Below the pieces are notes generated by a model. That model worked only from the letters and a program-made list of their open reading frames with translations. It made no database searches and was not told where the DNA came from. Of a stretch of DNA of 64,000 nucleotides, positions 1 through 64,000 are shown in pieces. This DNA comes from Hyphomicrobiales bacterium (lineage in GTDB: Bacteria > Pseudomonadota > Alphaproteobacteria > Rhizobiales > Beijerinckiaceae). Each line of letters begins with the position of its first letter. The stretch's first letter is position 1. The position numbers and the translations under genes are program-made. The DNA lies in the NCBI GenBank assembly GCA_930633525.1, contig CAKNFP010000001.1, positions 4,091,501 through 4,155,500 of the forward strand, written 5' to 3'.

Positions 1-64
1 AACCGGCATGGGCGCCGGGCCATCGCCCCGAACGCATGTCAATGCGACGACGACAGCCAAACGC

Positions 65-988
65 TCAGGCGCCGGCGAAGCGCCAGACCGGAATGCCGAG
101 CTTTTTCGCCTTGTCGGCCAGATTGTCCTGGATGCCGGTGCCGGGGAAGACGATGACCCCGACCGGGAGGATGTCCAGCATAGCATCGTTGCGCCGGAAG
201 GGCGCGGCCCGGCCATGCCGGCTCCAGTCGGGGGCGAAGCCGATCTGCGGCACCTTGCGCTGATCCGCCCAGCAGGCGGCGATCCTCTCGGCGCCCTTCG
301 GCGACTTGCCATGCAGCAGCACCATGTCGGGGTATTTGGCGTGGACGCGGTCGAGGCTGTCCCAGATCAGCCGATGGTCGTTGCAGTCGAGCCCACCGGT
401 GAAAGCGATCTTCGGGCCGGGAGGCAGAAGCACCTCCCGTTCGGCGCGCTTCCTCGCCATCAGGAAATCGCGGCTGTCGATCAGCGCCGAGGTCAGGGTC
501 CGTCGGTTGGCCATCGAGCCGGTGCGCGGGCGCCAGGGCGTGCCGGCATGGCGCTCGTAATGAGCCGCGGCCTCGTCGCGCATGGTCTCGAAGGCGTCGC
601 GCCGGTCGATCAGGCCCTGTCCTCCGGCGAGCAGGCGTTCGAGCGCGACCGATTGCACCTCGCTGCCATCCTGCTCGGCGCCGAGCTGACGCTGGGCCTG
701 CTCGTTGCGGTCGAGTTCGCGCTCGATCCGGGCGGCGGCGCGATGGAAGAGCTGCACGGCCGACCAGAGCAGGTCATCGAGCTCCGGTTCGAGGCTGGTC
801 TCGCCGAGCGTGCCGGCAAGAGCATCGAAGATTTCGGAGACGGCCCCGGCGAGATCCGCTTCGTCCGGCAGCGGACGAGGATCGGGTTGATCGCCCTGCG
901 GGCGATAGCCGTAGAGTTGCAGGCCGGTCAGGACATGTGCGGTCGGGGATGAGCTGTCAGGTTCATGGTGGTCCGGCTCGCTGGTCAT
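65..988 (-). CDS. DUF2493 (SLOG-like) domain protein
   Basis: This 307-residue cytoplasmic protein belongs to the leftward block of the mobile element. Its last ~115 residues, from KIAFTGG to PVWRF, match the DUF2493 fold: a Rossmann-like SLOG domain with an FTGG nucleotide-binding-type turn near residue 195 and a later VFPGTG loop. The N-terminal ~190 residues are helical, charged and of unknown function. DUF2493 proteins are common on plasmids and ICEs of alphaproteobacteria; binding of a nucleotide-derived ligand is only an inference. The ATG at 988 was chosen because a GAGGGA ribosome-binding-like sequence lies about 12 bases upstream and the longer in-frame extension is low-complexity arginine/proline coding. 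It lies downstream of the Toprim gene on the same strand, with a 312-bp gap. Confidence 0.8.
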   Translation of the reverse strand: MTSEPDHHEPDSSSPTAHVLTGLQLYGYRPQGDQPDPRPLPDEADLAGAVSEIFDALAGTLGETSLEPELDDLLWSAVQLFHRAAARIERELDRNEQAQRQLGAEQDGSEVQSVALERLLAGGQGLIDRRDAFETMRDEAAAHYERHAGTPWRPRTGSMANRRTLTSALIDSRDFLMARKRAEREVLLPPGPKIAFTGGLDCNDHRLIWDSLDRVHAKYPDMVLLHGKSPKGAERIAACWADQRKVPQIGFAPDWSRHGRAAPFRRNDAMLDILPVGVIVFPGTGIQDNLADKAKKLGIPVWRFAGA

Positions 989-1300
989 CGGCGTGGTTTC
1001 CCTCGTCGGGCTGGCCGCGCTCTCGCGGCCTTCACGGCGACGGAAAGCCCACGGGCCGGACGGACTGGCAGGCCTCGCCGCGCGAGGGCCTCGATGGCCA
1101 AGGCCGGCGATTTTGTCTCGCGATGGAAAGCGCGGGTCTGCCCGCGCGCCGGAAAATCGTCGGCCGCGGCCATTGCCGGGCCGGCCGGCTTGTGAGCCCG
1201 ATCGCCCTCTCGAAGGCCGGGGCGCGGACTTTTCCGACGTAGAAGCCCGCATGGCCACAGAGCGCGGCGGCCAAACCACCCGCCTCCTTCACTTTCCGGA
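989..1300. other. Intergenic leader of the DUF2493 gene with two inverted repeats
   Basis: No convincing gene is present in this 312-bp gap. Reading leftward, a perfect 7-bp hairpin (1013-1030, loop AGAG in the RNA sense) sits about 25 bases before the DUF2493 start and can be enclosed by an outer GGGCU:AGCCC stem (1046-1050 with 1008-1012). Further upstream a 13-bp arm pair with one mismatch (1102-1114 with 1153-1165) surrounds a perfect 6-bp hairpin (1131-1146). These look like a structured leader and a cruciform-type site; no function is known. Confidence 0.5.
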
Positions 1301-2326
1301 TTATCCTGCCGGGGTCGGGAACCGGCCGAGATCCCCAGGCGCGAGTTGACGGTTCAGCAATGCCCGGAGCGCGGTCGGACCGAGGTGCAGCAAATCTTCG
1401 TTGAAGTCCCTGAGCCGGGGCGAAAGCACGATCGCCTTGATGTCGAAGCTCGCTGCCCGTTCGCTCAGCTTATCACAGGCCGCGCTGCCGGCCGGGTCGC
1501 GGTCGCGTAGTATATAGAGACGCCGCAACGTCGGCGGGAAGAGGATGGCGCCGAGATGCGCGGCCGAGCCAGCTGCCATCATCGGCATGCGCGGCAGGGC
1601 GCAGCGCGCCGAGAGCACCGTCTCGATGCCCTCGCCGGCGGCGAGCACGTCGGTGGCGGCGTCGAAGCGGACCGCATGGCCGAGTAGATCGCCCATCGCC
1701 CGCCGCGGCGTGGCGATCGGTGCCTTGCTGGAACCGTTGGGCGCGAGCCAGGTGCGGTGCACGCCGGCGAGCCGGCCGTCGAGATCAGTGACGGCGGCGA
1801 TAAGCGCCGGCCAGGTCTGGGTCGGCGCACTCCCGTTCGGGCGATAGTAGCAATGCGGATGGAAGCGAAGGCTCGACAAGCCTGAAAGATCGGCGATGCC
1901 ACGCCGGCACAGATAGTTTTGCGCCAGCGTGCCGTGGATTGGCCGTGATATGGCGAAGAGCTTTCGAGCCGCCTCGGGCGTGCCGGGTTGAGCGGTGCGA
2001 TCGGCAGGCTGCTCCGGATGCGGCAGGCTGAGAAAGCGGCGTGCTTCCTCGACGACCTCGCGGAAGTCGACGACACCGCATGCCTCGCGGATCAGGTCGA
2101 GTAAATCGCCATGTTCGCCGGTGGCGGCATCGCACCAGCGGCCGGCGGCGCCTCGGCCGGTCTCTGGCCCTGCTAGCCGGACGAAGGTCGAGCGGCCCGG
2201 CGCGTTGCGGATGTCACCAACCAGCCAATAGCGCCCGCAGCGGCGGCCGTTTGAGAGATAGCGGCGACAGACCGCCTCGGCGCTCTGGCCGAGGCGGCGC
2301 GCCAGATCATGCGGGGATTGCGCCAT
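1301..2326 (-). CDS. Toprim-domain protein (primase-like, plasmid/ICE type)
   Basis: This 341-residue protein has a Toprim catalytic core in its C-terminal half: the glutamate motif GEGIETVLSA (E232) and the DxD motif ILRDRDPAG (D275, D277), the metal-binding residues of primases and topoisomerases. The N-terminal ~120 residues resemble the zinc-finger/primase-associated region of phage and plasmid DnaG-like proteins (DUF7146-type), with Cys20, Cys30 and Cys65 as possible metal ligands. No helicase domain is attached. It probably acts in DNA replication or priming after conjugative transfer, by family analogy. It follows the ParB-like gene, separated by 66 bp that contain a factor-independent terminator. 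Confidence 0.82.
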   Translation of the reverse strand: MAQSPHDLARRLGQSAEAVCRRYLSNGRRCGRYWLVGDIRNAPGRSTFVRLAGPETGRGAAGRWCDAATGEHGDLLDLIREACGVVDFREVVEEARRFLSLPHPEQPADRTAQPGTPEAARKLFAISRPIHGTLAQNYLCRRGIADLSGLSSLRFHPHCYYRPNGSAPTQTWPALIAAVTDLDGRLAGVHRTWLAPNGSSKAPIATPRRAMGDLLGHAVRFDAATDVLAAGEGIETVLSARCALPRMPMMAAGSAAHLGAILFPPTLRRLYILRDRDPAGSAACDKLSERAASFDIKAIVLSPRLRDFNEDLLHLGPTALRALLNRQLAPGDLGRFPTPAG

Positions 2327-2342
2327 GACGGCACCTCGACAA

Positions 2343-2373
2343 GGAAAAGGCCCGCCGTCGCCGGCGGGCCTAT
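2343..2373 (-). terminator. Terminator between ParB-like and Toprim genes
   Basis: In the minus-strand direction a perfect 9-bp GC-rich stem (arms 63-71 and 48-56 of the 2300 block, 6-base loop) is followed directly by TTTT. It lies 20 bases downstream of the ParB-like stop codon and about 20 bases before the Toprim start, so it may end or attenuate transcription between the two genes. Confidence 0.75.
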
Positions 2374-2392
2374 TGTGGAAACTGCGCGACGA

Positions 2393-4420
2393 TCATTCCG
2401 CCGCGATGTGCACCGGAGTGTTCGCAGCGTCCGTATCGCGATCACCGGCGCTGTCCGCGCCAGCAGCGGAACCCGGCGTGCGTAGCGGTTCTGGCAGCCA
2501 ACCGGTCTCGGCCAGCAGGGTTTCGGCCTCTGCCGCCATGTCGCCCTTCTTCAGATGCGCGATCCGCTCGGCGGTGCGCTGATCCTTCGCTTCCGCCACG
2601 GCCTCCAGGATGCGCGCCTTCGTCACCCGGCCGAGGAAGTTGTCCACGGTCGGTCGCCAGCCCGCTGTCGCCATGTCGAGGGCGACGGCGCCGGCAAGAC
2701 GGTCGGCATGGGCGAGCGCCCGTGGCCGGCGGTTCCAGGGTTCGTGCACGGCATTGACCGACAAGCTGACGATATGGGCGAACAGCCCCGCCTGGCTGTT
2801 GCCGTCCCAGCCCTGCAGTGCATCCCAAAGATCGTCTGCATCTTTCGGGAGTGCATTGGCCCAGCTCTCGTGCCGCACGCGGATCGCTTCAGCCGAAGCA
2901 CTGTCGTTCAGCCCCGGCGCCTGAGCACTGAAGGCGACACTCTTCAGGTCGAGTTCGAGGCAGCTGTCCGAGGCGTAGCGGTAGAAAGTCTTGAGGGTCA
3001 GCGCGTGCAGGGCGGCGACGAAGGCAACATCCGGGCGTTCGCCGAGCGCATGGCGCAAGGCGAGTGTACGATGCGAGGTCAGTTCGGTCAGGAGCCGATC
3101 CGAGATCGGCGAAAGGCCTTCGTCCTCTTCCGGGTCCGGGTCCGCCTCCTCGATTTCGACGGCGACGGTAGCGTCGCCGCCGCGTTGAGCGGCGGCAGCC
3201 CGAACGGTGTTCACCTCGATGTCGTCAGCGTCCTGTTCGACCAGCTCCTCGTCCTCCGGACGGACATAACCGCGCTCGACCTGCAGGCGCCCGTCATGGG
3301 CGATGCTGACAAAGGCGCCGGCGCGGGCGTTCTCGGCCGGATCGAAGGCGACCGGCCTGTTTTCGAACGCTTCGAGCGCGGTCTCCAGTTCACCGAGTCG
3401 ATCGTCGACCTCGTCGGGCAACTCGTCTGCAACTGAGTACGCGTCGGAGAGTTTATCGTATTCGGCCTGAAAAGCGTCGCGGTTCGCTTCCTCCTCGGCT
3501 GTGAGTGCGACGGTCTCGCCGCGCAGCCGGCGCAGGCCGAAATTGTGACCATAGGCGAATTCCGGCGCGACCTCGACCCATCTCCAGCCCTCAGCGGCGA
3601 TGGCCTCGGAATCGCCTTTCAACTTCTCGGCGACCATGCGGTCGACGAGCGCGACATCCTGCAGCCAACCGCCGTCGTCGCCCTGAAACAGGTCGCGCAG
3701 GATCGTGCCGCCCGCCGCCTCGTAGGCGTCGATGCCGATGAACTGCGCCCGCTTGTCGGAGGCGCGGACCGCACCTTCTGTCAGCATACGTCGGATGGCA
3801 TAGGGCTGCTTGTCGTGGGAATGCTGGAGCCGCTCGTAGACCTGCTCCTGCCGCTCATGATCGCCCGACACGGCGAAGGCCATAAGCTGATCGAGCGTCA
3901 TGCCGTCCTCGGCATAAATGTCGAGCAGGGCTGGCGAGACGGCGGCGAGCTTCAGCCTCTGCTTCACGACGTTGACCGAGACGAAGAAAGCCGCCGCGAT
4001 CTCTTCCTCGGACTGGCCTTTCTCGCGTAGCGTCAGAAAAGCCCGGAACTGATCGAGCGCGTGCAACGGCGCACGCTGGAGGTTCTCGGCCAGCGAATCC
4101 TCCTCGGCGAGACCACCCTCGCGGACGATACAGGGGATGGGCGCGGTCTTGGCCAGTCGCTTTTGCTTCACCAGGAGTTCGAGCGCCCGGTAACGCCGGC
4201 CACCGGCCGGGATCTCGAACAGGCCGGTTTCGGCACCGGTCTGGTCAGTGACGGCCCGGACGCTGAGACCCTGAAGCAGGCCGCGGCGGGCGATGTCCTC
4301 GGCCAGTTCTTCGACCGAGACGCCGGCCTTGATCTTCCGGACATTCGCCTGGCTCAAAACCAGCCTGTCGAAAGGAATGTCGCGCGAGCGCGACAGGGTG
4401 AGCTTCTTCGCAGCAGCCAT
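2393..4420 (-). CDS. ParB/Srx-type nucleotide-binding domain protein (large ParB-like)
   Basis: This 675-residue protein begins with a ParB N-terminal domain: the segment from IPFDRLVLSQANVRK to about residue 115, including AGGRRYRALELL and the AENLQR motif that in ParB family proteins forms the CTP-binding box. A helix-turn-helix region follows (EEEIAAAFFVSVNVVKQRLKLA). The C-terminal ~450 residues are acidic, partly disordered and unique. It is about twice the usual ParB length, typical of plasmid and ICE homologues in Rhizobiales. It probably binds element DNA for stability or regulation. A ParA-like ATPase lies 5 kb away on the other strand, not adjacent as in standard parAB. Its leader carries a conserved RNA structure shared with the DUF932 gene. 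Confidence 0.85.
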   Translation of the reverse strand: MAAAKKLTLSRSRDIPFDRLVLSQANVRKIKAGVSVEELAEDIARRGLLQGLSVRAVTDQTGAETGLFEIPAGGRRYRALELLVKQKRLAKTAPIPCIVREGGLAEEDSLAENLQRAPLHALDQFRAFLTLREKGQSEEEIAAAFFVSVNVVKQRLKLAAVSPALLDIYAEDGMTLDQLMAFAVSGDHERQEQVYERLQHSHDKQPYAIRRMLTEGAVRASDKRAQFIGIDAYEAAGGTILRDLFQGDDGGWLQDVALVDRMVAEKLKGDSEAIAAEGWRWVEVAPEFAYGHNFGLRRLRGETVALTAEEEANRDAFQAEYDKLSDAYSVADELPDEVDDRLGELETALEAFENRPVAFDPAENARAGAFVSIAHDGRLQVERGYVRPEDEELVEQDADDIEVNTVRAAAAQRGGDATVAVEIEEADPDPEEDEGLSPISDRLLTELTSHRTLALRHALGERPDVAFVAALHALTLKTFYRYASDSCLELDLKSVAFSAQAPGLNDSASAEAIRVRHESWANALPKDADDLWDALQGWDGNSQAGLFAHIVSLSVNAVHEPWNRRPRALAHADRLAGAVALDMATAGWRPTVDNFLGRVTKARILEAVAEAKDQRTAERIAHLKKGDMAAEAETLLAETGWLPEPLRTPGSAAGADSAGDRDTDAANTPVHIAAE

Positions 4421-4436
4421 CGGGATGATACTCCGC

Positions 4437-4477
4437 GACGGGCGGCTGAGAGCCTCTCTCTCTGCCTGAAACCCGTC
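4437..4477 (-). ncRNA. Structured 5' leader element, copy 1 (upstream of ParB-like gene)
   Basis: Read on the minus strand this 41-base segment folds into an outer 6-bp stem (GACGGG with CCCGUC), an asymmetric internal loop (5 bases on the 5' side, one G on the 3' side), and an apical stem of GGC/GCC, an A-A mismatch and GAGAG/CUCUC closing an AGAGG loop. It ends 16 bases before the start codon, directly before the ribosome binding site GCGGAG. A second copy with compensatory changes lies before the DUF932 gene, which supports a functional RNA rather than a chance hairpin. Confidence 0.65.
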
Positions 4478-4573
4478 ACGAAGCGCAGCGCCACCCTCTT
4501 ACTCCGAGGGCAGCGCCGCGAGTCGACGATCAAGAGAAGTGCGAGCGCGGGAAGCCGAGCGCGACGCTCAGGG

Positions 4574-5767
4574 TCAGCGCGCCTGGTCGAGCAGTTTCTT
4601 GGCCCGGCCTTCCAGGTCGAGCCGGGCGTCCTGATGGGTCTTGTCGCGCGCGACAGCCGTGATGCCCTGCACGAAATCGAAAACGCTCTCCGGCGGGCGC
4701 CCCTCATCGGCCAGAACTGTCTCGATGATCTTCGCCGTTTCGGCTTTGGAGAAGCCGCGCTTGCGCAGGAAATCGCTGCGGTCCTCGTCAGATTTCGCCA
4801 CGATCTTCTCCCGCGCCGCCTTGATGCCGTTGACGAAGGGCATGGGCGAAGAGTTTGCGAAACGCGTCAGCGCCGGAGCAGCCTCATGCGCGAAGCGCGA
4901 GGCGGCGTATTTGGAATGGCGGATCGTGATCTCCTCGAAATCCTCGACGCCCCAGAGATTGCGGTTCTGGCAGACGGCGCGCAGGTAGAAGCTCGCCATG
5001 CCGAGCGTCTTGGCGCCGACCTCGGAGTTCCAGCAGTAGAATCCGCGGAAATAGAGATCCGGAGAACCGTCGGGCAAGCGCCCGGCCTCGATCGGGTTCA
5101 TATCGTCGACCAGGAAGACGAAGACGTCCCGGTCCGAAGCGTAGAGCGTCGTCGTGTCCTGGGTGATGTCGACGCTGGGATGGTAGATGCCGGTCGACCA
5201 GTCGAGCACACCCGGCACTTTCCAGCGCGTGTCGCCGGTGCCGTTGCCGGCGATGCGCTGCACGGCCGCGACCAATTCATGGTCGAAGATCCGGCCGTAG
5301 TCCGGCCCGGTGGCGGCGCGCAGCTCGACGCGGCCGTCTGCGATCTCCAGCGTCTTGACCTGCTCGGCGCGATGCGAGGTCAGGCCATATTGCAGATTGA
5401 TCGCGGCGAGCGGTGCCGGGAGCTGACGCAGATAGGAGGCCGGAGCACCGACAAGGCTCGCGAGCTGGCCAAAGCTCCAATGCGTCGGCGCGACCGGCGC
5501 ATTGGCACCCGGCAGCATCAGCGTCAGCCGTTCCGGATCGCTCCGGCTGGCCTCGACCCGGATCGCGGCGCTTTCGACCGTTCGGGTCCGGCTGCGCTCG
5601 GTCCGCTCGCGAACACTCTCATAGAGTTCCGAAAGCGACAGATAGCGCTCATCCGCCGGCCGCGAGAACCATTCCGACGAGACGCGGCCGATCCGCTCGC
5701 CGCGGCCGACATCCACTTTGTAGCCGCCGCTCGTATCGCGACGGGCTTCGAGCACCTGCATGGTCAT
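4574..5767 (-). CDS. DUF932 domain protein (phage/plasmid-like)
   Basis: The 397-residue protein is a full-length DUF932 member, a family found on phages, plasmids and ICEs whose biochemical role is unproven. Recognisable family features are the central region with SHRAEQVKTLEIADGRVEL, FDHELVAAVQRI and RGFYCWNSEVGAKTLG, and a C-terminal helical part. The ATG at 5767 is preceded by GGAGGT at 8 bases. The frame stays open upstream to 6187, but the conserved leader RNA and ribosome binding site argue for this start. It lies 153 bp upstream of the ParB-like gene in the same direction, and both carry the same leader element, so they are probably co-regulated post-transcriptionally. Confidence 0.85.
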   Translation of the reverse strand: MTMQVLEARRDTSGGYKVDVGRGERIGRVSSEWFSRPADERYLSLSELYESVRERTERSRTRTVESAAIRVEASRSDPERLTLMLPGANAPVAPTHWSFGQLASLVGAPASYLRQLPAPLAAINLQYGLTSHRAEQVKTLEIADGRVELRAATGPDYGRIFDHELVAAVQRIAGNGTGDTRWKVPGVLDWSTGIYHPSVDITQDTTTLYASDRDVFVFLVDDMNPIEAGRLPDGSPDLYFRGFYCWNSEVGAKTLGMASFYLRAVCQNRNLWGVEDFEEITIRHSKYAASRFAHEAAPALTRFANSSPMPFVNGIKAAREKIVAKSDEDRSDFLRKRGFSKAETAKIIETVLADEGRPPESVFDFVQGITAVARDKTHQDARLDLEGRAKKLLDQAR

Positions 5768-6611
5768 GGCTTGAACCTCCATGACGGGCGCCGGGAGCCT
5801 CTCTCCCAGCCCTGACCCGTCGCGGACGTCCGTCCGACCTCTCACTTTGTCCGGCTCATGCTGCGCGGCACATTGAGGATGAAAGACGCCATCGGCAATG
5901 CCGACCCTGCTATACTGCTGAAGTCGGTTGATCATGTCCGAGGTCACGCAGGGGCGAAAAGGTATCCCATGACGATAGGCGCGCAACCAATCGCCGATGA
6001 TCAGACGGTTTGGTTTATCCGTTCTGATTGACACAATGTTATCCATTCCGGAAACGGGGCGCCTGGGACCCTTGACGTCGCCGGTGCCTCGGATCATCTT
6101 TGTGAGGTCTGACCGTGCCTTAGGCACCACCAGCGCGAATAGCGGCGTCACCCGACGCCGGCTTCGCGGCGGCGCCGGGAGCCGCATTGCAACCCCGGAC
6201 CAACGGCCACGAAGGCCGTCGCGGGCCAGACCAGCGACCGATAACCAACCGGTCGTGACTGCACTGTGAGTCGGATGTCATCGACATCCGTTTGAGCCCG
6301 GCGGGGCTCCACGGCGGCAGCGGAAACCTCCCTTGGGAGGCCGCTATGCCGCGCGCCCGTCAATCTTCCGCATCGATCATCTCGTCGCCTGTCCCGACCC
6401 GGCCGCCGGTTGCGTATTCGGCTAGCCCTGCGCTCGTCGAGCGCACTGGCCGCGGGCGCCGCCTGTTCGCAGCCAGCGGAGTGCCGCCATAGCGCGCAAA
6501 ATCGCGCTCCTGACGCGTGCGCGAACTCCGTGCCGGCCTTCCCAACATCGTCGTGACGCTGACTTCCGTGATGCGAGCGACATGCCTCCAAATAAACCCA
6601 GAAGGTGAAAC
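5768..6611. promoter_or_regulatory. 844-bp divergent control region of the element
   Basis: This region separates the leftward and rightward gene blocks. It holds the DUF932 leader RNA, a comparatively AT-rich stretch at about 5860-6060 with a TTGACA hexamer at 6028-6033, a 19-bp palindrome (CGGATGTC, 3-base centre, GACATCCG; 6272-6290) of operator type, and a hairpin at 6320-6344 (CCTCCC/GGGAGG with outer GCGG/CCGC). No gene could be supported. Open frames exist on both strands but lack ribosome binding sites or recognisable content. It is the natural place for promoters, an element repressor site, or an origin of transfer/replication. Confidence 0.55.
5783..5821 (-). ncRNA. Structured 5' leader element, copy 2 (upstream of DUF932 gene)
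   Basis: This 39-base segment repeats the architecture of copy 1: outer stem GACGGG/CCCGUC, 5-base 5' bulge with a single G opposite, and an apical 8-bp stem ending in GGGAG/CUCCC around the same AGAGG loop. Relative to copy 1 the apical stem changes an A-U pair to G-C while staying paired. It ends 15 bases before the start codon, next to GGAGG. Confidence 0.65.
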
Positions 6612-7445
6612 ATGAATAACAGGAATGATCTGCTCTCCACGACCAAGATCTCGCCCCGCGAGTCGTCCGCCGAGTCGTTCGAACAGCAGATGGTCGGGAC
6701 GTTCGCCGTTCCCGAGTTGCCTGAAGCCCTGCGCGACAGCTTCTCCGCCTGCGAAATGCAGGTGACGGTCGCCGGCGCGATGGGGCGCGATCTCGCTGAG
6801 AACCATCTCGGCGATATTCTCGCCCCCCAACTCCTCGACCCGGGATCCGCCCTGCGGCGGGTGATGCAGTTCACGCAGCTGACGGTCGATGCCGATGTCT
6901 TGCGCGACAAGCTGAACGCTCTTTCTCCGGAAGCTCTTGCTATTCTGCAGAGCAGGATCGGAGCCATGTTCAAAGAATACAGCCCGGTCGAACTCTTCGC
7001 CAGCGGCTACCTCCCCGCAATCGACATGCTCCGTGTCGCTGGCCTTGTCGCACCGGCGGGCAAGGCCGCATGGGGCCTGTGCAACATCGTTCTGGAGGAC
7101 GAGAACTGGTTCGTTTATCAGATCGCTTTGGGCAGCGATCCAAGAGACTTGCCGGAGTCGCCCAAGACGGCAGATCGGATCGCCGAAGCGCTGGCTTTGG
7201 CCGTACGGCTGGGGATGGAACAGGTCAGCGGCATCATGGATCAGCTGATTTGCGACCTCGCCCATATGCTGGCGCGGTCGACAGGCTGCCGATATCTGCG
7301 CGTTCATCAAAACGGCGGGGGCGCCCGCATCGAAGAGATTCCGGTTCAGGCCCTCCGAGGGGATGCCGCTCGCGGCGAACTGGGCGGGCTGGTGCTCGAA
7401 GGCGTCAACGCGCCGATCACGCCGTTTCCGCCGCGTTGGTCCTGA
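6612..7445 (+). CDS. Hypothetical protein of the mobile element (277 aa)
   Basis: I do not recognise this 277-residue protein. It has no signal peptide or clear membrane segment and is mainly helical, with hydrophobic stretches around residues 135-160 (ELFASGYLPAIDMLRVAGL, GKAAWGLCNIVL). It is acidic in the N-terminal half. AAGGTG lies about 6 bases before the ATG, supporting the start. It is the first gene of the rightward block, after the large control region, and is followed by a perfect 13-bp inverted repeat that probably ends its transcript. Being alone in its unit, it could be a regulator or accessory transfer protein, but nothing in the sequence proves this. Confidence 0.7.
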   Translation: MNNRNDLLSTTKISPRESSAESFEQQMVGTFAVPELPEALRDSFSACEMQVTVAGAMGRDLAENHLGDILAPQLLDPGSALRRVMQFTQLTVDADVLRDKLNALSPEALAILQSRIGAMFKEYSPVELFASGYLPAIDMLRVAGLVAPAGKAAWGLCNIVLEDENWFVYQIALGSDPRDLPESPKTADRIAEALALAVRLGMEQVSGIMDQLICDLAHMLARSTGCRYLRVHQNGGGARIEEIPVQALRGDAARGELGGLVLEGVNAPITPFPPRWS

Positions 7446-7499
7446 GCGATCAAGGCGATGAGCGCCGATGGGAGCGTCGGTTCTTCGACGTTCTGTCTA

Positions 7500-7529
7500 C
7501 TGCAGCGGGGTCGATAGACCCCGCTGCAG
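7500..7529 (+). terminator. Perfect 13-bp inverted repeat with GATA loop
   Basis: Two perfectly complementary 13-base arms (7500-7512 and 7517-7529, beginning CTGCAGCGGGGTC) flank a 4-base loop. There is no U tract. The position, 55 bases after the stop of the preceding gene and before the next promoter region, suggests a transcript end or stability hairpin. Confidence 0.55.
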
Positions 7530-7598
7530 GCGCATTCGGCCGCGACACCCGTGCGCTTTGCGGCGATGGCCGGATCGAGCGCTCCCACCGGGAAAATC

Positions 7599-7612
7599 GA
7601 GTTAACCCCAAA
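7599..7612 (+). promoter_or_regulatory. Repeated element motif GAGTTAAYCCCAAA, copy 1
   Basis: GAGTTAACCCCAAA lies 46 bases before the SprT-like gene start. The same 14-mer (C or T at position 8) precedes the ParA-like gene and the relaxase gene, so it is probably a shared operator or promoter element. Confidence 0.6.
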
Positions 7613-7644
7613 GTTTTCCCTACCGACTGCACCATGATTTCGGC

Positions 7645-8418
7645 ATGGCGATCACCCCAGACGATATCGGCACGAACATCGTGCCCACCGATCAACCGGC
7701 GCGACCCGGCAATGGCGACCGGAGGATGATCTCGGAGCTTACATCGTACGATGCAAAGTCCGGATCCGCCTCGCGCCATGATCCTACGGTTTTGGCTTAT
7801 GGGCATCTGGTCGCGGCGTATGGATTTTTCAACGAGCATCTCTTCGCGGGGGCGCTGCCGGGCTGCCTGATCACGATGCAGCGCAAGAAAGGTGCCCGCG
7901 GCTTCTTTCATGGGGATCGCTTCGGCAGCCGTGATCGTACCGAAACCGCCGACGAGATCGCGCTCAACCCGGCAACATTCGCGACGCGGGACGACAAGGG
8001 CATCCTGTCGACGCTCGTCCATGAGATGGCGCATCTCTGGCAGCATCATCACGGCACGCCATCCGGATCGGGCTATCACAATCGCGAATGGGCGGCGATG
8101 ATGGTCGAACTCGGCTTGATCCCCTCGCATACCGGCAAGCCCGGCGGTCGGCAGACTGGCAGGCGAGTGACGCACTTCATCCAGCCCGGCGGGCCTTTCG
8201 ATCGCGCCTGCGAGGCGTTGCTGCGCTCCGGCGTCCTCGTCGCGTATGTCCAGCGGGGCGATGACGAGGCGACCGAGACGGTCCGCGCCAAGAAGTTGGC
8301 GAGCAAGACCCGCTACACCTGCTCCGGCTGCGGTCTCAACGCCTGGGCCAAGCCCGGTATCCGATTGGTCTGCCAAGACTGCCGCCGGCCGCTTCTTCCT
8401 TCGTTCTCCCACGCCTGA
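7645..8418 (+). CDS. SprT-like zinc metalloprotease domain protein
   Basis: The 257-residue protein contains a SprT-like domain: the zinc-binding active-site motif HEMAH at residues 126-130, followed by a downstream histidine-rich helix (WQHHHG) and YHNREW, and a C-terminal zinc ribbon (CSGC near residue 227 and CQDC near 245). SprT/Spartan family proteins cleave proteins cross-linked to DNA in eukaryotes; bacterial homologues are poorly studied. Its presence next to a relaxase, which becomes covalently attached to DNA, makes a DNA-protein adduct role attractive but unproven. No good ribosome binding site precedes the ATG at 7645; an alternative ATG at 7726 has GGAGG directly abutting it. It overlaps nothing and is followed 8 bases later by the next gene. 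Confidence 0.85.
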   Translation: MAITPDDIGTNIVPTDQPARPGNGDRRMISELTSYDAKSGSASRHDPTVLAYGHLVAAYGFFNEHLFAGALPGCLITMQRKKGARGFFHGDRFGSRDRTETADEIALNPATFATRDDKGILSTLVHEMAHLWQHHHGTPSGSGYHNREWAAMMVELGLIPSHTGKPGGRQTGRRVTHFIQPGGPFDRACEALLRSGVLVAYVQRGDDEATETVRAKKLASKTRYTCSGCGLNAWAKPGIRLVCQDCRRPLLPSFSHA

Positions 8419-8426
8419 GGTCCATC

Positions 8427-9638
8427 ATGCCCGATCGTGACAAGCCCAAAGACGCCCCAGATCACATGGAAGTCCTGCTACGGATTCAGCTCTGGCTCCT
8501 CGGGTCTCGCGGAGAGCCCTTCGCGATCTTCGATCCAGCACTGATCGATGAAGCGGGCGAAAGCGAGGTGCGCGATCTTATCCGGCTGATGCCGACCGAA
8601 GAATTCGTCTTACTGGCGGTACCGGCGGAGTTGCTGCCGACGCTGTTACCGCTCCTGGCTCCGGACCATCGCACGATGTTTCGGGTCGGGCGTCCGCTGG
8701 TGATCGCGCCAATCGCGATTGAAGAACGCGAGGCGAATCCTCGCCATCGTCCCGTCGATACCGGGCCTGTCCAGGCTGCCAAGACCGCGCTCGCCGTACA
8801 GACTTTCCGGCTTTTGACGGCTCAGGAGGCTACTGAATTCGCGCGGAACAACCAGGCCCGCCTGCTGACCGACGCGGAAGTCATTAAACGTGCGAGGGAG
8901 GCGATCGGCGAAGCCGTCTGGCGCGATGGCTCCGACCCGGACGGGGCCGGCAAGGCCAAGCGCTTGAAGGGGCTGATCGACAGAGGGCGCCGGCCGGCGG
9001 CGAATTTCTTCGGCGTCGAGAATCCTCGCGACGTGGGTCAAGCCGAGGTAGACCGCATCGCCGAAAGGCTCGGGACGAGCTCGCCCGGCACCGTGCAGCG
9101 CCGGGAGATGACCGACGCACTCGCACGCGATCATCGCGAGCAGGTAGGCGGACTGGCCGATCACGAAGTCCGCGCTCGGGCGCATGAGGGAGCGATGGGG
9201 CGCTGGTCGGCTTCAGCGCGGAAAGGCGCGCCGATCGAATTCGCGGACGGGCTCGACGTGACAAATGGCATCGTCACGCGGCAGTCGGCCCCCACTCTAA
9301 TGCGGGTCGCACTCGGCGGCGAACTGAATCCCGCCGAAGTGCATCGCAATCTCGAGACGATGCGCGAGGTCTTCCAGGTCGGCGTGCTGATCGGGCGGTT
9401 GAGCCGGAGGCAGGCGATCGAGTTGACGCTCGGACAGGCCAAGATCCTGATTCAGTCGCTGGATGTTTTCGTCAGCCAGCTTCACGGTTCCGGCCAGCCG
9501 GAGACTGAGGCTGACGGCTGTGCGTGGTATCTGGCGGATGCGGCGTTGCGCTGCCACGATCTGGGCTTCTGGAACACCACGGTCGCGCGCATCCTCGAGA
9601 CCGGCAAGCCCGAAACGGTCATGCCGCGGGTCCCGTGA
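8427..9638 (+). CDS. Hypothetical protein of the mobile element (403 aa)
   Basis: This 403-residue soluble protein is not one I can assign to a family. The N-terminal ~100 residues are hydrophobic/alternating (ELLPTLLPLLAPDHR), the middle (residues 130-270) is charged and helical, and the C-terminal ~120 residues contain regularly spaced leucines (FQVGVLIGRLSRRQAIELTLGQAKILIQSLDVFVSQL) suggesting a helical bundle. It starts 8 bases after the SprT-like gene with GAGG before the ATG, so the two are very likely co-translated and may act together. Its stop codon overlaps the second copy of the repeated 14-base motif, which then starts the ParA transcription unit. Confidence 0.72.
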   Translation: MPDRDKPKDAPDHMEVLLRIQLWLLGSRGEPFAIFDPALIDEAGESEVRDLIRLMPTEEFVLLAVPAELLPTLLPLLAPDHRTMFRVGRPLVIAPIAIEEREANPRHRPVDTGPVQAAKTALAVQTFRLLTAQEATEFARNNQARLLTDAEVIKRAREAIGEAVWRDGSDPDGAGKAKRLKGLIDRGRRPAANFFGVENPRDVGQAEVDRIAERLGTSSPGTVQRREMTDALARDHREQVGGLADHEVRARAHEGAMGRWSASARKGAPIEFADGLDVTNGIVTRQSAPTLMRVALGGELNPAEVHRNLETMREVFQVGVLIGRLSRRQAIELTLGQAKILIQSLDVFVSQLHGSGQPETEADGCAWYLADAALRCHDLGFWNTTVARILETGKPETVMPRVP

Positions 9639-9650
9639 GTTAATCCCAAA
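9637..9650 (+). promoter_or_regulatory. Repeated element motif GAGTTAAYCCCAAA, copy 2
   Basis: GAGTTAATCCCAAA overlaps the stop codon of the 403-aa gene and lies 76 bases before the ParA-like gene. Between motif and gene there is a CCTGTC/GACAGG inverted repeat (about 9688-9709) whose 3' arm touches the AGGAAGGA ribosome binding site. Confidence 0.6.
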
Positions 9651-9712
9651 GCGGGCCGCTTGCCCGGTGCCAAAATCCTCCCTGTCGAAGTCATCTGACA
9701 GGAAGGACCCGC

Positions 9713-10552
9713 ATGCCTCGTTTGAAGCGCAATCTGATCAGCGGCACGGCGTTGCCGCTCATCATCGTGGCGAATGAGAAAGGCGGTCAGGGCAAGTCGC
9801 TCGTCTCGCTCGCGATCGCCGATCACGCCTATCTGCACGAAGCCCCGCTCGGCATCGCGCAGATCGATACTCAGCACCGGCTGGCCTATGCCCTCGGGCG
9901 CAGCGTCCTGACGATCGCGCCGGCCGCGAAAGACGCGCGGCGCGATCCCGCCGCCGAGGCGCGGTCGTTCACGCCGCTCTATACCATGATCGAAAAGGCG
10001 GCCGGACGCGGCGCCAGCGTGCTGATCGACACCGGCGCCAACCAGGCGTCGCGCTTCGCGCACTGGGCCGGACTGGTCGACCTGGCCGAAGACCTGACGC
10101 TCTGGAAGGTCGAGACCACGGTGATCGTTCCTTACGTGGCCGAGGCTGAAGCCATGCGGCAAGCGGCCCAGACGGCGAACTTTCTGCTGGACCGGATCCC
10201 GCAGGCCCGGCTCGTGCTCGTCGAGAACGAGCGGGACGGATTGTTCACCCACCTCCATCCGGCATCGGATGCCGCCAGCGTGCATCGTACGATGATCGCG
10301 CCCCTGAAAGCGCAGTCGACGACCTTGCGGATGCCGGCGATCGAGGCCGGCTCCTGGCGGCCCTTCGAAGCGTCGCGCTGCCGGTTCGTCCAGGTCGCTC
10401 AGATGCCGGTGGAGAAGGTCATGGCCCTGACCGGTCTGCCCCGCCCCGAAGCCAAGATCGCGCGCGGCGACGTCGCCGGCTGGACCGCGACCGCCTTCGA
10501 GGAACTCGATGGCGTGCTGCCCTGGAGCAAGCGCGGAGGCGGGCATGGTTGA
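9713..10552 (+). CDS. ParA/TraL-like ATPase
   Basis: The 279-residue protein has the deviant Walker A motif of ParA/MinD ATPases, NEKGGQGKSLV at residues 21-31 with the signature lysine K23 and catalytic K28, then an IDT segment (residues ~50) and a further VLIDTGAN motif near residue 103. Such ATPases act in DNA partition or, as TraL-type proteins, in conjugative transfer; the location directly upstream of membrane proteins and the coupling protein favours a transfer role. The start is supported by AGGAAGGA about 7 bases upstream. Its stop overlaps the next gene by 8 bases (ATG at 10545), indicating translational coupling. Confidence 0.82.
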   Translation: MPRLKRNLISGTALPLIIVANEKGGQGKSLVSLAIADHAYLHEAPLGIAQIDTQHRLAYALGRSVLTIAPAAKDARRDPAAEARSFTPLYTMIEKAAGRGASVLIDTGANQASRFAHWAGLVDLAEDLTLWKVETTVIVPYVAEAEAMRQAAQTANFLLDRIPQARLVLVENERDGLFTHLHPASDAASVHRTMIAPLKAQSTTLRMPAIEAGSWRPFEASRCRFVQVAQMPVEKVMALTGLPRPEAKIARGDVAGWTATAFEELDGVLPWSKRGGGHG

Positions 10553-10928
10553 GCGGCGCGGAGCCTTCGAGCGGGCAGCCAGGCTCGCGTCGACCGAAAG
10601 ACGCGACGGGGAGCAGGCCTTGGTGCAGCGCCTCGCCGATGATTTCCGGCGGGATTCAGGGGCGTTCGATCCGCGCCGACTGTCCTATCTCAGCCCGCTG
10701 GGCTGGGTCGACCTCCTGAAGACGCTGGAGATTTCTCCGGCCGGGGGCAAAAGGCCCTTCCTGAGCGGCTTGGCCGATACCCCGCAGCCGGATCAGTGGC
10801 TGGCTGCCGGATGGGCAAACCTGCGCCGGCCGGAACGGTCGGCCTGGCTCGCCGGTGTCGCATCCGGCTCCGCCTTTGGAATTCTGGTCCTGCTGTTCGC
10901 CTTCCTTGTGAGCTTCGCGTTCGGCTGA
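10545..10928 (+). CDS. Small membrane protein upstream of the coupling protein (127 aa)
   Basis: This 127-residue protein has a charged, arginine-rich N-terminal ~90 residues and one C-terminal membrane segment (SAFGILVLLFAFLVSFAFG). The ATG overlaps the ParA-like gene and has GGAGGCG upstream. The last ~35 residues (from RRPERSAWLAG) are repeated almost unchanged at the end of the next protein, because the DNA from about 10811 was tandemly duplicated. No family is recognised; by position (between a TraL-like ATPase and a coupling protein) it may be a conjugation-associated membrane protein. Confidence 0.68.
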   Translation: MVERRGAFERAARLASTERRDGEQALVQRLADDFRRDSGAFDPRRLSYLSPLGWVDLLKTLEISPAGGKRPFLSGLADTPQPDQWLAAGWANLRRPERSAWLAGVASGSAFGILVLLFAFLVSFAFG

Positions 10929-11950
10929 CCGCCGTCCCGCCATCATGGAGACATCGCGTGCCAACGGATAATCCTTTCCTCGAAGTCCGCTCGTACCGTC
11001 CGGCCGTTCTCGGTGCGGTCGCGACGGCCGCAACCGTTCTCATCCTCGGACTGCTTCTGTTGTTCGAGATCCGCCCGCCGCATGTTGTCGGATCGTTTGG
11101 ACCTGTTGATCTCGATCTGACCAGTCTCGCGTGGATCGGCGCGGTGATGCTCACCAGCGACGGTGGCCTGCCTGTCGTGCCGCAATGGATCGGGCTCGAG
11201 TGCCAGCCTGGCGTGAGTTCCCGCCTGATCGGCGTGATCGCGCAGTCGCATTCCGCACGGTTTCAGCTGGGCATACTCGCGGTAGCTGTTCTCTCCGCCG
11301 CTACGATCGCCTTCGTGAGCATCGTTTCGGCTACGCCGAAGCGGGAGCAAACGAAGACGCTCAAGAGCAATCGACCGCTATGGGCGATTCTGCGTCGGCC
11401 GGAGCGGTCGGCCTGGCTCGCCGGTGTCGCGTCCGGCTCCGCCTTTGGAATTCTGGTCCTGCTGTTCGCTTTGCTGCTGACCCTGACATTGGACTGACAC
11501 CCGTCCCGCCATCATGGAGACATTGCGATGCCCACGGATAATCCTTTCCTCGAAATCCGCTCGTATACCCCGGCCGTTCTCGGTGCGGTCGCGACGGCCG
11601 CAATCGTGCTCATTCTTGGATTGTTGTTGCTGTTCGAAATCCGCCCGCCGCGTGTTGTCGCATCGTTCGGGCCCGCCGAACTCGACCTGACCAGTCTCGC
11701 CTGGGTAGGCACCGTGGTGCTCACCAACGACGGCTGCCTGCCTGTGGTTTCGCATTGGATCGGGCTCGAGTGCCAGCCTGGCGTGAGTTCCCGCCTGATA
11801 GGCGTGATCGGGCAGTCGCACTCGGCGAAGTTTCAGCTGAGCATGCTCGCGGCAGCCGTCCTCTTAGCCGCGGCGATCACCTTCGTGAGCATCGTTTCGG
11901 CCACGCCGAAGCGGGAACAAGTGAAGACGCTAAAGGGTAAGCGACCCATT
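10811..11950 (+). repeat. Tandem duplication, two diverged units of about 570 bp
   Basis: Bases ~10811-11379 and ~11380-11950 are two head-to-tail copies offset by 569-570 bp, visibly about 85% alike. Each copy runs from the TM-tail coding end of the 127-aa gene, through its stop and a shared CCATCATGGAGACAT ribosome-binding segment, into the first ~140 codons of a coupling-protein N terminus. The second copy continues as the complete coupling protein; the first is fused at its end to another copy of the TM tail. Confidence 0.85.
10958..11497 (+). CDS. Chimeric coupling-protein anchor fragment (179 aa)
   Basis: This 179-residue protein begins with GTG after ATGGAGAC, exactly like the downstream coupling protein. 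Residues 1-~143 are homologous to the first ~143 residues of that coupling protein (two membrane segments and a periplasmic loop with GLECQPGVSSRLIG), with roughly 24 substitutions. The last ~35 residues, from RRPERSAWLAG, are homologous to the TM tail of the 127-aa protein upstream. It therefore lacks the ATPase domain and has three predicted membrane segments. Open reading frames and amino-acid-level conservation over a visibly diverged duplication suggest it is expressed, perhaps interacting with or interfering with the coupling protein; that role is inference. Confidence 0.7.
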   Translation: MPTDNPFLEVRSYRPAVLGAVATAATVLILGLLLLFEIRPPHVVGSFGPVDLDLTSLAWIGAVMLTSDGGLPVVPQWIGLECQPGVSSRLIGVIAQSHSARFQLGILAVAVLSAATIAFVSIVSATPKREQTKTLKSNRPLWAILRRPERSAWLAGVASGSAFGILVLLFALLLTLTLD

Positions 11951-13294
11951 TTCGATGCCGATGCGCGGGCGTCGCTGCGTACGGCGATTGCCAAGACCGG
12001 CCGGGCGTTGAAGCGCGGGCTCTGGCTCGTGCCGCATGTGCAGCTGACCTCCTCCGGGGAGGGCTACAATATGCTCGCACTCGGGACGCAGGGCTCGGGC
12101 AAATCGTCGACGCTGCGCGCGCTGATCGAACAGCTCATCGCCCGAGGCGATCAGGTCGTAATCCACGATTTCAAGGGCGATCTGACGGCGGGGCTCCCAT
12201 CCGACGATTTCATCCTGGTCGCTCCGCACGATGCGCGCTCATGGGTCTACGATATCGCGGCCGACATTCGAAACGCCCAACATGCGCGCGAATTCGCCGT
12301 CCACGCCGTCCCGACCTCGGCGAACGAAGCCATGTGGGCCAACGGCTCGCGTGCGGTTTGGGCCGATCTCGTGATGGCGCTGCGGGCCGACACAGACGGT
12401 CGTTGGGGTTGGATCGAGCTCAGGGATAGGTTGCTCTCGCCTGGCGCGACCATCAAGGCAGTGCTCGACCGGCACGGCGCGGCGAGCGCAAGCCGGCTCA
12501 TTTTCGGCAGCGACGACCCGGAGGAGAATCGCACGACCATGTCGGTTCTGATCACGATGTGGATCGCTGCGCTGACCGTCGTGCATCCGCTGGCGGAGGC
12601 CTGGGCCGAAGCGCAAGACGGACGCCGGTTCAGCCTGCGGAACTGGATCGATGGCGACGGCACGTTGCCACGCGTTCTCGTCCTTCAGAAATCCAGCGAG
12701 TATCCGGAACTAACGCAGCAGCTCAACGCATTCCTGATCGACCGCCTGGTCGGGCTCGCGCTGCGTTCGGGACGAGAGCGCAACCCGGCGACGAAACTGG
12801 CGCTGTGCCTCGACGAACTGCCCGAATGCGGTCGTCTCCATCGGCTTCCAAACCTCTTGAATATCGGTCGGGAATTCGGCGTCGTGACGGTCGCGGCGGT
12901 TCAGGACATCGCGCACCTGATCGAGCTCTACGGCGAGAATCTGACTCGCATTCTCCTCGCCCGGTTTCGGATCAAGCTCGTCCATCAGCTCGATGCCGGC
13001 GATACCGCGGAGCGCGTCGCCGGATGGCTCAAGCAACGGACGATCGAGTTCGATGGTCCCGAGCGCTACGACCCCGTTGCCAAGCGGAACGTCCGCGACA
13101 CCGTTCGTGAAACTTCTCCCGTTCTGGCTGAGGATCGTCTTGAGACCGAACTCGGCGTCCGGATGGAGAAAGGACAGCCCATTGTCCGGGCGATGATCCT
13201 GGGCTTGGGCAACCCCGCGATCCTCGATATTCCCGCCACCGGATGGCCCGATCGCCGCCTCGGCCATGAGCCGGCTCCCTGGCTCGATCCGTAG
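11528..13294 (+). CDS. Type IV coupling protein (TrwB/TraD-like DNA-pumping ATPase)
   Basis: The 588-residue protein has two N-terminal membrane segments (about residues 15-38 and 110-130) and a cytoplasmic P-loop ATPase domain: Walker A LGTQGSGKSSTL at residues 185-196, VIHDFKGD just after, and Walker B LALCLDELPECG near residue 430. This is the architecture of T4CPs that hand relaxase-bound DNA to a type IV secretion channel at the inner membrane. The ATG has ATGGAGAC upstream. The N-terminal 143 residues are duplicated in the preceding gene. It is upstream of the relaxase and of a 23-codon ORF. No mating-channel genes are seen in the window. Confidence 0.88.
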   Translation: MPTDNPFLEIRSYTPAVLGAVATAAIVLILGLLLLFEIRPPRVVASFGPAELDLTSLAWVGTVVLTNDGCLPVVSHWIGLECQPGVSSRLIGVIGQSHSAKFQLSMLAAAVLLAAAITFVSIVSATPKREQVKTLKGKRPIFDADARASLRTAIAKTGRALKRGLWLVPHVQLTSSGEGYNMLALGTQGSGKSSTLRALIEQLIARGDQVVIHDFKGDLTAGLPSDDFILVAPHDARSWVYDIAADIRNAQHAREFAVHAVPTSANEAMWANGSRAVWADLVMALRADTDGRWGWIELRDRLLSPGATIKAVLDRHGAASASRLIFGSDDPEENRTTMSVLITMWIAALTVVHPLAEAWAEAQDGRRFSLRNWIDGDGTLPRVLVLQKSSEYPELTQQLNAFLIDRLVGLALRSGRERNPATKLALCLDELPECGRLHRLPNLLNIGREFGVVTVAAVQDIAHLIELYGENLTRILLARFRIKLVHQLDAGDTAERVAGWLKQRTIEFDGPERYDPVAKRNVRDTVRETSPVLAEDRLETELGVRMEKGQPIVRAMILGLGNPAILDIPATGWPDRRLGHEPAPWLDP

Positions 13295-13331
13295 TCTCGC
13301 ATTCACGCAGTTCGCGTTCGGGAGATGGACG

Positions 13332-13403
13332 ATGTCGGATCGCCTCCTGTCGGAGAGCGATCCGATCGTCTTTAAGGCAGTCAAGCGGCGCTATGCGAGT
13401 TAA
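13332..13403 (+). CDS. Small ORF of 23 codons after the coupling protein
   Basis: An ATG at 13332 with GGGAG about 8 bases upstream opens a 23-residue frame ending in KAVKRRYAS with its TAA inside the third copy of the repeated motif. The peptide is basic at its C terminus. It could be a genuine small protein or a translated leader linking the coupling protein and relaxase genes. No homologue is recognised. Confidence 0.35.
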   Translation: MSDRLLSESDPIVFKAVKRRYAS

Positions 13404-13410
13404 TCCCAAA
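13397..13410 (+). promoter_or_regulatory. Repeated element motif GAGTTAAYCCCAAA, copy 3
   Basis: GAGTTAATCCCAAA lies 68 bases before the relaxase start and overlaps the stop of the 23-codon ORF, the same arrangement as copy 2 where the motif overlaps the previous stop codon. Confidence 0.6.
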
Positions 13411-13440
13411 CTTTGAAGGCGCCCTGCCGGCTAATTCGAA

Positions 13441-13461
13441 GGCCTCCTGTCATCGGAGGCC
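13441..13461 (+). promoter_or_regulatory. Hairpin covering the relaxase ribosome binding site
   Basis: GGCCTCC (13441-13447) pairs perfectly with GGAGGCC (13455-13461) across a 7-base loop. The 3' arm contains the GGAGG ribosome binding site, 5 bases before the TTG start codon of the relaxase gene, so folding should limit relaxase translation. Confidence 0.6.
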
Positions 13462-13464
13462 ATC

Positions 13465-16101
13465 TTGGTCGCTACCTGGAATCCTGCCGCAGCCAGCTCC
13501 TATTATCTCCGCGGTGCCGAGTACTACCTCGGCACCGCGGAGCCGGCTGGCCGTTGGTATGCTCCCGCCGGCGATTTCGAGCTCGTGGACGGCGCCGAGG
13601 TCGAGCCGGCCGCATTCGAGCGCCTTTATGCTGGCGTCGGCTCCGATGGCAAAACCCTGCTCTCGCAGCGCGGCCGGGCCGATCGCGTCCCGGCCTTCGA
13701 CGTCACCTTCAGCGCGCCGCGTTCCGTCACTCTGGCCTGGGTCTTCGCTGGCCCGGATCTGAAAGCGTCCATCGAAGCTGCGCAGGAACGCGCCGCCCGC
13801 GCTGCTCTCGGTGTCGTCGAGCGGGAAGCGATGTGGGCGCGCCGTGGCAAGGGCGGCCAGGTGCTCGAGCCGGTCGCGCTCTCGGCCGCCTTGTTCCAGC
13901 ACGGCGAAAGCCGTCCGGCCGAGCATGAGGACGAACGCGTCTTCGGCGATCCGAATCTGCATATCCATGCCGTCATCCTCAACCTCGCCACACGCGCGGA
14001 CGGTTCCATCGGAGCCATCCATTCGAAAATTCTGCGCGACTGGAAGATGGCCGCCGGCGCGCATTATCACGCCGCGCTTGCGCATGAGATGGAAACGCTC
14101 GGCTTCGCGATCGATCGTATCGGCTACAACGGGACCTTCGAGCTTGCCGGCGTTCCCGATGAACTGATCCGGTATTTCAGCGCGCGGCGAAAGGAGATCG
14201 AGGACGAACTCGCCGAGCACCAGACGACCAGCCGCTCGGCTGCGGCGCTCGCTTCCGCCATCACCCGGGCGACGCGCGAGGCGAAGAGCGAAGCCGGAGC
14301 GCGCTCACGCGAAGAGGTCTGGACAGAAGCCGCCGCAACGCGGGGCGTCGCGGTCGAGTCCTTCACGGAGGATCTTCGCCGGCAAGATCGCCTGCTCGAT
14401 CTCGAATCGGGGGAACGCCTGCTGGCCGAGCGGCTGTCGGCCCTGCCTCGCGAACTCACGGAAGCCCGCAGTGTCTTCGAGCGGCGCGATCTCTTCCGCG
14501 CCGTGGCGGCCGCGCTCGTCGGCACCGGGCTGCCGGCCGAGCGTACGGGTCGCGAGGTGGATCGCCTGCTTCGCGACGGTGCTCTCATCGAAATCGGGCG
14601 CGATCCGATCGGGTTGCCGCGCTACTCGACCGCCGAGATGGTGGCGGTCGAGCGCCAGGTCGTCGAGATCGCGCGCGACCTCGCCGCCGATGCGCTCAAG
14701 GGCGTCGACCAGACCGCGTTGATCGTACGATGCAAAGAGGCCGGTCTCAGCCTTGAGCAGCAGGATGCTGCCTTGGTCGCGGCGGGCTCCCAGGCCATCG
14801 CGATCATCGAAGGCGCGCCGGGCAGCGGGAAGACGACGACCCTCACTCCAATCGTCAGCGCGTATCAGGAAGCAGGCTATCGGGTTCTCGGCGCGGCTTC
14901 CGCCTGGCGCATCGCGCGCATGCTGCAGACCGATCTCGGCATCGAGGCGCGCGCGACCGCAAGCTGGATCGAAAAGGCGAAGCGCGGACACAGGGTTCTC
15001 GATCGTAATACCGTGCTGATCGTCGACGAAGCCGGCCTGCTCTCGTCGCGCGACATGCATGCGATCCTGTCCGAGGTGCAGCAGGCGCAGGCCAAGCTGA
15101 TCCTCGTCGGCGACCGGGGTCAGTTGCAGGCGATCGGCGCGGGTCCCGGGCTCGATCTCGTCAGCCGCGCCGCCGCGGCTGCCCGCGTCGAGACGATCGT
15201 GCGCCAGCACGATGCCTGGGCTCGGGACGCCGTGCGCGATTTCGGCGCCGGCGAGACCGGTCGCGCGCTCGACGCCTTCGCCGAGCGCGGATTGCTCGTC
15301 GAGGTGCAGGGCGCGAGGGCAGCGATCACGGCGATCGTCGATCGCTGGGAGGCGGCGCAGGACGCCGATCCCAACGCCACGATCCTGCTTCTGGCCAGGA
15401 CCAACGCGCAGGTCGGGGCGATTTCGCGCGAAGTCCGCGGCCGTCTCAAGGATAGGGGATTGATCCGCGGCCCCGAGATCGAGGTCGCGACCGTCACCCC
15501 TTCCGGCCATGCGAGCCAGATCGTGCTGGCGGCGGGTGATCACATCCGCTTCCTCGTTCGCGACGACGAACTCGGTGTCGTCAACGGTTCGACCGGCATC
15601 GTCATCAAGGTGATGGAGCAGTCTGATCCGACTGCGTCGAGCGGGCGCAGGGTTCGGATCGAAGCTGTCACGGGTGGGCGTCCTGTCGTCTTCGATCCCG
15701 CCGCGCTCGCCGACGAGAAGGGCCGCGTTCGTCTCGGTTGGGGCTATGCGAGTTCGATCTACGGCAGTCAGGGACTGACGGTCGACCGCGCTCTGGTTCT
15801 CGCCGATCCCGCACTCGATCGCCACGACATCTATGTCGCCGCGAGCCGGGCGCGAATCGAGACGACGCTTGTCGTCGATACGGCAGCGATCGATCGTCAT
15901 CTGCTCGCCGACAGCCCTCTCGATCGACAGACGGCGGATGCCGTGCCGTCGGCGCTGGAACGCCGCGCCTGGCTCGCCGGGCGCCTGTCGCGGTCCAACG
16001 TCAAGCTTTCGACCGTCGCGGTGATCGAAGCCGGCCGTGATCATGCCGGAAGCCGGGCCATTCTCGCCTCCCGATCCCGTGAGCTCGACCATGGGCTCTG
16101 A
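13465..16101 (+). CDS. MobF-family conjugative relaxase-helicase (TraA/TrwC-like)
   Basis: The 878-residue protein carries an N-terminal TrwC relaxase domain: tyrosines Y13, Y14, Y20 and Y21 in SSYYLRGAEYYLG, and the three-histidine metal site (H146 in LFQHGESR, H166 and H168 in DPNLHIHAV). It nicks oriT and stays covalently bound to the transferred strand. A RecD-like helicase follows, with Walker A GAPGSGKT at about residues 450-457, LIVDEAGLLS near residue 515 and a C-terminal YGSQGLTVDRAL motif. Length is typical for MobF. The start codon is TTG, preceded by GGAGG that is buried in a hairpin. It overlaps the following small gene by 11 bases. Confidence 0.92.
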   Translation: MVATWNPAAASSYYLRGAEYYLGTAEPAGRWYAPAGDFELVDGAEVEPAAFERLYAGVGSDGKTLLSQRGRADRVPAFDVTFSAPRSVTLAWVFAGPDLKASIEAAQERAARAALGVVEREAMWARRGKGGQVLEPVALSAALFQHGESRPAEHEDERVFGDPNLHIHAVILNLATRADGSIGAIHSKILRDWKMAAGAHYHAALAHEMETLGFAIDRIGYNGTFELAGVPDELIRYFSARRKEIEDELAEHQTTSRSAAALASAITRATREAKSEAGARSREEVWTEAAATRGVAVESFTEDLRRQDRLLDLESGERLLAERLSALPRELTEARSVFERRDLFRAVAAALVGTGLPAERTGREVDRLLRDGALIEIGRDPIGLPRYSTAEMVAVERQVVEIARDLAADALKGVDQTALIVRCKEAGLSLEQQDAALVAAGSQAIAIIEGAPGSGKTTTLTPIVSAYQEAGYRVLGAASAWRIARMLQTDLGIEARATASWIEKAKRGHRVLDRNTVLIVDEAGLLSSRDMHAILSEVQQAQAKLILVGDRGQLQAIGAGPGLDLVSRAAAAARVETIVRQHDAWARDAVRDFGAGETGRALDAFAERGLLVEVQGARAAITAIVDRWEAAQDADPNATILLLARTNAQVGAISREVRGRLKDRGLIRGPEIEVATVTPSGHASQIVLAAGDHIRFLVRDDELGVVNGSTGIVIKVMEQSDPTASSGRRVRIEAVTGGRPVVFDPAALADEKGRVRLGWGYASSIYGSQGLTVDRALVLADPALDRHDIYVAASRARIETTLVVDTAAIDRHLLADSPLDRQTADAVPSALERRAWLAGRLSRSNVKLSTVAVIEAGRDHAGSRAILASRSRELDHGL

Positions 16102-16285
16102 GAGCGAGACGGGGCCGATCGTCGTCGATGACTGGCCTGAACCGGTCCCGGTTTCGCGGGCCGAGCTCGACGTGATCGAGACCTGGCTCGGTCGCCTTCT
16201 CGACGAAATCCTGACCCCGCCGGGTAGGCAGGACCGTCGAGAGCCTTCCCCGAAACCAGCCCCGACCCCACCAGAAGGAATTTGA
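16091..16285 (+). CDS. Small hypothetical protein overlapping the relaxase end (64 aa)
   Basis: An ATG at 16091 overlaps the relaxase stop (16099-16101) in another frame. The product is acidic and proline-rich (PIVVDDWPEPVPVSRAELDVIETWLGRLLDEIL) with one amphipathic helix in the middle. No family is recognised. Overlap with the relaxase suggests translational coupling and an accessory role in transfer. An upstream in-frame ATG at 16037 would add 18 residues, but sits deeper in the relaxase gene. Confidence 0.5.
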   Translation: MGSESETGPIVVDDWPEPVPVSRAELDVIETWLGRLLDEILTPPGRQDRREPSPKPAPTPPEGI

Positions 16286-16286
16286 C

Positions 16287-16604
16287 ATGAATGAAGAGCA
16301 GCATCTGCAGGCGCTCGTGGAGATGGCCACCGCCAACCAGGACCTTATCCTCCGGAGCGAGAACCACACCGACGCCCTTCGCGAGATCATCGGCGCGAGC
16401 GACATCGTCTGGGGCATCTGGCAGGACGAGAGATCCCCCACCGGCGTCGACAGCATGATCATCAAGGGCCTGGGTCGGCTAATGTTGATCCAGCAGGCCG
16501 CGCGTGCCGTTGCGGTCAAGATGACGGCGGTGCCGTGCAGGGAACCGGCCGAGGCCGAAGCCATGCGCCAGATCCTCGGCGACGGACGCACTGCGCGTGG
16601 ATAG
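16287..16604 (+). CDS. Small hypothetical protein of the element (105 aa)
   Basis: This 105-residue protein starts at ATG 16287, one base after the preceding stop, with AGAAGG as ribosome binding site inside the end of the previous gene. It is helical, with a central segment DSMIIKGLGRLMLIQQAARAVAVKM and an acidic N terminus. I do not recognise a family. It is the last gene before the recombinase and probably belongs to the relaxase transcription unit. Confidence 0.6.
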   Translation: MNEEQHLQALVEMATANQDLILRSENHTDALREIIGASDIVWGIWQDERSPTGVDSMIIKGLGRLMLIQQAARAVAVKMTAVPCREPAEAEAMRQILGDGRTARG

Positions 16605-16830
16605 GCCGTTCTCGCGCCGGCTCTTGCGCTAGCCATCGTCTACAGGCTCGATAGCCTCGGCCGCCAGCATGATGCGGGGGCTGAGAGATAGCGAGCGCCG
16701 GTTTGCGCCGGTCGCCCCTGGCGCGAAATCAATCCGAGCGACGATATCGCTCGCTGCGTTGCTGTAAATATTTGATCCAAATGAAGAATTATGCTCTAAT
16801 GTAGGGGCTGGTCTGCGCAGGAAAGCAAAG

Positions 16831-18525
16831 ATGAACAAGTATCTCCACAAGTCGAAATTTGAGTCGACGATATCGGATGGCTCCGTTCGAGCGTGCGGAT
16901 ACTTTCGTGTGTCGACCGGAAGGCAAGCCGAGTCTGACCTGTCGATCCCCGACCAGCGCAAGCAGATCCTCGCTTTCTGCGCCGGCAAAGGCTGGAACCT
17001 CCTCGCCGAATATGTCGAGCCCGGCGCCTCGGCGACCGACGACGTCCGCCCGGAATTCCAGAAGATGATCGAGCGCGCGACCGACGACGATCGGCCGTTC
17101 GACGTGATCCTGGTCCACTCCTTCAGTCGCTTCTTCCGCGATGCCTTCGGGCTGGAGATGTATATCCGCAAGCTTGCGAAGGCGGGCGTGCGCCTCGTCT
17201 CCATCACCCAGGAACTGGGCGACGATCCGGCTCAGGTGATGATGCGCCAGGTGATCGCGCTGTTCGACGAGTATCAGAGTCGGGAGAACGCAAAACACGT
17301 TTTACGTGCAATGAAGGAAAATGCACGTCAGGGTTTTTATAATGGCTCGCCGGTTCCGCTCGGTTATACCACCGCTGAAGTCGAGAAGCGCGGCAACCGG
17401 ACCAAGAAGAAGCTCGTCGAGGATCCGGTCGAAGCGGAGACCGTGCGGCAGATCTTCAAGCTCTACCGGTCGGGCGACGGAACGAGCGGACCCCTCGGCA
17501 TCAAGCAGGTGACCTGCTGGCTGAACGAGCGCGGCTACCGCACGCGCAAGGGAGCCCGCTTCGGCGTCGCGACCGTCCACGGCATCCTGACCAACACCGT
17601 CTATATCGGCGAATGGGTTTTCAACAAGCGCGAGGCCAAGACGCTGACCCAGAAACCCGCGAGCGAGCACATCGTCGTCGAGGTGCCGGCCATCATTCCG
17701 CGTGATGAATTCGACGCGGTGCAGGCGCGCATGAAGGTCAACGCCCCGATGACCACGCCACCGCGTGTCGTCACCGGTCCGATCCTGTTGACCGGTCTTG
17801 CGACCTGCGCCACCTGCTCGGGCGCGATGACATTGCGGACCGGCACCTCGAAATCGGGGCAGGTCCACCGCTACTACTCATGCTCCGTCCACGGCCGGAT
17901 GGGAAAGACGGCCTGCAAGGGGCGAGCCATCCGGATGGACAGGCTCGACACGCTCGTCACCGATCATCTCGTCGACCACCTGTTCCAGCCGGACCGGCTA
18001 ACGACCATGCTCGCCGGCTTGGCGGCGGGGCGCGCCGAGCGTGCGCTGGAGGTCGATGGTCGGATCACCACCCTCCAGACCGAGGCGAGCCAGGCCGAGG
18101 ATCGGTTGAAGCGTCTCTACAAGATGGTCGAGGATGGCGTGACCGATCTCGACGATCTGCTGAGGGAGCGGATCGCCGCGCTCAAGCTGGAGCGTGATCG
18201 CGCCACCGCCGCGCTCGAGCGAATCAAAGCCCAAGCTGCTCCGCCGACCGTCCTGGAGCCGGAGGCCATCGAGCGGTTCGGGCGCCTCATGCGCGAAAGC
18301 GTCACCTCCGGCGATGTCCCGTTCCGCAAGGCTTACATCCAGTCCGTCGTCGATCGTATCGAAGTCGATGACGATCTTGTCCGCATCATCGGGGATAAAA
18401 CCACCCTGGAGCAGGCGATCGCGAGCAATGCCGCGCGGAACCTGGGTGTTCGCAGTTTTGAACGGAAGTGGCGCTCCCTAGGGGACTCGAACCCCTGTTT
18501 TCGCCGTGAGAGGGCGACGTCCTAG
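16831..18525 (+). CDS. Large serine recombinase (element integrase)
   Basis: The 564-residue protein has a resolvase/invertase catalytic domain with the nucleophile S28 in YFRVSTGRQ and arginines in SFSRFFRD, a recombinase domain (residues ~170-300), a zinc ribbon (C326, C329, C351, C362) and a coiled coil (residues ~405-450), the plan of large serine integrases. It would integrate and excise the element. AGGAAAG precedes the ATG and an AT-rich promoter-like stretch lies at 16760-16810. Its final residues after FERKW (RSLGDSNPCF...) are the antisense reading of the tRNA-Glu gene, and its stop codon lies inside that gene, so the coding end was created at the attachment site. Confidence 0.9.
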   Translation: MNKYLHKSKFESTISDGSVRACGYFRVSTGRQAESDLSIPDQRKQILAFCAGKGWNLLAEYVEPGASATDDVRPEFQKMIERATDDDRPFDVILVHSFSRFFRDAFGLEMYIRKLAKAGVRLVSITQELGDDPAQVMMRQVIALFDEYQSRENAKHVLRAMKENARQGFYNGSPVPLGYTTAEVEKRGNRTKKKLVEDPVEAETVRQIFKLYRSGDGTSGPLGIKQVTCWLNERGYRTRKGARFGVATVHGILTNTVYIGEWVFNKREAKTLTQKPASEHIVVEVPAIIPRDEFDAVQARMKVNAPMTTPPRVVTGPILLTGLATCATCSGAMTLRTGTSKSGQVHRYYSCSVHGRMGKTACKGRAIRMDRLDTLVTDHLVDHLFQPDRLTTMLAGLAAGRAERALEVDGRITTLQTEASQAEDRLKRLYKMVEDGVTDLDDLLRERIAALKLERDRATAALERIKAQAAPPTVLEPEAIERFGRLMRESVTSGDVPFRKAYIQSVVDRIEVDDDLVRIIGDKTTLEQAIASNAARNLGVRSFERKWRSLGDSNPCFRRERATS

Positions 18526-18544
18526 ACCGCTAGACGAAGGGAGC
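18469..18544 (-). tRNA. tRNA-Glu (anticodon CTC), attachment site of the element
   Basis: The minus strand folds as a complete 76-base tRNA: acceptor GCTCCCT/AGGGAGC, anticodon stem TCGCC/GGCGA with loop CTCTCAC (anticodon CTC), T arm GGGGTTCGAGTCCCC, discriminator G and an encoded CCA. The 3' end faces the mobile element, and the recombinase ORF runs into it from the left, the classic position for integration in a tRNA 3' end. The gene is intact, so integration restored it. The partner attachment site should repeat part of this 3' end beyond the left edge of the window. Confidence 0.93.
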
Positions 18545-18560
18545 GTTCAGTGAACGTCCC

Positions 18561-18587
18561 TATATAGGGCATCAGCGCACTATTCAA
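18561..18587 (-). promoter_or_regulatory. Promoter of tRNA-Glu
   Basis: On the minus strand TTGAAT (18582-18587) and TATATA (18561-18566) are separated by 15 bases and sit just upstream of the tRNA 5' end at 18544. TATATA is embedded in a short palindrome. Confidence 0.5.
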
Positions 18588-18707
18588 GAGGCAGCACACT
18601 AAGAAGCGTCACAAAGATTTCGCAGTGCACTAGCCCCGAGGCTCCACAGCCGCCCACCGTTGTGTCACACTGCTGTCGTCAATGCTCTAAAGAGAGGAGA
18701 TAGTCCG

Positions 18708-18899
18708 ATGTCTTTGCAGGCCCATATCATGGAGCTCAAGAGGCGGCATCAGGCCCTCGAGGAGGAGATACAATCGACACTCGCGAGCCCGTCTAACGCC
18801 AGCACTCTCAAGGTGGCCGAGCTCAAACGCAAGAAACTCCAGCTCAAGGACGAGCTCGAGCAATTGCAGCATGGCATGGCGTCTAAGTCCATACATTAG
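18708..18899 (+). CDS. DUF465 family small protein (YdcH-like)
   Basis: The 63-residue protein matches DUF465: a helical hairpin with LKRRHQALEEEIQ near the N terminus and ELKRKKLQLKDELEQL in the C-terminal half. These short coiled-coil proteins are abundant in alphaproteobacteria; their role is unknown. The ATG at 18708 has AGAGAGGAGA 8-17 bases upstream, better than the longer in-frame start. It is the first chromosomal protein gene right of the tRNA. A terminator follows about 95 bases after its stop. Confidence 0.88.
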   Translation: MSLQAHIMELKRRHQALEEEIQSTLASPSNASTLKVAELKRKKLQLKDELEQLQHGMASKSIH

Positions 18900-18993
18900 C
18901 ATCGCTTCCGAGCCGTCATAGCCCGCGCCTCAGCTTTGGCGCTGATGGGATGATGGCTCCGGTCAGAGGAGGCCTCCCCCTCCTCCATAATTC

Positions 18994-19026
18994 GGGCACC
19001 GGACATACCAGCCGGTGCTCTTTTAT
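18994..19026 (+). terminator. Factor-independent terminator
   Basis: GGGCACCGG pairs with CCGGTGCTC across a 9-base loop and is followed by TTTTATT on the plus strand. It lies 95 bases downstream of the DUF465 gene; the stretch between (18900-18993, with an internal GGAGG/CCTCC pairing) could be the 3' UTR or a small RNA. Confidence 0.75.
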
Positions 19027-19199
19027 TATGGGGCGGACGCATGATCCGTCTCCCCCGTCCGCCAGACCGCGGCTTGCCGGCGAAACCTCAGCCTCAACAC
19101 GGGGAAAGTCGCCCAGGTCGTCCGGGCGCGGGCCGTCCCGCCACAGCGGAGCCCTCTCCCCCGATTTTCGGCGGTAGCCTGTCCTCTGCTTCGACTGTG

Positions 19200-20225
19200 C
19201 TACTTCTGGTCCTGAGGCGCTGGCTCGGGCACGTCGGCGATCTCCCTAACCACGCGCGTCTGCGCCTGGGGCAGCGGTGTTGCGCCCTCGATATCCCGGA
19301 GAAACATGGTTATCTGCGGGATGGACCCGTGGTCGGGCAGATCCACATGTCCCCCGCCCGGAAACGAAACCAGCCGCTTGGGGCCCGGCGCCAGATTGAA
19401 CAGCGTGACGCCTTGCACATAGGGGATGATCTGGTCCTTGAGCCCGTGCAGGATAAGAAGCGGCGCGCGCATCTTGCCGATAAGCTCATCCGACCGGAAC
19501 GGGTCGCGCATGAGGAGCTTGACGGGCGCCCAGGGGTAACGCTCGGCGCCGACCTCGGCGGTCGAGGTGTAGGGCGATTCCAGGATGACGCCCTTGAGCG
19601 GGACTTCCGCCGCAAGGCCCACGGCGACGCCGGTGCCGAGTGATTCGCCATAGGCGACGAGGCGGTCGGCGCCGAAGCGTTCAGCGGCGGCCTTGTATGC
19701 GGCGCGCGCATCAGCCCGCAGGCCTGACTCGGAGGGACTGCCCGTGGAGCCGCCATAGCCGCGGTAGCTGACGATGAACAGCCCTTCTCCATCCTCGCTC
19801 AAGGCCTTGTAGCGGTCGAGCCGGCCAGGACGCGCGAGATTGCCGCTCTGGCCATGGAAATAGAGAAGGACGGGCTTGCCCTCCTGAGGCGGCAGAACCC
19901 AGGCGACCAGGGTTTCGCCGTCCTCGGTGCGGATGGTCGTCTCTGTCAGCCCCGTAATACCCGCGACCGCGGGATCGGTCCGCGTCGGATCAAGCGGAAA
20001 GAGATAATGCCGCTGCTGGCTGTAGAGGGCTCCGAGTGCCGCGAGATAGGCCAGTGCGACCGCACCGATCACGAGAGCGACAAAGCGTCGCCAGTTGCGG
20101 CGGATGCGCGGTGGAGCTTCCGGCGGGCGGAGCGGCAAACCAGGAAAGGCTCCCTCCGGCGGTGCCGGGGGGAGATTGGGAGGCGGCGAAGGCGGCATCA
20201 CAGGGGGATGCTTAGCGTCCGACAA
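19200..20225 (-). CDS. Membrane-anchored alpha/beta hydrolase
   Basis: The 341-residue protein has a proline-rich N-terminal ~40 residues, one membrane anchor (VALVIGAVALAYLAALGALY, about residues 49-68) and a serine-hydrolase domain with the nucleophile motif GESLG, oxyanion region LYFHGQSGN, and late acid/His positions (HGLKDQIIP, GGGHVDLPD). It resembles the BEM46/YqkD-type hydrolases whose substrates are unknown. The start is TTG at 20225, chosen because GAAGGGAGG lies 5 bases upstream; the next in-frame ATG (20198) lacks this. It is transcribed in the same direction as the upstream transhydrogenase genes but begins 88 bases after pntB. Confidence 0.85.
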   Translation of the reverse strand: MSDAKHPPVMPPSPPPNLPPAPPEGAFPGLPLRPPEAPPRIRRNWRRFVALVIGAVALAYLAALGALYSQQRHYLFPLDPTRTDPAVAGITGLTETTIRTEDGETLVAWVLPPQEGKPVLLYFHGQSGNLARPGRLDRYKALSEDGEGLFIVSYRGYGGSTGSPSESGLRADARAAYKAAAERFGADRLVAYGESLGTGVAVGLAAEVPLKGVILESPYTSTAEVGAERYPWAPVKLLMRDPFRSDELIGKMRAPLLILHGLKDQIIPYVQGVTLFNLAPGPKRLVSFPGGGHVDLPDHGSIPQITMFLRDIEGATPLPQAQTRVVREIADVPEPAPQDQK

Positions 20226-20313
20226 GCCGGCCTCCCTTCGTCACGATCAATGTTAAATCGCTGCCGAGCCAGAAACGCTCCAAACGTGGCAGTGGATCCA
20301 GCTGGTGGCAAGG

Positions 20314-21711
20314 TCACAGCGACTTGAGGATACTCTCCACCATCTTCTTGGCATCACCAAACAGCATCATGGTGTTGTCCTTGAAGAACAGCTCGTTCTC
20401 GACGCCCGCATAGCCCGAGCCCATACCGCGCTTGATGAAGAGCACCGTCTTGGCCTTCTCCACGTCGAGGATCGGCATGCCGAAGATCGGCGAGGTGGGA
20501 TCGGTCTTAGCGGCGGGATTGGTCACGTCATTCGCGCCGATGACGAAGGCGACATCGGCCTGCGCGAATTCTGAATTGATGTCCTCCAGCTCGAAGACCT
20601 CGTCATAGGGCACGTTGGCCTCGGCCAGAAGCACGTTCATGTGGCCGGGCATGCGGCCGGCGACCGGGTGGATGGCGTATTTGACGTCGACACCCTCTTC
20701 CTTGAGCTTGTCCGCCATCTCGCGCAGCGCGTGCTGGGCCTGCGCCACCGCCATGCCGTAACCCGGCACGATGATGACTTTGGCGGCGTTCTTCATCAGG
20801 AAGGCCGCGTCGTCCGCCGAGCCCTGCTTCACGGGCCGCGTCTCGACCGCCCCGGTGGCCGCCGCGGCGCTATCACCGCCGAACCCGCCGAGAATGACCG
20901 AGATGAACGAGCGGTTCATGCCCTTACACATGATGTAGGACAGGATCGCGCCCGAAGAGCCGACGAGGGCACCGGTGATGATCAGCGCCAGATTGCCCAG
21001 TGTGAAACCGATGCCCGCGGCCGCCCAGCCCGAATAGGAGTTGAGCATGGACACCACGACCGGCATGTCGGCGCCCCCGATCGGGATGATCAGCGTGACA
21101 CCGAGCACGAAGGAGACCAGCGCGATCAGCCAGAAGACCACATGGCTCTCGGTGGCGACGAAAATGGCGATCAGCGCAACGAGGAGCACGCCGAGCACGA
21201 TATTGAGCAGGTGGCGCTGCGGCAGCATGATCGGCTTGCCGGACATGCGGCCGTCGAGCTTCAGAAACGCGATGACCGAGCCGGTGAAGGTCACGGCACC
21301 GATCGCCACGCCGAGTGACATCTCGACGAGGCTTCCGCCGTGGATGGTGCCGACGGACCCGAGACCGAAAGCTTCAGGCGCATAGAGCGCACCGGCGGCA
21401 ACGAACACCGCGGCGAGGCCAACGCCCGAGTGAAACGCCGCGACGAGCTGCGGCATCGCTGTCATCGGCACGCGCTTGGCGATGACCGCGCCGATGCCGC
21501 CACCGATGGCCATGCCCAGGATGATGATCAGCCAGCTCAGGACATCCGCCGGCGGATGGAACACGATGGTCGTGAGGATCGCGATCCCCATGCCGATCAT
21601 GCCGTAGAGATTGCCCTGGCGGGAGGTTGCCGGAGACGAAAGGCCCCGCAAGGCCAGGATGAAGAGGACGCCGGCGACGAGATAAAGCAGCGCAGACAGA
21701 TTGGCGGCCAT
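20314..21711 (-). CDS. pntB: NAD(P) transhydrogenase subunit beta
   Basis: PntB forms, with PntAA and PntAB, the proton-translocating transhydrogenase that makes NADPH from NADH using the proton gradient. The 465-residue protein shows the N-terminal bundle of membrane helices (SALLYLVAGVLFILALRGLS and further) and the C-terminal NADP-binding domain with VIIVPGYGMAVAQAQHALREM and FVIGANDVTNP. The ATG at 21711 has GAGGG upstream and follows the pntAB stop by 5 bases, so the three subunits are co-expressed. Confidence 0.96.
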   Translation of the reverse strand: MAANLSALLYLVAGVLFILALRGLSSPATSRQGNLYGMIGMGIAILTTIVFHPPADVLSWLIIILGMAIGGGIGAVIAKRVPMTAMPQLVAAFHSGVGLAAVFVAAGALYAPEAFGLGSVGTIHGGSLVEMSLGVAIGAVTFTGSVIAFLKLDGRMSGKPIMLPQRHLLNIVLGVLLVALIAIFVATESHVVFWLIALVSFVLGVTLIIPIGGADMPVVVSMLNSYSGWAAAGIGFTLGNLALIITGALVGSSGAILSYIMCKGMNRSFISVILGGFGGDSAAAATGAVETRPVKQGSADDAAFLMKNAAKVIIVPGYGMAVAQAQHALREMADKLKEEGVDVKYAIHPVAGRMPGHMNVLLAEANVPYDEVFELEDINSEFAQADVAFVIGANDVTNPAAKTDPTSPIFGMPILDVEKAKTVLFIKRGMGSGYAGVENELFFKDNTMMLFGDAKKMVESILKSL

Positions 21712-21716
21712 GTCCC

Positions 21717-22166
21717 TCAGCCCTTCTTCTTGTACATGGCGAGCATGCGCTGGGTCACCAGGAAGCCACCGAAGATGTTGATGGAAGCGAGGATCAAGGC
21801 GATGAAGCCGAAGACTTTCGCCCACCAGGGCCCGGCGCCGAGATCAGGCGCTACCGAGACGCCGACGGCCAGCAGAGCCCCCACCACGATCACCGACGAG
21901 ATGGCGTTGGTGACCGACATCAGCGGCGTGTGCAAAGCCGGCGTGACCGACCAGACCACGTAGTAGCCCACGAAGACCGCGAGCACGAAGATCGCCAGGC
22001 GGAAAACCGTCGGGTCGACCGCTCCGCCCGTGGCCGCGTGGGCCACGTTGCCCACCATGTCGGCGGCATAGTCGGCATAGGTCTGCGCTGCCTCGGCTGC
22101 CTGCCGGGCCGCGTCAGCTGCCGCACGGGCGCGTTCGAGCGCTTCCTCCGGCGTAAGATTGGCCAT
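21717..22166 (-). CDS. pntAB: NAD(P) transhydrogenase subunit alpha, part 2
   Basis: This 149-residue subunit supplies the membrane helices that in enteric PntA are fused to the NAD-binding domain. After an alanine-rich helical N terminus it has four hydrophobic segments ([63 protein letters not shown]). The three-gene split form is standard in alphaproteobacteria. The ATG at 22166 was preferred over one three codons earlier because of the GGGAGTGCGAGCG ribosome-binding region. Confidence 0.95.
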
Positions 22167-22242
22167 CGCTCGCACTCCCTCGTTGATACCGGTGTGGTTC
22201 TGTGGTCAGGGAAATCGGGGAAGAAGGGTCAGTCCGTGATGA

Positions 22243-23382
22243 TCAGGCTTTCGGCAGGAAAGCCGGATGCACGATGGCGCCGTCCCGCGTCAGGGCCGTG
22301 GCCTTGACGAGTTCGTCGTCCCAGTTCACGGCCAGCGCCTTCGATGCCTTGTCGATCAACGTCTCGGCAAAAGCGTAGAGGTTCTTGGCATAAAGGCTCG
22401 ATGCGGTTGCGGCGAGGCGGCCCGGCACGTTGAGATGCCCGACGATCTTCACGCCGTTCGGCGTCACCACCACTTCACCGGGAACCGCGCCCTCGACGTT
22501 GCCGCCACGCTCGACCGCGAGGTCGATGATCACCGAACCCGGCCGCATCGAGGCCACCATGGCCGCGGTGATCAGCTTCGGCGCGGGGCGGCCGGGGATC
22601 AACGCCGTCGTGATGACGATGTCCTGCTTGGAAATATGGCTCGCGGTCAGCTCGGCCTGCTTGGCCTGGTACTCGGCCGACATCTGCTTGGCATAGCCGC
22701 CAGCTGTCTCGGCCGCCTTGAACTCCTCGTCCTCGACGGCGATGAACTTGGCGCCGAGCGAGGCCACCTGCTCCTTGGCGGCAGGGCGCACGTCGGTCGC
22801 CGAGACGACCGCGCCCAGGCGTCGTGCCGTCGCGATAGCCTGAAGGCCGGCGACGCCCGCGCCCATGACGAAGGCGCGCGCGGCAGGAACGGTGCCCGCC
22901 GCCGTCATCATCATCGGCAAGGCGCGACCATATTCCGCCGCCGCATCGATGACCGCGCGGTAGCCGGCCAGATTGGCCTGCGAGGACAGGACGTCCATCA
23001 CCTGCGCGCGGGTGATGCGCGGCATGAATTCCATGGAAAAGGCCGAGATGCCGGCATCGGCCCAGGTCTTTACGGCTGCATCGTCACCATAAGGGTCAAG
23101 CACGGCGATCACGAGGGCGCCCCGCTTGATCAACGGCAGTTCGGTGGCGCTTGGCCGCCGCACCTTCAGCACCACATCGGCGCCGCTCAACGTCTCCTCG
23201 GGTGTCGCCGCGATACGCGCGCCGGCTTCCGTATAATCAGCATCGGTCAAGCCGGAGCGCAGGCCCGCCCCGCTCTGCACGACCACCTCGGCCCCGAGGC
23301 CCAGGAATTTCTTCACCGTCTCGGGCGTCGCGGCGACGCGGCCTTCATTCTGCTCGGTCTCGGCGGGGACGGCGATCAGCAT
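22243..23382 (-). CDS. pntAA: NAD(P) transhydrogenase subunit alpha, part 1
   Basis: The 379-residue NAD(H)-binding subunit is related to alanine dehydrogenase. It begins MLIAVPAETEQNEGRVAATPETV, has the dinucleotide-binding motif GAGVAGLQAIATARRLGAVVSATDVRP in the middle, and the C-terminal domain IPGRPAPKLITAAMVASMRPGSVIIDLA. It lacks the membrane part, encoded by the next gene. First gene of the pntAA-pntAB-pntB cluster; the small cytochrome oxidase subunit IV gene lies 214 bp upstream in the same direction. Confidence 0.96.
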   Translation of the reverse strand: MLIAVPAETEQNEGRVAATPETVKKFLGLGAEVVVQSGAGLRSGLTDADYTEAGARIAATPEETLSGADVVLKVRRPSATELPLIKRGALVIAVLDPYGDDAAVKTWADAGISAFSMEFMPRITRAQVMDVLSSQANLAGYRAVIDAAAEYGRALPMMMTAAGTVPAARAFVMGAGVAGLQAIATARRLGAVVSATDVRPAAKEQVASLGAKFIAVEDEEFKAAETAGGYAKQMSAEYQAKQAELTASHISKQDIVITTALIPGRPAPKLITAAMVASMRPGSVIIDLAVERGGNVEGAVPGEVVVTPNGVKIVGHLNVPGRLAATASSLYAKNLYAFAETLIDKASKALAVNWDDELVKATALTRDGAIVHPAFLPKA

Positions 23383-23596
23383 CGTTGAACCACTCCAGAA
23401 CGACGGTAACAGCGTGGGCGACGGCGAGAGATGGATAGTCGGCAATCAGGCACCAGCCGACAGTCTCTCCCGGAATACAGCAAAGGCGCGTCACGCGCCT
23501 CTAACCAATGGCGACACAGAGCGATCCATCCGCCTCGTGCAACTCATCACACGCGGCCGAAGACCTGACCCTGTCCATCGATCAGCGCGTTGCAAA

Positions 23597-23752
23597 TCAG
23601 AGGAGGAAGATCGCCATCAGGATGAGGATGGCACAGACCGCAATGGTTCCCCATTTCGCCCCGACGACGAAGCCTTGATAGGTGCGCTCGTGCTCACCGT
23701 AGTCCATCGCCGGCGGCGCATGGTGAGCTTTGGCTTCGGCGGCTTGGGCCAT
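23597..23752 (-). CDS. aa3-type cytochrome c oxidase subunit IV
   Basis: This 51-residue protein, shorter than most gene finders report, reads MAQAAEAKAHHAPPAMDYGE, then a conserved HERTYQGF segment, and ends in a single membrane helix (GTIAVCAILILMAIFLL). This is the bacterial aa3-type cytochrome oxidase subunit IV family, a one-helix accessory subunit. GAGGGAATATCC precedes the ATG. It is commonly encoded just upstream of pntAA in Rhizobiales, and both belong to inner-membrane energy metabolism. Confidence 0.88.
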   Translation of the reverse strand: MAQAAEAKAHHAPPAMDYGEHERTYQGFVVGAKWGTIAVCAILILMAIFLL

Positions 23753-23904
23753 GGATATTCCCTCAGGCTGCTGTCACGTTTCCTGGATGGGGCTTTACCC
23801 CATGCCAATGCGCCTTGCAACGCCTTATCGCCATTCAGAAATTGCAGCGCGCCATTGGGAATTGCGATAGCCGCGACAGGACGTCGTGTCCTCTCCGGAA
23901 CGCC

Positions 23905-25284
23905 TCAAGCCAGTCCGGTTTCCACCAGCGCCCTCGCCTGCCGGTCCTGCACGACTGCGAGATCAAAGTTTTCGATCTCGGCCTCGAACAGGCGATGGAA
24001 ATTCAACTCGGCCTTGAGGTGCAGGAAAACCGCTCCCAGGCCGATCGCAGCGCGGTCCATGAAGACGAATTCGCGCGGTATGCGCACCGGGCCCTTCTCC
24101 TTCAGCGCCTGTTTGACGCGCCAGGCCTCGCGCCGGCCATATTCCCCCGGCGCCACCCCATCGGCGATCGTCCGCACGCGATCGTCGAGCAGCGGGCCGT
24201 AGATGAAGCGCGCCCACATGTTCAGCACACTGATGAGATCGCGGGTGAGCCCCCGGAAGCCCCAGGTTTCATAGGCCTGCACCACGCGCTCCTCGTCACC
24301 TCCCAGGAGTCCGCGATAAAGATCCACAACGCCGCCGACGAAGGCCGGCGGGAAGATCCGGATGCAGCCGTAGTCCAGGAGATTGATGCCTTGCGCGTCG
24401 TTGTCGGCACCGCCGCGGAACACGGTGTAGTTGCCGAGATGCGGATCGCCGTGGATGACGCCATAATGGCTGAAGGGATGCCACCAGGCGCGGAACATCA
24501 CGGTGGCGAGCCTGTTGCGGGTGTCGAGCGACGCGTGCCGGAAATCGAGCATCCGCTCGCCTTGCAGCCAGTCCAGCGTCAGAAGCCGCCCGGTCGAGAG
24601 GTCCGCATGGACGCGCGGCACGCGTACATCAGGCACATCGGCCAGCATGAGCCGATAGAGCGCGGCATGCTTCGCCTCGCGGCGATAATCCAGCTCCTCA
24701 CGCAGGCGCGCGCCGATCTCGGTGGCGATCTCGCGCGTATCGATCGAGGGATTGAAGCGTCGCTGAAGCTTCATGATGAAGCCAAGCTGCACGAGGTCCG
24801 CCTCCACCGCCGACTGCATGTCAGGATACTGCAGCTTGCAGGCGAGCGCCGTGCCGCCATGGGCGGTGGCGCGATGCACCTGGCCAAGCGACGCCGCCGC
24901 CGCCGGTTTCAGATCGAAGGACGCGAAGCGGCCGGCCCAATCCGGCCCGAGCTCACTCATCATGCGCCGTTTCACGAAGGCCGCCCCCATGGGCGGGGCT
25001 TCCGCCTGCAGCTTCTGCAGCTCGGTCGCATATTCCGGTGGCAAGGCATCGGGAATGGTGGAGAGGAGCTGGGCCACCTTCATCAGCGGCCCCTTGAGGC
25101 CGCCTAGGGCGCGCATCAGCTCCCCGGCATTCTGCTCGCGATCGGTTGTCAGTCCAAGCGCCCGGGCACCGGCAAGCTTTGCCGCGATGCCTCCGACGTC
25201 GCGCCCGACCCGGGCATAGCGTGCAGCCCGCGCCGAAAGGCGGTTCGCTTCCCGATCGGCCTTGGGACTGTCGCTATCCTGCAT
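23905..25284 (-). CDS. ABC1/UbiB-family atypical protein kinase
   Basis: The 459-residue protein belongs to the ABC1/ADCK/UbiB family, linked to ubiquinone metabolism and lipid-dependent ATPase activity. Diagnostic parts are the KxGQ-region equivalent (LMKVAQLLSTIPDALPPEY), the alanine-rich loop AAAASLGQVHRA, the ALACKLQYP lysine segment, the catalytic-loop-like VIHGDPHLGNY and the metal-binding LLDYGCIR. No C-terminal membrane helices are seen, unlike UbiB of E. coli. Start ATG 25284 has GGGAG 7 bases upstream; a longer in-frame start lacks this. Confidence 0.88.
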   Translation of the reverse strand: MQDSDSPKADREANRLSARAARYARVGRDVGGIAAKLAGARALGLTTDREQNAGELMRALGGLKGPLMKVAQLLSTIPDALPPEYATELQKLQAEAPPMGAAFVKRRMMSELGPDWAGRFASFDLKPAAAASLGQVHRATAHGGTALACKLQYPDMQSAVEADLVQLGFIMKLQRRFNPSIDTREIATEIGARLREELDYRREAKHAALYRLMLADVPDVRVPRVHADLSTGRLLTLDWLQGERMLDFRHASLDTRNRLATVMFRAWWHPFSHYGVIHGDPHLGNYTVFRGGADNDAQGINLLDYGCIRIFPPAFVGGVVDLYRGLLGGDEERVVQAYETWGFRGLTRDLISVLNMWARFIYGPLLDDRVRTIADGVAPGEYGRREAWRVKQALKEKGPVRIPREFVFMDRAAIGLGAVFLHLKAELNFHRLFEAEIENFDLAVVQDRQARALVETGLA

Positions 25285-25367
25285 CAAGAATTCTCCCAGC
25301 GAACCTCTGAGAGATAAGCGCCGGGAGAGCAATTGTCAGGGCGTGGTGACAGATTGATATGCGTTAT

Positions 25368-25396
25368 CCCCTTCCCGCACGCGGGAAGGGGGTTTT
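25368..25396. terminator. Perfect 11-bp hairpin after clpB
   Basis: CCCCTTCCCGC (25368-25378) pairs perfectly with GCGGGAAGGGG (25381-25391). It lies 20 bases after the clpB stop in clpB's direction of transcription. The U tract (TTTT) is on the plus-strand side, so for clpB it would be a stability or factor-dependent end rather than a classic terminator. Confidence 0.55.
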
Positions 25397-25410
25397 CCGG
25401 CCTCGAAGCC

Positions 25411-28035
25411 TCAGTTCAGCGCGACGCCCACTGGCCGGCGCGTCTCGGCTGCCGGGAAGTCACCGATGGTGAGCCCACTGGGCCCGGCCACGATCGGCAC
25501 AGTCTCCCCGTCCTTGATCGAGCCCGCGAGGATCAGCTCGGCCAACGGATCCTGCACGTTCTTCTGGATCGTCCGCTTCAGCGGGCGAGCACCGTAAGCC
25601 GGGTCATAGCCCTTGTCGGCGAGCCATTCACGGGCGGTCTCATCGAGCTCGAGCGTGATCTTGCGATCCTCCAGGAGCTTGGCGAGCCGCTTGAGCTGGA
25701 TATCGACAATGGCACCCATCTGCTCCTTCTTGAGCCTGTGGAATAGGATGATCTCGTCCACGCGGTTCAGGAACTCCGGCCGGAAGTGGGCGCGCACAAC
25801 GCCCATCACCTCCTCGCGCACGGCCTCGGAATCCTCGCCCGCCTTCTGGTTGACGAGATATTCGGCACCGAGGTTCGAGGTCATGACGATAAGCGTGTTG
25901 CGGAAGTCCACCGTACGCCCCTGCCCGTCCGTCAGACGCCCGTCGTCGAGCACCTGCAGGAGCACGTTGAAGACGTCCGGATGGGCTTTCTCGACCTCGT
26001 CGAACAGCACGACCTGATAAGGCCGGCGCCGCACGGCCTCCGTCAGGGCACCGCCCTCCTCATAGCCGACATAACCGGGAGGGGCGCCGATGAGGCGGGC
26101 CACCGAGTGCTTCTCCATGTATTCCGACATGTCGAGGCGCACGAGGGCGGTCTCATCGTCGAACAGGAAAGCCGCGAGCGCCTTGGTCAGCTCGGTCTTG
26201 CCCACGCCCGTCGGCCCGAGGAACATGAAGGAGCCGATCGGCCGGTTCGGATCCTGCAGCCCGGCGCGGGCGCGGCGCACCGCGGTGGACACGGCCTCGA
26301 CCGCCTCCTCCTGTCCCACGACACGCTTGGCGAGCTGGTCCTCCATCTTCAGGAGCTTTTCCCTCTCGCCTTCCAGCATCTTGTCGACAGGCACGCCGGT
26401 CCAGCGCGAGACGACCTGGGCGATGTTGTCCGGCGTCACCGCCTCCTGCACCACGCCGCCCTGGCCGCTGCCTTCCCGTTCCTCGGTATCGGCCAGCTCC
26501 TTCTCCAAGCCGGGAATGATGCCATAGGCGAGTTCGCCCGCACGCTGGTACTGGCCCTGTCGCTGCGCGATAGCGAGCTCGTTGCGCGCCTCGTCGAGCT
26601 TCTTCTTGAGATCGGCCGCCTTGCCGAGCTTGTCCTTCTCCGACTGCCACTTGGCCGTCAGGGCAGAGGACCTCTCCTCCAGATCCGCCAGTTCCTTGTC
26701 CAGCCGCACGAGCCGGTCCTTGGAGGCCGCGTCGTTCTCCTTCTTCAACGCCTCGGATTCGATTTTCAAGCGAACGATCTCGCGATCGATCGAGTCGAGC
26801 TCCTCGGGCTTTGAATCGACCTGCATCCTCAGCCTGGCTGCCGCCTCATCCACGAGGTCGATCGCCTTGTCCGGCAGGAAGCGGTCGGTGATGTAACGGT
26901 TCGACAAGGTCGCGGCGGCGACAAGGGCCGAATCCTGGATGCGCACGCCGTGGTGCTGCTCGTACTTCTCCTTGATGCCGCGCAGGATCGAGACCGTATC
27001 CTCCACCGTCGGCTCGGAAACGAAGACAGGCTGGAAACGCCGGGCCAGCGCCGCGTCCTTCTCCACATGCTTGCGATATTCATCGAGCGTGGTCGCGCCG
27101 ACGCAATGCAGCTCGCCGCGGGCGAGCGCCGGCTTCAGGAGATTAGAGGCATCCATGGCGCCATCAGCCTTGCCGGCTCCGACGAGCGTATGCATCTCGT
27201 CGATGAACAGGATGATCCCGCCCTCGGCCGCCTGGACTTCCGACAGGACGCCCTTCAGGCGCTCCTCGAACTCGCCGCGATATTTCGCGCCAGCGATCAG
27301 CGCGCCCATGTCGAGCGCCAGCAACTGCTTGTCCTTCAGGCTCTCCGGCACGTCGCCGTCGACGATGCGCTTGGCCAAGCCTTCCACAATCGCCGTCTTG
27401 CCGACGCCGGGCTCGCCAATGAGTACCGGGTTGTTCTTCGTGCGCCGCGACAGCACCTGGATGGTGCGGCGGATCTCCTCGTCACGGCCGATGACCGGAT
27501 CGATCTTGCCGTCACGCGCCGCCTGGGTCAGGTCCCGCGCATATTTCTTGAGCGCATCATAGGCATTCTCAGCCGACGCGTTGTCGGCCGTCCGGCCCTT
27601 GCGCAGCGCATTGATCGCCGCATTCAGGCTCTGCGCGGTCACGCCAGCCTCGGCCAAAGCCTTTCCGGCCTCGTTATCCTTCTCGACGGCGAGCGCGAGC
27701 AGCAGCCGCTCGACCGTGACGAAGCTGTCGCCCGCCTTGTCGGCCGCCTTCTCCGCCTGATCGAAGACCCGCGCCAGCGCCGGCGACAGATAGATCTGTC
27801 CGGAGCCGCCCTGCACCTTCGGCAGCTTGGCAAGTGCCTGTTCGACGGCGCTCAAGGCCAGCCGTGACTGACCGCCCGCCCTGTCGATAAGGCCTGCCGC
27901 GAGCCCTTCGGAATCATCCAACAGCACCTTCAGGAGGTGCTCCGGCGTGAACTGCTGATGCCCTTCTCTCAGTGCAAGTGACTGAGCAGACTGAAGAAAG
28001 CCCTTTGCCCGATCGGTGTACTTATCAATATTCAT
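25411..28035 (-). CDS. clpB: ATP-dependent disaggregase ClpB
   Basis: ClpB is the AAA+ chaperone that pulls proteins out of aggregates together with DnaK. The 874-residue protein has the Clp N domain ([27 protein letters not shown]), a first AAA module with [15 protein letters not shown], the coiled-coil middle domain (residues ~400-530), a second AAA module with [15 protein letters not shown], and a C-terminal small domain. The middle domain distinguishes it from ClpA/ClpC. ATG 28035 has GGAGCAGG upstream. A heat-shock-type promoter is visible about 120 bases upstream. Confidence 0.97.
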
Positions 28036-28150
28036 GTCCTGCTCCCGCTCCGGCAGCGGCGCCCCCGAGAGGCGCGCCGACACCCGCGAAGGATTGCCCC
28101 GCGGGTTGAGCCGCGCCAGGCACCGCCCCCATCGGCGGGGTCGGCGAAGC

Positions 28151-28180
28151 TGATGTAGTGTTGTAAATCAGTAACACAAG
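28151..28180 (-). promoter_or_regulatory. Probable RpoH (heat-shock) promoter of clpB
   Basis: On the minus strand CTTG (28177-28180) and CTACATCA (28151-28158) are separated by 18 bases, close to the alphaproteobacterial RpoH pattern CTTG-N17/18-CYTATNT. The predicted 5' UTR of clpB would be about 110 bases. The rest of the 360-bp gap 28036-28395 holds only the DUF4167 terminator. Confidence 0.55.
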
Positions 28181-28323
28181 TGGCCATCCCTGCGCGACGA
28201 CCGGATATTGCCGACGATACCGCGATAATTCCAGCGGCATCGGCCGGAGCCGGAGTCTGGCCGGGAGCGTCTGAAGACGCCGAGCATCACACTACCGCCT
28301 TGGCCATCAAAAGATCCAGACAA

Positions 28324-28352
28324 CAAAAAAGGGAGGGCCCCAGGCCCTCCCT
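28324..28352 (-). terminator. Terminator of the DUF4167 gene
   Basis: Reading leftward, GAGGGAGGGCC pairs with GGCCCTCCC and is followed by TTTTTTGTTG, a canonical factor-independent terminator about 45 bases after the DUF4167 stop. Confidence 0.85.
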
Positions 28353-28395
28353 CGTCATCATGCCGATATGCGACGCCAAGGCCGCAGGCGGCTTA

Positions 28396-29553
28396 TCAAT
28401 CGCCGAGCGGCAGCACACTCTCGTCGCTATCCGCGTCTTCTTCCGTGGCCGCACGGCGCTTCGGGCGCCCGCGCGTTGCCCGCGGAGCGGGCGTGGCTGG
28501 CGCTTCGGCCTCGACTGTCGTCGCTTTGCGGGTGCGGCGCGCGCGCGGAGCAGGCGCCTCGGCCTCCTCGGCGGCAGCCGGAGCCTCGGCCCGAGGCTCG
28601 ACCTTCGCCGGAGTCTCCTTCGGAGCAACAGTCTTCGCAGCAGCGCGAGCGCGGGGCCGCTCCACCGGCGCAGGAGCCTCAACGACTTCCGGCGCTTCAT
28701 CCACCACTTCCGGCGGCTGCCGCAGGGGCGCCGTCAGAAAGGCCGGCAGCACACCCTGCCCGTTCGCACCCGCATCGCCCGCCTGGGCATCGTCGTTGCG
28801 GCGCGGTCCACGAAACCGCTCGCGACGGTCCTGACGGTCGCCCCGGTCCTGACGATCATTGTTGCGATCCTGGCGCTCGCCGCGCTCCACACGATCCGGG
28901 CGTTCCACACGATCAGGGCGATCCTGACGCTCGCCGCGAGCCTGCCGGTCCCCACGATCCTGACGCTCGTAGCGATCGCCCCGGTCCTGACGATCATTGT
29001 TGCGATCCTGGCGCTCCCCACGATCCTGGCGTTCTCCACGATCTTGGCGCTCGCCCCGGTCCTGACGATCAGTCCGATCACCACGATCCTGGCGTTCGCC
29101 GCGCTCTTGACGCTCGCCGCGCTCTTGGCGCCCCTGATGAGGTTGCGCCGGCGCATAGGGCTGCTCGTCGTAGGAGCCGCGCACGTCGGGCTGCGGCGCC
29201 CCATAATCCGAAGGTTGCTGCGAGCCGTAGCCGTAACCGCCCTCTTCGGGGCCATCGCCCTCGTCGCGCTCATCGTCATAGGCGCGCGGAAAGGTGCCAT
29301 AGGTCTGTTGAAACTGAGCCTGCGCAGCGGCAATGAGCCGGTAATAGTGTTCGGCGTGCTGCAGGTAGTTCTCGGCCGATACCGGATCACCGGAGGCCTG
29401 CGCATCGCGTGACAACTGCGCATATTTTTCGGCGATATGCTGGGCTGTGCCCCTGATCTTCACATCCGGTCCGTTGGACTCGTATGTCCGTGTCAAAGGA
29501 TTGGGGCCCTTACGATTCCGGCCCCGCATGCGCCTGTTTTGACCTGGTCTCAT
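28396..29553 (-). CDS. DUF4167 domain protein with DR-rich repeat region
   Basis: The 385-residue protein begins MRPGQNRRMRGRNRKG and contains the DUF4167 domain in its first ~80 residues (GPDVKIRGTAQHIAEKYAQLSRDAQASGDPVSAENYLQHAEHYYRLI is its hallmark region, cited here by start PDVKIRG and end EHYYRLI). This family is confined to alphaproteobacteria and has no established function. Residues ~145-270 are built of repeated QDRGER/QDRGDR hexapeptides, a highly charged disordered segment that resembles RNA-binding or phase-separating tails. The C terminus is Ala/Pro/Glu-rich. The ATG at 29553 gives the conserved family N terminus. Confidence 0.88.
   Translation of the reverse strand: MRPGQNRRMRGRNRKGPNPLTRTYESNGPDVKIRGTAQHIAEKYAQLSRDAQASGDPVSAENYLQHAEHYYRLIAAAQAQFQQTYGTFPRAYDDERDEGDGPEEGGYGYGSQQPSDYGAPQPDVRGSYDEQPYAPAQPHQGRQERGERQERGERQDRGDRTDRQDRGERQDRGERQDRGERQDRNNDRQDRGDRYERQDRGDRQARGERQDRPDRVERPDRVERGERQDRNNDRQDRGDRQDRRERFRGPRRNDDAQAGDAGANGQGVLPAFLTAPLRQPPEVVDEAPEVVEAPAPVERPRARAAAKTVAPKETPAKVEPRAEAPAAAEEAEAPAPRARRTRKATTVEAEAPATPAPRATRGRPKRRAATEEDADSDESVLPLGD
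28830..29140. repeat. Coding repeat, 18-bp (hexapeptide) units
   Basis: Within the DUF4167 gene the sequence consists of imperfect 18-bp units coding QDRG(E/D)R. A longer block of about 40 bases (coding RQDRNNDRQDRGDR) occurs twice, near 28840 and 28980, showing recent internal duplication. Confidence 0.8.
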
Positions 29554-29960
29554 CGACTGTCTCTGGATATGGATAAAAAACCACGCGCGGCAATCGCCCG
29601 CGTTCAAACGCGCCAGCCGCCAGTGGCGGAGAATGCGCGCTTATTCAGTCAGCGCCGTAGCTGAAACCCCCGAAGGTTCAGTCAGCCACCCTTGTGTTCA
29701 TATTGCGGATGCCGATCCCAAGGTGATACGACAAGGCCTCACCAGCAGCGAATTATTCGACCTGAGGTCTGCGCGCAACATCAAAGCTGCCCGCCATCCA
29801 CCGCACCGGAGATTCTGATTCGCACTTCTCGCGGAGGTCTACTCCTTGCGGAACCGACAGGATCCGCATGACCCTTTATCTTTTGCCGCTAAGCGCAATT
29901 CCTAAAAGTCACACTAACGTCTTTACCCTATTCAGCCAAGCCATTTTTGCAAGATCACCA
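29554..29960. other. Intergenic stretch between DUF4167 and prmC
   Basis: No supported gene in these 407 bp. The part from about 29820 to 29950 is relatively AT-rich (runs such as TTTATCTTTTGCC). On the minus strand it should contain the DUF4167 promoter; I see no confident -35/-10 pair. Confidence 0.4.
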
Positions 29961-30887
29961 TCATGTTGATCGGTGCATATCGCCCGTATCGCGATCGGGT
30001 GTTGCGTGAATGACACGCTCGATTCCCGCGAGATCGCGGACCGCAACCCAGTGGACAAAGCCATATCCGGCAAGCAAACGGCCCACATCGCCCGCCTGTC
30101 CGGCCCCTACCTCGACGAGGCAGTGCCCGTCCGGACGCAGCAAACGCCGCGCTTCGGCGCCCACGCGCCAATAGGCCGCAAGTCCATCCGGCCCGCCATC
30201 GAGGGCGAGCCGCGGATCGTGGAGCCTCACATCAGGCGCGAGGTCGTCGATGTCAGCTGTTTCGATATAGGGGGGATTGGAGACGATCAGATCGAAGGGT
30301 GCCGCGATGGCAGAAGCCCAGTCCCCGACGAGGAAAGCGGCGCGCGCGCCTACTCCGTTCATCGCAGCGTTGTAGCGCGCCATGCGCGCGGCTTCCGGTG
30401 AAAGATCGATGCCGACGCCCGTGGCCGCGGGCAGCTCGCTCAAAAGGGCGGTCAGAATGCAGCCCGAGCCCGTGCCGAGATCGAGAATGCGCGTCGGGCT
30501 GTCAGCCCGCCCCTCTCCGCGGATGGCCCGAAGCGCGGCTTCCACCAGCGTTTCTGTATCGGGACGCGGTACCAGCGTCGCCCCGGACAAGGCAAAAGGC
30601 AGTCCCCAGAACTCCTGCATGCCACAAATACGCGCGACCGGCTCGAACCCCAGACGTCGCGCCACCATGTCGGCAAGCGGGGATGCGGCCAGTCCGATCG
30701 CCACATCCGGTTTCGTCGAGAGATCGAGGGGGGTAATGTCGAGCGCCCTGCACAGCAACACCCGCGCATCCAGTGCCGGCGTATCGAGACCCGCCATGGA
30801 AAAGGCCTCAGTCATCCGGCGCCTTGCCTCCCCGCGCGTCGTGGCAGGGGTTATCCAGCTATCAACCGGCCAGGTCGGGGGCGTCAT
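29961..30887 (-). CDS. prmC: Peptide chain release factor N5-glutamine methyltransferase
   Basis: PrmC methylates the glutamine of the GGQ motif in release factors RF1/RF2. The 308-residue protein has the helical N-terminal substrate-binding domain, the SAM motif [18 protein letters not shown] near residue 120 and the catalytic NPPY motif ([13 protein letters not shown]). Its ATG overlaps the prfA stop by 4 bases (ATGA), the usual prfA-prmC operon with its own substrate. Confidence 0.95.
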
Positions 30888-31972
30888 TCTCCCTCGGCCA
30901 GCAAAGCCGCCTGATGCGCCGCGGTCAGGGCATCGACGACCTCGTCCAAAGCCGTCCCCATCATCATCTCGTCGAGCTTGTAGAGCGTGAGGCCGATGCG
31001 GTGATCAGTCACCCGCCCCTGCGGGAAGTTGTAGGTGCGAATGCGCTCCGAACGGTCACCGGAGCCAACTTGTGACCGCCTGTCCGCGGCGCGGGCCGCA
31101 TCCTTCTGCTGGCGCTGCATGTCGTAAAGCCGCGAGCGCAGCACGCCCATGGCCTTGGCGCGGTTACGGTGCTGGGAGCGCTCGTCCTGCACCACGACCG
31201 CGATGCCGGTGGGGATGTGGGTGATGCGCACGGCCGATTCCGTCTTGTTGACGTGCTGGCCGCCAGCGCCCTGTGCCCGCATGGTGTCGATCTTGAGGTC
31301 GCTTTCATCGATAGCGATGTCGACGTCCTCGGCCTCCGGCAGCACGGCCACGGTGGCCGCCGAGGTATGAATGCGCCCCGAGGCCTCGGTGTCCGGCACG
31401 CGCTGGACCCGATGAGCGCCGGATTCGAACTTGAGGCGCGCGAAGACGCCCCGCCCCCGAATTTCGGCAATGACTTCCTTGTAGCCGCCGACCGTTCCCT
31501 CGCTTTCGGACAGGATCTCGACCTTCCAGCCCTTCAGGTCGGCATAGCGGGAGTACATCCGGAACAGATCGCCGGCAAAGAGCGCGGCCTCGTCACCGCC
31601 CGTGCCGGCGCGCACCTCGAGAATGGCACTTTTCTCATCCGCCTCGTCCTTGGGGATGAGGAGCAAGCGCAGGGCGAGCGCCGCCGCCTCGGCCGCGGCA
31701 TCCGCATCCGCCTGCTCCTCCTCGGCGAGGGCCCTCATCTCCGCGTCCGTCGCCGGATCGTTCAACAGGGCCTCGATATCCTCGGCATTGCGGACGGCCG
31801 CCTGAAAATCACGGATCGCGGCAACCACGGGGTCGAGCTCCGACAATTCCCGCGACAAAGCCACGAAATCATCGGTATCCCCGCCCGCCGCAAGCGTGGC
31901 CGTGAGAATATCGTGCCGCTGCAGGATCGCCGCGAGCTTGTCCTGGGGAACCATGGTGCTGGACTGGGTCAT
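30884..31972 (-). CDS. prfA: Peptide chain release factor 1
   Basis: RF1 ends translation at UAA and UAG codons. The ~362-residue protein carries the GGQ catalytic motif ([20 protein letters not shown]) and a codon-recognition domain with [13 protein letters not shown] upstream of it. The anticodon-like tripeptide region lies in SGRIHTS-flanking sequence (PDTEASGR). The exact start is unsure: GTG 31984, ATG 31972 and ATG 31954 are all in frame and none has a good ribosome binding site. It overlaps prmC. Confidence 0.93.
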
Positions 31973-32038
31973 GAGGAAGGGCACATAAGTGCGACGCGGC
32001 CTTTACGCCAGTGGTTTTTCATGGCCGGTCAGGCGGAT

Positions 32039-34306
32039 TCACTGCACAGGCAGGCCGTGCGCGGCTGCGAAGGCGGCAAGCGCCGGCCGGAGGCTGCCCT
32101 TCTCACTCGCCCCAAGCAGCGTGCTCATGGTGTTCTCGAGCTCGGACACGTTCAATTCGAGCAACATCGCCTTCACCGGGCCGATCGAGATCGGAGTCAT
32201 CGAAAAAGCGCGATAACCGATGCCGATCAAGGCCATAGCTTCAAGCGGACGCCCCCCGACCTCGCCGCAGAGCGTCACAGGACATTTGTAACGGGCCGCA
32301 GTCTCGGCGATCGACCGCAGGGCGCGTAAAGCCGGGGCGCTCAGGGGATCGAAACGATCCGAGACCTGCTTGTTGTCGCGGTCCGCGGCGAAAAGAAACT
32401 GCAAGAGGTCGTTTGATCCGACCGACAGGAAATCCGCATGGCTCGCGATCTCGTCGAGCTGGAAGAGAAGCGACGGCACTTCCACCATCACGCCGAGCGA
32501 AACCGATTCGGGCTCGGGATGGCCGTACTTCCTGAGATAGGCCTGCTCGCGGCCCACCATGGATTTGGCGCGCAGGAATTCCTCAACCGTCGCGACCATC
32601 GGAAACATGATCTTCAGGTGATAGCCGGAGCCCGCCTTGAGCAACGCGCGCAACTGCGAGCGCAGCAATCCGGGCCGATCGAGCCCGATGCGAATGGCCC
32701 GCCAGCCGAGCGCGGGATTTTCCTCCTCCGCCGCCTGCATATAGGGCAAAACCTTGTCGCCGCCGATGTCGAGCGTGCGGAAAGTCACCGGCGCGCCGCC
32801 AGCCTCGACCAACACCTGGCGATAGAGGGTCTGCTGCTCGCTGGTGGAGGGCATGCGCTCCGAAACCATGAACTGCAGTTCGGTCCGAAACAGGCCGATG
32901 CCTGCCGCGCCCGTCTCGACGATATTGGGCAGATCAACGAGCAGGCCCGCGTTGAGCTGCAGGGTGATGGTCGTGCCATCCCGGGTGATCGCCGGAATAC
33001 CGCGCAGGCTGCGGTACTGCTCCTGCCGCCGCGCGCGCAGCCTCGCCTTTTCGGCATAGGCCGCCTCGATATCGGGCGCAGGCCTGATCTGAACGTCGCC
33101 GGCGCCGCCATCGACGATGATGGCGTCACCGGCCTCGACAAGTCCGGCGATGCCTTCGACACGACTGACAGCCGGAATGCCGAGCGCCCGCGCGACGATG
33201 GCGATGTGGCTCGAAGGGCCCCCCTCCTCCAGCACCAGGCCGCGCAAACGGGATCTGTCATAATCCAAAAGCGCGGCCGGCCCCATCGAGCGCGCGACAA
33301 GAATGGCATTTTCCGGCAGGTCCTCGCGCGTCGCCCCCCGCTTGGCTCCCGCCAACACGTGGAGCAGGCGATCCGCGAGATCCTCGAGATCGTGCAGGCG
33401 CTCGCGCAGGTAAGGGTCGGTCTGGCGCAAAATCTTGGCGCGCGTGTCCGACTGGATGCGCTCGACGGCCGCCTCGGCGGTGAGGCCGGTGGTCACAGCC
33501 TCGCGGATGCGGCGGATCCAGCCCTTGTCATTGGCGAACATGCGCACGGTCTCGAGCACGTCGCGGTGCTCGCCGTGATGAGCCACGTCGCCGCGTTCCA
33601 GGAGACGGTCGATATCGGCCCGCATCTCCGCGATCGCATCATCGAGGCGCTTCACCTCGCCTTCGACATTCTCGGCAATGAGATCCTTCACCACCACGCG
33701 GGGCTCGTGCAGCACGGCGTGGCCGAGACCGACCCCGTCGGCCAGAGCTATTCCACGTTGATGGAAAGAGCGGCGGATGGCGATGTCGGCACCCGGACGC
33801 GCCAGCGCCTGCAACTCGCCGGAGGCGATCATCTCGGCGATGATCATCGCCGTGATCTGCAGCGCCTCGATCTCCTCCTCGTGGTAGACCCGGTGGGTCT
33901 TGTTCTGCACCACGAGCACGCCGAGCGTATTGCCGGCACGCAGGATCGGCACGCCGAGGAAGGCGTGGTAGATCTCTTCACCCGTCTCGGGCTTGTAGGA
34001 GTACGCGGGATGCACCTGCGCATCGGGCAGGGCAAGCGGCTCCGCCTCCCGCGCGATAAGGCCGACGAGGCCCTCGCCCGAGCTCATCGTGGTGAGATGG
34101 ACGGCTTCGCGCTTCAGACCCTCGGTCGCGTAGAGTTCGAGCGTCCCGTCAGTGCGCATGACATAGACGGAACAGACCTCCGCGACCATGTTGGCCGCGA
34201 TCAAAACGACGATGCGGTCGAGCCTGTCCTGCGCGCTGACCGGCTCCGCCATGACCTCGCGGAGACGACGCAACAGGACTCGCGGGCCACCAAGAGCGCC
34301 TCGCAT
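32039..34306 (-). CDS. ptsP: PTS-Ntr enzyme I (phosphoenolpyruvate-protein phosphotransferase PtsP)
   Basis: PtsP starts the nitrogen phosphotransfer chain by taking phosphate from PEP and passing it to NPr. The ~755-residue protein has an N-terminal GAF domain (residues ~15-155), the HPr-binding domain, the phospho-histidine motif GGPSSHIAIVARALGIP, and the C-terminal PEP-binding barrel with GIGLFRTELQFM and SVGSNDLLQF. The GAF domain separates it from sugar-PTS enzyme I. The ATG at 34306 was chosen; a GTG nine codons earlier is possible. lysC upstream is a frequent neighbour in Rhizobiales. Confidence 0.95.
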   Translation of the reverse strand: MRGALGGPRVLLRRLREVMAEPVSAQDRLDRIVVLIAANMVAEVCSVYVMRTDGTLELYATEGLKREAVHLTTMSSGEGLVGLIAREAEPLALPDAQVHPAYSYKPETGEEIYHAFLGVPILRAGNTLGVLVVQNKTHRVYHEEEIEALQITAMIIAEMIASGELQALARPGADIAIRRSFHQRGIALADGVGLGHAVLHEPRVVVKDLIAENVEGEVKRLDDAIAEMRADIDRLLERGDVAHHGEHRDVLETVRMFANDKGWIRRIREAVTTGLTAEAAVERIQSDTRAKILRQTDPYLRERLHDLEDLADRLLHVLAGAKRGATREDLPENAILVARSMGPAALLDYDRSRLRGLVLEEGGPSSHIAIVARALGIPAVSRVEGIAGLVEAGDAIIVDGGAGDVQIRPAPDIEAAYAEKARLRARRQEQYRSLRGIPAITRDGTTITLQLNAGLLVDLPNIVETGAAGIGLFRTELQFMVSERMPSTSEQQTLYRQVLVEAGGAPVTFRTLDIGGDKVLPYMQAAEEENPALGWRAIRIGLDRPGLLRSQLRALLKAGSGYHLKIMFPMVATVEEFLRAKSMVGREQAYLRKYGHPEPESVSLGVMVEVPSLLFQLDEIASHADFLSVGSNDLLQFLFAADRDNKQVSDRFDPLSAPALRALRSIAETAARYKCPVTLCGEVGGRPLEAMALIGIGYRAFSMTPISIGPVKAMLLELNVSELENTMSTLLGASEKGSLRPALAAFAAAHGLPVQ

Positions 34307-34921
34307 CAACCTGTTCCCGTGAACGTCCCGCACGAAGCGGGCCAGCTAACGGCCAACCGCGCCGGCGAAACCGCTCCGCCGGTACGTGGCGCGCCAATAG
34401 ACCGTTGGTATAGCCAACGAATTCGCGCTCCCGCAACCCATGGTGCGCATATTAACGCATCACTGTCGCATGAAGCATTGCATCAAACGACGAAAGCCCA
34501 TCATCGCCGGGCCGGGGCCACCTGATCGATCTGAGGAAAAGCTAGAGGAGCAGCCGACCAGAGACGCACAACCCGCTACTCTATCTCTTTGTGAGAGCAT
34601 CGGATTTATCCGAAAACCGCGGAGGCGGCAGGGCCGGATCCGAGACCTGTTGATCCAAAGCGCCAGCCCGCGGGCGAATCAACTGTTTCAAATGCATCAA
34701 TCATCCCCAGCAGGGGAGATATCGGGGAAACGTGGATAGGATGTGACGGTTGGCGACAATGTTCGCCAACACGTCATGCCACTGAAGTTTACGCAAACGT
34801 GTGCTGTCCATCCATGGCCAGAACAAGAAGCGGCGCCGTGCGCGCCGTCCACCGCCAACACGAGCAAGCCCCCAACCCGGTGGGTAAGCCCGCATCGGCG
34901 TGAACCGGCACCCGCGTGCCC
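34307..34921. other. 615-bp gene-free stretch between lysC and ptsP
   Basis: No supported gene. It contains a perfect 8-bp hairpin (GTTGGCGA/TCGCCAAC, 34749-34770), and a GTTGG-TATAG-CCAAC dyad at about 34404-34418. Transcription of ptsP should start somewhere here, and lysC should end. The spacing is unusually large for this gene-dense region; an unannotated small RNA is possible. Confidence 0.4.
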
Positions 34922-36163
34922 TTACTGCGGCTTGTCGAGGCCGTAGAGGGAATGGAGCGTGCGTACGGCGAGTTCGGTATAAGCCGAATCGATCAACACC
35001 GAGAATTTGATCTCCGACGTGGTGATCGCGCGGATGTTGATGCCCTTTTCCGCCAACGCCTGGAATGCACGCGCCGCGACGCCGGCGTGGCTGCGCATGC
35101 CGATGCCGATGGCCGAAACCTTGACCACATCGGTCGCACCCTCGAGCGTCGCAAAGCCGATCTTATCCCGCGATGCCTCCAGGATACCCTTGGCCCGTTC
35201 GAAATCCGCCGACCCCACGGTGAAGGTGATATCCGTGGTCGTGGTGTCGTCCGAGACCACCTGGATGATCATGTCCACATTGATGTTGGCTTCGGCCAAT
35301 GGCACGAAGATCGCCGCCGCGACGCCGGGCTTGTCGGCCACGCGCCGCAAGGTGATCTGGGCCTCGTCCTTTGAATAGGCGATACCCGTGATCACGTTAC
35401 TTTCCAAGATATCCTCCTCATCGCAGATGAGCGTGCCGGGCTTCGGATCGAGAGGATCATCGAAGCTCGAACGTACGAATGTCCTGACCTTCTGGGTCAT
35501 GGCGAGTTCCACCGACCGAACCTGCAGGACCTTCGCGCCCAGGGACGCGAGCTCCAGCATCTCCTCGAACGACACGCGGTCGAGGCGGCGCGCATGCGGT
35601 ACGATCCGCGGATCCGTCGTGTAGACGCCATCCACGTCCGTATATATGTCGCACCGGTCCGCCCCGATGGCAGCGGCAATGGCCACCGCGCTCGTGTCCG
35701 AACCGCCCCGCCCGAGCGTGGAGATGCGGCGCGTGGGTTCATGCATGCCCTGGAACCCGGCGACGACGGCAACTTCCTTCCGCTCCTCGAAATGGCGGAT
35801 GATGCCGGAGCCGTCGATGCCGGTAATGCGGGCCACACCGTGGGCGCCATCCGTCAGGATGGGAACCTGCCACCCCATCCAGGAACGAGCCTGTACCCCC
35901 ATCTCCTGCAGCACGATGGCAAGGAGACCGGCCGTGACCTGCTCGCCGGACGCGACGACGGCGTCATATTCGCGCGCGTCATGAAGCGGCGCCGCTTCGC
36001 GGCACCAGCCAACGAGTTCGTTGGTTTTCCCCGACATGGCCGATACGACGACCGCAACATCATGCCCCGCGTCGGCCTCGCGTTTGACATGGCGAGCGAC
36101 ATTGCGGATGCGATCGATGTTGGCGACGGAAGTGCCGCCGAATTTCATTACGAGGCGAGCCAT
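34922..36163 (-). CDS. lysC: Aspartate kinase
   Basis: LysC phosphorylates aspartate, the first step towards lysine, threonine, methionine and diaminopimelate. The 413-residue protein begins MARLVMKFGGTSVANIDRI (kinase lysine and GGTS loop), contains GFQGMHEPTRRISTLGRGGSD and two C-terminal ACT domains (ITLRRVADKPGVAAAIF; VSAIGIGMRSHAGVAARAF) that allow feedback control. Length fits the monofunctional class. It is divergent from ubiG with a 194-bp shared promoter region. Confidence 0.97.
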   Translation of the reverse strand: MARLVMKFGGTSVANIDRIRNVARHVKREADAGHDVAVVVSAMSGKTNELVGWCREAAPLHDAREYDAVVASGEQVTAGLLAIVLQEMGVQARSWMGWQVPILTDGAHGVARITGIDGSGIIRHFEERKEVAVVAGFQGMHEPTRRISTLGRGGSDTSAVAIAAAIGADRCDIYTDVDGVYTTDPRIVPHARRLDRVSFEEMLELASLGAKVLQVRSVELAMTQKVRTFVRSSFDDPLDPKPGTLICDEEDILESNVITGIAYSKDEAQITLRRVADKPGVAAAIFVPLAEANINVDMIIQVVSDDTTTTDITFTVGSADFERAKGILEASRDKIGFATLEGATDVVKVSAIGIGMRSHAGVAARAFQALAEKGINIRAITTSEIKFSVLIDSAYTELAVRTLHSLYGLDKPQ

Positions 36164-36357
36164 GACAGGATCTGCAACTTCAATGTCGATAGGAACGTTG
36201 GCGATGCCTCCTGCCGCTGGCCAGTCTATGACCTCTCAGCAAAAGGCGCGTATACATGACGACGTGGCCCGCCGCTGTCAACGCGGGTGACATTTTACGG
36301 CTACGGCATAGTAACCGTGGTCGAAGGAAAGCCGGCTGGAAGCCTACGGAGTTGTCC

Positions 36358-37116
36358 ATGATAGTACGCGAGGATGCAGCCACAACGGCAGGCCAGACGG
36401 TCGACCCCGCGGAAGTGGCACGCTTCGACAAGCTCGCCGACAGCTGGTGGGACCCCGACGGGCCGATGCGCCCCCTGCACCAGATCAATCCGCTGCGGCT
36501 CGCCTATATCCGCGACGCGGTGGCGGCTCATTTCGGCCGGTCCATCCGCACACCGAAACCCCTGGCTGGGCTGTCTCTTCTGGATATCGGTTCCGGCGGA
36601 GGCCTGCTCGCCGAGCCTTTGGCGCGCCTCGGCGCAAACGTGACGGGCCTCGAGCCGGCAACGGGCATGGCCGCCGCCGCGCGCCGCCACGCTGAGGAGA
36701 GCGGCCTGTCCATCGATTACCGCACAGAGACGATCGAGACCGTCGCGGCGCGGGGCGAACGCTTCGACGTGGTCACCGCCATGGAGGTGGTGGAGCACGT
36801 CGCCGACGTGGAGATTTTCGTGAAGTCGGCCTGCGCGGTCGCGGGCCAGGACGGGATCGTCATTCTCTCCACCTTGAACCGCACGCTGCGGTCCTTCGCG
36901 CTGGCCATCGTCGGCGCCGAGTATGTCCTGCGCTGGCTGCCGCGCGGCACCCATGACTGGGAGAAATTCGTAACGCCAGAGGAACTCACGCAGGCGGTGG
37001 CAGCCGCTGATTTCACTGTCAGGGACCGCAAGGGCGTCGCCTATAATCCTCTAACAGCCTCATGGCGGCTCTCCGGAGATCTCGCTGTCAACTACATGCT
37101 GACCGCGACGCGCTGA
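36358..37116 (+). CDS. ubiG: Ubiquinone biosynthesis O-methyltransferase
   Basis: UbiG methylates both hydroxyl intermediates of ubiquinone synthesis. The 252-residue protein shows FDKLADSWWDPDGPMRPLHQINPLR near the N terminus, the SAM motif LLDIGSGGGLLAEPLARLGANVTGLE (motif I, residues ~72-97) and VTAMEVVEHVADV. ATG 36358 yields the usual length; CGGAG lies about 8 bases upstream, while the in-frame extension is non-homologous. Confidence 0.96.
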   Translation: MIVREDAATTAGQTVDPAEVARFDKLADSWWDPDGPMRPLHQINPLRLAYIRDAVAAHFGRSIRTPKPLAGLSLLDIGSGGGLLAEPLARLGANVTGLEPATGMAAAARRHAEESGLSIDYRTETIETVAARGERFDVVTAMEVVEHVADVEIFVKSACAVAGQDGIVILSTLNRTLRSFALAIVGAEYVLRWLPRGTHDWEKFVTPEELTQAVAAADFTVRDRKGVAYNPLTASWRLSGDLAVNYMLTATR

Positions 37117-37253
37117 TTTACGTGCACCGCGCTTGTAAGCGTGAGCCTTGCAATTCACGCAAGCCTCTCATCTAGCAAACGCATTGCTCGCCAGTGCCGC
37201 GTTTGGTTCATTGCAGTGTACGGACCCTCCTGGATGGGTCGGTCCCCATAGAG

Positions 37254-38144
37254 ATGTCGGGCAAGCGCTTGTCGGATCGGTCCAATCCTACCCTCTTTCT
37301 GCGCGCCGCCCCGGCGATTTTCGTGGTGATCTGGGCTACGGGCTTCATAGTGGCGCGGCTGGTGGCTCCCCACGCCGAACCCCTGACCTTCCTTGCCGCC
37401 CGCTACGCGCTGAGCATCGTCGTGCTGGCGGCCATCGCTACCCTGCTGCGCCAGCCCTGGCCACGCAGCTGGCATGGCTGGCGGAACGCACTCATCGCCG
37501 GGATTTTGCTGCAAGGGCTTTATCTTGGCGGTGTGTTCTGGAGTATCCGCAATGGACTCAGTGCCGGCGTTGTGGCTCTCATCATGAGCCTTCAGCCTGT
37601 GGTCACGGCAGCCCTTGCCGGCCCGCTGCTGGGCGAAAGCGTCTCGGGGCGCCGCTGGATCGGCATCGGGCTCGGCCTTCTCGGTGTGGCATGCGTGATC
37701 GTCCCGAATCTCAATGCCGCGGGCGGGGGGCTCACCATCGCCGTGGCACTGGCATCTATGCTTTGCATAACCTTGGGAACCATCTGGCAAAAGCGCGCCG
37801 GCTCCCCCCAGCACCTCGTGCCGGGCGCCGTCATCCAGTTCATCGCAGCCCTTGCCGTGACGCTGCCGGCAGCCGCCGTGCTTGAGACCGGCTTTATCGA
37901 TAACAGCTGGCAGTTGTGGGTCGGCTTGATCTGGGCCGTGTTCGGCCTCTCGGTCGGCGCCATCCTCATCCTGCTCGTACTGATACGGCGCGGAGCCGTC
38001 GCGCAGGTTGCCTCGCTGTTCTACCTCGTGCCGCCCGTTGCAGCCCTCATGGCCTTCGCCCTGTTCGGCGAAACGATGACCCCCCTGCAAATCATGGGCA
38101 CCGCCATCGCTATTGGCGGTGTTGCCATCGCGAGCCGCGCATGA
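37254..38144 (+). CDS. EamA-family (DMT) transporter
   Basis: The 296-residue inner-membrane protein has ten predicted hydrophobic helices in two homologous halves, the EamA/DMT plan of metabolite and drug exporters. The first half contains FVVIWATGFIVARLVAPHAEPL and the second AVFGLSVGAILILLVLIRRG. Substrate unknown. The ATG at 37254 (MSGKRLSDRS) was chosen over a longer frame start. It is preceded by ubiG on the same strand with a 137-bp gap. Confidence 0.9.
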   Translation: MSGKRLSDRSNPTLFLRAAPAIFVVIWATGFIVARLVAPHAEPLTFLAARYALSIVVLAAIATLLRQPWPRSWHGWRNALIAGILLQGLYLGGVFWSIRNGLSAGVVALIMSLQPVVTAALAGPLLGESVSGRRWIGIGLGLLGVACVIVPNLNAAGGGLTIAVALASMLCITLGTIWQKRAGSPQHLVPGAVIQFIAALAVTLPAAAVLETGFIDNSWQLWVGLIWAVFGLSVGAILILLVLIRRGAVAQVASLFYLVPPVAALMAFALFGETMTPLQIMGTAIAIGGVAIASRA

Positions 38145-38476
38145 AAGAAAGATAGATTCTAATGATCGTTATCGTCAGCCCCGGGCGTTTCTTCACATCT
38201 TTCAAAAGGTCAGTGCTATCCAACATGAAGAACCAGGCGGAATCGATCAGAAATTCAGTATAAAGCACTCAAAAAATTGAGTGAAAGCGGGTGATTTCCG
38301 CAAAATCCCGACAACCCAAAGTTATCCTCCCGCAAAAACTTCGCCAATGAGACGAGAATATTGACAATCGTTACTTACGTTGCGCATCAAACTTGGTGGC
38401 GTGCGCGCCGCGCCACGCGGCCGTGCGGAGCGTCCTCTAGCGTTTCCCCCAACGCAAATTCGAGCGGAGGCTAACA
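38145..38476. promoter_or_regulatory. AT-richer leader of the BRO-N gene with an 18-bp dyad
   Basis: This 332-bp gap is visibly richer in A/T than its surroundings. It contains the perfect dyad CACTCAA-AAAA-TTGAGTG (38266-38283) and a TTGACA hexamer at about 38361 followed by a weak -10. The composition and operator-like dyad suggest imported phage-type DNA regulating the BRO-N gene. Confidence 0.45.
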
Positions 38477-38905
38477 ATGGACAGCTTTGCCGAGGCTGTT
38501 ATCCACCGAGTGCCCTGGCCGGAAAGCAACCGGGAAATCCGGATCGTGCGCCATCAGGGCGAACCATGGTTCGTGGCCGCCGACATCTGCCGCGCACTCG
38601 ACTTATTCGTCAATCGCCGGGGGGAGCTTAACGTGACGCTGGCGTTGGCCGCTGTGAAGGCCGACGATAAGCATCTCGCCAGACTGGAAACGAGTCCAAA
38701 TACATTCAGGCCCTATACCCGCTATATGCTGATCTCCCCGCGGGGATTTACGCAGTTGCTGACGACCTCGCCAGCGATCGCGACAGAGTCTGTTCCGGCC
38801 GCCTTTCAGGCCATGATCGAGGCAGCCTTCCGTGTGATGGAAGATGTTGTCGGAAAGATCGCCCCCCAGGCCAATGTCGGTTCGTCGCATCGCGCTGCGA
38901 GCTGA
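38477..38905 (+). CDS. BRO-N domain (phage antirepressor-like) protein
   Basis: The 142-residue protein matches the BRO family N-terminal domain: EIRIVRHQGEPWFVAADICRALDL, then LARLETSPN and YMLISPRGFTQLL. BRO-N domains bind DNA and occur in phage antirepressors and baculovirus proteins. The usual C-terminal partner domain (KilA-C, ANT) is absent, so it is either a single-domain regulator or a phage remnant. GGAGG lies 8 bases before the ATG. A perfect 9-bp hairpin follows its stop. It stands alone in chromosomal backbone. Confidence 0.85.
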   Translation: MDSFAEAVIHRVPWPESNREIRIVRHQGEPWFVAADICRALDLFVNRRGELNVTLALAAVKADDKHLARLETSPNTFRPYTRYMLISPRGFTQLLTTSPAIATESVPAAFQAMIEAAFRVMEDVVGKIAPQANVGSSHRAAS

Positions 38906-39208
38906 AAACGAACCGCGCCTCGTGGAGGCGCGGGGCCCAATGGTGGGACGAGCCGCCACAGCTCGGGCTGCCACCGTTGGAACTCCATCGGGCCGCACCG
39001 CCAGCTTCGGCTTCTCACCGCCGCATCCACCAATTGCTCGGCATCCGTCTTGCTGGGAACAGAAGCCCGAAAAGGCATCTCCCCCTTGCCAAGGCCTTGG
39101 GAACCTTTGATCCCCTCGCTGGATTGATGGCCAGATGGTCGCCTGCCGTGCGTGGCTAAGGCGGCACGGTGGTCATTGCCCTCCGGTGCTCTTGCGAGAC
39201 GAATTCCC
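38906..39208. other. Gap between BRO-N and tspO genes
   Basis: A perfect 9-bp hairpin CCGCGCCTC-GTG-GAGGCGCGG (38913-38933) lies just after the BRO-N stop and may end its transcript, though there is no U tract. The remainder shows no supported gene. Confidence 0.45.
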
Positions 39209-39709
39209 ATGACGACAGTCCCTCAACCGGGCTTCAGCCGGTCGCTCTGGCTGGTGCTTGCCGCCATCCTGCCGGTGGCTGCGGCCTCCGTTGCGGGGCA
39301 GTACGCCACCTTTCCCAATCTGGCTCCCTGGTACGCCAGCCTCGTAAAGCCGTCGTTCAATCCCCCCAACAGCGTGTTCGGGCCGGTGTGGACGGTGCTC
39401 TACATTCTCATGGCATTCGCTGCCTGGCGCATCCTGAGGTTGCCACCGTCCGCCCGGTACCGGCGCGGCGCGCTCACGCTCTTTTATCTGCAGCTCGTAT
39501 TGAACGCGCTGTGGTCCTTTGCCTTCTTCGGCGCCAATAGCCCGCTTCTCGGCCTCGTCGTCATCGTACCGCTGCTGGCGCTGATTATCGTGACCCTCGC
39601 TGCTTTCCGCCGACTGGATGCCGCCGCGGCATGGTGCCTCGTCCCCTATGCCGCGTGGGTCGCTTTCGCCACGGTCCTGAACGCAAGTATCTGGTGGCTA
39701 AACAGCTGA
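39209..39709 (+). CDS. tspO: TspO/MBR family membrane protein
   Basis: The 166-residue protein has the five membrane helices and aromatic-rich motifs of the TspO/peripheral benzodiazepine receptor family (YASLVKPSFNPPNSVFGPVWTVLY start YASLVKPSF, WTVLYILMAFAAWR, LNALWSFAFF, WCLVPYAAWVAFATVLN). TspO binds porphyrins and regulates tetrapyrrole and stress responses in alphaproteobacteria. The ATG at 39209 gives the normal length. Convergent with the response regulator, 7 bases apart. Confidence 0.93.
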   Translation: MTTVPQPGFSRSLWLVLAAILPVAAASVAGQYATFPNLAPWYASLVKPSFNPPNSVFGPVWTVLYILMAFAAWRILRLPPSARYRRGALTLFYLQLVLNALWSFAFFGANSPLLGLVVIVPLLALIIVTLAAFRRLDAAAAWCLVPYAAWVAFATVLNASIWWLNS

Positions 39710-39716
39710 CGCCGCC

Positions 39717-40085
39717 TCACGCCGTCGCGAGCACTCGTCTGACCGCGGCCCGGAAATCTCCGAGCGAGAACGGCTTGATCAACAAATCCGCGACCGTCTC
39801 ATCGAGCCCCTTGATGCGCTCCTGTTCTTCGGTGAAGCCCGTCATCAGCACGATCGTCAGGGACGGATAGTCTTCCTTCGCCGCCACAGCGAGTTCGATT
39901 CCGTCCATCAACGGCATCCTGATGTCGCTGACCAGCAGGGTGAAATCGCCACCCGCCGCCTGCAGCCGCTCCAGACCATCCAGACCATCCTCGCCGGTCT
40001 CGACCGTGTGGCCGTCGAGTTCCAGCCCCCGCTTCAACAGCCCGCGAACGCCCGCTTCGTCATCGACGAGAAGAATACGCGCCAT
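39717..40085 (-). CDS. Single-domain response regulator (CpdR-like)
   Basis: The 122-residue protein is a receiver domain only: acidic pocket LVDDE (residues 7-10), phospho-acceptor D54 in LVSDIRMP, and the conserved lysine in LLIKPFSL. It resembles CpdR, the Caulobacter/Rhizobium regulator that controls ClpXP-dependent proteolysis, but orthology is unproven. The ATG at 40085 follows the hpt stop codon by 2 bases with GAGGT inside the hpt end, so the two are co-translated. Confidence 0.88.
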   Translation of the reverse strand: MARILLVDDEAGVRGLLKRGLELDGHTVETGEDGLDGLERLQAAGGDFTLLVSDIRMPLMDGIELAVAAKEDYPSLTIVLMTGFTEEQERIKGLDETVADLLIKPFSLGDFRAAVRRVLATA

Positions 40086-40087
40086 GG

Positions 40088-40705
40088 TCAATCAACCTCG
40101 GTGTCAGCAGCCTCGACGATACCGACAAAGGGCAACTCACGGTAGAAATGAGCCGCATCCATCCCGTAGCCGACCACGAAGGCATCCGGGCAGGCGAAGC
40201 CCACGAAGTCAGCCTCGATGTGAACGGCGCGCTTGTGCGGCTTCTCCAGAAGAACAGCACACATGACCCGACGCGCGCCGCGCGCCGCCATGAGATCCTT
40301 GGCGAAGGCAAGCGTCCTGCCAGACTCGAGAATATCGTCCACGAGGAGCACGTCGCGATTGCGGACGTCGCTATCCACATCTTTCAGAATGTCGACCTGC
40401 CCCGATGAGACAGTGGCCTTGCGATAGCTCGACAGATGCACGAACTCGACCTGCGGCGCGAGACCGACCCGGTGCAGACAGCGGATGAGATCCGCCGCGA
40501 ACATGAAGCTGCCCTTGAGAACTGCGACGACAAGAAGATCGCGCGGCTCGGATGCGGCGATCGCTGCGGCAAGCTCCCGGTTGCGATGCGCGATTTCCTC
40601 GGCCTCATAGAGTACGCGGACAGGCCGTGTCGGCGTACCACTGTGACCGATGGTGGAGCCTCGATCCGCGCCACCCTCTTCCGCGCCTAAGCCTTTGTTA
40701 ACCAT
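40088..40705 (-). CDS. hpt: Hypoxanthine phosphoribosyltransferase
   Basis: Hpt salvages hypoxanthine/guanine with PRPP. The 205-residue protein shows VVAVLKGSFMFAADLIR, the PRPP-binding motif VLLVDDILESGRTL and YGMDAAHFYRELPFVG. About 25 extra N-terminal residues precede the usual family start. AAAGAGGG lies 3 bases before the ATG. It overlaps no gene and leads into the response regulator. Confidence 0.92.
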   Translation of the reverse strand: MVNKGLGAEEGGADRGSTIGHSGTPTRPVRVLYEAEEIAHRNRELAAAIAASEPRDLLVVAVLKGSFMFAADLIRCLHRVGLAPQVEFVHLSSYRKATVSSGQVDILKDVDSDVRNRDVLLVDDILESGRTLAFAKDLMAARGARRVMCAVLLEKPHKRAVHIEADFVGFACPDAFVVGYGMDAAHFYRELPFVGIVEAADTEVD

Positions 40706-41108
40706 GACCCTCTTTCTCGGATAGGATCACCGCCCATCGTGATGACAGCGACCATATGGTGCGCCAGCATAGTCGCCGGCACACACATGTGATAGCCGCC
40801 AGCCCGATTTTCGGATTAAAGGCGCCGATGACATGGTGCAAGAGATCCTCGTATCGAGAGCCCTCGTGCAGGCGATTTTGGTACGGCCGGTCCTGGCACG
40901 CGCAAACCGAAAGTGAAACTTCGGGGTGTACGGTCTTGCAGACGCGGAATGGTCTTGGCCGCGCGGGCCCGGCGGTCCGTATCCGTGGGCCGGATCTTGA
41001 CTGGAATCATCGCTTGCATCGGCGTGGAAGCACGGCAGCATGGCGAATCAGGGCCGGGCGAGCAGCCCGGCCCGCGTGAACGGGTGGTTTTGGAGGAGAG
41101 GATGAAGA
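40706..41108. promoter_or_regulatory. Divergent region between hpt and ftsE
   Basis: No supported gene in 403 bp. Near ftsE there is a perfect 9-bp hairpin GGGCCGGGC/GCCCGGCCC with a 5-base loop (41051-41073), 20 bases before the GGAGGAGAGG ribosome binding site; it may attenuate ftsE expression. Confidence 0.45.
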
Positions 41109-41768
41109 GTGGTCCGCTTTGACAACGTCGGACTGCGCTATGGCATGGGCCCCGAAGTCCTGAAGGACCTTACCTTCACGGTCGCCCCGCGGTCCTTCCA
41201 GTTCCTGACTGGCCCCTCGGGCGCCGGCAAGACGACCTTGCTGCGCCTCATCCTCCTGTCACTCAAGCCGACACGAGGCCTCATCAGCATCTTCGGGACG
41301 GATGTCTCACAGATCGCAGGCGAGGCACTGACGGCCGCGCGTCGCCGGATGGGTGTGGTCTTCCAGGATTTCCGTCTGCTCGACCATCTCACCACTTACG
41401 AGAACGTGGCTTTGCCGCTCAGGGTGCAAGGCAAGGAAGAGGCGAGCTACCGCGCCGAGGTGGTGGAGCTCCTGCGCTGGGTAGGGCTGGGTGAGCGCAT
41501 GCATGTGCTGCCGCCCGTGCTGTCCGGTGGAGAGAAGCAGCGCGCGGCGATCGCCCGCGCCCTCATCGTCCGGCCGGAGTTGTTGCTCGCCGACGAGCCG
41601 ACCGGCAATGTCGATCCCAATCTGGGCCGCCGCCTGCTGCGCCTTTTCATCGAATTGAACCGCCTTGGCACTTCGGTCATCATCGCCACGCACGACTTCG
41701 GCCTCATGGATCAGGTTGATGCGCGCCGCCTGGTGCTCGCCGAAGGCCGGCTCCACATTTACGACTGA
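41109..41768 (+). CDS. ftsE: Cell division ATP-binding protein FtsE
   Basis: FtsE is the ATPase of the FtsEX complex that activates peptidoglycan hydrolases at the septum. The 219-residue protein has Walker A TGPSGAGKTT (residues 34-43), signature LSGGEKQRAAIARAL and Walker B LLLADEPTGNVD. The start is GTG at 41109 with GGAGGAGAGG 7 bases upstream. It is followed 6 bases later by ftsX. Confidence 0.95.
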   Translation: MVRFDNVGLRYGMGPEVLKDLTFTVAPRSFQFLTGPSGAGKTTLLRLILLSLKPTRGLISIFGTDVSQIAGEALTAARRRMGVVFQDFRLLDHLTTYENVALPLRVQGKEEASYRAEVVELLRWVGLGERMHVLPPVLSGGEKQRAAIARALIVRPELLLADEPTGNVDPNLGRRLLRLFIELNRLGTSVIIATHDFGLMDQVDARRLVLAEGRLHIYD

Positions 41769-41774
41769 GGATCG

Positions 41775-42764
41775 ATGACCTTCTTTGCCGAAAACGGCCA
41801 AGCGGACGACACGCCTCACCCTCCGGGATCGCCGGATTCCGAGCTTGGCCCGCTGCCTGAAGCGTTGAAGCGCAATCAATCGCTCGTCCCGAGTGATTCC
41901 TCGGCCGGCCGCGCGTTGGTCACGGTCATAGCCATTCTCACCTTCCTCGCGGCGCTGGCCGCCGGTGCCGCCCAGCTTGTCGCCAGCGCCTCGTCGGACT
42001 GGAACGCCTCGATCGCGCGCGAGGCGACTATCCAGGTTCGCCCCAATCCCCAGCGCGACATCGAGGCTGACGTAGCGGCCGCGGCTGATATCGCGCGGGC
42101 GGATGTCGCGATCGATGGCGTCTCGGTCTATTCGCGCGCGGAAGCCGAACGGCTCCTGTCGCCATGGCTTGGCACAACGCTGGATTTCGTTGAGTTGCCG
42201 ATCCCCCGGCTCATCGTCCTCACCGTGAAGCCCGGCATCCAGCCGGATTTCGCGACGCTGCGCAGCAAGCTCGCCGCTGCCGTGCCCGGGACGACCATCG
42301 ACGACCATCGCGCCTGGATCGCGCGGCTTTCGGCCATGGCCGGCACCGTCGTGTTCGGCGCCCTCGCGATCGTCGGCCTGGTGCTGGTCGCCGCCGCGCT
42401 CGCCATTGCCTCCGCCACCCGTGGCGCGGTGGCGAGCAACCGCGAGATCCTGGAGGTGCTGCATTTCGTGGGCGCAGACGACCAGTTCATCGCGCGCGAG
42501 TACCAGCGGCGCTTCCTGGGGCTTGGCCTCAAGGGCGGCCTCATCGGCGGTGGCGCCGCTCTCTTGTGTCTCATCGTCGGCGGCATGATGGCGCGCTACT
42601 GGCGCGCGAGTCCCGGAGGCGACCAGTTGGAGGCCTTGTTCGGCCTGTTCGATATCGGCATCTGGGGCTATGCGTCGGTCGCCGCCATCGCCGTGATCAT
42701 CGCCTTGGTGACGGCGGCCGTTTCGCGCGTCACGGTTCGACGGCATCTGAGCGGATTGCAGTGA
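41775..42764 (+). CDS. ftsX: Cell division protein FtsX
   Basis: FtsX is the permease partner of FtsE. The 329-residue protein has a cytoplasmic N terminus, a first membrane helix (LVTVIAILTFLAALAAGAAQL), a periplasmic domain (residues ~75-190) and three C-terminal helices (VVFGALAIVGLVLVAAALAIA; GGAALLCLIVGGMMA; ASVAAIAVIIALVTAAVS). GAGG precedes the ATG, and ftsE ends 6 bases upstream. Confidence 0.93.
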   Translation: MTFFAENGQADDTPHPPGSPDSELGPLPEALKRNQSLVPSDSSAGRALVTVIAILTFLAALAAGAAQLVASASSDWNASIAREATIQVRPNPQRDIEADVAAAADIARADVAIDGVSVYSRAEAERLLSPWLGTTLDFVELPIPRLIVLTVKPGIQPDFATLRSKLAAAVPGTTIDDHRAWIARLSAMAGTVVFGALAIVGLVLVAAALAIASATRGAVASNREILEVLHFVGADDQFIAREYQRRFLGLGLKGGLIGGGAALLCLIVGGMMARYWRASPGGDQLEALFGLFDIGIWGYASVAAIAVIIALVTAAVSRVTVRRHLSGLQ

Positions 42765-42903
42765 GCAACGCCATGCCCGACAACGCGATGTCGCCGGGTT
42801 ACGCCGGCTGCCCCCTCATTGCCTCATTCGCCATTATCCTTGAAACATCGGGATTCGCGCGCGGAGCCATGATCTCTCCGGAATGCGCGAGGGATAAGCG
42901 CAT

Positions 42904-43617
42904 ATGACGGATGGATTGGCGATCACGAACAAGAGGCAGCCGCTCACGATCGGGCGGCGGCTGAAGCTGGTCGGGATCGGTGCCGTCGTTTTTGCGCTGG
43001 TACTCCTGGTCGGTGGCTTCTTCGTGTTTGTGCGCCTGCTCGACGGGTATCGCATCGGCGATAACGCAACGGCCGATGGCATCGTCGTCCTGACCGGCGG
43101 CGCACAGCGAATCGCGGAAGCCACGGACCTCCTGTCGCGAGGGCGCGCCAAGCGCATGCTGATTACCGGCGTCAATCTCAAGACGACACGCGAGCAGATC
43201 GTCGCGGTCAACAGCGAACTCGCCCACCTCGTCGATTGCTGCGTCGACCTCGACTATCGCGCCCGCAACACGATCGGCAATGCCATCGGCGCGCGGCGAT
43301 GGGCGCAGGAGAACAATTTCGGCTCGGTCATCGTCGTCACATCGAACTATCACATGCCCCGCACCCTCGTTGAGCTTGGCAATACGTTGCCCGGCGTCAA
43401 GCTGATGCCCTACGCGGTTGTGGCCGAGAATTCCCTGACCGAGCGCTGGTGGAGCGACGCCGCGACGACCCGGCTGCTCGTCATGGAATATGTCAAGTTC
43501 CTTGCGGCATCAGTCCGGACTCTTGTCGAGGGCGACCCGGAGCATTCGCGCATGGCCGAGCTCGTCGGGGGCCGCAAGCCCGCGATCAGCGGACCGCTCA
43601 TGACGAAGCACGACTGA
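42904..43617 (+). CDS. YdcF/SanA-family (DUF218) membrane protein
   Basis: The 237-residue protein has one N-terminal membrane anchor (VGIGAVVFALVLLVGGFFVFVR) and a DUF218 domain with DGIVVLTGGAQRIAEATDLL, KRMLITGVN and VVTSNYHMPRTLVE. This family includes SanA and ElyC, implicated in envelope integrity. It probably acts on the periplasmic face. It follows ftsX by 139 bp in the same direction and precedes plsC, an envelope-focused cluster. Confidence 0.9.
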   Translation: MTDGLAITNKRQPLTIGRRLKLVGIGAVVFALVLLVGGFFVFVRLLDGYRIGDNATADGIVVLTGGAQRIAEATDLLSRGRAKRMLITGVNLKTTREQIVAVNSELAHLVDCCVDLDYRARNTIGNAIGARRWAQENNFGSVIVVTSNYHMPRTLVELGNTLPGVKLMPYAVVAENSLTERWWSDAATTRLLVMEYVKFLAASVRTLVEGDPEHSRMAELVGGRKPAISGPLMTKHD

Positions 43618-43745
43618 CGCCGACCTCGTTCGGCCGGCCGGCATCTGGCGGTGAGCGTTCGACCGCTATATGAGAGGGCGACCCTCGCTTCGCCCGGCCC
43701 AACGACGACCTGCCGGTGTAGCGGATTGACTGTCAGGCCTGTCTC

Positions 43746-44501
43746 ATGCTCGTGCTACGCTCGCTGCTGTTCAATATCGCGTTCTACGCCAATCTGATCG
43801 CACGCCTCGTGCTGTACCTGCCCCTGCTGGCGCTGCCGCGCGCGTGGCTAATGGTGGCCGTGCGCAGTTGGGCTCGCTCTTCCCTTTGGCTCCTGCGCGT
43901 CATCGCCGGCACGAAAGCTGAGTTTCGCGATGTCGAGCGGATTCCAGCGGGTGGCTGCATCGTCGCGTCGAAGCACCAGTCCCTCTGGGAGACCTTCGCG
44001 CTGCTCACCATCGTCAAGGACCCGGTCTTCGTGCTCAAGCGCGAGCTGACCTGGCTGCCGTTCTTCGGCTGGTATGCGATGAAGGCGCGGATGATCCCAG
44101 TCGATCGCGGCAAGGGAGCAACGGCGCTTGCCGCCATGGCGCAGCGGGTCGGCGAGGAGATCGCCAAGGGACGCCAGATCCTGATTTTTCCCGAGGGCAC
44201 CCGCCGGCCGGCCGGAGCACCGCCAGCCTATAAATACGGTGTCGTCCACCTCTACAACACGCTCAACGTGCCCTGTGTGCCGGTCGCGTTGAATTCCGGG
44301 CTTTACTGGCCGCGCCGGAAGTTCATCAAGCGTCCCGGCACCATCATCGTCGAATGCCTGCCCCCCATCCCGCCGGGGCTGTCGCGCATGGCCTTCCGCG
44401 ACCGGATCGCGGCTGAAATCGAAGAAGCTTCCAACCGCCTGATCATGGAGGCGCAGCACACCGACGGAACGCCTGTCCCGGCACCGGCCGGAGCCGCCTG
44501 A
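43746..44501 (+). CDS. plsC: 1-acyl-sn-glycerol-3-phosphate acyltransferase
   Basis: PlsC acylates lysophosphatidic acid to phosphatidic acid at the inner membrane. The 251-residue protein has an N-terminal membrane segment, the catalytic motif SKHQSLWE (H77 and E82; the alphaproteobacterial HX4E variant of HX4D) and the substrate motif FPEGTRRP. No strong ribosome binding site precedes the ATG at 43746. It is convergent with the ChaC gene, 11 bp apart. Confidence 0.92.
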   Translation: MLVLRSLLFNIAFYANLIARLVLYLPLLALPRAWLMVAVRSWARSSLWLLRVIAGTKAEFRDVERIPAGGCIVASKHQSLWETFALLTIVKDPVFVLKRELTWLPFFGWYAMKARMIPVDRGKGATALAAMAQRVGEEIAKGRQILIFPEGTRRPAGAPPAYKYGVVHLYNTLNVPCVPVALNSGLYWPRRKFIKRPGTIIVECLPPIPPGLSRMAFRDRIAAEIEEASNRLIMEAQHTDGTPVPAPAGAA

Positions 44502-44512
44502 CCGGAAACCGT

Positions 44513-45097
44513 TCAGGCTGGAATGTCGAGCCCGGCGACAAGACGGGTGAGCACGGGGTCATGCACCCCGAGTTCCAGGAGATGGGCATGTGTATTGCGC
44601 ACATAGTCCGGATTGGCGCCCGACTGGCCGATCCCCTGCCGGACCAGCCGTAGCACCTCGCTTTCCTCCAGCCGTCCCGCATATTGCCCATGCTTGCGGT
44701 CCGCGACATAGACGAGAGAACGCACGGTCTCCCCCGCGCCCAACACCGTCTGAACGTAGCGCTCGAGATAGACCGAGGTCGCCTGTTCACGCTCGCGCAG
44801 ATAAGCGACGGTCGCCGCCGCATGGGTCCCCGCGACCCGGAAGGCTATGCCCAGGCAGGAGCCGCCCCGGTCGAGCCCGAGCACGAGGCCCGGCTGTGAC
44901 GCGGTCCCCCTGTGGACGTGGGAATAGATGCACAGCGACCGATGAAAGCCACGGATGACGGCCTTGCGCTGCTCGACAAAGGGAAAGCCGGGGCGCCACA
45001 TCAGCGACCCGTAGCCGAATACCCAGAGATCGCCGGAAGTGCTATCGGCCGCGTCGGGCGAAACATCCGGACACGCAGGGAAAACCACCTCACCCAT
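44513..45097 (-). CDS. chaC: ChaC-type gamma-glutamylcyclotransferase
   Basis: The 194-residue protein matches the ChaC family that degrades glutathione to 5-oxoproline and Cys-Gly. It contains the signature VFGYGSLMWRPGFPF, and later YLREREQATSVYLERYV with the catalytic-glutamate region. Cytoplasmic. TTGGAGC precedes the ATG. Divergent from DUF2125 with a 204-bp gap. Confidence 0.9.
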   Translation of the reverse strand: MGEVVFPACPDVSPDAADSTSGDLWVFGYGSLMWRPGFPFVEQRKAVIRGFHRSLCIYSHVHRGTASQPGLVLGLDRGGSCLGIAFRVAGTHAAATVAYLREREQATSVYLERYVQTVLGAGETVRSLVYVADRKHGQYAGRLEESEVLRLVRQGIGQSGANPDYVRNTHAHLLELGVHDPVLTRLVAGLDIPA

Positions 45098-45301
45098 GCT
45101 CCAAGTCTTTCACAGCTTTGAATCTCTCACAGTCCGCGGACAGCCACGCCCGCCGTCCCCATCAGGCTTGCCTGCGGATGCCCGGCGGGAAGGTGCATTG
45201 GAACCGGCCGGCCGGTGATGTAACACAGTCCCGCCCGAATGAATGATGATAAGAATTGTCGACGCTTCGGAAAGTGTTATCGAACAGGAGAACAAGCCGG
45301 C

Positions 45302-46402
45302 ATGTCCGCAGATACGTCCGGGACCATCAAACGAAGGAGCCGCATCGGACTCTATTTGCCGGTCGCCCTCCTCTTCGCGATCGCTGCCGGCTGGTCGGTG
45401 TTCTGGTTCATCGCGCGCAACACCGTCAACACGGCGGTCAACACCTGGCTTACCCGCGAGGCGGCGGAAGGCCGCGACTGGAGTTGCCCGGATCGCACCA
45501 TAGGCGGCTTTCCGTTCCGCTTTGAGCTGACGTGCAACAACCTCACCTTTGCCGGCAGGACACCCGAAGGACCCGTCACCGGGTCCATGCCGCGCCTCGC
45601 CGCCGTCGCCCAGATCTACAAGCCGCAGCATGTGATCTTCGAGGCCACGGGACCGCTGAAGGTCGCCAAGGCAGACGGCACGGTCGACCTGACCTTCAAC
45701 TGGAAGCTGCTCGATGCCAGCGTCATCGCCGCCGGCCGCACCATCGACCGCGTTTCGATGGTCATCGATCTGCCCACGCTCGCTGTCGCGGGGTCGGCTG
45801 TGGTGCCCCTCACACTGACGGCGAACACCTTCGAATCCCACTTGCGACGAGACCCATCACGGCCGCCGGAAGAAAACGCCTACGATTTCACGCTTGCCTT
45901 CGATGGTGCGGTCGTCCCGCCGCTTGATGCCCTTCTCGCGACCCAGACGCCCGTCAAGCTCGCGCTCGATGCGAAGGTGAGCCACGCGCGACCGTTCACC
46001 GCGCAAAGCCGCGCCGAGGAGCTCGAGGCCTGGCGCCAGGCGGGCGGCCGGGTGCGGATTCTCGGTCTGTCGATGGACAAGGGCCAGCAGAGGCTCGAAG
46101 CGCGTGGCGAACTTGGCCTCGACGAGGCCCACCGCCCCGCGGGGACCATCGATGCGTCGGTCGCGGGTCTTGAACAGGTGCTTGCCCGTTTCGGCATCGG
46201 CGGCCAGGGCAGCAATCTCGGCGCGCTCATCGCGGGCGGGCTCGCGCGGCTCGGTGCCCGCCAGGCCCAGCAATCACCCGCTCAGGGCGACGGCACCGCG
46301 AAGCCGTCGAACGGCTTGACGCCGCTGCCCACGGTGACAATCGCCAACGGACGAGTCGCCGTGGGGCCCTTCGCTTTCGCGACAGTCCAGCCGCTCTACT
46401 GA
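45302..46402 (+). CDS. DUF2125 domain protein
   Basis: The 366-residue protein has an N-terminal membrane anchor (IGLYLPVALLFAIAAGWSVFWFIA) and a large periplasmic DUF2125 domain beginning CPDRTIGGFPFRFELTC, a family typical of alphaproteobacteria with no assigned function. Beta-rich. The ATG at 45302 has CAGGAGAA about 8 bases upstream and was preferred to a longer frame start. It overlaps the convergent MFS gene by 7 bases at the stop codons. Confidence 0.88.
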   Translation: MSADTSGTIKRRSRIGLYLPVALLFAIAAGWSVFWFIARNTVNTAVNTWLTREAAEGRDWSCPDRTIGGFPFRFELTCNNLTFAGRTPEGPVTGSMPRLAAVAQIYKPQHVIFEATGPLKVAKADGTVDLTFNWKLLDASVIAAGRTIDRVSMVIDLPTLAVAGSAVVPLTLTANTFESHLRRDPSRPPEENAYDFTLAFDGAVVPPLDALLATQTPVKLALDAKVSHARPFTAQSRAEELEAWRQAGGRVRILGLSMDKGQQRLEARGELGLDEAHRPAGTIDASVAGLEQVLARFGIGGQGSNLGALIAGGLARLGARQAQQSPAQGDGTAKPSNGLTPLPTVTIANGRVAVGPFAFATVQPLY

Positions 46403-47640
46403 TCCTTCACCACCACCGCGGCCTTCCTGCGCGTATTGGGCAGGAAGGCGGCCAGGATGCCGAGGAGCGGCAGGAAGGAGCAGAGGTTGAAGACGAAGCG
46501 GATGCTGGTGTGGTCCGCCAGTTGCCCTAGCACAGCCGCGCCGAGGCCGCCCATGCCGAAGGCAAAGCCGAAGAACAGCCCCGAGATCGTCCCCACCTTG
46601 CCCGGCATCAGCTCCTGCGCGTAGACGAGGATGCTCGAAAAGGCCGATGCCAGGATGATGCCGATCGCCACGCTCGACAAAACCGTCCAGAACAGGTTGA
46701 CGTGCGGCAGGATGAGCGTGAACGGCAAGACACCGAGAATCGAGAACCAGATCACATATTTGCGGCCGAAGCGGTCGCCCATCGGCCCGCCAACGAAGGT
46801 GCCGAGCGCCACGGCACCCAGGAAGACGAAGAGATAGAGCTGTGCATCACGCACGGACACGCCGAACTTCTCGATGATGAAGAACGTGTAGTAGCTCCCC
46901 ATCGCCGCCATGTAGAAGTATTTGGAGAAAATCAGCACGATGAGGATGCCGATGGCGCGCGCCACCGTCCTGCGGCTGAAGATGGCCTCCACGCCCGCGG
47001 CCAGCGAGACGGAAGTAGCCTTCGGGCGCCGGCCTTCATTGCGATACCAGAAACCGACACGCGTCAGCACGATGATGCCCGTCAGGGCGATCAGCGAGAA
47101 CCAGGCGAGGCTCGGCTGCCCATAGGGGAGGACGATAAAGGCGGCAAGCAGCGGCCCGAGCGACGATCCGACATTGCCGCCGACCTGGAAGAAGGATTGC
47201 GCAAAGCCGTGCCGGCCGCCTGAAGCCATGCGGGCCACGCGCGAGGATTCCGGGTGGAAGATCGCCGAACCGGTTCCGATGAGCGACACCGCGAGCACGA
47301 TCATCCCGAAGCTGTTCGCCATCGAGAGCAGAACCACGCCGCTCAGCGTCACGCCCATGCCGACCGCGAGTGAAAAGGGCTGCGGGTGCTTGTCCGTATA
47401 AAGTCCTACCGCCGGCTGCAGGAGCGAGGCGGTGAGATTGAAGGCCAGCGTAATCAGGCCGATTTGCCCGAAATCAAGGTGAAACCCATCCTTGAGAACG
47501 GGATAGATGGCGGGAACAAGCGACTGGATCGTATCGTTCAACAGATGGGACAGGCTGATCGCTGACAGGATGCCGATGACGGCCCCTCCGCGCTTCACCC
47601 CTGCCCCAGCATCCTGACTATTGTCGGCTTCGACAGCCAT
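46396..47640 (-). CDS. MFS transporter, fosmidomycin-resistance (Fsr) type
   Basis: The 414-residue protein has twelve predicted helices and the Fsr subfamily features: HLLNDTIQSLVPAIYPVLK in helix 1, LYTDKHPQPFSLAVGM after helix 2 and the HPESSRVARMASGGRHGFAQSFFQVGGN region. Fsr proteins export fosmidomycin and related compounds. It is probably a drug or metabolite exporter; the physiological substrate is unknown. ndvA follows upstream on the same strand with a 119-bp gap. Confidence 0.92.
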   Translation of the reverse strand: MAVEADNSQDAGAGVKRGGAVIGILSAISLSHLLNDTIQSLVPAIYPVLKDGFHLDFGQIGLITLAFNLTASLLQPAVGLYTDKHPQPFSLAVGMGVTLSGVVLLSMANSFGMIVLAVSLIGTGSAIFHPESSRVARMASGGRHGFAQSFFQVGGNVGSSLGPLLAAFIVLPYGQPSLAWFSLIALTGIIVLTRVGFWYRNEGRRPKATSVSLAAGVEAIFSRRTVARAIGILIVLIFSKYFYMAAMGSYYTFFIIEKFGVSVRDAQLYLFVFLGAVALGTFVGGPMGDRFGRKYVIWFSILGVLPFTLILPHVNLFWTVLSSVAIGIILASAFSSILVYAQELMPGKVGTISGLFFGFAFGMGGLGAAVLGQLADHTSIRFVFNLCSFLPLLGILAAFLPNTRRKAAVVVKDQ

Positions 47641-47759
47641 GATTGAGCATCCATTTCTGAATGTTCTTCATATCGATGGTCGCCGATGCAACCAACCACC
47701 CCAAGCGCATGGCTGATGAGCACAGCGTGGGGAGCAGGGTGACGCCTGCCGCGACCGCC

Positions 47760-49586
47760 TCAGGTCTCCGCGAGACCAGCGCCGTCGGGCAGGACGACCG
47801 GGCGGCGCGCCTGCTCGGAGGCGACTTCCTCCTCGGGCGCAGCGAGAAACTGCGCACGGGCAAGCGCCGCAAACACGCCCCCTTTCGCGACGAGCTCGTC
47901 GAAAGTCCCCCCTTCGACGATGTGGCCTGCATCGAGCACGAAGATGCGATCGGCATTGCGGACGGTCGCCAGCCGGTGGGCGATCACAAAGGTCGTCCGC
48001 CCGCGCATCACCTCGTCTAGAGCTGCCTGCAGCCTGCCTTCGGTGGTCGCGTCCAGCGCGCTGGTCGCCTCGTCGAGAATGAGGATCGGCGGATTTTTCA
48101 GGAGCGCGCGGGCGATCGAGAGGCGCTGGCGCTCGCCGCCGGACAGGGTACGCCCCCGCTCGCCAACAAGCGTATAGATGCCATCGGGCTGCCGGGCGAT
48201 AAAATCCGTTGCCTGGGCGCGCTCCAGCGCCACGCGCAGTTCCTCGTCCGTCGCATTCGGCTTGCCGACCCTGAGGTTGTCCGCGATGGAGCGCGCGAAC
48301 AGCATCGGCTCCTGGAACACGACGCCGATGTTCCGTCGCAACGACAGCAGCGTGAAATCGCGGATGTCGGTGCCATCGATCAGGATGCGCCCGGATTGGG
48401 GATCAAAAGCCCGATGGAGAAGCCCGAGCGTCGTCGACTTGCCGGACCCCGTGGAGCCGACCAGCGCGATCGTCTCGCCTGGCTTCACCGCGAAGGAGAC
48501 ATCGGCGAGGGCGGCGCGCTTGCCGTCGTAAGAGAAAGACACATTGTCGAAGACGACATTCCCGGTCAGCACGCCCGCATCGCGGGCCGTCGGGCGATCG
48601 GCCACGGTCGCCACCGTGTCGGCGATCGAGAAGAACTCGCTGATCTTCGGCGCCTGGAGGAACAGGAAATTGATATAGGAGACGATCTGCTCGAGCCGAC
48701 CGATCAGCATGGTGGCGAGGCTCATGAAGGCAACCACCTCGCCGAGCGTGGCCAGGCCGTTGAGGTTAAGCCAGGTGCCCGTCAGGAAGATGGACAGGAC
48801 CGTCAGCGTGGCCGACGCCCGCGAGGCGACCGTCGCGAGCGCCCACCAGGACAATACGGGCGTTTGCGCGGCCAGGAGCGCATCGATGGTCGCGCGCAGG
48901 GCGCGGGCCTCAGCCTCGACGCGCGTGAAGCTCTGGATGACCGGCACATTGCCAAGTGCGTCGGAGGCATGCTCCGCCAGCGCCGAATGGTGACGCTCGA
49001 CGGAGCCCTGCAGGGTTTCCGTGCGCCGCAGCACGAAAGTCGTGACGACGGCGAAGAAAAAAACGAGCACGAGAAGCAGTACGCCAAGGCGCCAGTTCAG
49101 CACCATCGAGATGGGCAGGAGCGCCACGAGCACCACGAAGCCGGAGCACTGTTCGCGGAAAAACGAAAGCCAGACGGCCGCCATGCCGTTGGCGCCCTCC
49201 AGCATCACCTTCAGCATCCGGCCGGAATGGGTCGCCCCGTGGAACGCCAGGGGCAGGGTCAACGCATGTTCGAAGAACTGCGCCATGACAGCCAGACGCC
49301 GCCTGTGCGACAGGCGATCCGCATGCAATGCGACGAAGACACCGGCGCCAATGGAAAAAAGGCCGAAGCCCACCCAGGCGGCGGTGTAGCGGCCAAGCAG
49401 GCTCAAGTCCGGCGCCTGGCCGCTGCCCTGGGCATGCGAGAGCAGGTCGATGATGCGCCCGAACAGCAGAGGCTCTGCGAACTGTGCGAGGGCCAGGGCC
49501 ACATTGGCCACGATCAGCAAACCGCCGAGCCTGGCCTCGCCGCCCAGCGCTGACAGGACACGCAGATAGAGACGGACAAGATTCAT
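47760..49586 (-). CDS. ndvA: Cyclic beta-1,2-glucan ABC exporter
   Basis: The 608-residue half-transporter has an N-terminal six-helix ABC membrane domain and an ATPase domain with [34 protein letters not shown] and [12 protein letters not shown]. The N terminus ([12 protein letters not shown]... [13 protein letters not shown]) resembles NdvA/ChvA, which export cyclic glucans into the periplasm, important for osmotic adaptation and host interaction. No glucan synthase (ndvB) is in the window. ATG 49586 lacks a strong ribosome binding site. It diverges from the MscS gene. Confidence 0.9.
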
Positions 49587-49783
49587 CGGAACCGAACTGC
49601 TGGCAAGCGTTTCTCACTCATCAGTCACAACGCGCGGTGCGCTACTGTCAAGCTGGGACAGGGTGTATCCGGACAGGAATCGCGACCGAAATGACCCCAA
49701 AGAGGCCTTGCCTTCGTCATCTAGGGAAGGCAACCCTGAAATCACTCACGATCGATCCAGATGATCCGCGGAGCCGTTCACGC

Positions 49784-52186
49784 ATGCGTCCGTCCTTCCT
49801 CCTCCGTTCAGTTCCGCGCCAGATCGCCACCGTCTTCATGTGCCTCCTGCTGGCAGGCCTCGGCGGTCTTTCGATGAATGGTCCGGCGCTGGCGCAGACA
49901 CAGACGCCATCCCCGAGCCCATCGGGAAGCCAGACCGAAAGTGCCCAGTCCCGCCTCGATCAGGCCAAGCTGCAGCTCGACCAGATCGAGGCGACCCTGT
50001 CCCGGAAGGATCTCACGGACGGCACATTGACGGATCTGCGCGACTCTCTGGAGCCGATATCGGCCACGATCAGCACGGTCCAGGCGGAGCTGCGGCCGCG
50101 CGTCGATGCGTTGAAAGCCCGCCTGGCGCAGCTTGGCCCGGCTCCCGAGGCGGCGGCAGGTGCGACAGCGCCTCCGTTGGACGAAAACCGCGAAGAGCGG
50201 GAGACGCAGAAGGCTGGTCTCGCGCGGGCAGAAGGCCTGGTCGCCGCGGCCAACGCCCTGCAGGTCCAGGCCACGCAGTTGCGGACCAGCATCTCGGACG
50301 CGCGCCGCACGCTGATCAGCGGCCGTATCCTGGCCAAAACGCCCGGCATCTTCAGCCCGGCGCTATGGACCGATGCCGTCACCGCCATGCCCTACGACAT
50401 GCGTGCGTTGCATATGCTGGCCCGCGACTGGGCGAGCATTTTCGCCGAACGCGTGCGAGACGGCCGCATCGCGGCACTCCTCCTGCCGCTCCTCGTCGGC
50501 ATCGGCATGTTCGTCCTGCGGCAATGGCTCATCCCCCACCTCACCCGCCGCGATCCCGAAGCCGTCGATGTCTCTCATCGCAAGCGGGTCCTCGTCGCAA
50601 TCGGCATCGCGCTGGGCCGCACCCTCACGGTCGCGATCACGCTCGCCCTGATGTATGTGGCGATGGACAGCATCGGCCTCCTGCCGGGACGGATCAAGGA
50701 TCTGGCCCAGGCTATTTTCCAGGCACTCACCCTGCTCGTCTGTGCACGCGCCCTGGCCGACGCCTGTTTCGCACCGAATCTCCCGTCTTGGCGCCTGTTC
50801 GGCATGCAGGAGACGACCGCACGCCAGCTCTTGACCTTCGTCTCCACGATAGCGGTTCTGATGCTCGTCGAACGCATGGTCGAAGCATTGCTCATCGCCA
50901 CGAGCGCCAGCCTTCCCAGCACGATCCTCGTCAAATGCCTGTATCTCGTTGCGGTCGTTCTTGTCACGCTGACGGCCCTGCACAGCCTCCGCAGCCCGGA
51001 TGAGGACGAGGAATGCGCCCTCGGCCCCTATGTCGCGCCCAATCGCTCCGCAGGCATCTTCAAGATCACAGGATGGATCGCGGTCGCCGTTGTCACCCTT
51101 GCCGTGATTCTCGGCTACGTCGCCCTCGCGGGCTTCATCATGCTGCAGCTCATGTGGGCGGCCCTTGTCGCCGCCGTCATCTATCTCGCGATGCAACTCG
51201 TTGCCGTCACCATCGGGGCAATCCCCCGTGACAAGCGCATGGCCTCCGCCATTCATGCCAATATCGGGCTCAGCTACCGCTCATTGGAGCAATTCAGCGT
51301 GCTGGCGGGCGGGCTCATCAATGTCACCCTGATCCTGCTCGGCTTCCTGCTGGTGCTCGCCCCGTTCGGCGTCGAATCCAACGACATCGTTCCCGCCGCG
51401 CGGCAGGCGCTTGTCGGGTTCACCATCGGCGAGGTCACCATATCGATCACGGCGATCATGATCGCCGTGCTGACCTTCATCCTGATTCTTGCGGCCATAC
51501 GTGCCGTGCAGAGCTGGCTTTCCGGCACCTTCCTGCCCACGACAGAGCTTGAATCCGGCATCCGCAATTCGATCACGACAGCGGTCGGCTATCTCGGCTT
51601 CTTCATCGCCGCGATGGTCGCCTTGTCGCAACTCGGTCTCAGCCTTGCGAATGTCGCGATCGTCGCCGGCGCGCTCAGCGTCGGTATCGGTCTTGGCCTC
51701 CAATCCATCGTCAACAACTTCGTGTCCGGTCTCATCCTGCTGTGGGAGCGCAGCATTCGGGTGGGTGACTGGGTCGTGGTCGGCGCGGACCAGGGCCATG
51801 TGCGGCGCATCAGCGTGCGCGCGACCGAAATCGAGACCTTCGACCGGGCCGCCGTCATCGTGCCGAATTCCAACCTGGTCTCCGGCGTCGTGAAGAACTG
51901 GGTTCACAACGGCCGCTCCGGCCGTTTCACCATCAAGGTCGGCGTGAGCTACACCGCCGACGCCGACGAGATCCGCGATCTCCTCCTGTCGCTCGCGGCT
52001 GGCCATGCCGAGGTGCTGCGCGATCCGCCGCCACGCGTCTTCCTGACTGAATTCGGGGAGAAGGCCGTCAATTTCGACCTGCACGGCTTTGTCGCCGACG
52101 TGGCGACGAGCGGGCGCATCAAGAGCGAGATCAGCTTCAAGATCCTGCACGAATTAAAAGCGCGCGACGCGCTGCCGCCGCGCTGA
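49784..52186 (+). CDS. MscS-type mechanosensitive channel with DUF3772 domain
   Basis: The 800-residue protein begins with a signal peptide (QIATVFMCLLLAGLGGLSM... ALAQ), a periplasmic DUF3772 coiled-coil domain (residues ~45-190), about ten membrane helices and a C-terminal MscS core: TTAVGYLGFFIAAMVALSQLGL, GLGLQSIVNNFVSGLILLWERSIRVGDWV and a soluble beta domain. It would release solutes on hypo-osmotic shock. The ATG at 49784 was chosen because it starts a signal peptide; an upstream frame extension overlaps ndvA antisense and is not protein-like. Confidence 0.92.
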   Translation: MRPSFLLRSVPRQIATVFMCLLLAGLGGLSMNGPALAQTQTPSPSPSGSQTESAQSRLDQAKLQLDQIEATLSRKDLTDGTLTDLRDSLEPISATISTVQAELRPRVDALKARLAQLGPAPEAAAGATAPPLDENREERETQKAGLARAEGLVAAANALQVQATQLRTSISDARRTLISGRILAKTPGIFSPALWTDAVTAMPYDMRALHMLARDWASIFAERVRDGRIAALLLPLLVGIGMFVLRQWLIPHLTRRDPEAVDVSHRKRVLVAIGIALGRTLTVAITLALMYVAMDSIGLLPGRIKDLAQAIFQALTLLVCARALADACFAPNLPSWRLFGMQETTARQLLTFVSTIAVLMLVERMVEALLIATSASLPSTILVKCLYLVAVVLVTLTALHSLRSPDEDEECALGPYVAPNRSAGIFKITGWIAVAVVTLAVILGYVALAGFIMLQLMWAALVAAVIYLAMQLVAVTIGAIPRDKRMASAIHANIGLSYRSLEQFSVLAGGLINVTLILLGFLLVLAPFGVESNDIVPAARQALVGFTIGEVTISITAIMIAVLTFILILAAIRAVQSWLSGTFLPTTELESGIRNSITTAVGYLGFFIAAMVALSQLGLSLANVAIVAGALSVGIGLGLQSIVNNFVSGLILLWERSIRVGDWVVVGADQGHVRRISVRATEIETFDRAAVIVPNSNLVSGVVKNWVHNGRSGRFTIKVGVSYTADADEIRDLLLSLAAGHAEVLRDPPPRVFLTEFGEKAVNFDLHGFVADVATSGRIKSEISFKILHELKARDALPPR

Positions 52187-52228
52187 TTCGCAAGGGTGCG
52201 TTAACGAATGGCACCGAGGGTGATCCGC

Positions 52229-52738
52229 ATGGTCCGATCTGCCCTCTCCGCCGGCGCCGCGGTCTGCGCCCTTGCCGTCCTCGCTGCCTGCAGCGCGGAT
52301 GCGCCACGTCCATCGCCGCCGGCGCAGCCGGTGTTCTACCAGTCGCTCGCCTCATCTTCCGCCAGCGTGGATCCGGCCACGGCCGCCGAAATGATATCGG
52401 CTTACCGGGCCAACAAGGGCCTGCCGCCGCTCACGGTCGATCCGGAACTCATCCAGGGAGCCCAGGCCGCCGCGAATGCCATGGCACGGGCTGATCGGCC
52501 GGCCTCCGGGGAAGCCCTCAGCAAGCAGTTGGCGACACGGGGCCTGGCCTCGCCGGGCGTCAATTTGTCCGCCGGTTACCACACCCTCGCGGAAGCCTTC
52601 TCGGGGTGGCGTGATTCTCCCGCCCACAATCGTGTCATGCTGCTGCCACGCGCGACGCGCCTCGGCATCGCGACCGCCTATGCGCCCGGTTCCAAATACA
52701 AGGTATATTGGGCGCTGATCGTCGCCGGACCGCGCTGA
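52229..52738 (+). CDS. CAP (SCP/PR-1) domain lipoprotein
   Basis: The 169-residue protein has a lipoprotein signal ending in the lipobox VLAAC and a CAP-type domain (AAEMISAYRANKGLPPLTVDPELIQGAQAAANAMA; then GWRDSPAHNRVMLLPRATRLGIA), about 130 residues. CAP proteins are secreted or envelope proteins with varied roles. The ATG at 52229 with GAGGG 8 bases upstream is favoured; an ATG at 52208 would add seven residues. It follows the MscS gene by 21-42 bases and is probably co-transcribed. Confidence 0.85.
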   Translation: MVRSALSAGAAVCALAVLAACSADAPRPSPPAQPVFYQSLASSSASVDPATAAEMISAYRANKGLPPLTVDPELIQGAQAAANAMARADRPASGEALSKQLATRGLASPGVNLSAGYHTLAEAFSGWRDSPAHNRVMLLPRATRLGIATAYAPGSKYKVYWALIVAGPR

Positions 52739-53101
52739 CAGCCGAAATGGCTGCGCCCTGGATGTCCCGGCAGGACAACCTCGAAGCAATGCCGGAACGT
52801 GGGGGGCGCAGCTGTATCGTGCCTGCCTGCAATGGTAAAAGGGTGCCTCACAAAACAGATTCTGAGACCTTTTTGACATTCCCTGCACGTCAGGCGCATT
52901 GCGAATGGCCCATCAAAGCCTAAATGAATCAATGAGGGGGGATGGAACGAGGATAGTGAGAACCCTGCCCGTCGCTGATGCCTTCCTGCACATTCATTCG
53001 ATCACGCTCGGACATCTCGCCGGGTGGGAGGCTTTTCAGCTCTTGACGTACGGGCCGGTTGTGTAAGCTTTGACATGTAGACAGAACAGGGGATGCAGAC
53101 C
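52739..53101. promoter_or_regulatory. Upstream region of the HPF-like gene
   Basis: No supported gene in 363 bp. A TTGACG at 53043-53048 followed 15-16 bases later by TAAGCT is a possible promoter for the HPF-like gene; the TTGACA at 53070 is too near the start codon to serve. Confidence 0.35.
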
Positions 53102-53680
53102 ATGCAAACACCGCTGCAGATCACTTTCAAGGATACCGAGACGTCCGAGTCACTCGATCGGTTCATCCGCGAACGCGTTGATCGTCTGGAGCGTTTCCAC
53201 CCCCACATTGTAGCCTGCCGTGTCGTGATTGAAGTGCCCCATCGTGGATCGGGCAGCGGGAAGACCCCTCTCGCCATCAATCTCGAAGTCGATGTCCCCG
53301 GCCGCACGCTGGTTGCCAAGCGCAGCGATGAAATGAAAGAGATGAAGGAGGATCGCACCGCGATCGTCACGCGTGCTTTCGATGCCATTCGCCGGCAGCT
53401 CGAGGAAGACGCGCAGGTCCGGCGCAAGCATGTCAAAGTTCATGACAGCGGCGCTGAAACCGGCAAGATCGCCCGGCTCTTTCCGGATCGCGACTACGGC
53501 TTTGTCGAGGTGGTCGGCAGCCCACAACTCTATTTCAGCCGCAACGCGGTCACATCAGGCGCCTTTGAGGATCTCGAAGTGGGCATGATGGTGCATATCA
53601 CCCGCGCGACCGGCGAAGGCCCCATGGGCCCGCAGGCCAGCAGCGTCCGCCGCTTCGTAGGCGAGACCGCGCCGGCCTGA
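53102..53680 (+). CDS. HPF/RaiA-like ribosome-associated protein fused to a cold-shock domain
   Basis: The 192-residue protein joins two domains. Residues 1-~105 match the HPF/RaiA S30AE fold (ITFKDTETSESLDRFIRERVDRLERF; NLEVDVPGRTLVAKR), which binds ribosomes in stationary phase. Residues ~120-190 resemble a cold-shock (CSD) RNA-binding domain (GKIARLFPDRDYGFVEVVGSPQLYFSRNAV, VMVHI-type strand GMMVHITRATGEGPMGPQA). It probably protects ribosomes or mRNA under stress. The ATG at 53102 was selected because AGGGG lies 9 bases before it; the ATG at 53093 abuts that site. Confidence 0.88.
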   Translation: MQTPLQITFKDTETSESLDRFIRERVDRLERFHPHIVACRVVIEVPHRGSGSGKTPLAINLEVDVPGRTLVAKRSDEMKEMKEDRTAIVTRAFDAIRRQLEEDAQVRRKHVKVHDSGAETGKIARLFPDRDYGFVEVVGSPQLYFSRNAVTSGAFEDLEVGMMVHITRATGEGPMGPQASSVRRFVGETAPA

Positions 53681-53707
53681 GCCATTCTCAAGACCCATAA
53701 TTGTGAA

Positions 53708-53740
53708 ATGAAGTGGCGTCCGCAGGGGCGCCACTTTCAT
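53708..53740. terminator. Bidirectional hairpin between convergent genes
   Basis: AAGTGGCG (53711-53718) pairs with CGCCACTT (53729-53736), extendable with one bulge by ATG/CAT. It lies between the convergent HPF-like and MBL genes and probably ends transcription from one or both sides. Confidence 0.5.
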
Positions 53741-53820
53741 GTCCAGGACACCTTCCGGACGCGAAATCGGTTGCATATAGCTGGACTTGCTCGCAGCCCA
53801 TGAAAGTCCTGCGCGGCGCA

Positions 53821-54879
53821 CTAGCGGGCGCTCAGCAAGAACCTCTCGCTGTTGGCTTCGACGATGCGTGCCAGATCGCCGCGATGGACCATGTAGTTCA
53901 CATGGGCATGGGCTTCGCTGAACGCGAAACTCCATTGGTGCGGGTCGAGCGGCCGTGGAAACATGACCGGAACAAGCTCCGCCACAGAGCGAGCCTCCAC
54001 CGCGCAAGCCGCAGCTATCATTTCACACCGCGCGGCATGATGGTGCGCGATCTGGCCACAGCGTGTCCCGAGGCCAACGAAAGGTAGCTCGTGGCCCGGC
54101 AGCACCAGAGCGTCCGGATGCACCTGTTCCGCGAGCTCAGTCAGTGAGCGCAGATAGAGGCCCAGCGGATCGCCCTCCGGATCGATCGCCGATACGCTGA
54201 CATTCGGCGTGATCCGCGCGATCACCTGGTCCGCCGCCAGCAGGATACGCTCGGCCCCGCAAAAAAGCATCAATTGCTCGGGTGCATGGCCGTTACCACC
54301 GATCACGTCGAACTCCCGCTCGCCAATGCGCAGTCGGTCGCCCGCGACAGAGCGCCGGAAAGTGAGCGGCAAGCTTTCGACCATGCCGAGATAGGCATGG
54401 CCCTGGGTCACGACGAGCGCGACCGTCTCGGGATCCATCCCGTGGCGCAGGTAGAAATCCCGATAGAATTCCGCGTCGAGCGAGTTGGGGTCGAGTGCGA
54501 TGTTGCGCGACATCAGATAGGTCGTCTCGCTGCACAGAAGCGGGATCTGAAAGCGCTCGACCATCCAGCCGGCGAGCCCGATGTGATCGGGATGGAAATG
54601 GGTGACGAAGAGGCGGGTCAGCTTCTGTCCCGCCAGCGGGCCGGCCATCAGGCCTTCCCATGCCGCACGCGAGGTTGCGTCTCCAATGCCCGCATCGATG
54701 ACCGCCCAGCCTTCACCATCCGCGATCAGATAGATGTTGACGTGGTTCAGGCGGAAAGGCAGCGGCAAGCGCACCCATAGAATGCCTGGAGCGACTTCGA
54801 CGATCTCACCCGGCGCCGGTGGCTTTGCGATGGGAACGCACAGTCCTTCATAGTCCGCCTGATGGGTCAAGGTTATCAC
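53821..54879 (-). CDS. MBL-fold metallo-hydrolase
   Basis: The 352-residue cytoplasmic protein has the metallo-beta-lactamase motif THFHPDHIGLAGW (residues ~93-105), a second metal-ligand histidine region GNGHAPEQL and the aspartate in LLAADQVIARI. It is a glyoxalase-II-like hydrolase of unknown substrate, a subgroup with a C-terminal ~80-residue helical extension. The start is GTG at 54879 (MITLTHQ). Confidence 0.87.
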   Translation of the reverse strand: MITLTHQADYEGLCVPIAKPPAPGEIVEVAPGILWVRLPLPFRLNHVNIYLIADGEGWAVIDAGIGDATSRAAWEGLMAGPLAGQKLTRLFVTHFHPDHIGLAGWMVERFQIPLLCSETTYLMSRNIALDPNSLDAEFYRDFYLRHGMDPETVALVVTQGHAYLGMVESLPLTFRRSVAGDRLRIGEREFDVIGGNGHAPEQLMLFCGAERILLAADQVIARITPNVSVSAIDPEGDPLGLYLRSLTELAEQVHPDALVLPGHELPFVGLGTRCGQIAHHHAARCEMIAAACAVEARSVAELVPVMFPRPLDPHQWSFAFSEAHAHVNYMVHRGDLARIVEANSERFLLSAR

Positions 54880-55179
54880 TCAATCGATAAAACAAGCCAT
54901 GATGGTGGCCGTGATACTCCTTTGCGACCAATCGCTGCAACACCTTGTCCGCAGAAGGGAGTAGCGGGCCGCAGCAGCCTGATAATGGACATCGAAGGAT
55001 GCGAGGAAACGACCGGGCTCCTGAAATCGCGATCGATTTCAGCCGCGCGACACGCGCTCCCGTTCCGGGCGGGGCCTTCTAGCCCGGCTTGTCGTGAGAC
55101 AATCAGCCTCCCGGTTCCGGGAGGCCACGACGCGACCACCTCCAGCGAACTTCATTCCGTCAGGACCGATCGCGAACCG

Positions 55180-55659
55180 TCAGCCGCGCCGCGCCGCCTC
55201 GATCGCCGCGACGTCAATTTTCTTCATATCCATCATGGCCTCGAAGGCACGCTTTGCTTCACCGCCGCCGATCGCGAGCGCATCGGTCAGCACGCGCGGC
55301 GTGATCTGCCAGGATATGCCCCATTTATCCTTGCACCATCCGCACGCACTTTCCTGGCCGCCATTGGCGACAATGGCGTTCCAATATCGATCCGTCTCTT
55401 CCTGATCATCCGTGGCGATCTGGAACGAGAAGGCTTCGTTATGTTTGAACACGGGACCACCATTGAGGCCGAGGCAAGGGATACCTGCGACGACGAAATC
55501 GACCGTCAGCACGTCGCCCGCCTTGCCGGATGGATAGTCGCTGGGAGCACGGTGAACGGCACCGACTGAACTGTTCGGAAACGTCTCGGCGTAAAAGCGA
55601 GCCGCAGCCTCGGCCTCCTTGTCGTACCACAAGCAGATCGTGTTCTTGGCAACTGCCAT
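55180..55659 (-). CDS. VOC family protein (PhnB/3-demethylubiquinone-methyltransferase-like)
   Basis: The 159-residue protein matches the PF06983 type of the vicinal-oxygen-chelate fold: NTICLWYDKEAEAAARFYAETFPNSSV, VDFVVAGIPCLGLNGGP and KWGISWQITPRVL. Enzymatic activity is not known for this subgroup. AAAGGA lies 7 bases before the ATG. Single-gene unit. Confidence 0.88.
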   Translation of the reverse strand: MAVAKNTICLWYDKEAEAAARFYAETFPNSSVGAVHRAPSDYPSGKAGDVLTVDFVVAGIPCLGLNGGPVFKHNEAFSFQIATDDQEETDRYWNAIVANGGQESACGWCKDKWGISWQITPRVLTDALAIGGGEAKRAFEAMMDMKKIDVAAIEAARRG

Positions 55660-56084
55660 AGCCTATCCTTTCGCGTCTCAAGCCAATACCAGCCCGATTT
55701 CCGATGCACGCGCACAATATTCGCGCCGGTCCCAATGGCGCGCCACAGCCATAGAATGCGCTTGTCCCATCCGACGTTCCGCCGACAATGGCTGAACATT
55801 GGACCGATGTTAGTGAGCTCTGGCTAAGGGGTGAAAGCCGATCGATCGCGCGGAGCAGCCCAGCTTGCGGATGCGCAAGCTTTCCGGCTCAGCACGCGTG
55901 AGACCGCCGGCCCGCCCCTGGCCTAGGGAAGCGCAGGGTATACTTTCAGTGTGCTTTAACTATTTAATATTCGCATGTGAATTATCGTATACACGAAGTA
56001 CTTCAGGACCAGTGCGCGACCAATTATCTTTATGCGAACGTCGTCGGTGACGCCTTGCATAGGACATGAGCCGCGCCGGTAGCC
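55660..56084. other. Gap with an AT-rich stretch
   Basis: No supported gene in 425 bp. Bases ~55935-56035 are strikingly AT-rich for this genome (TTTAACTATTTAATATTCG and following), which may mark imported DNA or a promoter for the VOC gene or the ATPase gene's end. Only weak short frames exist. Confidence 0.35.
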
Positions 56085-57581
56085 TCACTCCGCAGCGTCG
56101 CGTTGCGCCTCGTCCGGTCCGTCGGGATCACCGGGGGCGGTTTCGCAGCCCAGGTCCGGGAAAGCGAGCACGCGCCGCCCGTGAAAATCCATGCGGGTAA
56201 CGAGCAGGCCACGCTCTTCGAAATAGGTGAGCAGGCGCCGCACCCGGCGGGGCGAATGGCTGCCATAGGCGCGAGCCAAAGTCGCATCGGACGGACAGGG
56301 ATCCTTGCTGGTCGCAGCGCGGGCGATCATCAGGAACATGCCCTGCAGATCATCCGGCAACCCTTCCGAGAGCGACAGCGCCATGGCCCAGGCCTCGCCA
56401 CCGGCGCTTTCATCGACGCCGGCCTTGGCCACAGCCAGCCGCCGGCGGAAGGCTGGCAGCAGCAGCGGCTCTCCCGGCACCCGGCGAATGCGGCTGCGCA
56501 CGAGAAAATCCTGATAGAGCACGGCGTCGGAACGGAATGCCGCATCGGGGTCTTCGAGGATCTCGCGCAACACCCCATCAATGCCGGCCTCACGCTCGGC
56601 TTCGTCGATGATGGCGAAAACCGGCTCAGCCGGCGGTTCAGGCGCCGGCCTCGGCCGCGACAGCTGCGTGAGAATGTCGGCTGTCGGTATCGGTTTGGGC
56701 GGCGGCCTTCTCACAACCAGGTTCGCTTCCTCGGGGCCGGGCGTGAAGATGAGGTCGCGGACATCCTCCGGCGCGTCGGGCAGCGGCATGAGTTTAGGGC
56801 TGGCCGAGCGCGCCGAGGTTTCGACAGGACCTATGGTGATCGCCAGGGGGCGGCGCGACAGGGCTGGGCCCAATGCGATGAAGCGTCCGCGCGCCAGCTC
56901 GCGGAACATTTCGGCCTGGCGACGCTCCATTCCGAGCAGGTCGGAGGCGCGCGCCATGTCGATGTCCAGGAAAGTGCGGCCCATCAGGAAGTTGGAAGCT
57001 TCCGCCGCGACGTTCTTCGCCAGCTTGGCCAGGCGCTGGGTGGCGATGACCCCGGCCAACCCGCGCTTGCGGCCACGGCACATCAGATTGGTCATCGCGC
57101 CCAGCGAGAGCTTGCGTGCCTCGTCCGACACCTCGCCGGCAACGGCCGGAGCGAAAAGCTGCGCCTCGTCGACCACCACGAGCACGGGGTACCAGTAGTC
57201 CCGCTCGGTGTCGAACATGCCACCGAGGAAAGCGGCCGCGGCGCGCATCTGCTGCTCGATGTCGAGCCCCTCGAGATTGAGCACGACAGAGACGCGATGC
57301 TGGCGAACGCGGCTGGCAATGCGCGCGAGCTCCGCCTCGGTGCGGGCCGCATCCACCACCTGGTGGCCGAATCTCTCCGCCAGCGTGACGAAGTCGCCTT
57401 CAGGGTCGATGATGCACTGCTGTACCCAGGGTGCGCTCTGTTCCAGCAGGCGGCGCAGCAGATGTGACTTGCCGGACCCGGAATTGCCCTGCACCAGCAG
57501 GCGGGTCGCGAGCAACTCTTCCAGATCCAGATCCGCCACAGCACCGCCAGCCGCGGCGCCCATGTCGATATTGACCTTCAT
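56085..57581 (-). CDS. HerA/FtsK-type ATPase
   Basis: The 498-residue protein has a HerA-like P-loop ATPase: Walker A VQGNSGSGKSHLLRRLLE near residue 30, the IIDPEGDFVTLAERF segment, Walker B VLVVVDEAQLFAP near 165 and the sensor VIATQRLAKLAK. The C-terminal ~100 residues look like a winged helix (DATLARAYGSHSPRRVRRLLTYFEERGLLVTRMD). HerA proteins usually work with NurA nuclease or in defence systems, but no nuclease is adjacent. AAGGGG precedes the ATG. Confidence 0.85.
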   Translation of the reverse strand: MKVNIDMGAAAGGAVADLDLEELLATRLLVQGNSGSGKSHLLRRLLEQSAPWVQQCIIDPEGDFVTLAERFGHQVVDAARTEAELARIASRVRQHRVSVVLNLEGLDIEQQMRAAAAFLGGMFDTERDYWYPVLVVVDEAQLFAPAVAGEVSDEARKLSLGAMTNLMCRGRKRGLAGVIATQRLAKLAKNVAAEASNFLMGRTFLDIDMARASDLLGMERRQAEMFRELARGRFIALGPALSRRPLAITIGPVETSARSASPKLMPLPDAPEDVRDLIFTPGPEEANLVVRRPPPKPIPTADILTQLSRPRPAPEPPAEPVFAIIDEAEREAGIDGVLREILEDPDAAFRSDAVLYQDFLVRSRIRRVPGEPLLLPAFRRRLAVAKAGVDESAGGEAWAMALSLSEGLPDDLQGMFLMIARAATSKDPCPSDATLARAYGSHSPRRVRRLLTYFEERGLLVTRMDFHGRRVLAFPDLGCETAPGDPDGPDEAQRDAAE

Positions 57582-57877
57582 CAGGAACCCCTTCGCGCAT
57601 CGCCCTTAGCATCCGCCGCCCCATAACGCGAAGCATCGTCGCGGGGATTCCCACAGCATGATGGCTTGGATGACCATTGTCCGGCTTGGCGCGCCATTGG
57701 TACATCGACCGGGATCAATCCATCAATCCGACAGAGCAAAAATAAGTTGAGCCCCTCAGCGGCCCTGATGTCGCCGAGAGCGACGTCTGCGGTGGTGTCA
57801 CACCGTCCCCTGCACTCCGCAAGGGCTTTGCCCGATGGACGGGGCCGGTCATTCTGGAATCCGTCCAGTGCCCGCGA

Positions 57878-58420
57878 TTAACGAGACTGCCCTGAGAGCT
57901 CCCACTCTTTCCGCAGGACGGCATACTGCATCGTGTTCTCGTAGATTGGAACGCCGTCAGCGTCATTCCTGAACGATATGAATTCTTTGAACACGCCTTC
58001 CCGGCGCATTCCCAGCCTTTCACACAGGCGTTGCGAGGGCGTGTTGTGGTCTTCCACATAGGCATAAAGGCGACGTGCCCCTCTTGCCGTAAAGAGATAA
58101 GTGAGGAGCGCCTTCGCCGCTTCGGAGGCATAGCCCGCCCCACCAGATGCCGGGTTGAAGTTCCAGCCTATCGCGAACGTGTCATCTTCCTGCACCGCGA
58201 ACAGGTCGCCGATAAGCTTGTCCGCCCCTTTCAAGCATACGGCGATATACCCGTCGTCTCCGCTTCGCCTCTCCGCTTCGGCTTCAGCGTCACTCCTGTC
58301 CTTGAGCGCGAGCGACAGGAAGCAGCTGGCGACAGGTTCATGTAGATAGGCGAAGAGGTCGGCAGCATCGCTCTTCAGGAAGTTCCTCAGGATAAGCCGG
58401 TCGGTTTCGATTATTTCCAT
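57878..58420 (-). CDS. GNAT (RimJ/RimL-type) N-acetyltransferase
   Basis: The 180-residue protein starts MEIIETDRLILRNFLKSDAADLF and carries WNFNPASGGAGYASEAAKALLTYLF with the acetyl-CoA-binding loop and YVEDHNTPSQRLCERLGMRREG. It acetylates an unknown substrate, possibly a ribosomal protein or small molecule. The ATG at 58420 has GAAAAGAAC upstream and gives the conserved start; an earlier ATG (58444) is possible. Confidence 0.9.
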   Translation of the reverse strand: MEIIETDRLILRNFLKSDAADLFAYLHEPVASCFLSLALKDRSDAEAEAERRSGDDGYIAVCLKGADKLIGDLFAVQEDDTFAIGWNFNPASGGAGYASEAAKALLTYLFTARGARRLYAYVEDHNTPSQRLCERLGMRREGVFKEFISFRNDADGVPIYENTMQYAVLRKEWELSGQSR

Positions 58421-58501
58421 GGTGTTCTTTTCAACTGAACCCATTCGTAACGGGCGGGCGGTGGAGAGGTGAACCTGCGGGGCGCATGTGGCGGTATCTG
58501 C

Positions 58502-58804
58502 CTAACCGCAGAACGCGCGAAGGATCTTGCCCGTTCTCGAATCAGTTTCGATCGTCACCCGCTCCTGGCGATAATCCATCGTCACGCCTTGACCAGGCGC
58601 GATCTGGCGCACGAGGGTGGCGCCGGTCGTCTCTTTGGCCCTCTCATCCGTCAGTCGCGCCGAGCCCTTCAACGCCTCGGCAGCATCAACCCGGCATAGG
58701 CCCGGAGCGGCGCTGCTCTGGATCTGGCGCGTATCATTCTGGCAAGCGGCCACGGTGGTCGCGGCCAGCGCAAACGTTGCGACGACACTTCGTTTCGCTT
58801 TCAT
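58502..58804 (-). CDS. I78-family peptidase inhibitor lipoprotein
   Basis: The 100-residue protein has a lipoprotein signal (TFALAATTVAAC) and a domain ending in TGKILRAFCG, with IAPGQGVTMDYRQERVTIETDSRTG, the pattern of the I78 family related to Aspergillus elastase inhibitor. It is probably an outer-envelope protease inhibitor. AAGGAG lies 8 bases before the ATG. Confidence 0.87.
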   Translation of the reverse strand: MKAKRSVVATFALAATTVAACQNDTRQIQSSAAPGLCRVDAAEALKGSARLTDERAKETTGATLVRQIAPGQGVTMDYRQERVTIETDSRTGKILRAFCG

Positions 58805-59151
58805 GTCCAGTCGCTCCTTCCAGGATCAGGAAATCATCATCGCGCCTGTGCGACAACGGGTACCAGCCTTTCCATCGTGGAGCTTCCCCGGCTGTCGAAC
58901 CCACATTTATCACGATGAGGCGCTTGCGGGCGCACGGGGCAACGTCTCGGGGCTTCGACGTCTCCCATCCCGTCTGTCGGGGGCAGGCACGCGACAGAGC
59001 ACAGCTTGGGCGTGAAGCTGAAGCCCGTGAAGGCCCGCTGTCCGCCTGTGGCCCGGGCACGCTTGAGAATGAGAGAACTGGAACTGCGCAATAGTCTGGT
59101 GGTCGGACCTGCGCTAAGCTGTAGCCTGACGTCCGGACTGCGGAGGATGGA
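58805..59151. other. Intergenic region with divergent promoters
   Basis: No supported gene in 347 bp. The ribosome binding site GGAGGA at its right end serves the 89-aa gene. The remainder shows no clear promoter; open frames are arginine/proline-rich non-coding shadows. Confidence 0.4.
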
Positions 59152-59421
59152 GTGACTGCGGTTAACATCGCCGAGGCGATCGAGGAGCTCGTGAAGCTCG
59201 ACAACAGTCTGCAGGTCGGAACCTCATCTGTTCTGGCCATCCTGATAGACGCGTTATGCGAGAAAGGCGTTCTCGATCGAGCTGAAATGATTGATCGTCT
59301 TGAGGATTGCGCAGCCCGATTGGTGGCGATCGATCCAGACGCCACGAAACAGATGTGCGCCGACCAAGTCATTGATGCCCTTAACTTGCTCGCTCGGCAG
59401 AGCGCGTCGAACAGCACTTGA
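59152..59421 (+). CDS. Small hypothetical protein (89 aa)
   Basis: This acidic, helical 89-residue protein (MTAVNIAEAIEELVKLDNSL...) begins at GTG 59152 with GGAGGA about 6 bases upstream. Leucine and isoleucine spacing suggests a small helical bundle. I do not recognise a family. It lies between an inhibitor lipoprotein and a beta-lactamase-like hydrolase without evident operon links. Confidence 0.6.
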   Translation: MTAVNIAEAIEELVKLDNSLQVGTSSVLAILIDALCEKGVLDRAEMIDRLEDCAARLVAIDPDATKQMCADQVIDALNLLARQSASNST

Positions 59422-59551
59422 TGCCGAGGCCTGACGGGGTTCCGCTGCGGTAGGAAAACCGCCGCTCGACCAACATCCTCATTCCGGACAAACGCCCGAA
59501 AATCGCCGCTTTGCCGCGTCCATTTTACAATCACAGCAGCGGGGAGGTTTG

Positions 59552-60559
59552 ATGTTCAGGGTTCGGATCGCGTGCCTACTGGTCATCGGCGTCTTGATTA
59601 CGGGAAACGCGAGCGCCCAAGCGTGGCAAGACGTCAATCCGGCGACATCGGGTTGGTCTGCAGACAGGCTGGAGGTTGCCAAGCGACATGCGACGGCTCT
59701 CAAGCCGACAGCTTTGATGATCGTCCAGGACGGAAGGGTCATCGCCAGCTGGGGTGATGCATCCCATAAAGTGAACATCGCTTCCGTCCGAAAGAGCCTT
59801 CTAAGCGCGCTTTATGGTATCGCGGTCGGCGAGGGACGGATCAATCTTTCGAGCAGCCTGGCTGACCTTCGCATCGATGACAACGCACCTGGTCTGACCG
59901 CGACTGAGAAGACGGCAACCGTCCGTGATCTCCTGATGGCGCGTTCCGGCATCTACCATCCCGCAGCCCACGAGACAGCGGACATCAAGCGCAAACGACC
60001 TGAGCGCGGAAGCCACCCGCCGGGGTCATCCTGGTTCTATAACAACTGGGATTTCAATGTGCTGGGAACGATCTATCGGCAGGAGACCGGCGAGGACATC
60101 TTTGAAAGCTTCGAGCGCAGGATTGCCCAGCCGATCGGCATGGAGGATTTCTCGGTCAGGGATGGCCGCTACGCCTTGGAGAAGCTTTCCGAGCACCCTG
60201 CCTATCCCTTCAGGCTCAGCGCCCGCGATGCGGCCCGCTTCGGGCAATTGTTCCTGAATGGTGGACGTTGGGGCGACAAGCAGCTCATTCCCGCTTCGTG
60301 GGTCAAGGAATCCACCACCCCATATTCCTGGGCGAAGCGAATCCGGCAGGGCTATGGCTATATGTGGTGGACGCTTCCCGCTGATACCTGGGGTCCAGAT
60401 GCATTCTATGCCTCGGGCTACGGCGGCCAGATCATCGCCGTTGTACCGTCAAAACGGCTGGTCGTCGTTCAAACCGTCGACTTGAAACACAATCCAAAGG
60501 GCATCAGGACCAGCGCGTTCATCGATCTGCTGAAAGACATCGCGGCGGCTTCGCCTTGA
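59552..60559 (+). CDS. Class-C beta-lactamase-like serine hydrolase
   Basis: The 335-residue protein has a signal peptide (VRIACLLVIGVLITGNASAQA) and the beta-lactamase class C fold: catalytic S78-V-R-K81, the YNN motif (Y163-N-N165) and a C-terminal SGYGGQ segment in place of KTG. The altered third box suggests an esterase or peptidase rather than a true beta-lactamase. ATG 59552 has GGGGAGG 5 bases upstream. Confidence 0.88.
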   Translation: MFRVRIACLLVIGVLITGNASAQAWQDVNPATSGWSADRLEVAKRHATALKPTALMIVQDGRVIASWGDASHKVNIASVRKSLLSALYGIAVGEGRINLSSSLADLRIDDNAPGLTATEKTATVRDLLMARSGIYHPAAHETADIKRKRPERGSHPPGSSWFYNNWDFNVLGTIYRQETGEDIFESFERRIAQPIGMEDFSVRDGRYALEKLSEHPAYPFRLSARDAARFGQLFLNGGRWGDKQLIPASWVKESTTPYSWAKRIRQGYGYMWWTLPADTWGPDAFYASGYGGQIIAVVPSKRLVVVQTVDLKHNPKGIRTSAFIDLLKDIAAASP

Positions 60560-60695
60560 ATATCCTGTTTCCCCCCGTCCCGGTCACACCGCATGGATGC
60601 GTTCACGGCCGAAAGCGTGCGGTTGACGCCCATTGCCTGGGAAAGCCGAGGGGTGGGAAGGCAGCCCGTAGGGCGCCAATCGGGCTTCGCGCATT

Positions 60696-62081
60696 TTAGC
60701 CCGAGACAGGGAGCTTTAGCGCGACTCGCAGCCCGCCCAGTGGGGACCTGTCCAAGGTCAGTGACCCGGCATAAAGCTCCGCGAGCTCACTGGTTATCGA
60801 CAGCCCGAACCCGAAACCTGGAGAGCGTTCATCAAGTCGATGGCCGGCCTGGATTGCATGGGACATCTGCTCGGCCGAAAGTCCTGGTCCATCGTCCTCA
60901 ATGATGAGGACGGCGCTCCGCCCCTCTTCGCTCGCTCCAACCGCAACCTGGCTACGGCACCAAACGAACGCATTCTCCAATACATTTCCGAGCATCTCGT
61001 CGATGTCCTGCTGTTCGCACGCCACAGCGAGTCCCGGCGGAACGTGGTTGACGAAGGTAATCTCCTTGTCGGCGTTCACCTTACCGAGGACCAGGGCGAG
61101 ATCGTCCGCACGCGAAGCGATCGCCGTTCTTGCCCGAAGCGGACCACCGAGCGCGGCCGACCGCGCGCGCCCCAGATGATGCCGGATCCGGCGATCCATC
61201 AGCACGACGAGGTCATGCAGCTCTTCGGTGTTGGTCGTCTGCTTCCGCAGCGAGATGGCCAGAGTTGCCAGCGGCGTCTTCAGACCATGCGCCAAATTCG
61301 AGACATGTTTTCGGGCCCGTTCGAGGTTGGCCGCGTTCTGGACCAGCAGCGCGTTGAGTTCGTCAGCCAGCGGCTGCACTTCACGCGGCTGAGCCTCCGG
61401 TACATTGTCGCGAAGTCCCGATCGAACCTCGGCGACCGCACGGCGAAGGCGCTCCAGTGGCCGCAATCCAAGCCGGACCTGTATCAACATGGCGCTGATC
61501 AACGCGACGCCAAGCACGCCGAGCGACAGACCCAAGGTGCGCATCGCCTCCCAGAGGGGGCCCAGCACCGCGTCTCGCGGTGACGACGCCACGATCGTGG
61601 CCGGGCCTGCCGGCGTCGACACATTCAGGATGCGGAAATGAAGCCTGCGGTCATCAGGGCCCACCCCGTCGGCGGGCGCCGGGCGCTCTCCCGGAGGGGG
61701 AGCGTCTTCTGCCCGTGGTGGCGGGGGCGGAGGTGGAGGAAGCCTGCCGCTGATCGCGGGATAGGTCAGATCCGCGCCGTCAAGCGACCGGGACCGCAGG
61801 ACATTCTTCGGGCCGGAGATCTGCCAATACCAGCCGTGGCGGCGGCGGTCGAAAGGCGGTCCGTCGGCGGATCCCGCAAGATGCAGGTTGCCGCTCGCAT
61901 CGACGTCGAGCATGGACGATAGAAAAAGGATCTGGGCATCGAGCCTTTGATCGATCTGTCCTTGTACGAAGCGATGCAAGACGAACGCGATCAAGACCGC
62001 GGCGACGACCAGCGCGGCGGTGATGAAGACGCCGGCCCCGATCATGAGGCGGCGCCCGAGCGATGCGTTCAGGCCCATCAT
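60696..62081 (-). CDS. Sensor histidine kinase (PhoQ-like)
   Basis: The 461-residue protein has two membrane helices (about residues 13-35 and 182-203), a periplasmic sensor domain (residues 40-180) with eight consecutive prolines at 115-122 and further Pro-rich stretches, a HAMP domain, phospho-acceptor H265 in SNLAHGLKTPLATL and a catalytic domain with NVLENAFVW and DDGPGLS. It probably phosphorylates the adjoining OmpR-family regulator. Its ATG overlaps the regulator's stop by 4 bases. Confidence 0.93.
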   Translation of the reverse strand: MMGLNASLGRRLMIGAGVFITAALVVAAVLIAFVLHRFVQGQIDQRLDAQILFLSSMLDVDASGNLHLAGSADGPPFDRRRHGWYWQISGPKNVLRSRSLDGADLTYPAISGRLPPPPPPPPRAEDAPPPGERPAPADGVGPDDRRLHFRILNVSTPAGPATIVASSPRDAVLGPLWEAMRTLGLSLGVLGVALISAMLIQVRLGLRPLERLRRAVAEVRSGLRDNVPEAQPREVQPLADELNALLVQNAANLERARKHVSNLAHGLKTPLATLAISLRKQTTNTEELHDLVVLMDRRIRHHLGRARSAALGGPLRARTAIASRADDLALVLGKVNADKEITFVNHVPPGLAVACEQQDIDEMLGNVLENAFVWCRSQVAVGASEEGRSAVLIIEDDGPGLSAEQMSHAIQAGHRLDERSPGFGFGLSITSELAELYAGSLTLDRSPLGGLRVALKLPVSG

Positions 62082-62743
62082 CGGGATACCGAGGCAAGCT
62101 TGTAGCCACGGCCTCGTTCGGTTTCGATCAGCGTCTTGCCAATCTTGCGGCGCAACCTTGCGACAATCACTTCAATCGAGTTCGAATCCGTGCCGACATC
62201 GCCTTCGTAGACCTTCTCGGACAGCAGGCCGCGCTCGACCACCGTGTCCTTGCGGAGAATGAGGCATTCAAGCACCCGCCATTCCAGTGCTGTCAGTTTC
62301 AACGGCAACCCGTCGAGCTCGAACACGCCGGTCTGCGTCTCGAAACTCAAAGGCCCGCAGGAGATGCGCGGCGCGCCATGCCCGGCGGCACGACGGACGA
62401 GCGCTCGAAGGCGCATGACCAGTTCCTCGATCCGGAAGGGCTTCGTCAGATAGTCGTCCGCTCCCGCCTTGAAACCGTCGACCTTGTCGGTCCAGCCGTC
62501 GCGGGCGGTCAGGATCAGCACCGGCAGATGCCGCTCGTGCTTGCGCCAGCCACGCAGAACCTCGACGCCGGGCACCTTGGGCAATCCGAGATCGAGCACC
62601 GCGGCATCGTAGGCCTCTGTCTCGCCGAGATGCCGGCCGTCCTCGCCGTTCGCGGCGATGTCGACCGCGAAATTCTCCTCGCGCAGCGCCCGGGCAATTT
62701 CCTGCGCGAGCAGGTGATCGTCTTCGACCAGAAGGATTTTCAT
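62078..62743 (-). CDS. OmpR-family response regulator
   Basis: The 221-residue protein has a receiver domain with D51 as phospho-acceptor (VLDLGLP) and lysine K102 in LTKPF, and a C-terminal winged helix (EWRVLECLILRKDTVVER; VDVIVARLRRKIG-like IEVIVARLRRKIGKTLI, RGRGYKL). It probably controls the divergent OB-fold gene and itself through the dyad at 62791-62810. Translationally coupled to the kinase. Confidence 0.94.
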   Translation of the reverse strand: MKILLVEDDHLLAQEIARALREENFAVDIAANGEDGRHLGETEAYDAAVLDLGLPKVPGVEVLRGWRKHERHLPVLILTARDGWTDKVDGFKAGADDYLTKPFRIEELVMRLRALVRRAAGHGAPRISCGPLSFETQTGVFELDGLPLKLTALEWRVLECLILRKDTVVERGLLSEKVYEGDVGTDSNSIEVIVARLRRKIGKTLIETERGRGYKLASVSR

Positions 62744-62780
62744 GCTGCTTGCACCTCGGGGCGCGTCCTATTCCGACGAC

Positions 62781-62820
62781 CTTAACCCAACCTGAACGGA
62801 ACGGTTCAGGCTGGATTGGG
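62781..62820. promoter_or_regulatory. Operator-like dyad in the divergent promoter region
   Basis: CCTGAAC (62791-62797) and GTTCAGG (62804-62810) form a perfect dyad with a 6-base centre, flanked by CCCAA and TTGGG. It sits between the regulator gene and the divergent OB-fold gene, as expected for the regulator's binding site. Confidence 0.5.
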
Positions 62821-62869
62821 ACGGGATCGCTAGGTTTCCCTCATCGCAATCAACGAGGAGGACCTTCAG

Positions 62870-63442
62870 ATGGCAGAGACTGATTCACCCAAGACGACGA
62901 GCCTGTCCCCACCCGCGCGCTGGCAAGGCAGGCATCGCGGCCTGTTGGCAGGGATCGCGCTTGCCGTACTCGCCGTGGGTGCCGCCGCCGGCGCCGGCGG
63001 GGTCAAGATGGCCCAGCGTTGGCAACCGCAGAGCGTCATGCTGCTTCAGCCGACAGCCATCAACAAGCTGGAGGCTGGAGACCCGGCCGCCGTGAAGGGA
63101 AGCGTCGCGGAGATCTTCGGGAACAAGTTCATTCTCGACGATGGCACTGGCCGCGCTCTGGTCGATCTCGGGCCGCGCGGCGAGAACGCTGACGTCGTCA
63201 TCAAGGGAGAAACCGTGACCGTCCAGGGCATGTTCGACCACGGAATCATGCATGCCCGGATCGTGTCGCATGCCGACGGCCGGAATGAAGCCTTCGGCGC
63301 TCCCCCACCACCGCCACCCGGTGCACCGCGTCCGCCTCTGCCTGGAGCGCCCGCGGCGCGCGGCGATGTGCCGCCACCACCGCCCCCGCCGCCGGCGGGG
63401 CTGGATGCGCGGCCACCGACGCCTGGCCAGCGGGCCCTGTGA
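62870..63442 (+). CDS. Proline-rich OB-fold-like envelope protein (190 aa)
   Basis: The protein has an N-terminal membrane anchor or signal (residues ~24-46), a beta-rich ~75-residue domain (AAVKGSVAEIFGNKFILDDGTGRALVDLG...VIKGETVTVQGMFDHGIMHARIVS) resembling bacterial OB-fold (BOF-type) stress proteins, and a proline-rich tail with runs of 6 and 8 prolines (145-150, 168-175). GAGGAGG precedes the ATG. It is divergent from and probably regulated by the two-component system, whose kinase also carries poly-proline stretches in its sensor domain. Confidence 0.7.
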   Translation: MAETDSPKTTSLSPPARWQGRHRGLLAGIALAVLAVGAAAGAGGVKMAQRWQPQSVMLLQPTAINKLEAGDPAAVKGSVAEIFGNKFILDDGTGRALVDLGPRGENADVVIKGETVTVQGMFDHGIMHARIVSHADGRNEAFGAPPPPPPGAPRPPLPGAPAARGDVPPPPPPPPAGLDARPPTPGQRAL

Positions 63443-63818
63443 ACCTGAGACAGCAGCTTCCGGATGGAACAGGAAAATGAGGTGCCGCATGGACTATGCC
63501 AGCTGTCCCGGCGGGATCGCCCCCGTGCTGGCGCCGTTTCGTGGCGTGGATCACGCAGGGCGCATCTCCCGCCGATGCCACGCCGCCCAGCGGCCAAGTT
63601 CGGACCATGGCTATCATGAACCGATAACCCCCGCCGCACCGATGCCAGACCGCGCGAGCGATCTGGCATCGGCGACCCGCTTCGGGCGGAACGGGCCCGC
63701 AGCATAAGCGGGACTTCATCGACATGGCCCACGGGCCCGCTCCCGGCCGTGTGGCCGACACGGTCCTGGTTCATCCCTTGGTATCGTTTCATTTCGCGTT
63801 TCCGAGGAGAACGCGCCA
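63443..63818. promoter_or_regulatory. Gap with an 11-bp perfect inverted repeat upstream of the MFS gene
   Basis: CCGATGCCAGA (63639-63649) pairs perfectly with TCTGGCATCGG (63662-63672) across 12 bases. It may be a terminator for the OB-fold gene or an operator for the MFS gene. A possible 75-codon frame beginning at 63488 (MDYASCPGG) has no strong support. Confidence 0.45.
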
Positions 63819-64000
63819 ATGGCAACCGACTTCCCAAACAGTGAAAGAGCGCTGCGCCCGCTGCTCGCGCTGAACTTCTTCATGGCGGATATGCAGGCCG
63901 GCATCGGGCCCTTCCTCGGCGTGTTTCTGTTGGCGCATGGCTGGCAGAGCGGCTGGATCGGCACCGTGATGACGGCAGGCGGCGTCGCAGGCATGGTGAT
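63819..64000 (+). CDS. MFS transporter, N-terminal part (cut by window edge)
   Basis: The visible 60 residues (MATDFPNSERALRPLLALNFF...) contain the first membrane helix with FMADMQAGIGPFLGVFLLAHGWQSG and the start of a second (GTVMTAGGVAGMV), resembling an MFS drug or metabolite exporter. GAGGAGAACG precedes the ATG by 9 bases. The rest lies outside the window. Confidence 0.75.
   Translation, partial: MATDFPNSERALRPLLALNFFMADMQAGIGPFLGVFLLAHGWQSGWIGTVMTAGGVAGMV

Follow-up and report, generated by a model that had tools for sequence, protein, structure and literature searches.

Results

Genes and hairpins at the locus

The window, that is the whole stretch of 64,000 nucleotides analysed here, carries on its minus strand a series of mobile-element genes that, in order of transcription, encode a DUF932-like protein (4574..5767, 397 aa, the start ATG at 5767 being our choice by its spacing to GGAGG), a ParB-like protein (2393..4420, 675 aa), a toprim protein (2326-1301) and an SLOG/YspA-like protein (1279-65). 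The ParB-like protein matches Pfam ParB_N (E 2.2e-6), and the DUF932-like protein matches DUF932 at E 0.0025, below the Pfam cut-off, its orthologues carrying the name DUF932 in public records; the two genes are unrelated, as had been predicted. The other side of the element holds TraD-like and MobF-type relaxase genes. Further features of the window are a tandem duplication at 10811-11828 (plus strand), which starts shortly before the TraD-like gene and runs into it, its copies being spaced ~570 nt apart and 85-86% identical; a long open reading frame at 16831-18525 (plus strand), which from its sequence we take to be recombinase-like and which ends over a tRNA-Glu gene (18469-18544, minus strand), this region (16831-18544) being a likely boundary of the element; an array of 9-nt-periodic, CGATCCTGG-like repeats at 28790-29146, perhaps a coding repeat; and a 584-codon open frame at 4061-5815 (plus strand), antisense to the DUF932 and ParB genes and probably a GC-rich shadow ORF.

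Before the ribosome-binding sites of the first two genes lie two hairpins of the same architecture, 39 and 41 nt long, in agreement with the original prediction. The core hairpin of the DUF932-like gene leader (5783..5821, minus strand, 39 nt) consists of the stems P1 (GACGGG/CCCGUC) and P2 (GCUGGGAG/CUCCCGGC) and an AGAGG loop, and that of the ParB-like gene leader (4437..4477, minus strand, 41 nt) of the same P1, a P2 of GGC-A-GAGAG/CUCUC-A-GCC and the same loop. The apical stems are indeed paired in both copies, although the helix is longer than was claimed. Both hairpins end 2 nt short of a GGAG, which is part of the ribosome-binding site AUGGAG (5777..5782, minus strand) of the DUF932 gene and GCGGAG (4431..4436, minus strand) of the ParB gene. 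The 5' flank of the DUF932 leader (5822..5849, minus strand) contains a purine element, AAAGUGAGAGG, and an arm, GUCCGC, which here is only partly paired with the ribosome-binding site; that of the ParB leader (4478..4519, minus strand) contains a predicted upstream hairpin with the loop GGAGUAA, followed by an arm, CUUCGU, that pairs with GCGGAG, GGAG included, in the predicted fold. The folding energy is -27.3 kcal/mol (z -4.5) for the DUF932 copy, with 0 of 200 dinucleotide shuffles folding equally well, and -19.6 kcal/mol (z -2.9) for the ParB copy, with 1 of 200, the stretch folded in the latter case (4436-4476) being offset by one base.

Conserved pairing on the sense strand

A covariance model built from the copies was the check proposed with the original prediction. 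The model (R1), made from 51 of the available copies, namely both window copies and 49 others, found a conserved family in which pairing is preserved. It scores 59.6 bits at 5783-5821 and 52.5 bits at 4437-4477, and the next-best score, 12.9 bits, falls on the opposite strand of the same two elements (window 1-20000, filters off).

In a first alignment of 51 sequences, 96.3% of the cells are paired and 49 cells are changed on both sides, compared with 12.3 in shuffles; the number of pair types was matched by 74 of the 500 shuffles. A second alignment comprises the best 150 of 170 matches (142 distinct) and leans towards the model because it was fitted to it. Here 96.8% of the pair cells are standard pairs, and two-sided changes affect 11 of the 14 pairs and 141 cells (46.2 in shuffles). 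The covariation score is 0.294, against 0.176 in shuffles and at most 0.097 after sliding, with a collapse at a slide of one column, and none of the 500 shuffles reached any of these measures. P1 itself varies in pairs, for example as GACGGA/UCCGUC, GACGAG/CUCGUC and GGCGGA/UCCGCC. Moreover, on a quickly built tree of 68 DUF932 proteins, those with a leader core in the first alignment, pairs 17-20 changed standard type at least 7, 19, 12 and 5 times (18-28: 19; 19-27: 12) and pairs 14 (14-32) and 15 at least 16 and 13 times, as counted with one-sided G-U steps included and no shuffled-label control. Because the pair types changed repeatedly on this tree, the covariation clearly does not go back to one inherited event. 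The 142 distinct copies and the changes on the tree thus give strong support to the predicted compensatory change. On the sense strand G-U cells outnumber A-C cells by 151 to 35 (p 2e-18, the cells not being independent), which indicates that it is the sense strand that folds. The AGAGG loop is kept in 217 of 294 cores.

These data bear on two readings in which DNA rather than RNA is the active molecule. Copies before several genes of one element resemble repressor sites, and the inverted repeat could be a double-stranded DNA operator that merely looks like RNA. This is hardly credible to us, given the G-U excess, the asymmetric bulge, the strand-specific score (59.6 vs 12.9 bits), the two-sided changes that preserve pairing and not sequence, and the fixed place before GGAG. 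The motif could also act as single-stranded DNA on the transferred strand, either as a Frpo-like promoter or as a priming site. The partner genes are of the leading-region kind, such genes are driven from single strands by Frpo promoters (PMC11541004), and folding of the sense strand is compatible with a transferred sense strand. However, a promoter on the transferred strand requires that strand as template, as argued in PMC8708921, and folding of the template predicts more A-C than G-U on the sense strand, the reverse of what is observed; nor would the tie to GGAG at 2 nt be expected of a DNA element. We therefore regard this reading as improbable.

The ribosome-binding site and the 5' flank

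GGAG starts exactly 2 nt past the core in 274 of 294 distinct leaders. Two features that were absent from the original prediction emerged in the flanks: the pairing usually extends outward to take in the ribosome-binding site, and there is a conserved purine element on the upstream side. The strict form of this element, AGAGNNAGAG, occurs at most 28 nt before the core in 206 of the 294 leaders (0.15 in shuffles) and a relaxed form in 243 (4.35 in shuffles). Immediately 5' of P1 lies a stretch of six bases, in most cases UUCCGU or CUUCGU, that stands opposite AUGGAG or GCGGAG. Among 149 of 151 dissimilar leaders, two poor ones having been dropped, the first four of these outer pairs are 88-95% paired, the fifth 70% and the sixth 77%. 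Pairs 2, 3, 5 and 7 between arm and GGAG exceed shuffles at about p 0.02 or better, the rest being expected from conservation; the covariation here is weak, as GGAG is conserved in its own right. Taken together, native arms pair slightly better than swapped ones (-10.6 vs -9.9 kcal/mol, p 2.3e-4), the energy being lower in 95 of 149 leaders, and they are far more stable than shifted controls (about -4).

In predicted folds, at least three of the four GGAG bases are paired in 115 of 146 leaders when the 28-nt 5' flank is present and in 21 of 146 when it is not. Similarly, for 79 usable leaders out of 82 (both window copies and 80 sampled), the mean probability that GGAG is unpaired is 0.18 in the full leader and rises to 0.37 when the 5' part is removed and to 0.38 when the upstream sequence is shuffled. 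The window ParB copy has an almost closed GGAG (0.009), and the window DUF932 copy (0.36) is barely more hidden than the shuffles (0.38). A larger upstream hairpin is supported by modelled energies only in ParB leaders (-21.9 vs -18.7 kcal/mol swapped; lower in 98 of the 127, out of 138, in which its anchor is present).

Candidates for an alternative state were also considered. A hairpin P0, formed by the 5' arm and the preceding sequence, was rejected as a competing ON structure, its native pairs being no stabler than swapped ones (p 0.57 for DUF932, 1.0 for ArdC, 0.84 for the 182-aa family and 0.29 for ParB leaders), and a neat two-state switch is therefore not supported. Leader-peptide attenuation was likewise rejected: 28 of 104 DUF932, 12 of 39 ArdC and 20 of 143 ParB leaders have a small ORF, preceded by a ribosome site, that terminates close to the core, and no position is common to more than 4 of these ORFs.

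The long helix predicted with the extended P1 could also be cut by an endonuclease such as RNase III, in which case loss of the 5' arm would activate or destabilise the messenger, and in predicted folds removal of the arm would open GGAG. To our knowledge, RNase III requires neither an asymmetric bulge nor a sequence-conserved loop, which counts against this scenario, and we give it little credence.

A hairpin just upstream of a ribosome-binding site can also be harmless, which counts against translational control. The leader might be a 5' hairpin that is constitutive and does not switch, shielding the messenger or insulating the start site: it is stable, it has a fixed place before GGAG, and no linked regulator was found. 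Beyond ParB, DUF932 and toprim, clean gene clusters recur in at most 17 of 97 loci. The largest cluster of all, present in 87 of the 97, mixes ORFs of many kinds and strands and was discounted, though it may hide a small gene. ProQ/FinO is found in 2 of 49 genomes, of which 1 is among 25 motif carriers, and is not a general partner. However, simple stability would need neither the conserved AGAGG loop (217 of 294) nor AGAGNNAGAG (206 of 294), and the 5' arm is predicted to hide GGAG instead of exposing it. A constitutive hairpin thus seems to us unlikely.

Genes behind the leader

Four unrelated gene families follow the leader: DUF932, ParB-like, the anti-restriction protein ArdC, and an unnamed family of 182-185 residues. 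Among 230 places, 106 precede a ParB gene, 93 a DUF932 gene, 20 an ArdC gene, 7 a gene of the 182-185-aa family and 4 none of these. These places represent 160 of 163 and 70 of 73 model matches; two were left out as repeats of a place and four as weak, although the weak match L077 does lie before a ParB gene. A further 76 places, taken from 95 rows after 18 repeat rows of the same place and L182:131-171 were left out, comprise 38 before ParB, 19 before ArdC, 14 before DUF932, 2 before the 182-aa family and 3 before none. Classes were assigned by similarity to one reference per class, and their shares depend on the manner in which loci were collected. The ArdC reference has the Pfam ArdcN and zincin-like domains. 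One gene outside the four classes is DUF2958 (L127).

In the second element of the same genome (L089, C1:3276000-3295000), leaders precede an ArdC, a ParB and a 182-aa gene, and by eye a DUF2958 lookalike lies between ArdC and ParB. The element in the window has two copies, none of them before an ArdC gene within it. The unnamed family (L089:6995-7543, minus strand), with relatives in L132, L130, L119, L126, L140 and L125, has no Pfam match over the cut-off and no PDB relative by sequence; it is a candidate establishment gene. A 172-residue protein behind the leader in L228 looks related to it by eye. Structure predictions had a mean pLDDT of 53.5 and 39.1, too low to support a comparison of folds, and a sequence search gave no PDB relative.

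Family size and distribution

The two window hairpins belong to a conserved RNA family of alphaproteobacterial mobile elements. A DUF932 protein scan provided 80 loci from named genomes, which are close relatives by construction, as the best 80 of 567 relatives were taken. The leader core is present at all 80 (79 by pattern and the last, L043, by the model), and 77 of them have a further model match on the same strand downstream, in front of a ParB gene. The distance between the two leaders is 1281-1354 nt in 72 of the 80 loci, which places the ParB leader directly behind the DUF932 gene; in 5 it is longer.

Matches occur in 25 of 150 genomes at the level of the order (E up to 0.001) and in 22 of 337 at the level of the class (E up to 0.01), the one in L172 (E 0.0036) being probably due to chance, with no gene behind it. 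A phylum-wide draw gave 22 matching genomes out of 299 (E up to 0.01), all within the genome's own family, order or class or the genome itself, the share of other classes in the draw not being given. In the class of a Thauera sp. metagenome-assembled genome 2 of 274 match, one of them being that genome. Judged from these counts, the motif is widely but patchily distributed among alphaproteobacteria, and in the class of the Thauera sp. genome it is rare.

Five matches lie in the genome itself: the two of the window and another three in the second element (C1:3.283-3.289 Mb). A third place found by pattern, C1:295987, lies inside ORFs that we take to be ABC-transporter-like, was not recovered by the model and was judged to be chance. 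Nine named plasmid records were picked by hand from the DUF932 list, and six of them match at E 0.003 or better (Bradyrhizobium, Mesorhizobium, Agrobacterium leguminum, Rhizobium leguminosarum, Paracoccus and Sulfitobacter), the other three only weakly. In five of the nine (L223-L226, L229) no recognisable copy lies directly before the DUF932 gene, so the link between leader and DUF932 is not universal in more distant relatives. With regard to a phage origin, one exact pattern, which would miss diverged copies, gave 0 matches in viral_contigs.

Comparison with Rfam and the literature

The original prediction had allowed that the region might map to an existing Rfam family, and no such family was found. 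No leader reached a gathering score of Rfam 15 in the window or in 12 related loci, no family matched at E up to 5 over window 4300-6000, and in three further loci (E up to 2) the only row was from a snoRNA family, on the opposite strand of L127 at 21.2 bits (cut-off 38). The radC RNA motif precedes DNA-processing genes on mobile elements, and membership in it had been raised as a possibility. The leader shares this context, with ArdC, ParB-like and other such genes behind it, and the likeness is one of context only: in none of eight motif-carrying genomes did RF01754 give a match over its gathering score of 40 bits, none of the weak RF01754 places listed in the eight coincides with a motif copy, and the RF01754 model has 149 positions, the new motif 40. 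Among the literature matches listed, no title or abstract start describes the leader; supplements and subscription papers lay outside this scope, and an earlier unnamed mention is possible. The motif-discovery papers PMC8632094 and PMC6429828 name neither DUF932, ArdC nor ParB in their main text.

Discussion

A conserved hairpin folds on the sense strand 2 nt before GGAG, in multiple copies per element and before unrelated genes. Since every copy directly precedes the start of a gene for establishment or maintenance, those carried by one element would together mark a post-transcriptional regulon. We suggest, with somewhat better than even confidence, that they form a family of cis-acting structured RNA leaders serving as a translational switch for the establishment and maintenance genes of alphaproteobacterial conjugative and integrative elements. 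Four observations agree on control of translation in cis: the leader has its place right before GGAG, the sense strand folds, GGAG is predicted to be hidden, and the ParB leader follows directly after the DUF932 gene, an arrangement that fits control of translation better than control by a promoter. The original prediction of a cis-acting translation regulator is strongly supported as regards a cis-acting RNA leader kept by compensatory change, and control of translation is the best inference from the 2-nt spacing and the predicted occlusion. Its label of element-maintenance proteins proved too narrow, the anti-restriction protein ArdC being a main partner.

We propose that the switch works as follows. 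The arm 5' of P1 is predicted to pair across the hairpin with the Shine-Dalgarno sequence, so that the default fold hides GGAG in most leaders, and the hidden GGAG would keep translation low. Opening might be brought about by a factor that recognises AGAGNNAGAG and/or the AGAGG loop, or by removal of the 5' arm. Such a switch would be expected to limit the proteins in an established host and to permit their synthesis when the element has freshly arrived; on this model, the leader probably controls the timing of translation. Well-timed expression of anti-restriction genes is a central step of plasmid and ICE transfer. ArdC of R388 is reported to be required in the recipient and not in the donor (PMC7213743), and timed expression is a reasonable expectation given this recipient-only need and the repeated structured sequence of pLS20 discussed below.

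It would be tempting to go further and see here a new RNA class for zygotic induction at the level of translation, in which an element-wide RNA regulon silences anti-restriction and establishment messengers until entry into a new cell. This idea is tentative, and we consider it doubtful. Release in the new cell could follow because a resident factor is missing there or because transcripts start without the 5' arm. If true, the zygotic-induction leader would be an alphaproteobacterial RNA counterpart of repressor-based and Frpo-based early expression. Independently of this, one small RNA across four gene families gives work on alphaproteobacterial elements, those of rhizobia and sphingomonads among them, a concrete target, and as a marker the leader can point to more establishment genes, the unnamed 182-185-residue family being an example.

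Leader RNAs that hide a Shine-Dalgarno sequence enclose the ribosome-binding site in a helix. The site is likewise paired in the predicted default fold of 115 of 146 leaders here, though not in the window DUF932 copy, and, unlike such leaders in general, one and the same leader is shared by several unrelated genes within an element. The closest parallel is EGeRS1 of the Bacillus pLS20 plasmid family, a conserved structured sequence that recurs immediately ahead of the ribosome-binding sites of establishment genes, ardC included (PMC8708921). As with EGeRS1, the leader adjoins the ribosome-binding site on its upstream side, with GGAG 2 nt away in 274 of 294 leaders, and occurs in several copies per element, one of them before ardC in the second element of this genome. 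EGeRS1 is 400-600 bp long with multiple inverted repeats; it is characterised as lacking a promoter and blocking readthrough, and the pLS20 copy before ardC is described as having no strong promoter (PMC8708921). The leader, in contrast, has a core of ~40 nt and a flank of ~30 nt, with a conserved part of ~75 nt over four gene classes, and it comes from alphaproteobacteria, EGeRS1 from Bacillus. Frpo/ssi sequences have secondary structure and are single-strand promoters that drive leading-region anti-defence genes (PMC11541004). Frpo has its -35 and -10 elements in folded single-stranded DNA, whereas the leader folds on the sense strand, and the pair counts (G-U 151, A-C 35) speak indirectly against a promoter formed by a folded, transferred template strand. 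A leader RNA that controls its gene is of a known kind, and what appear to be new are this family, its spread over unrelated establishment genes within one type of element, and its purine elements.
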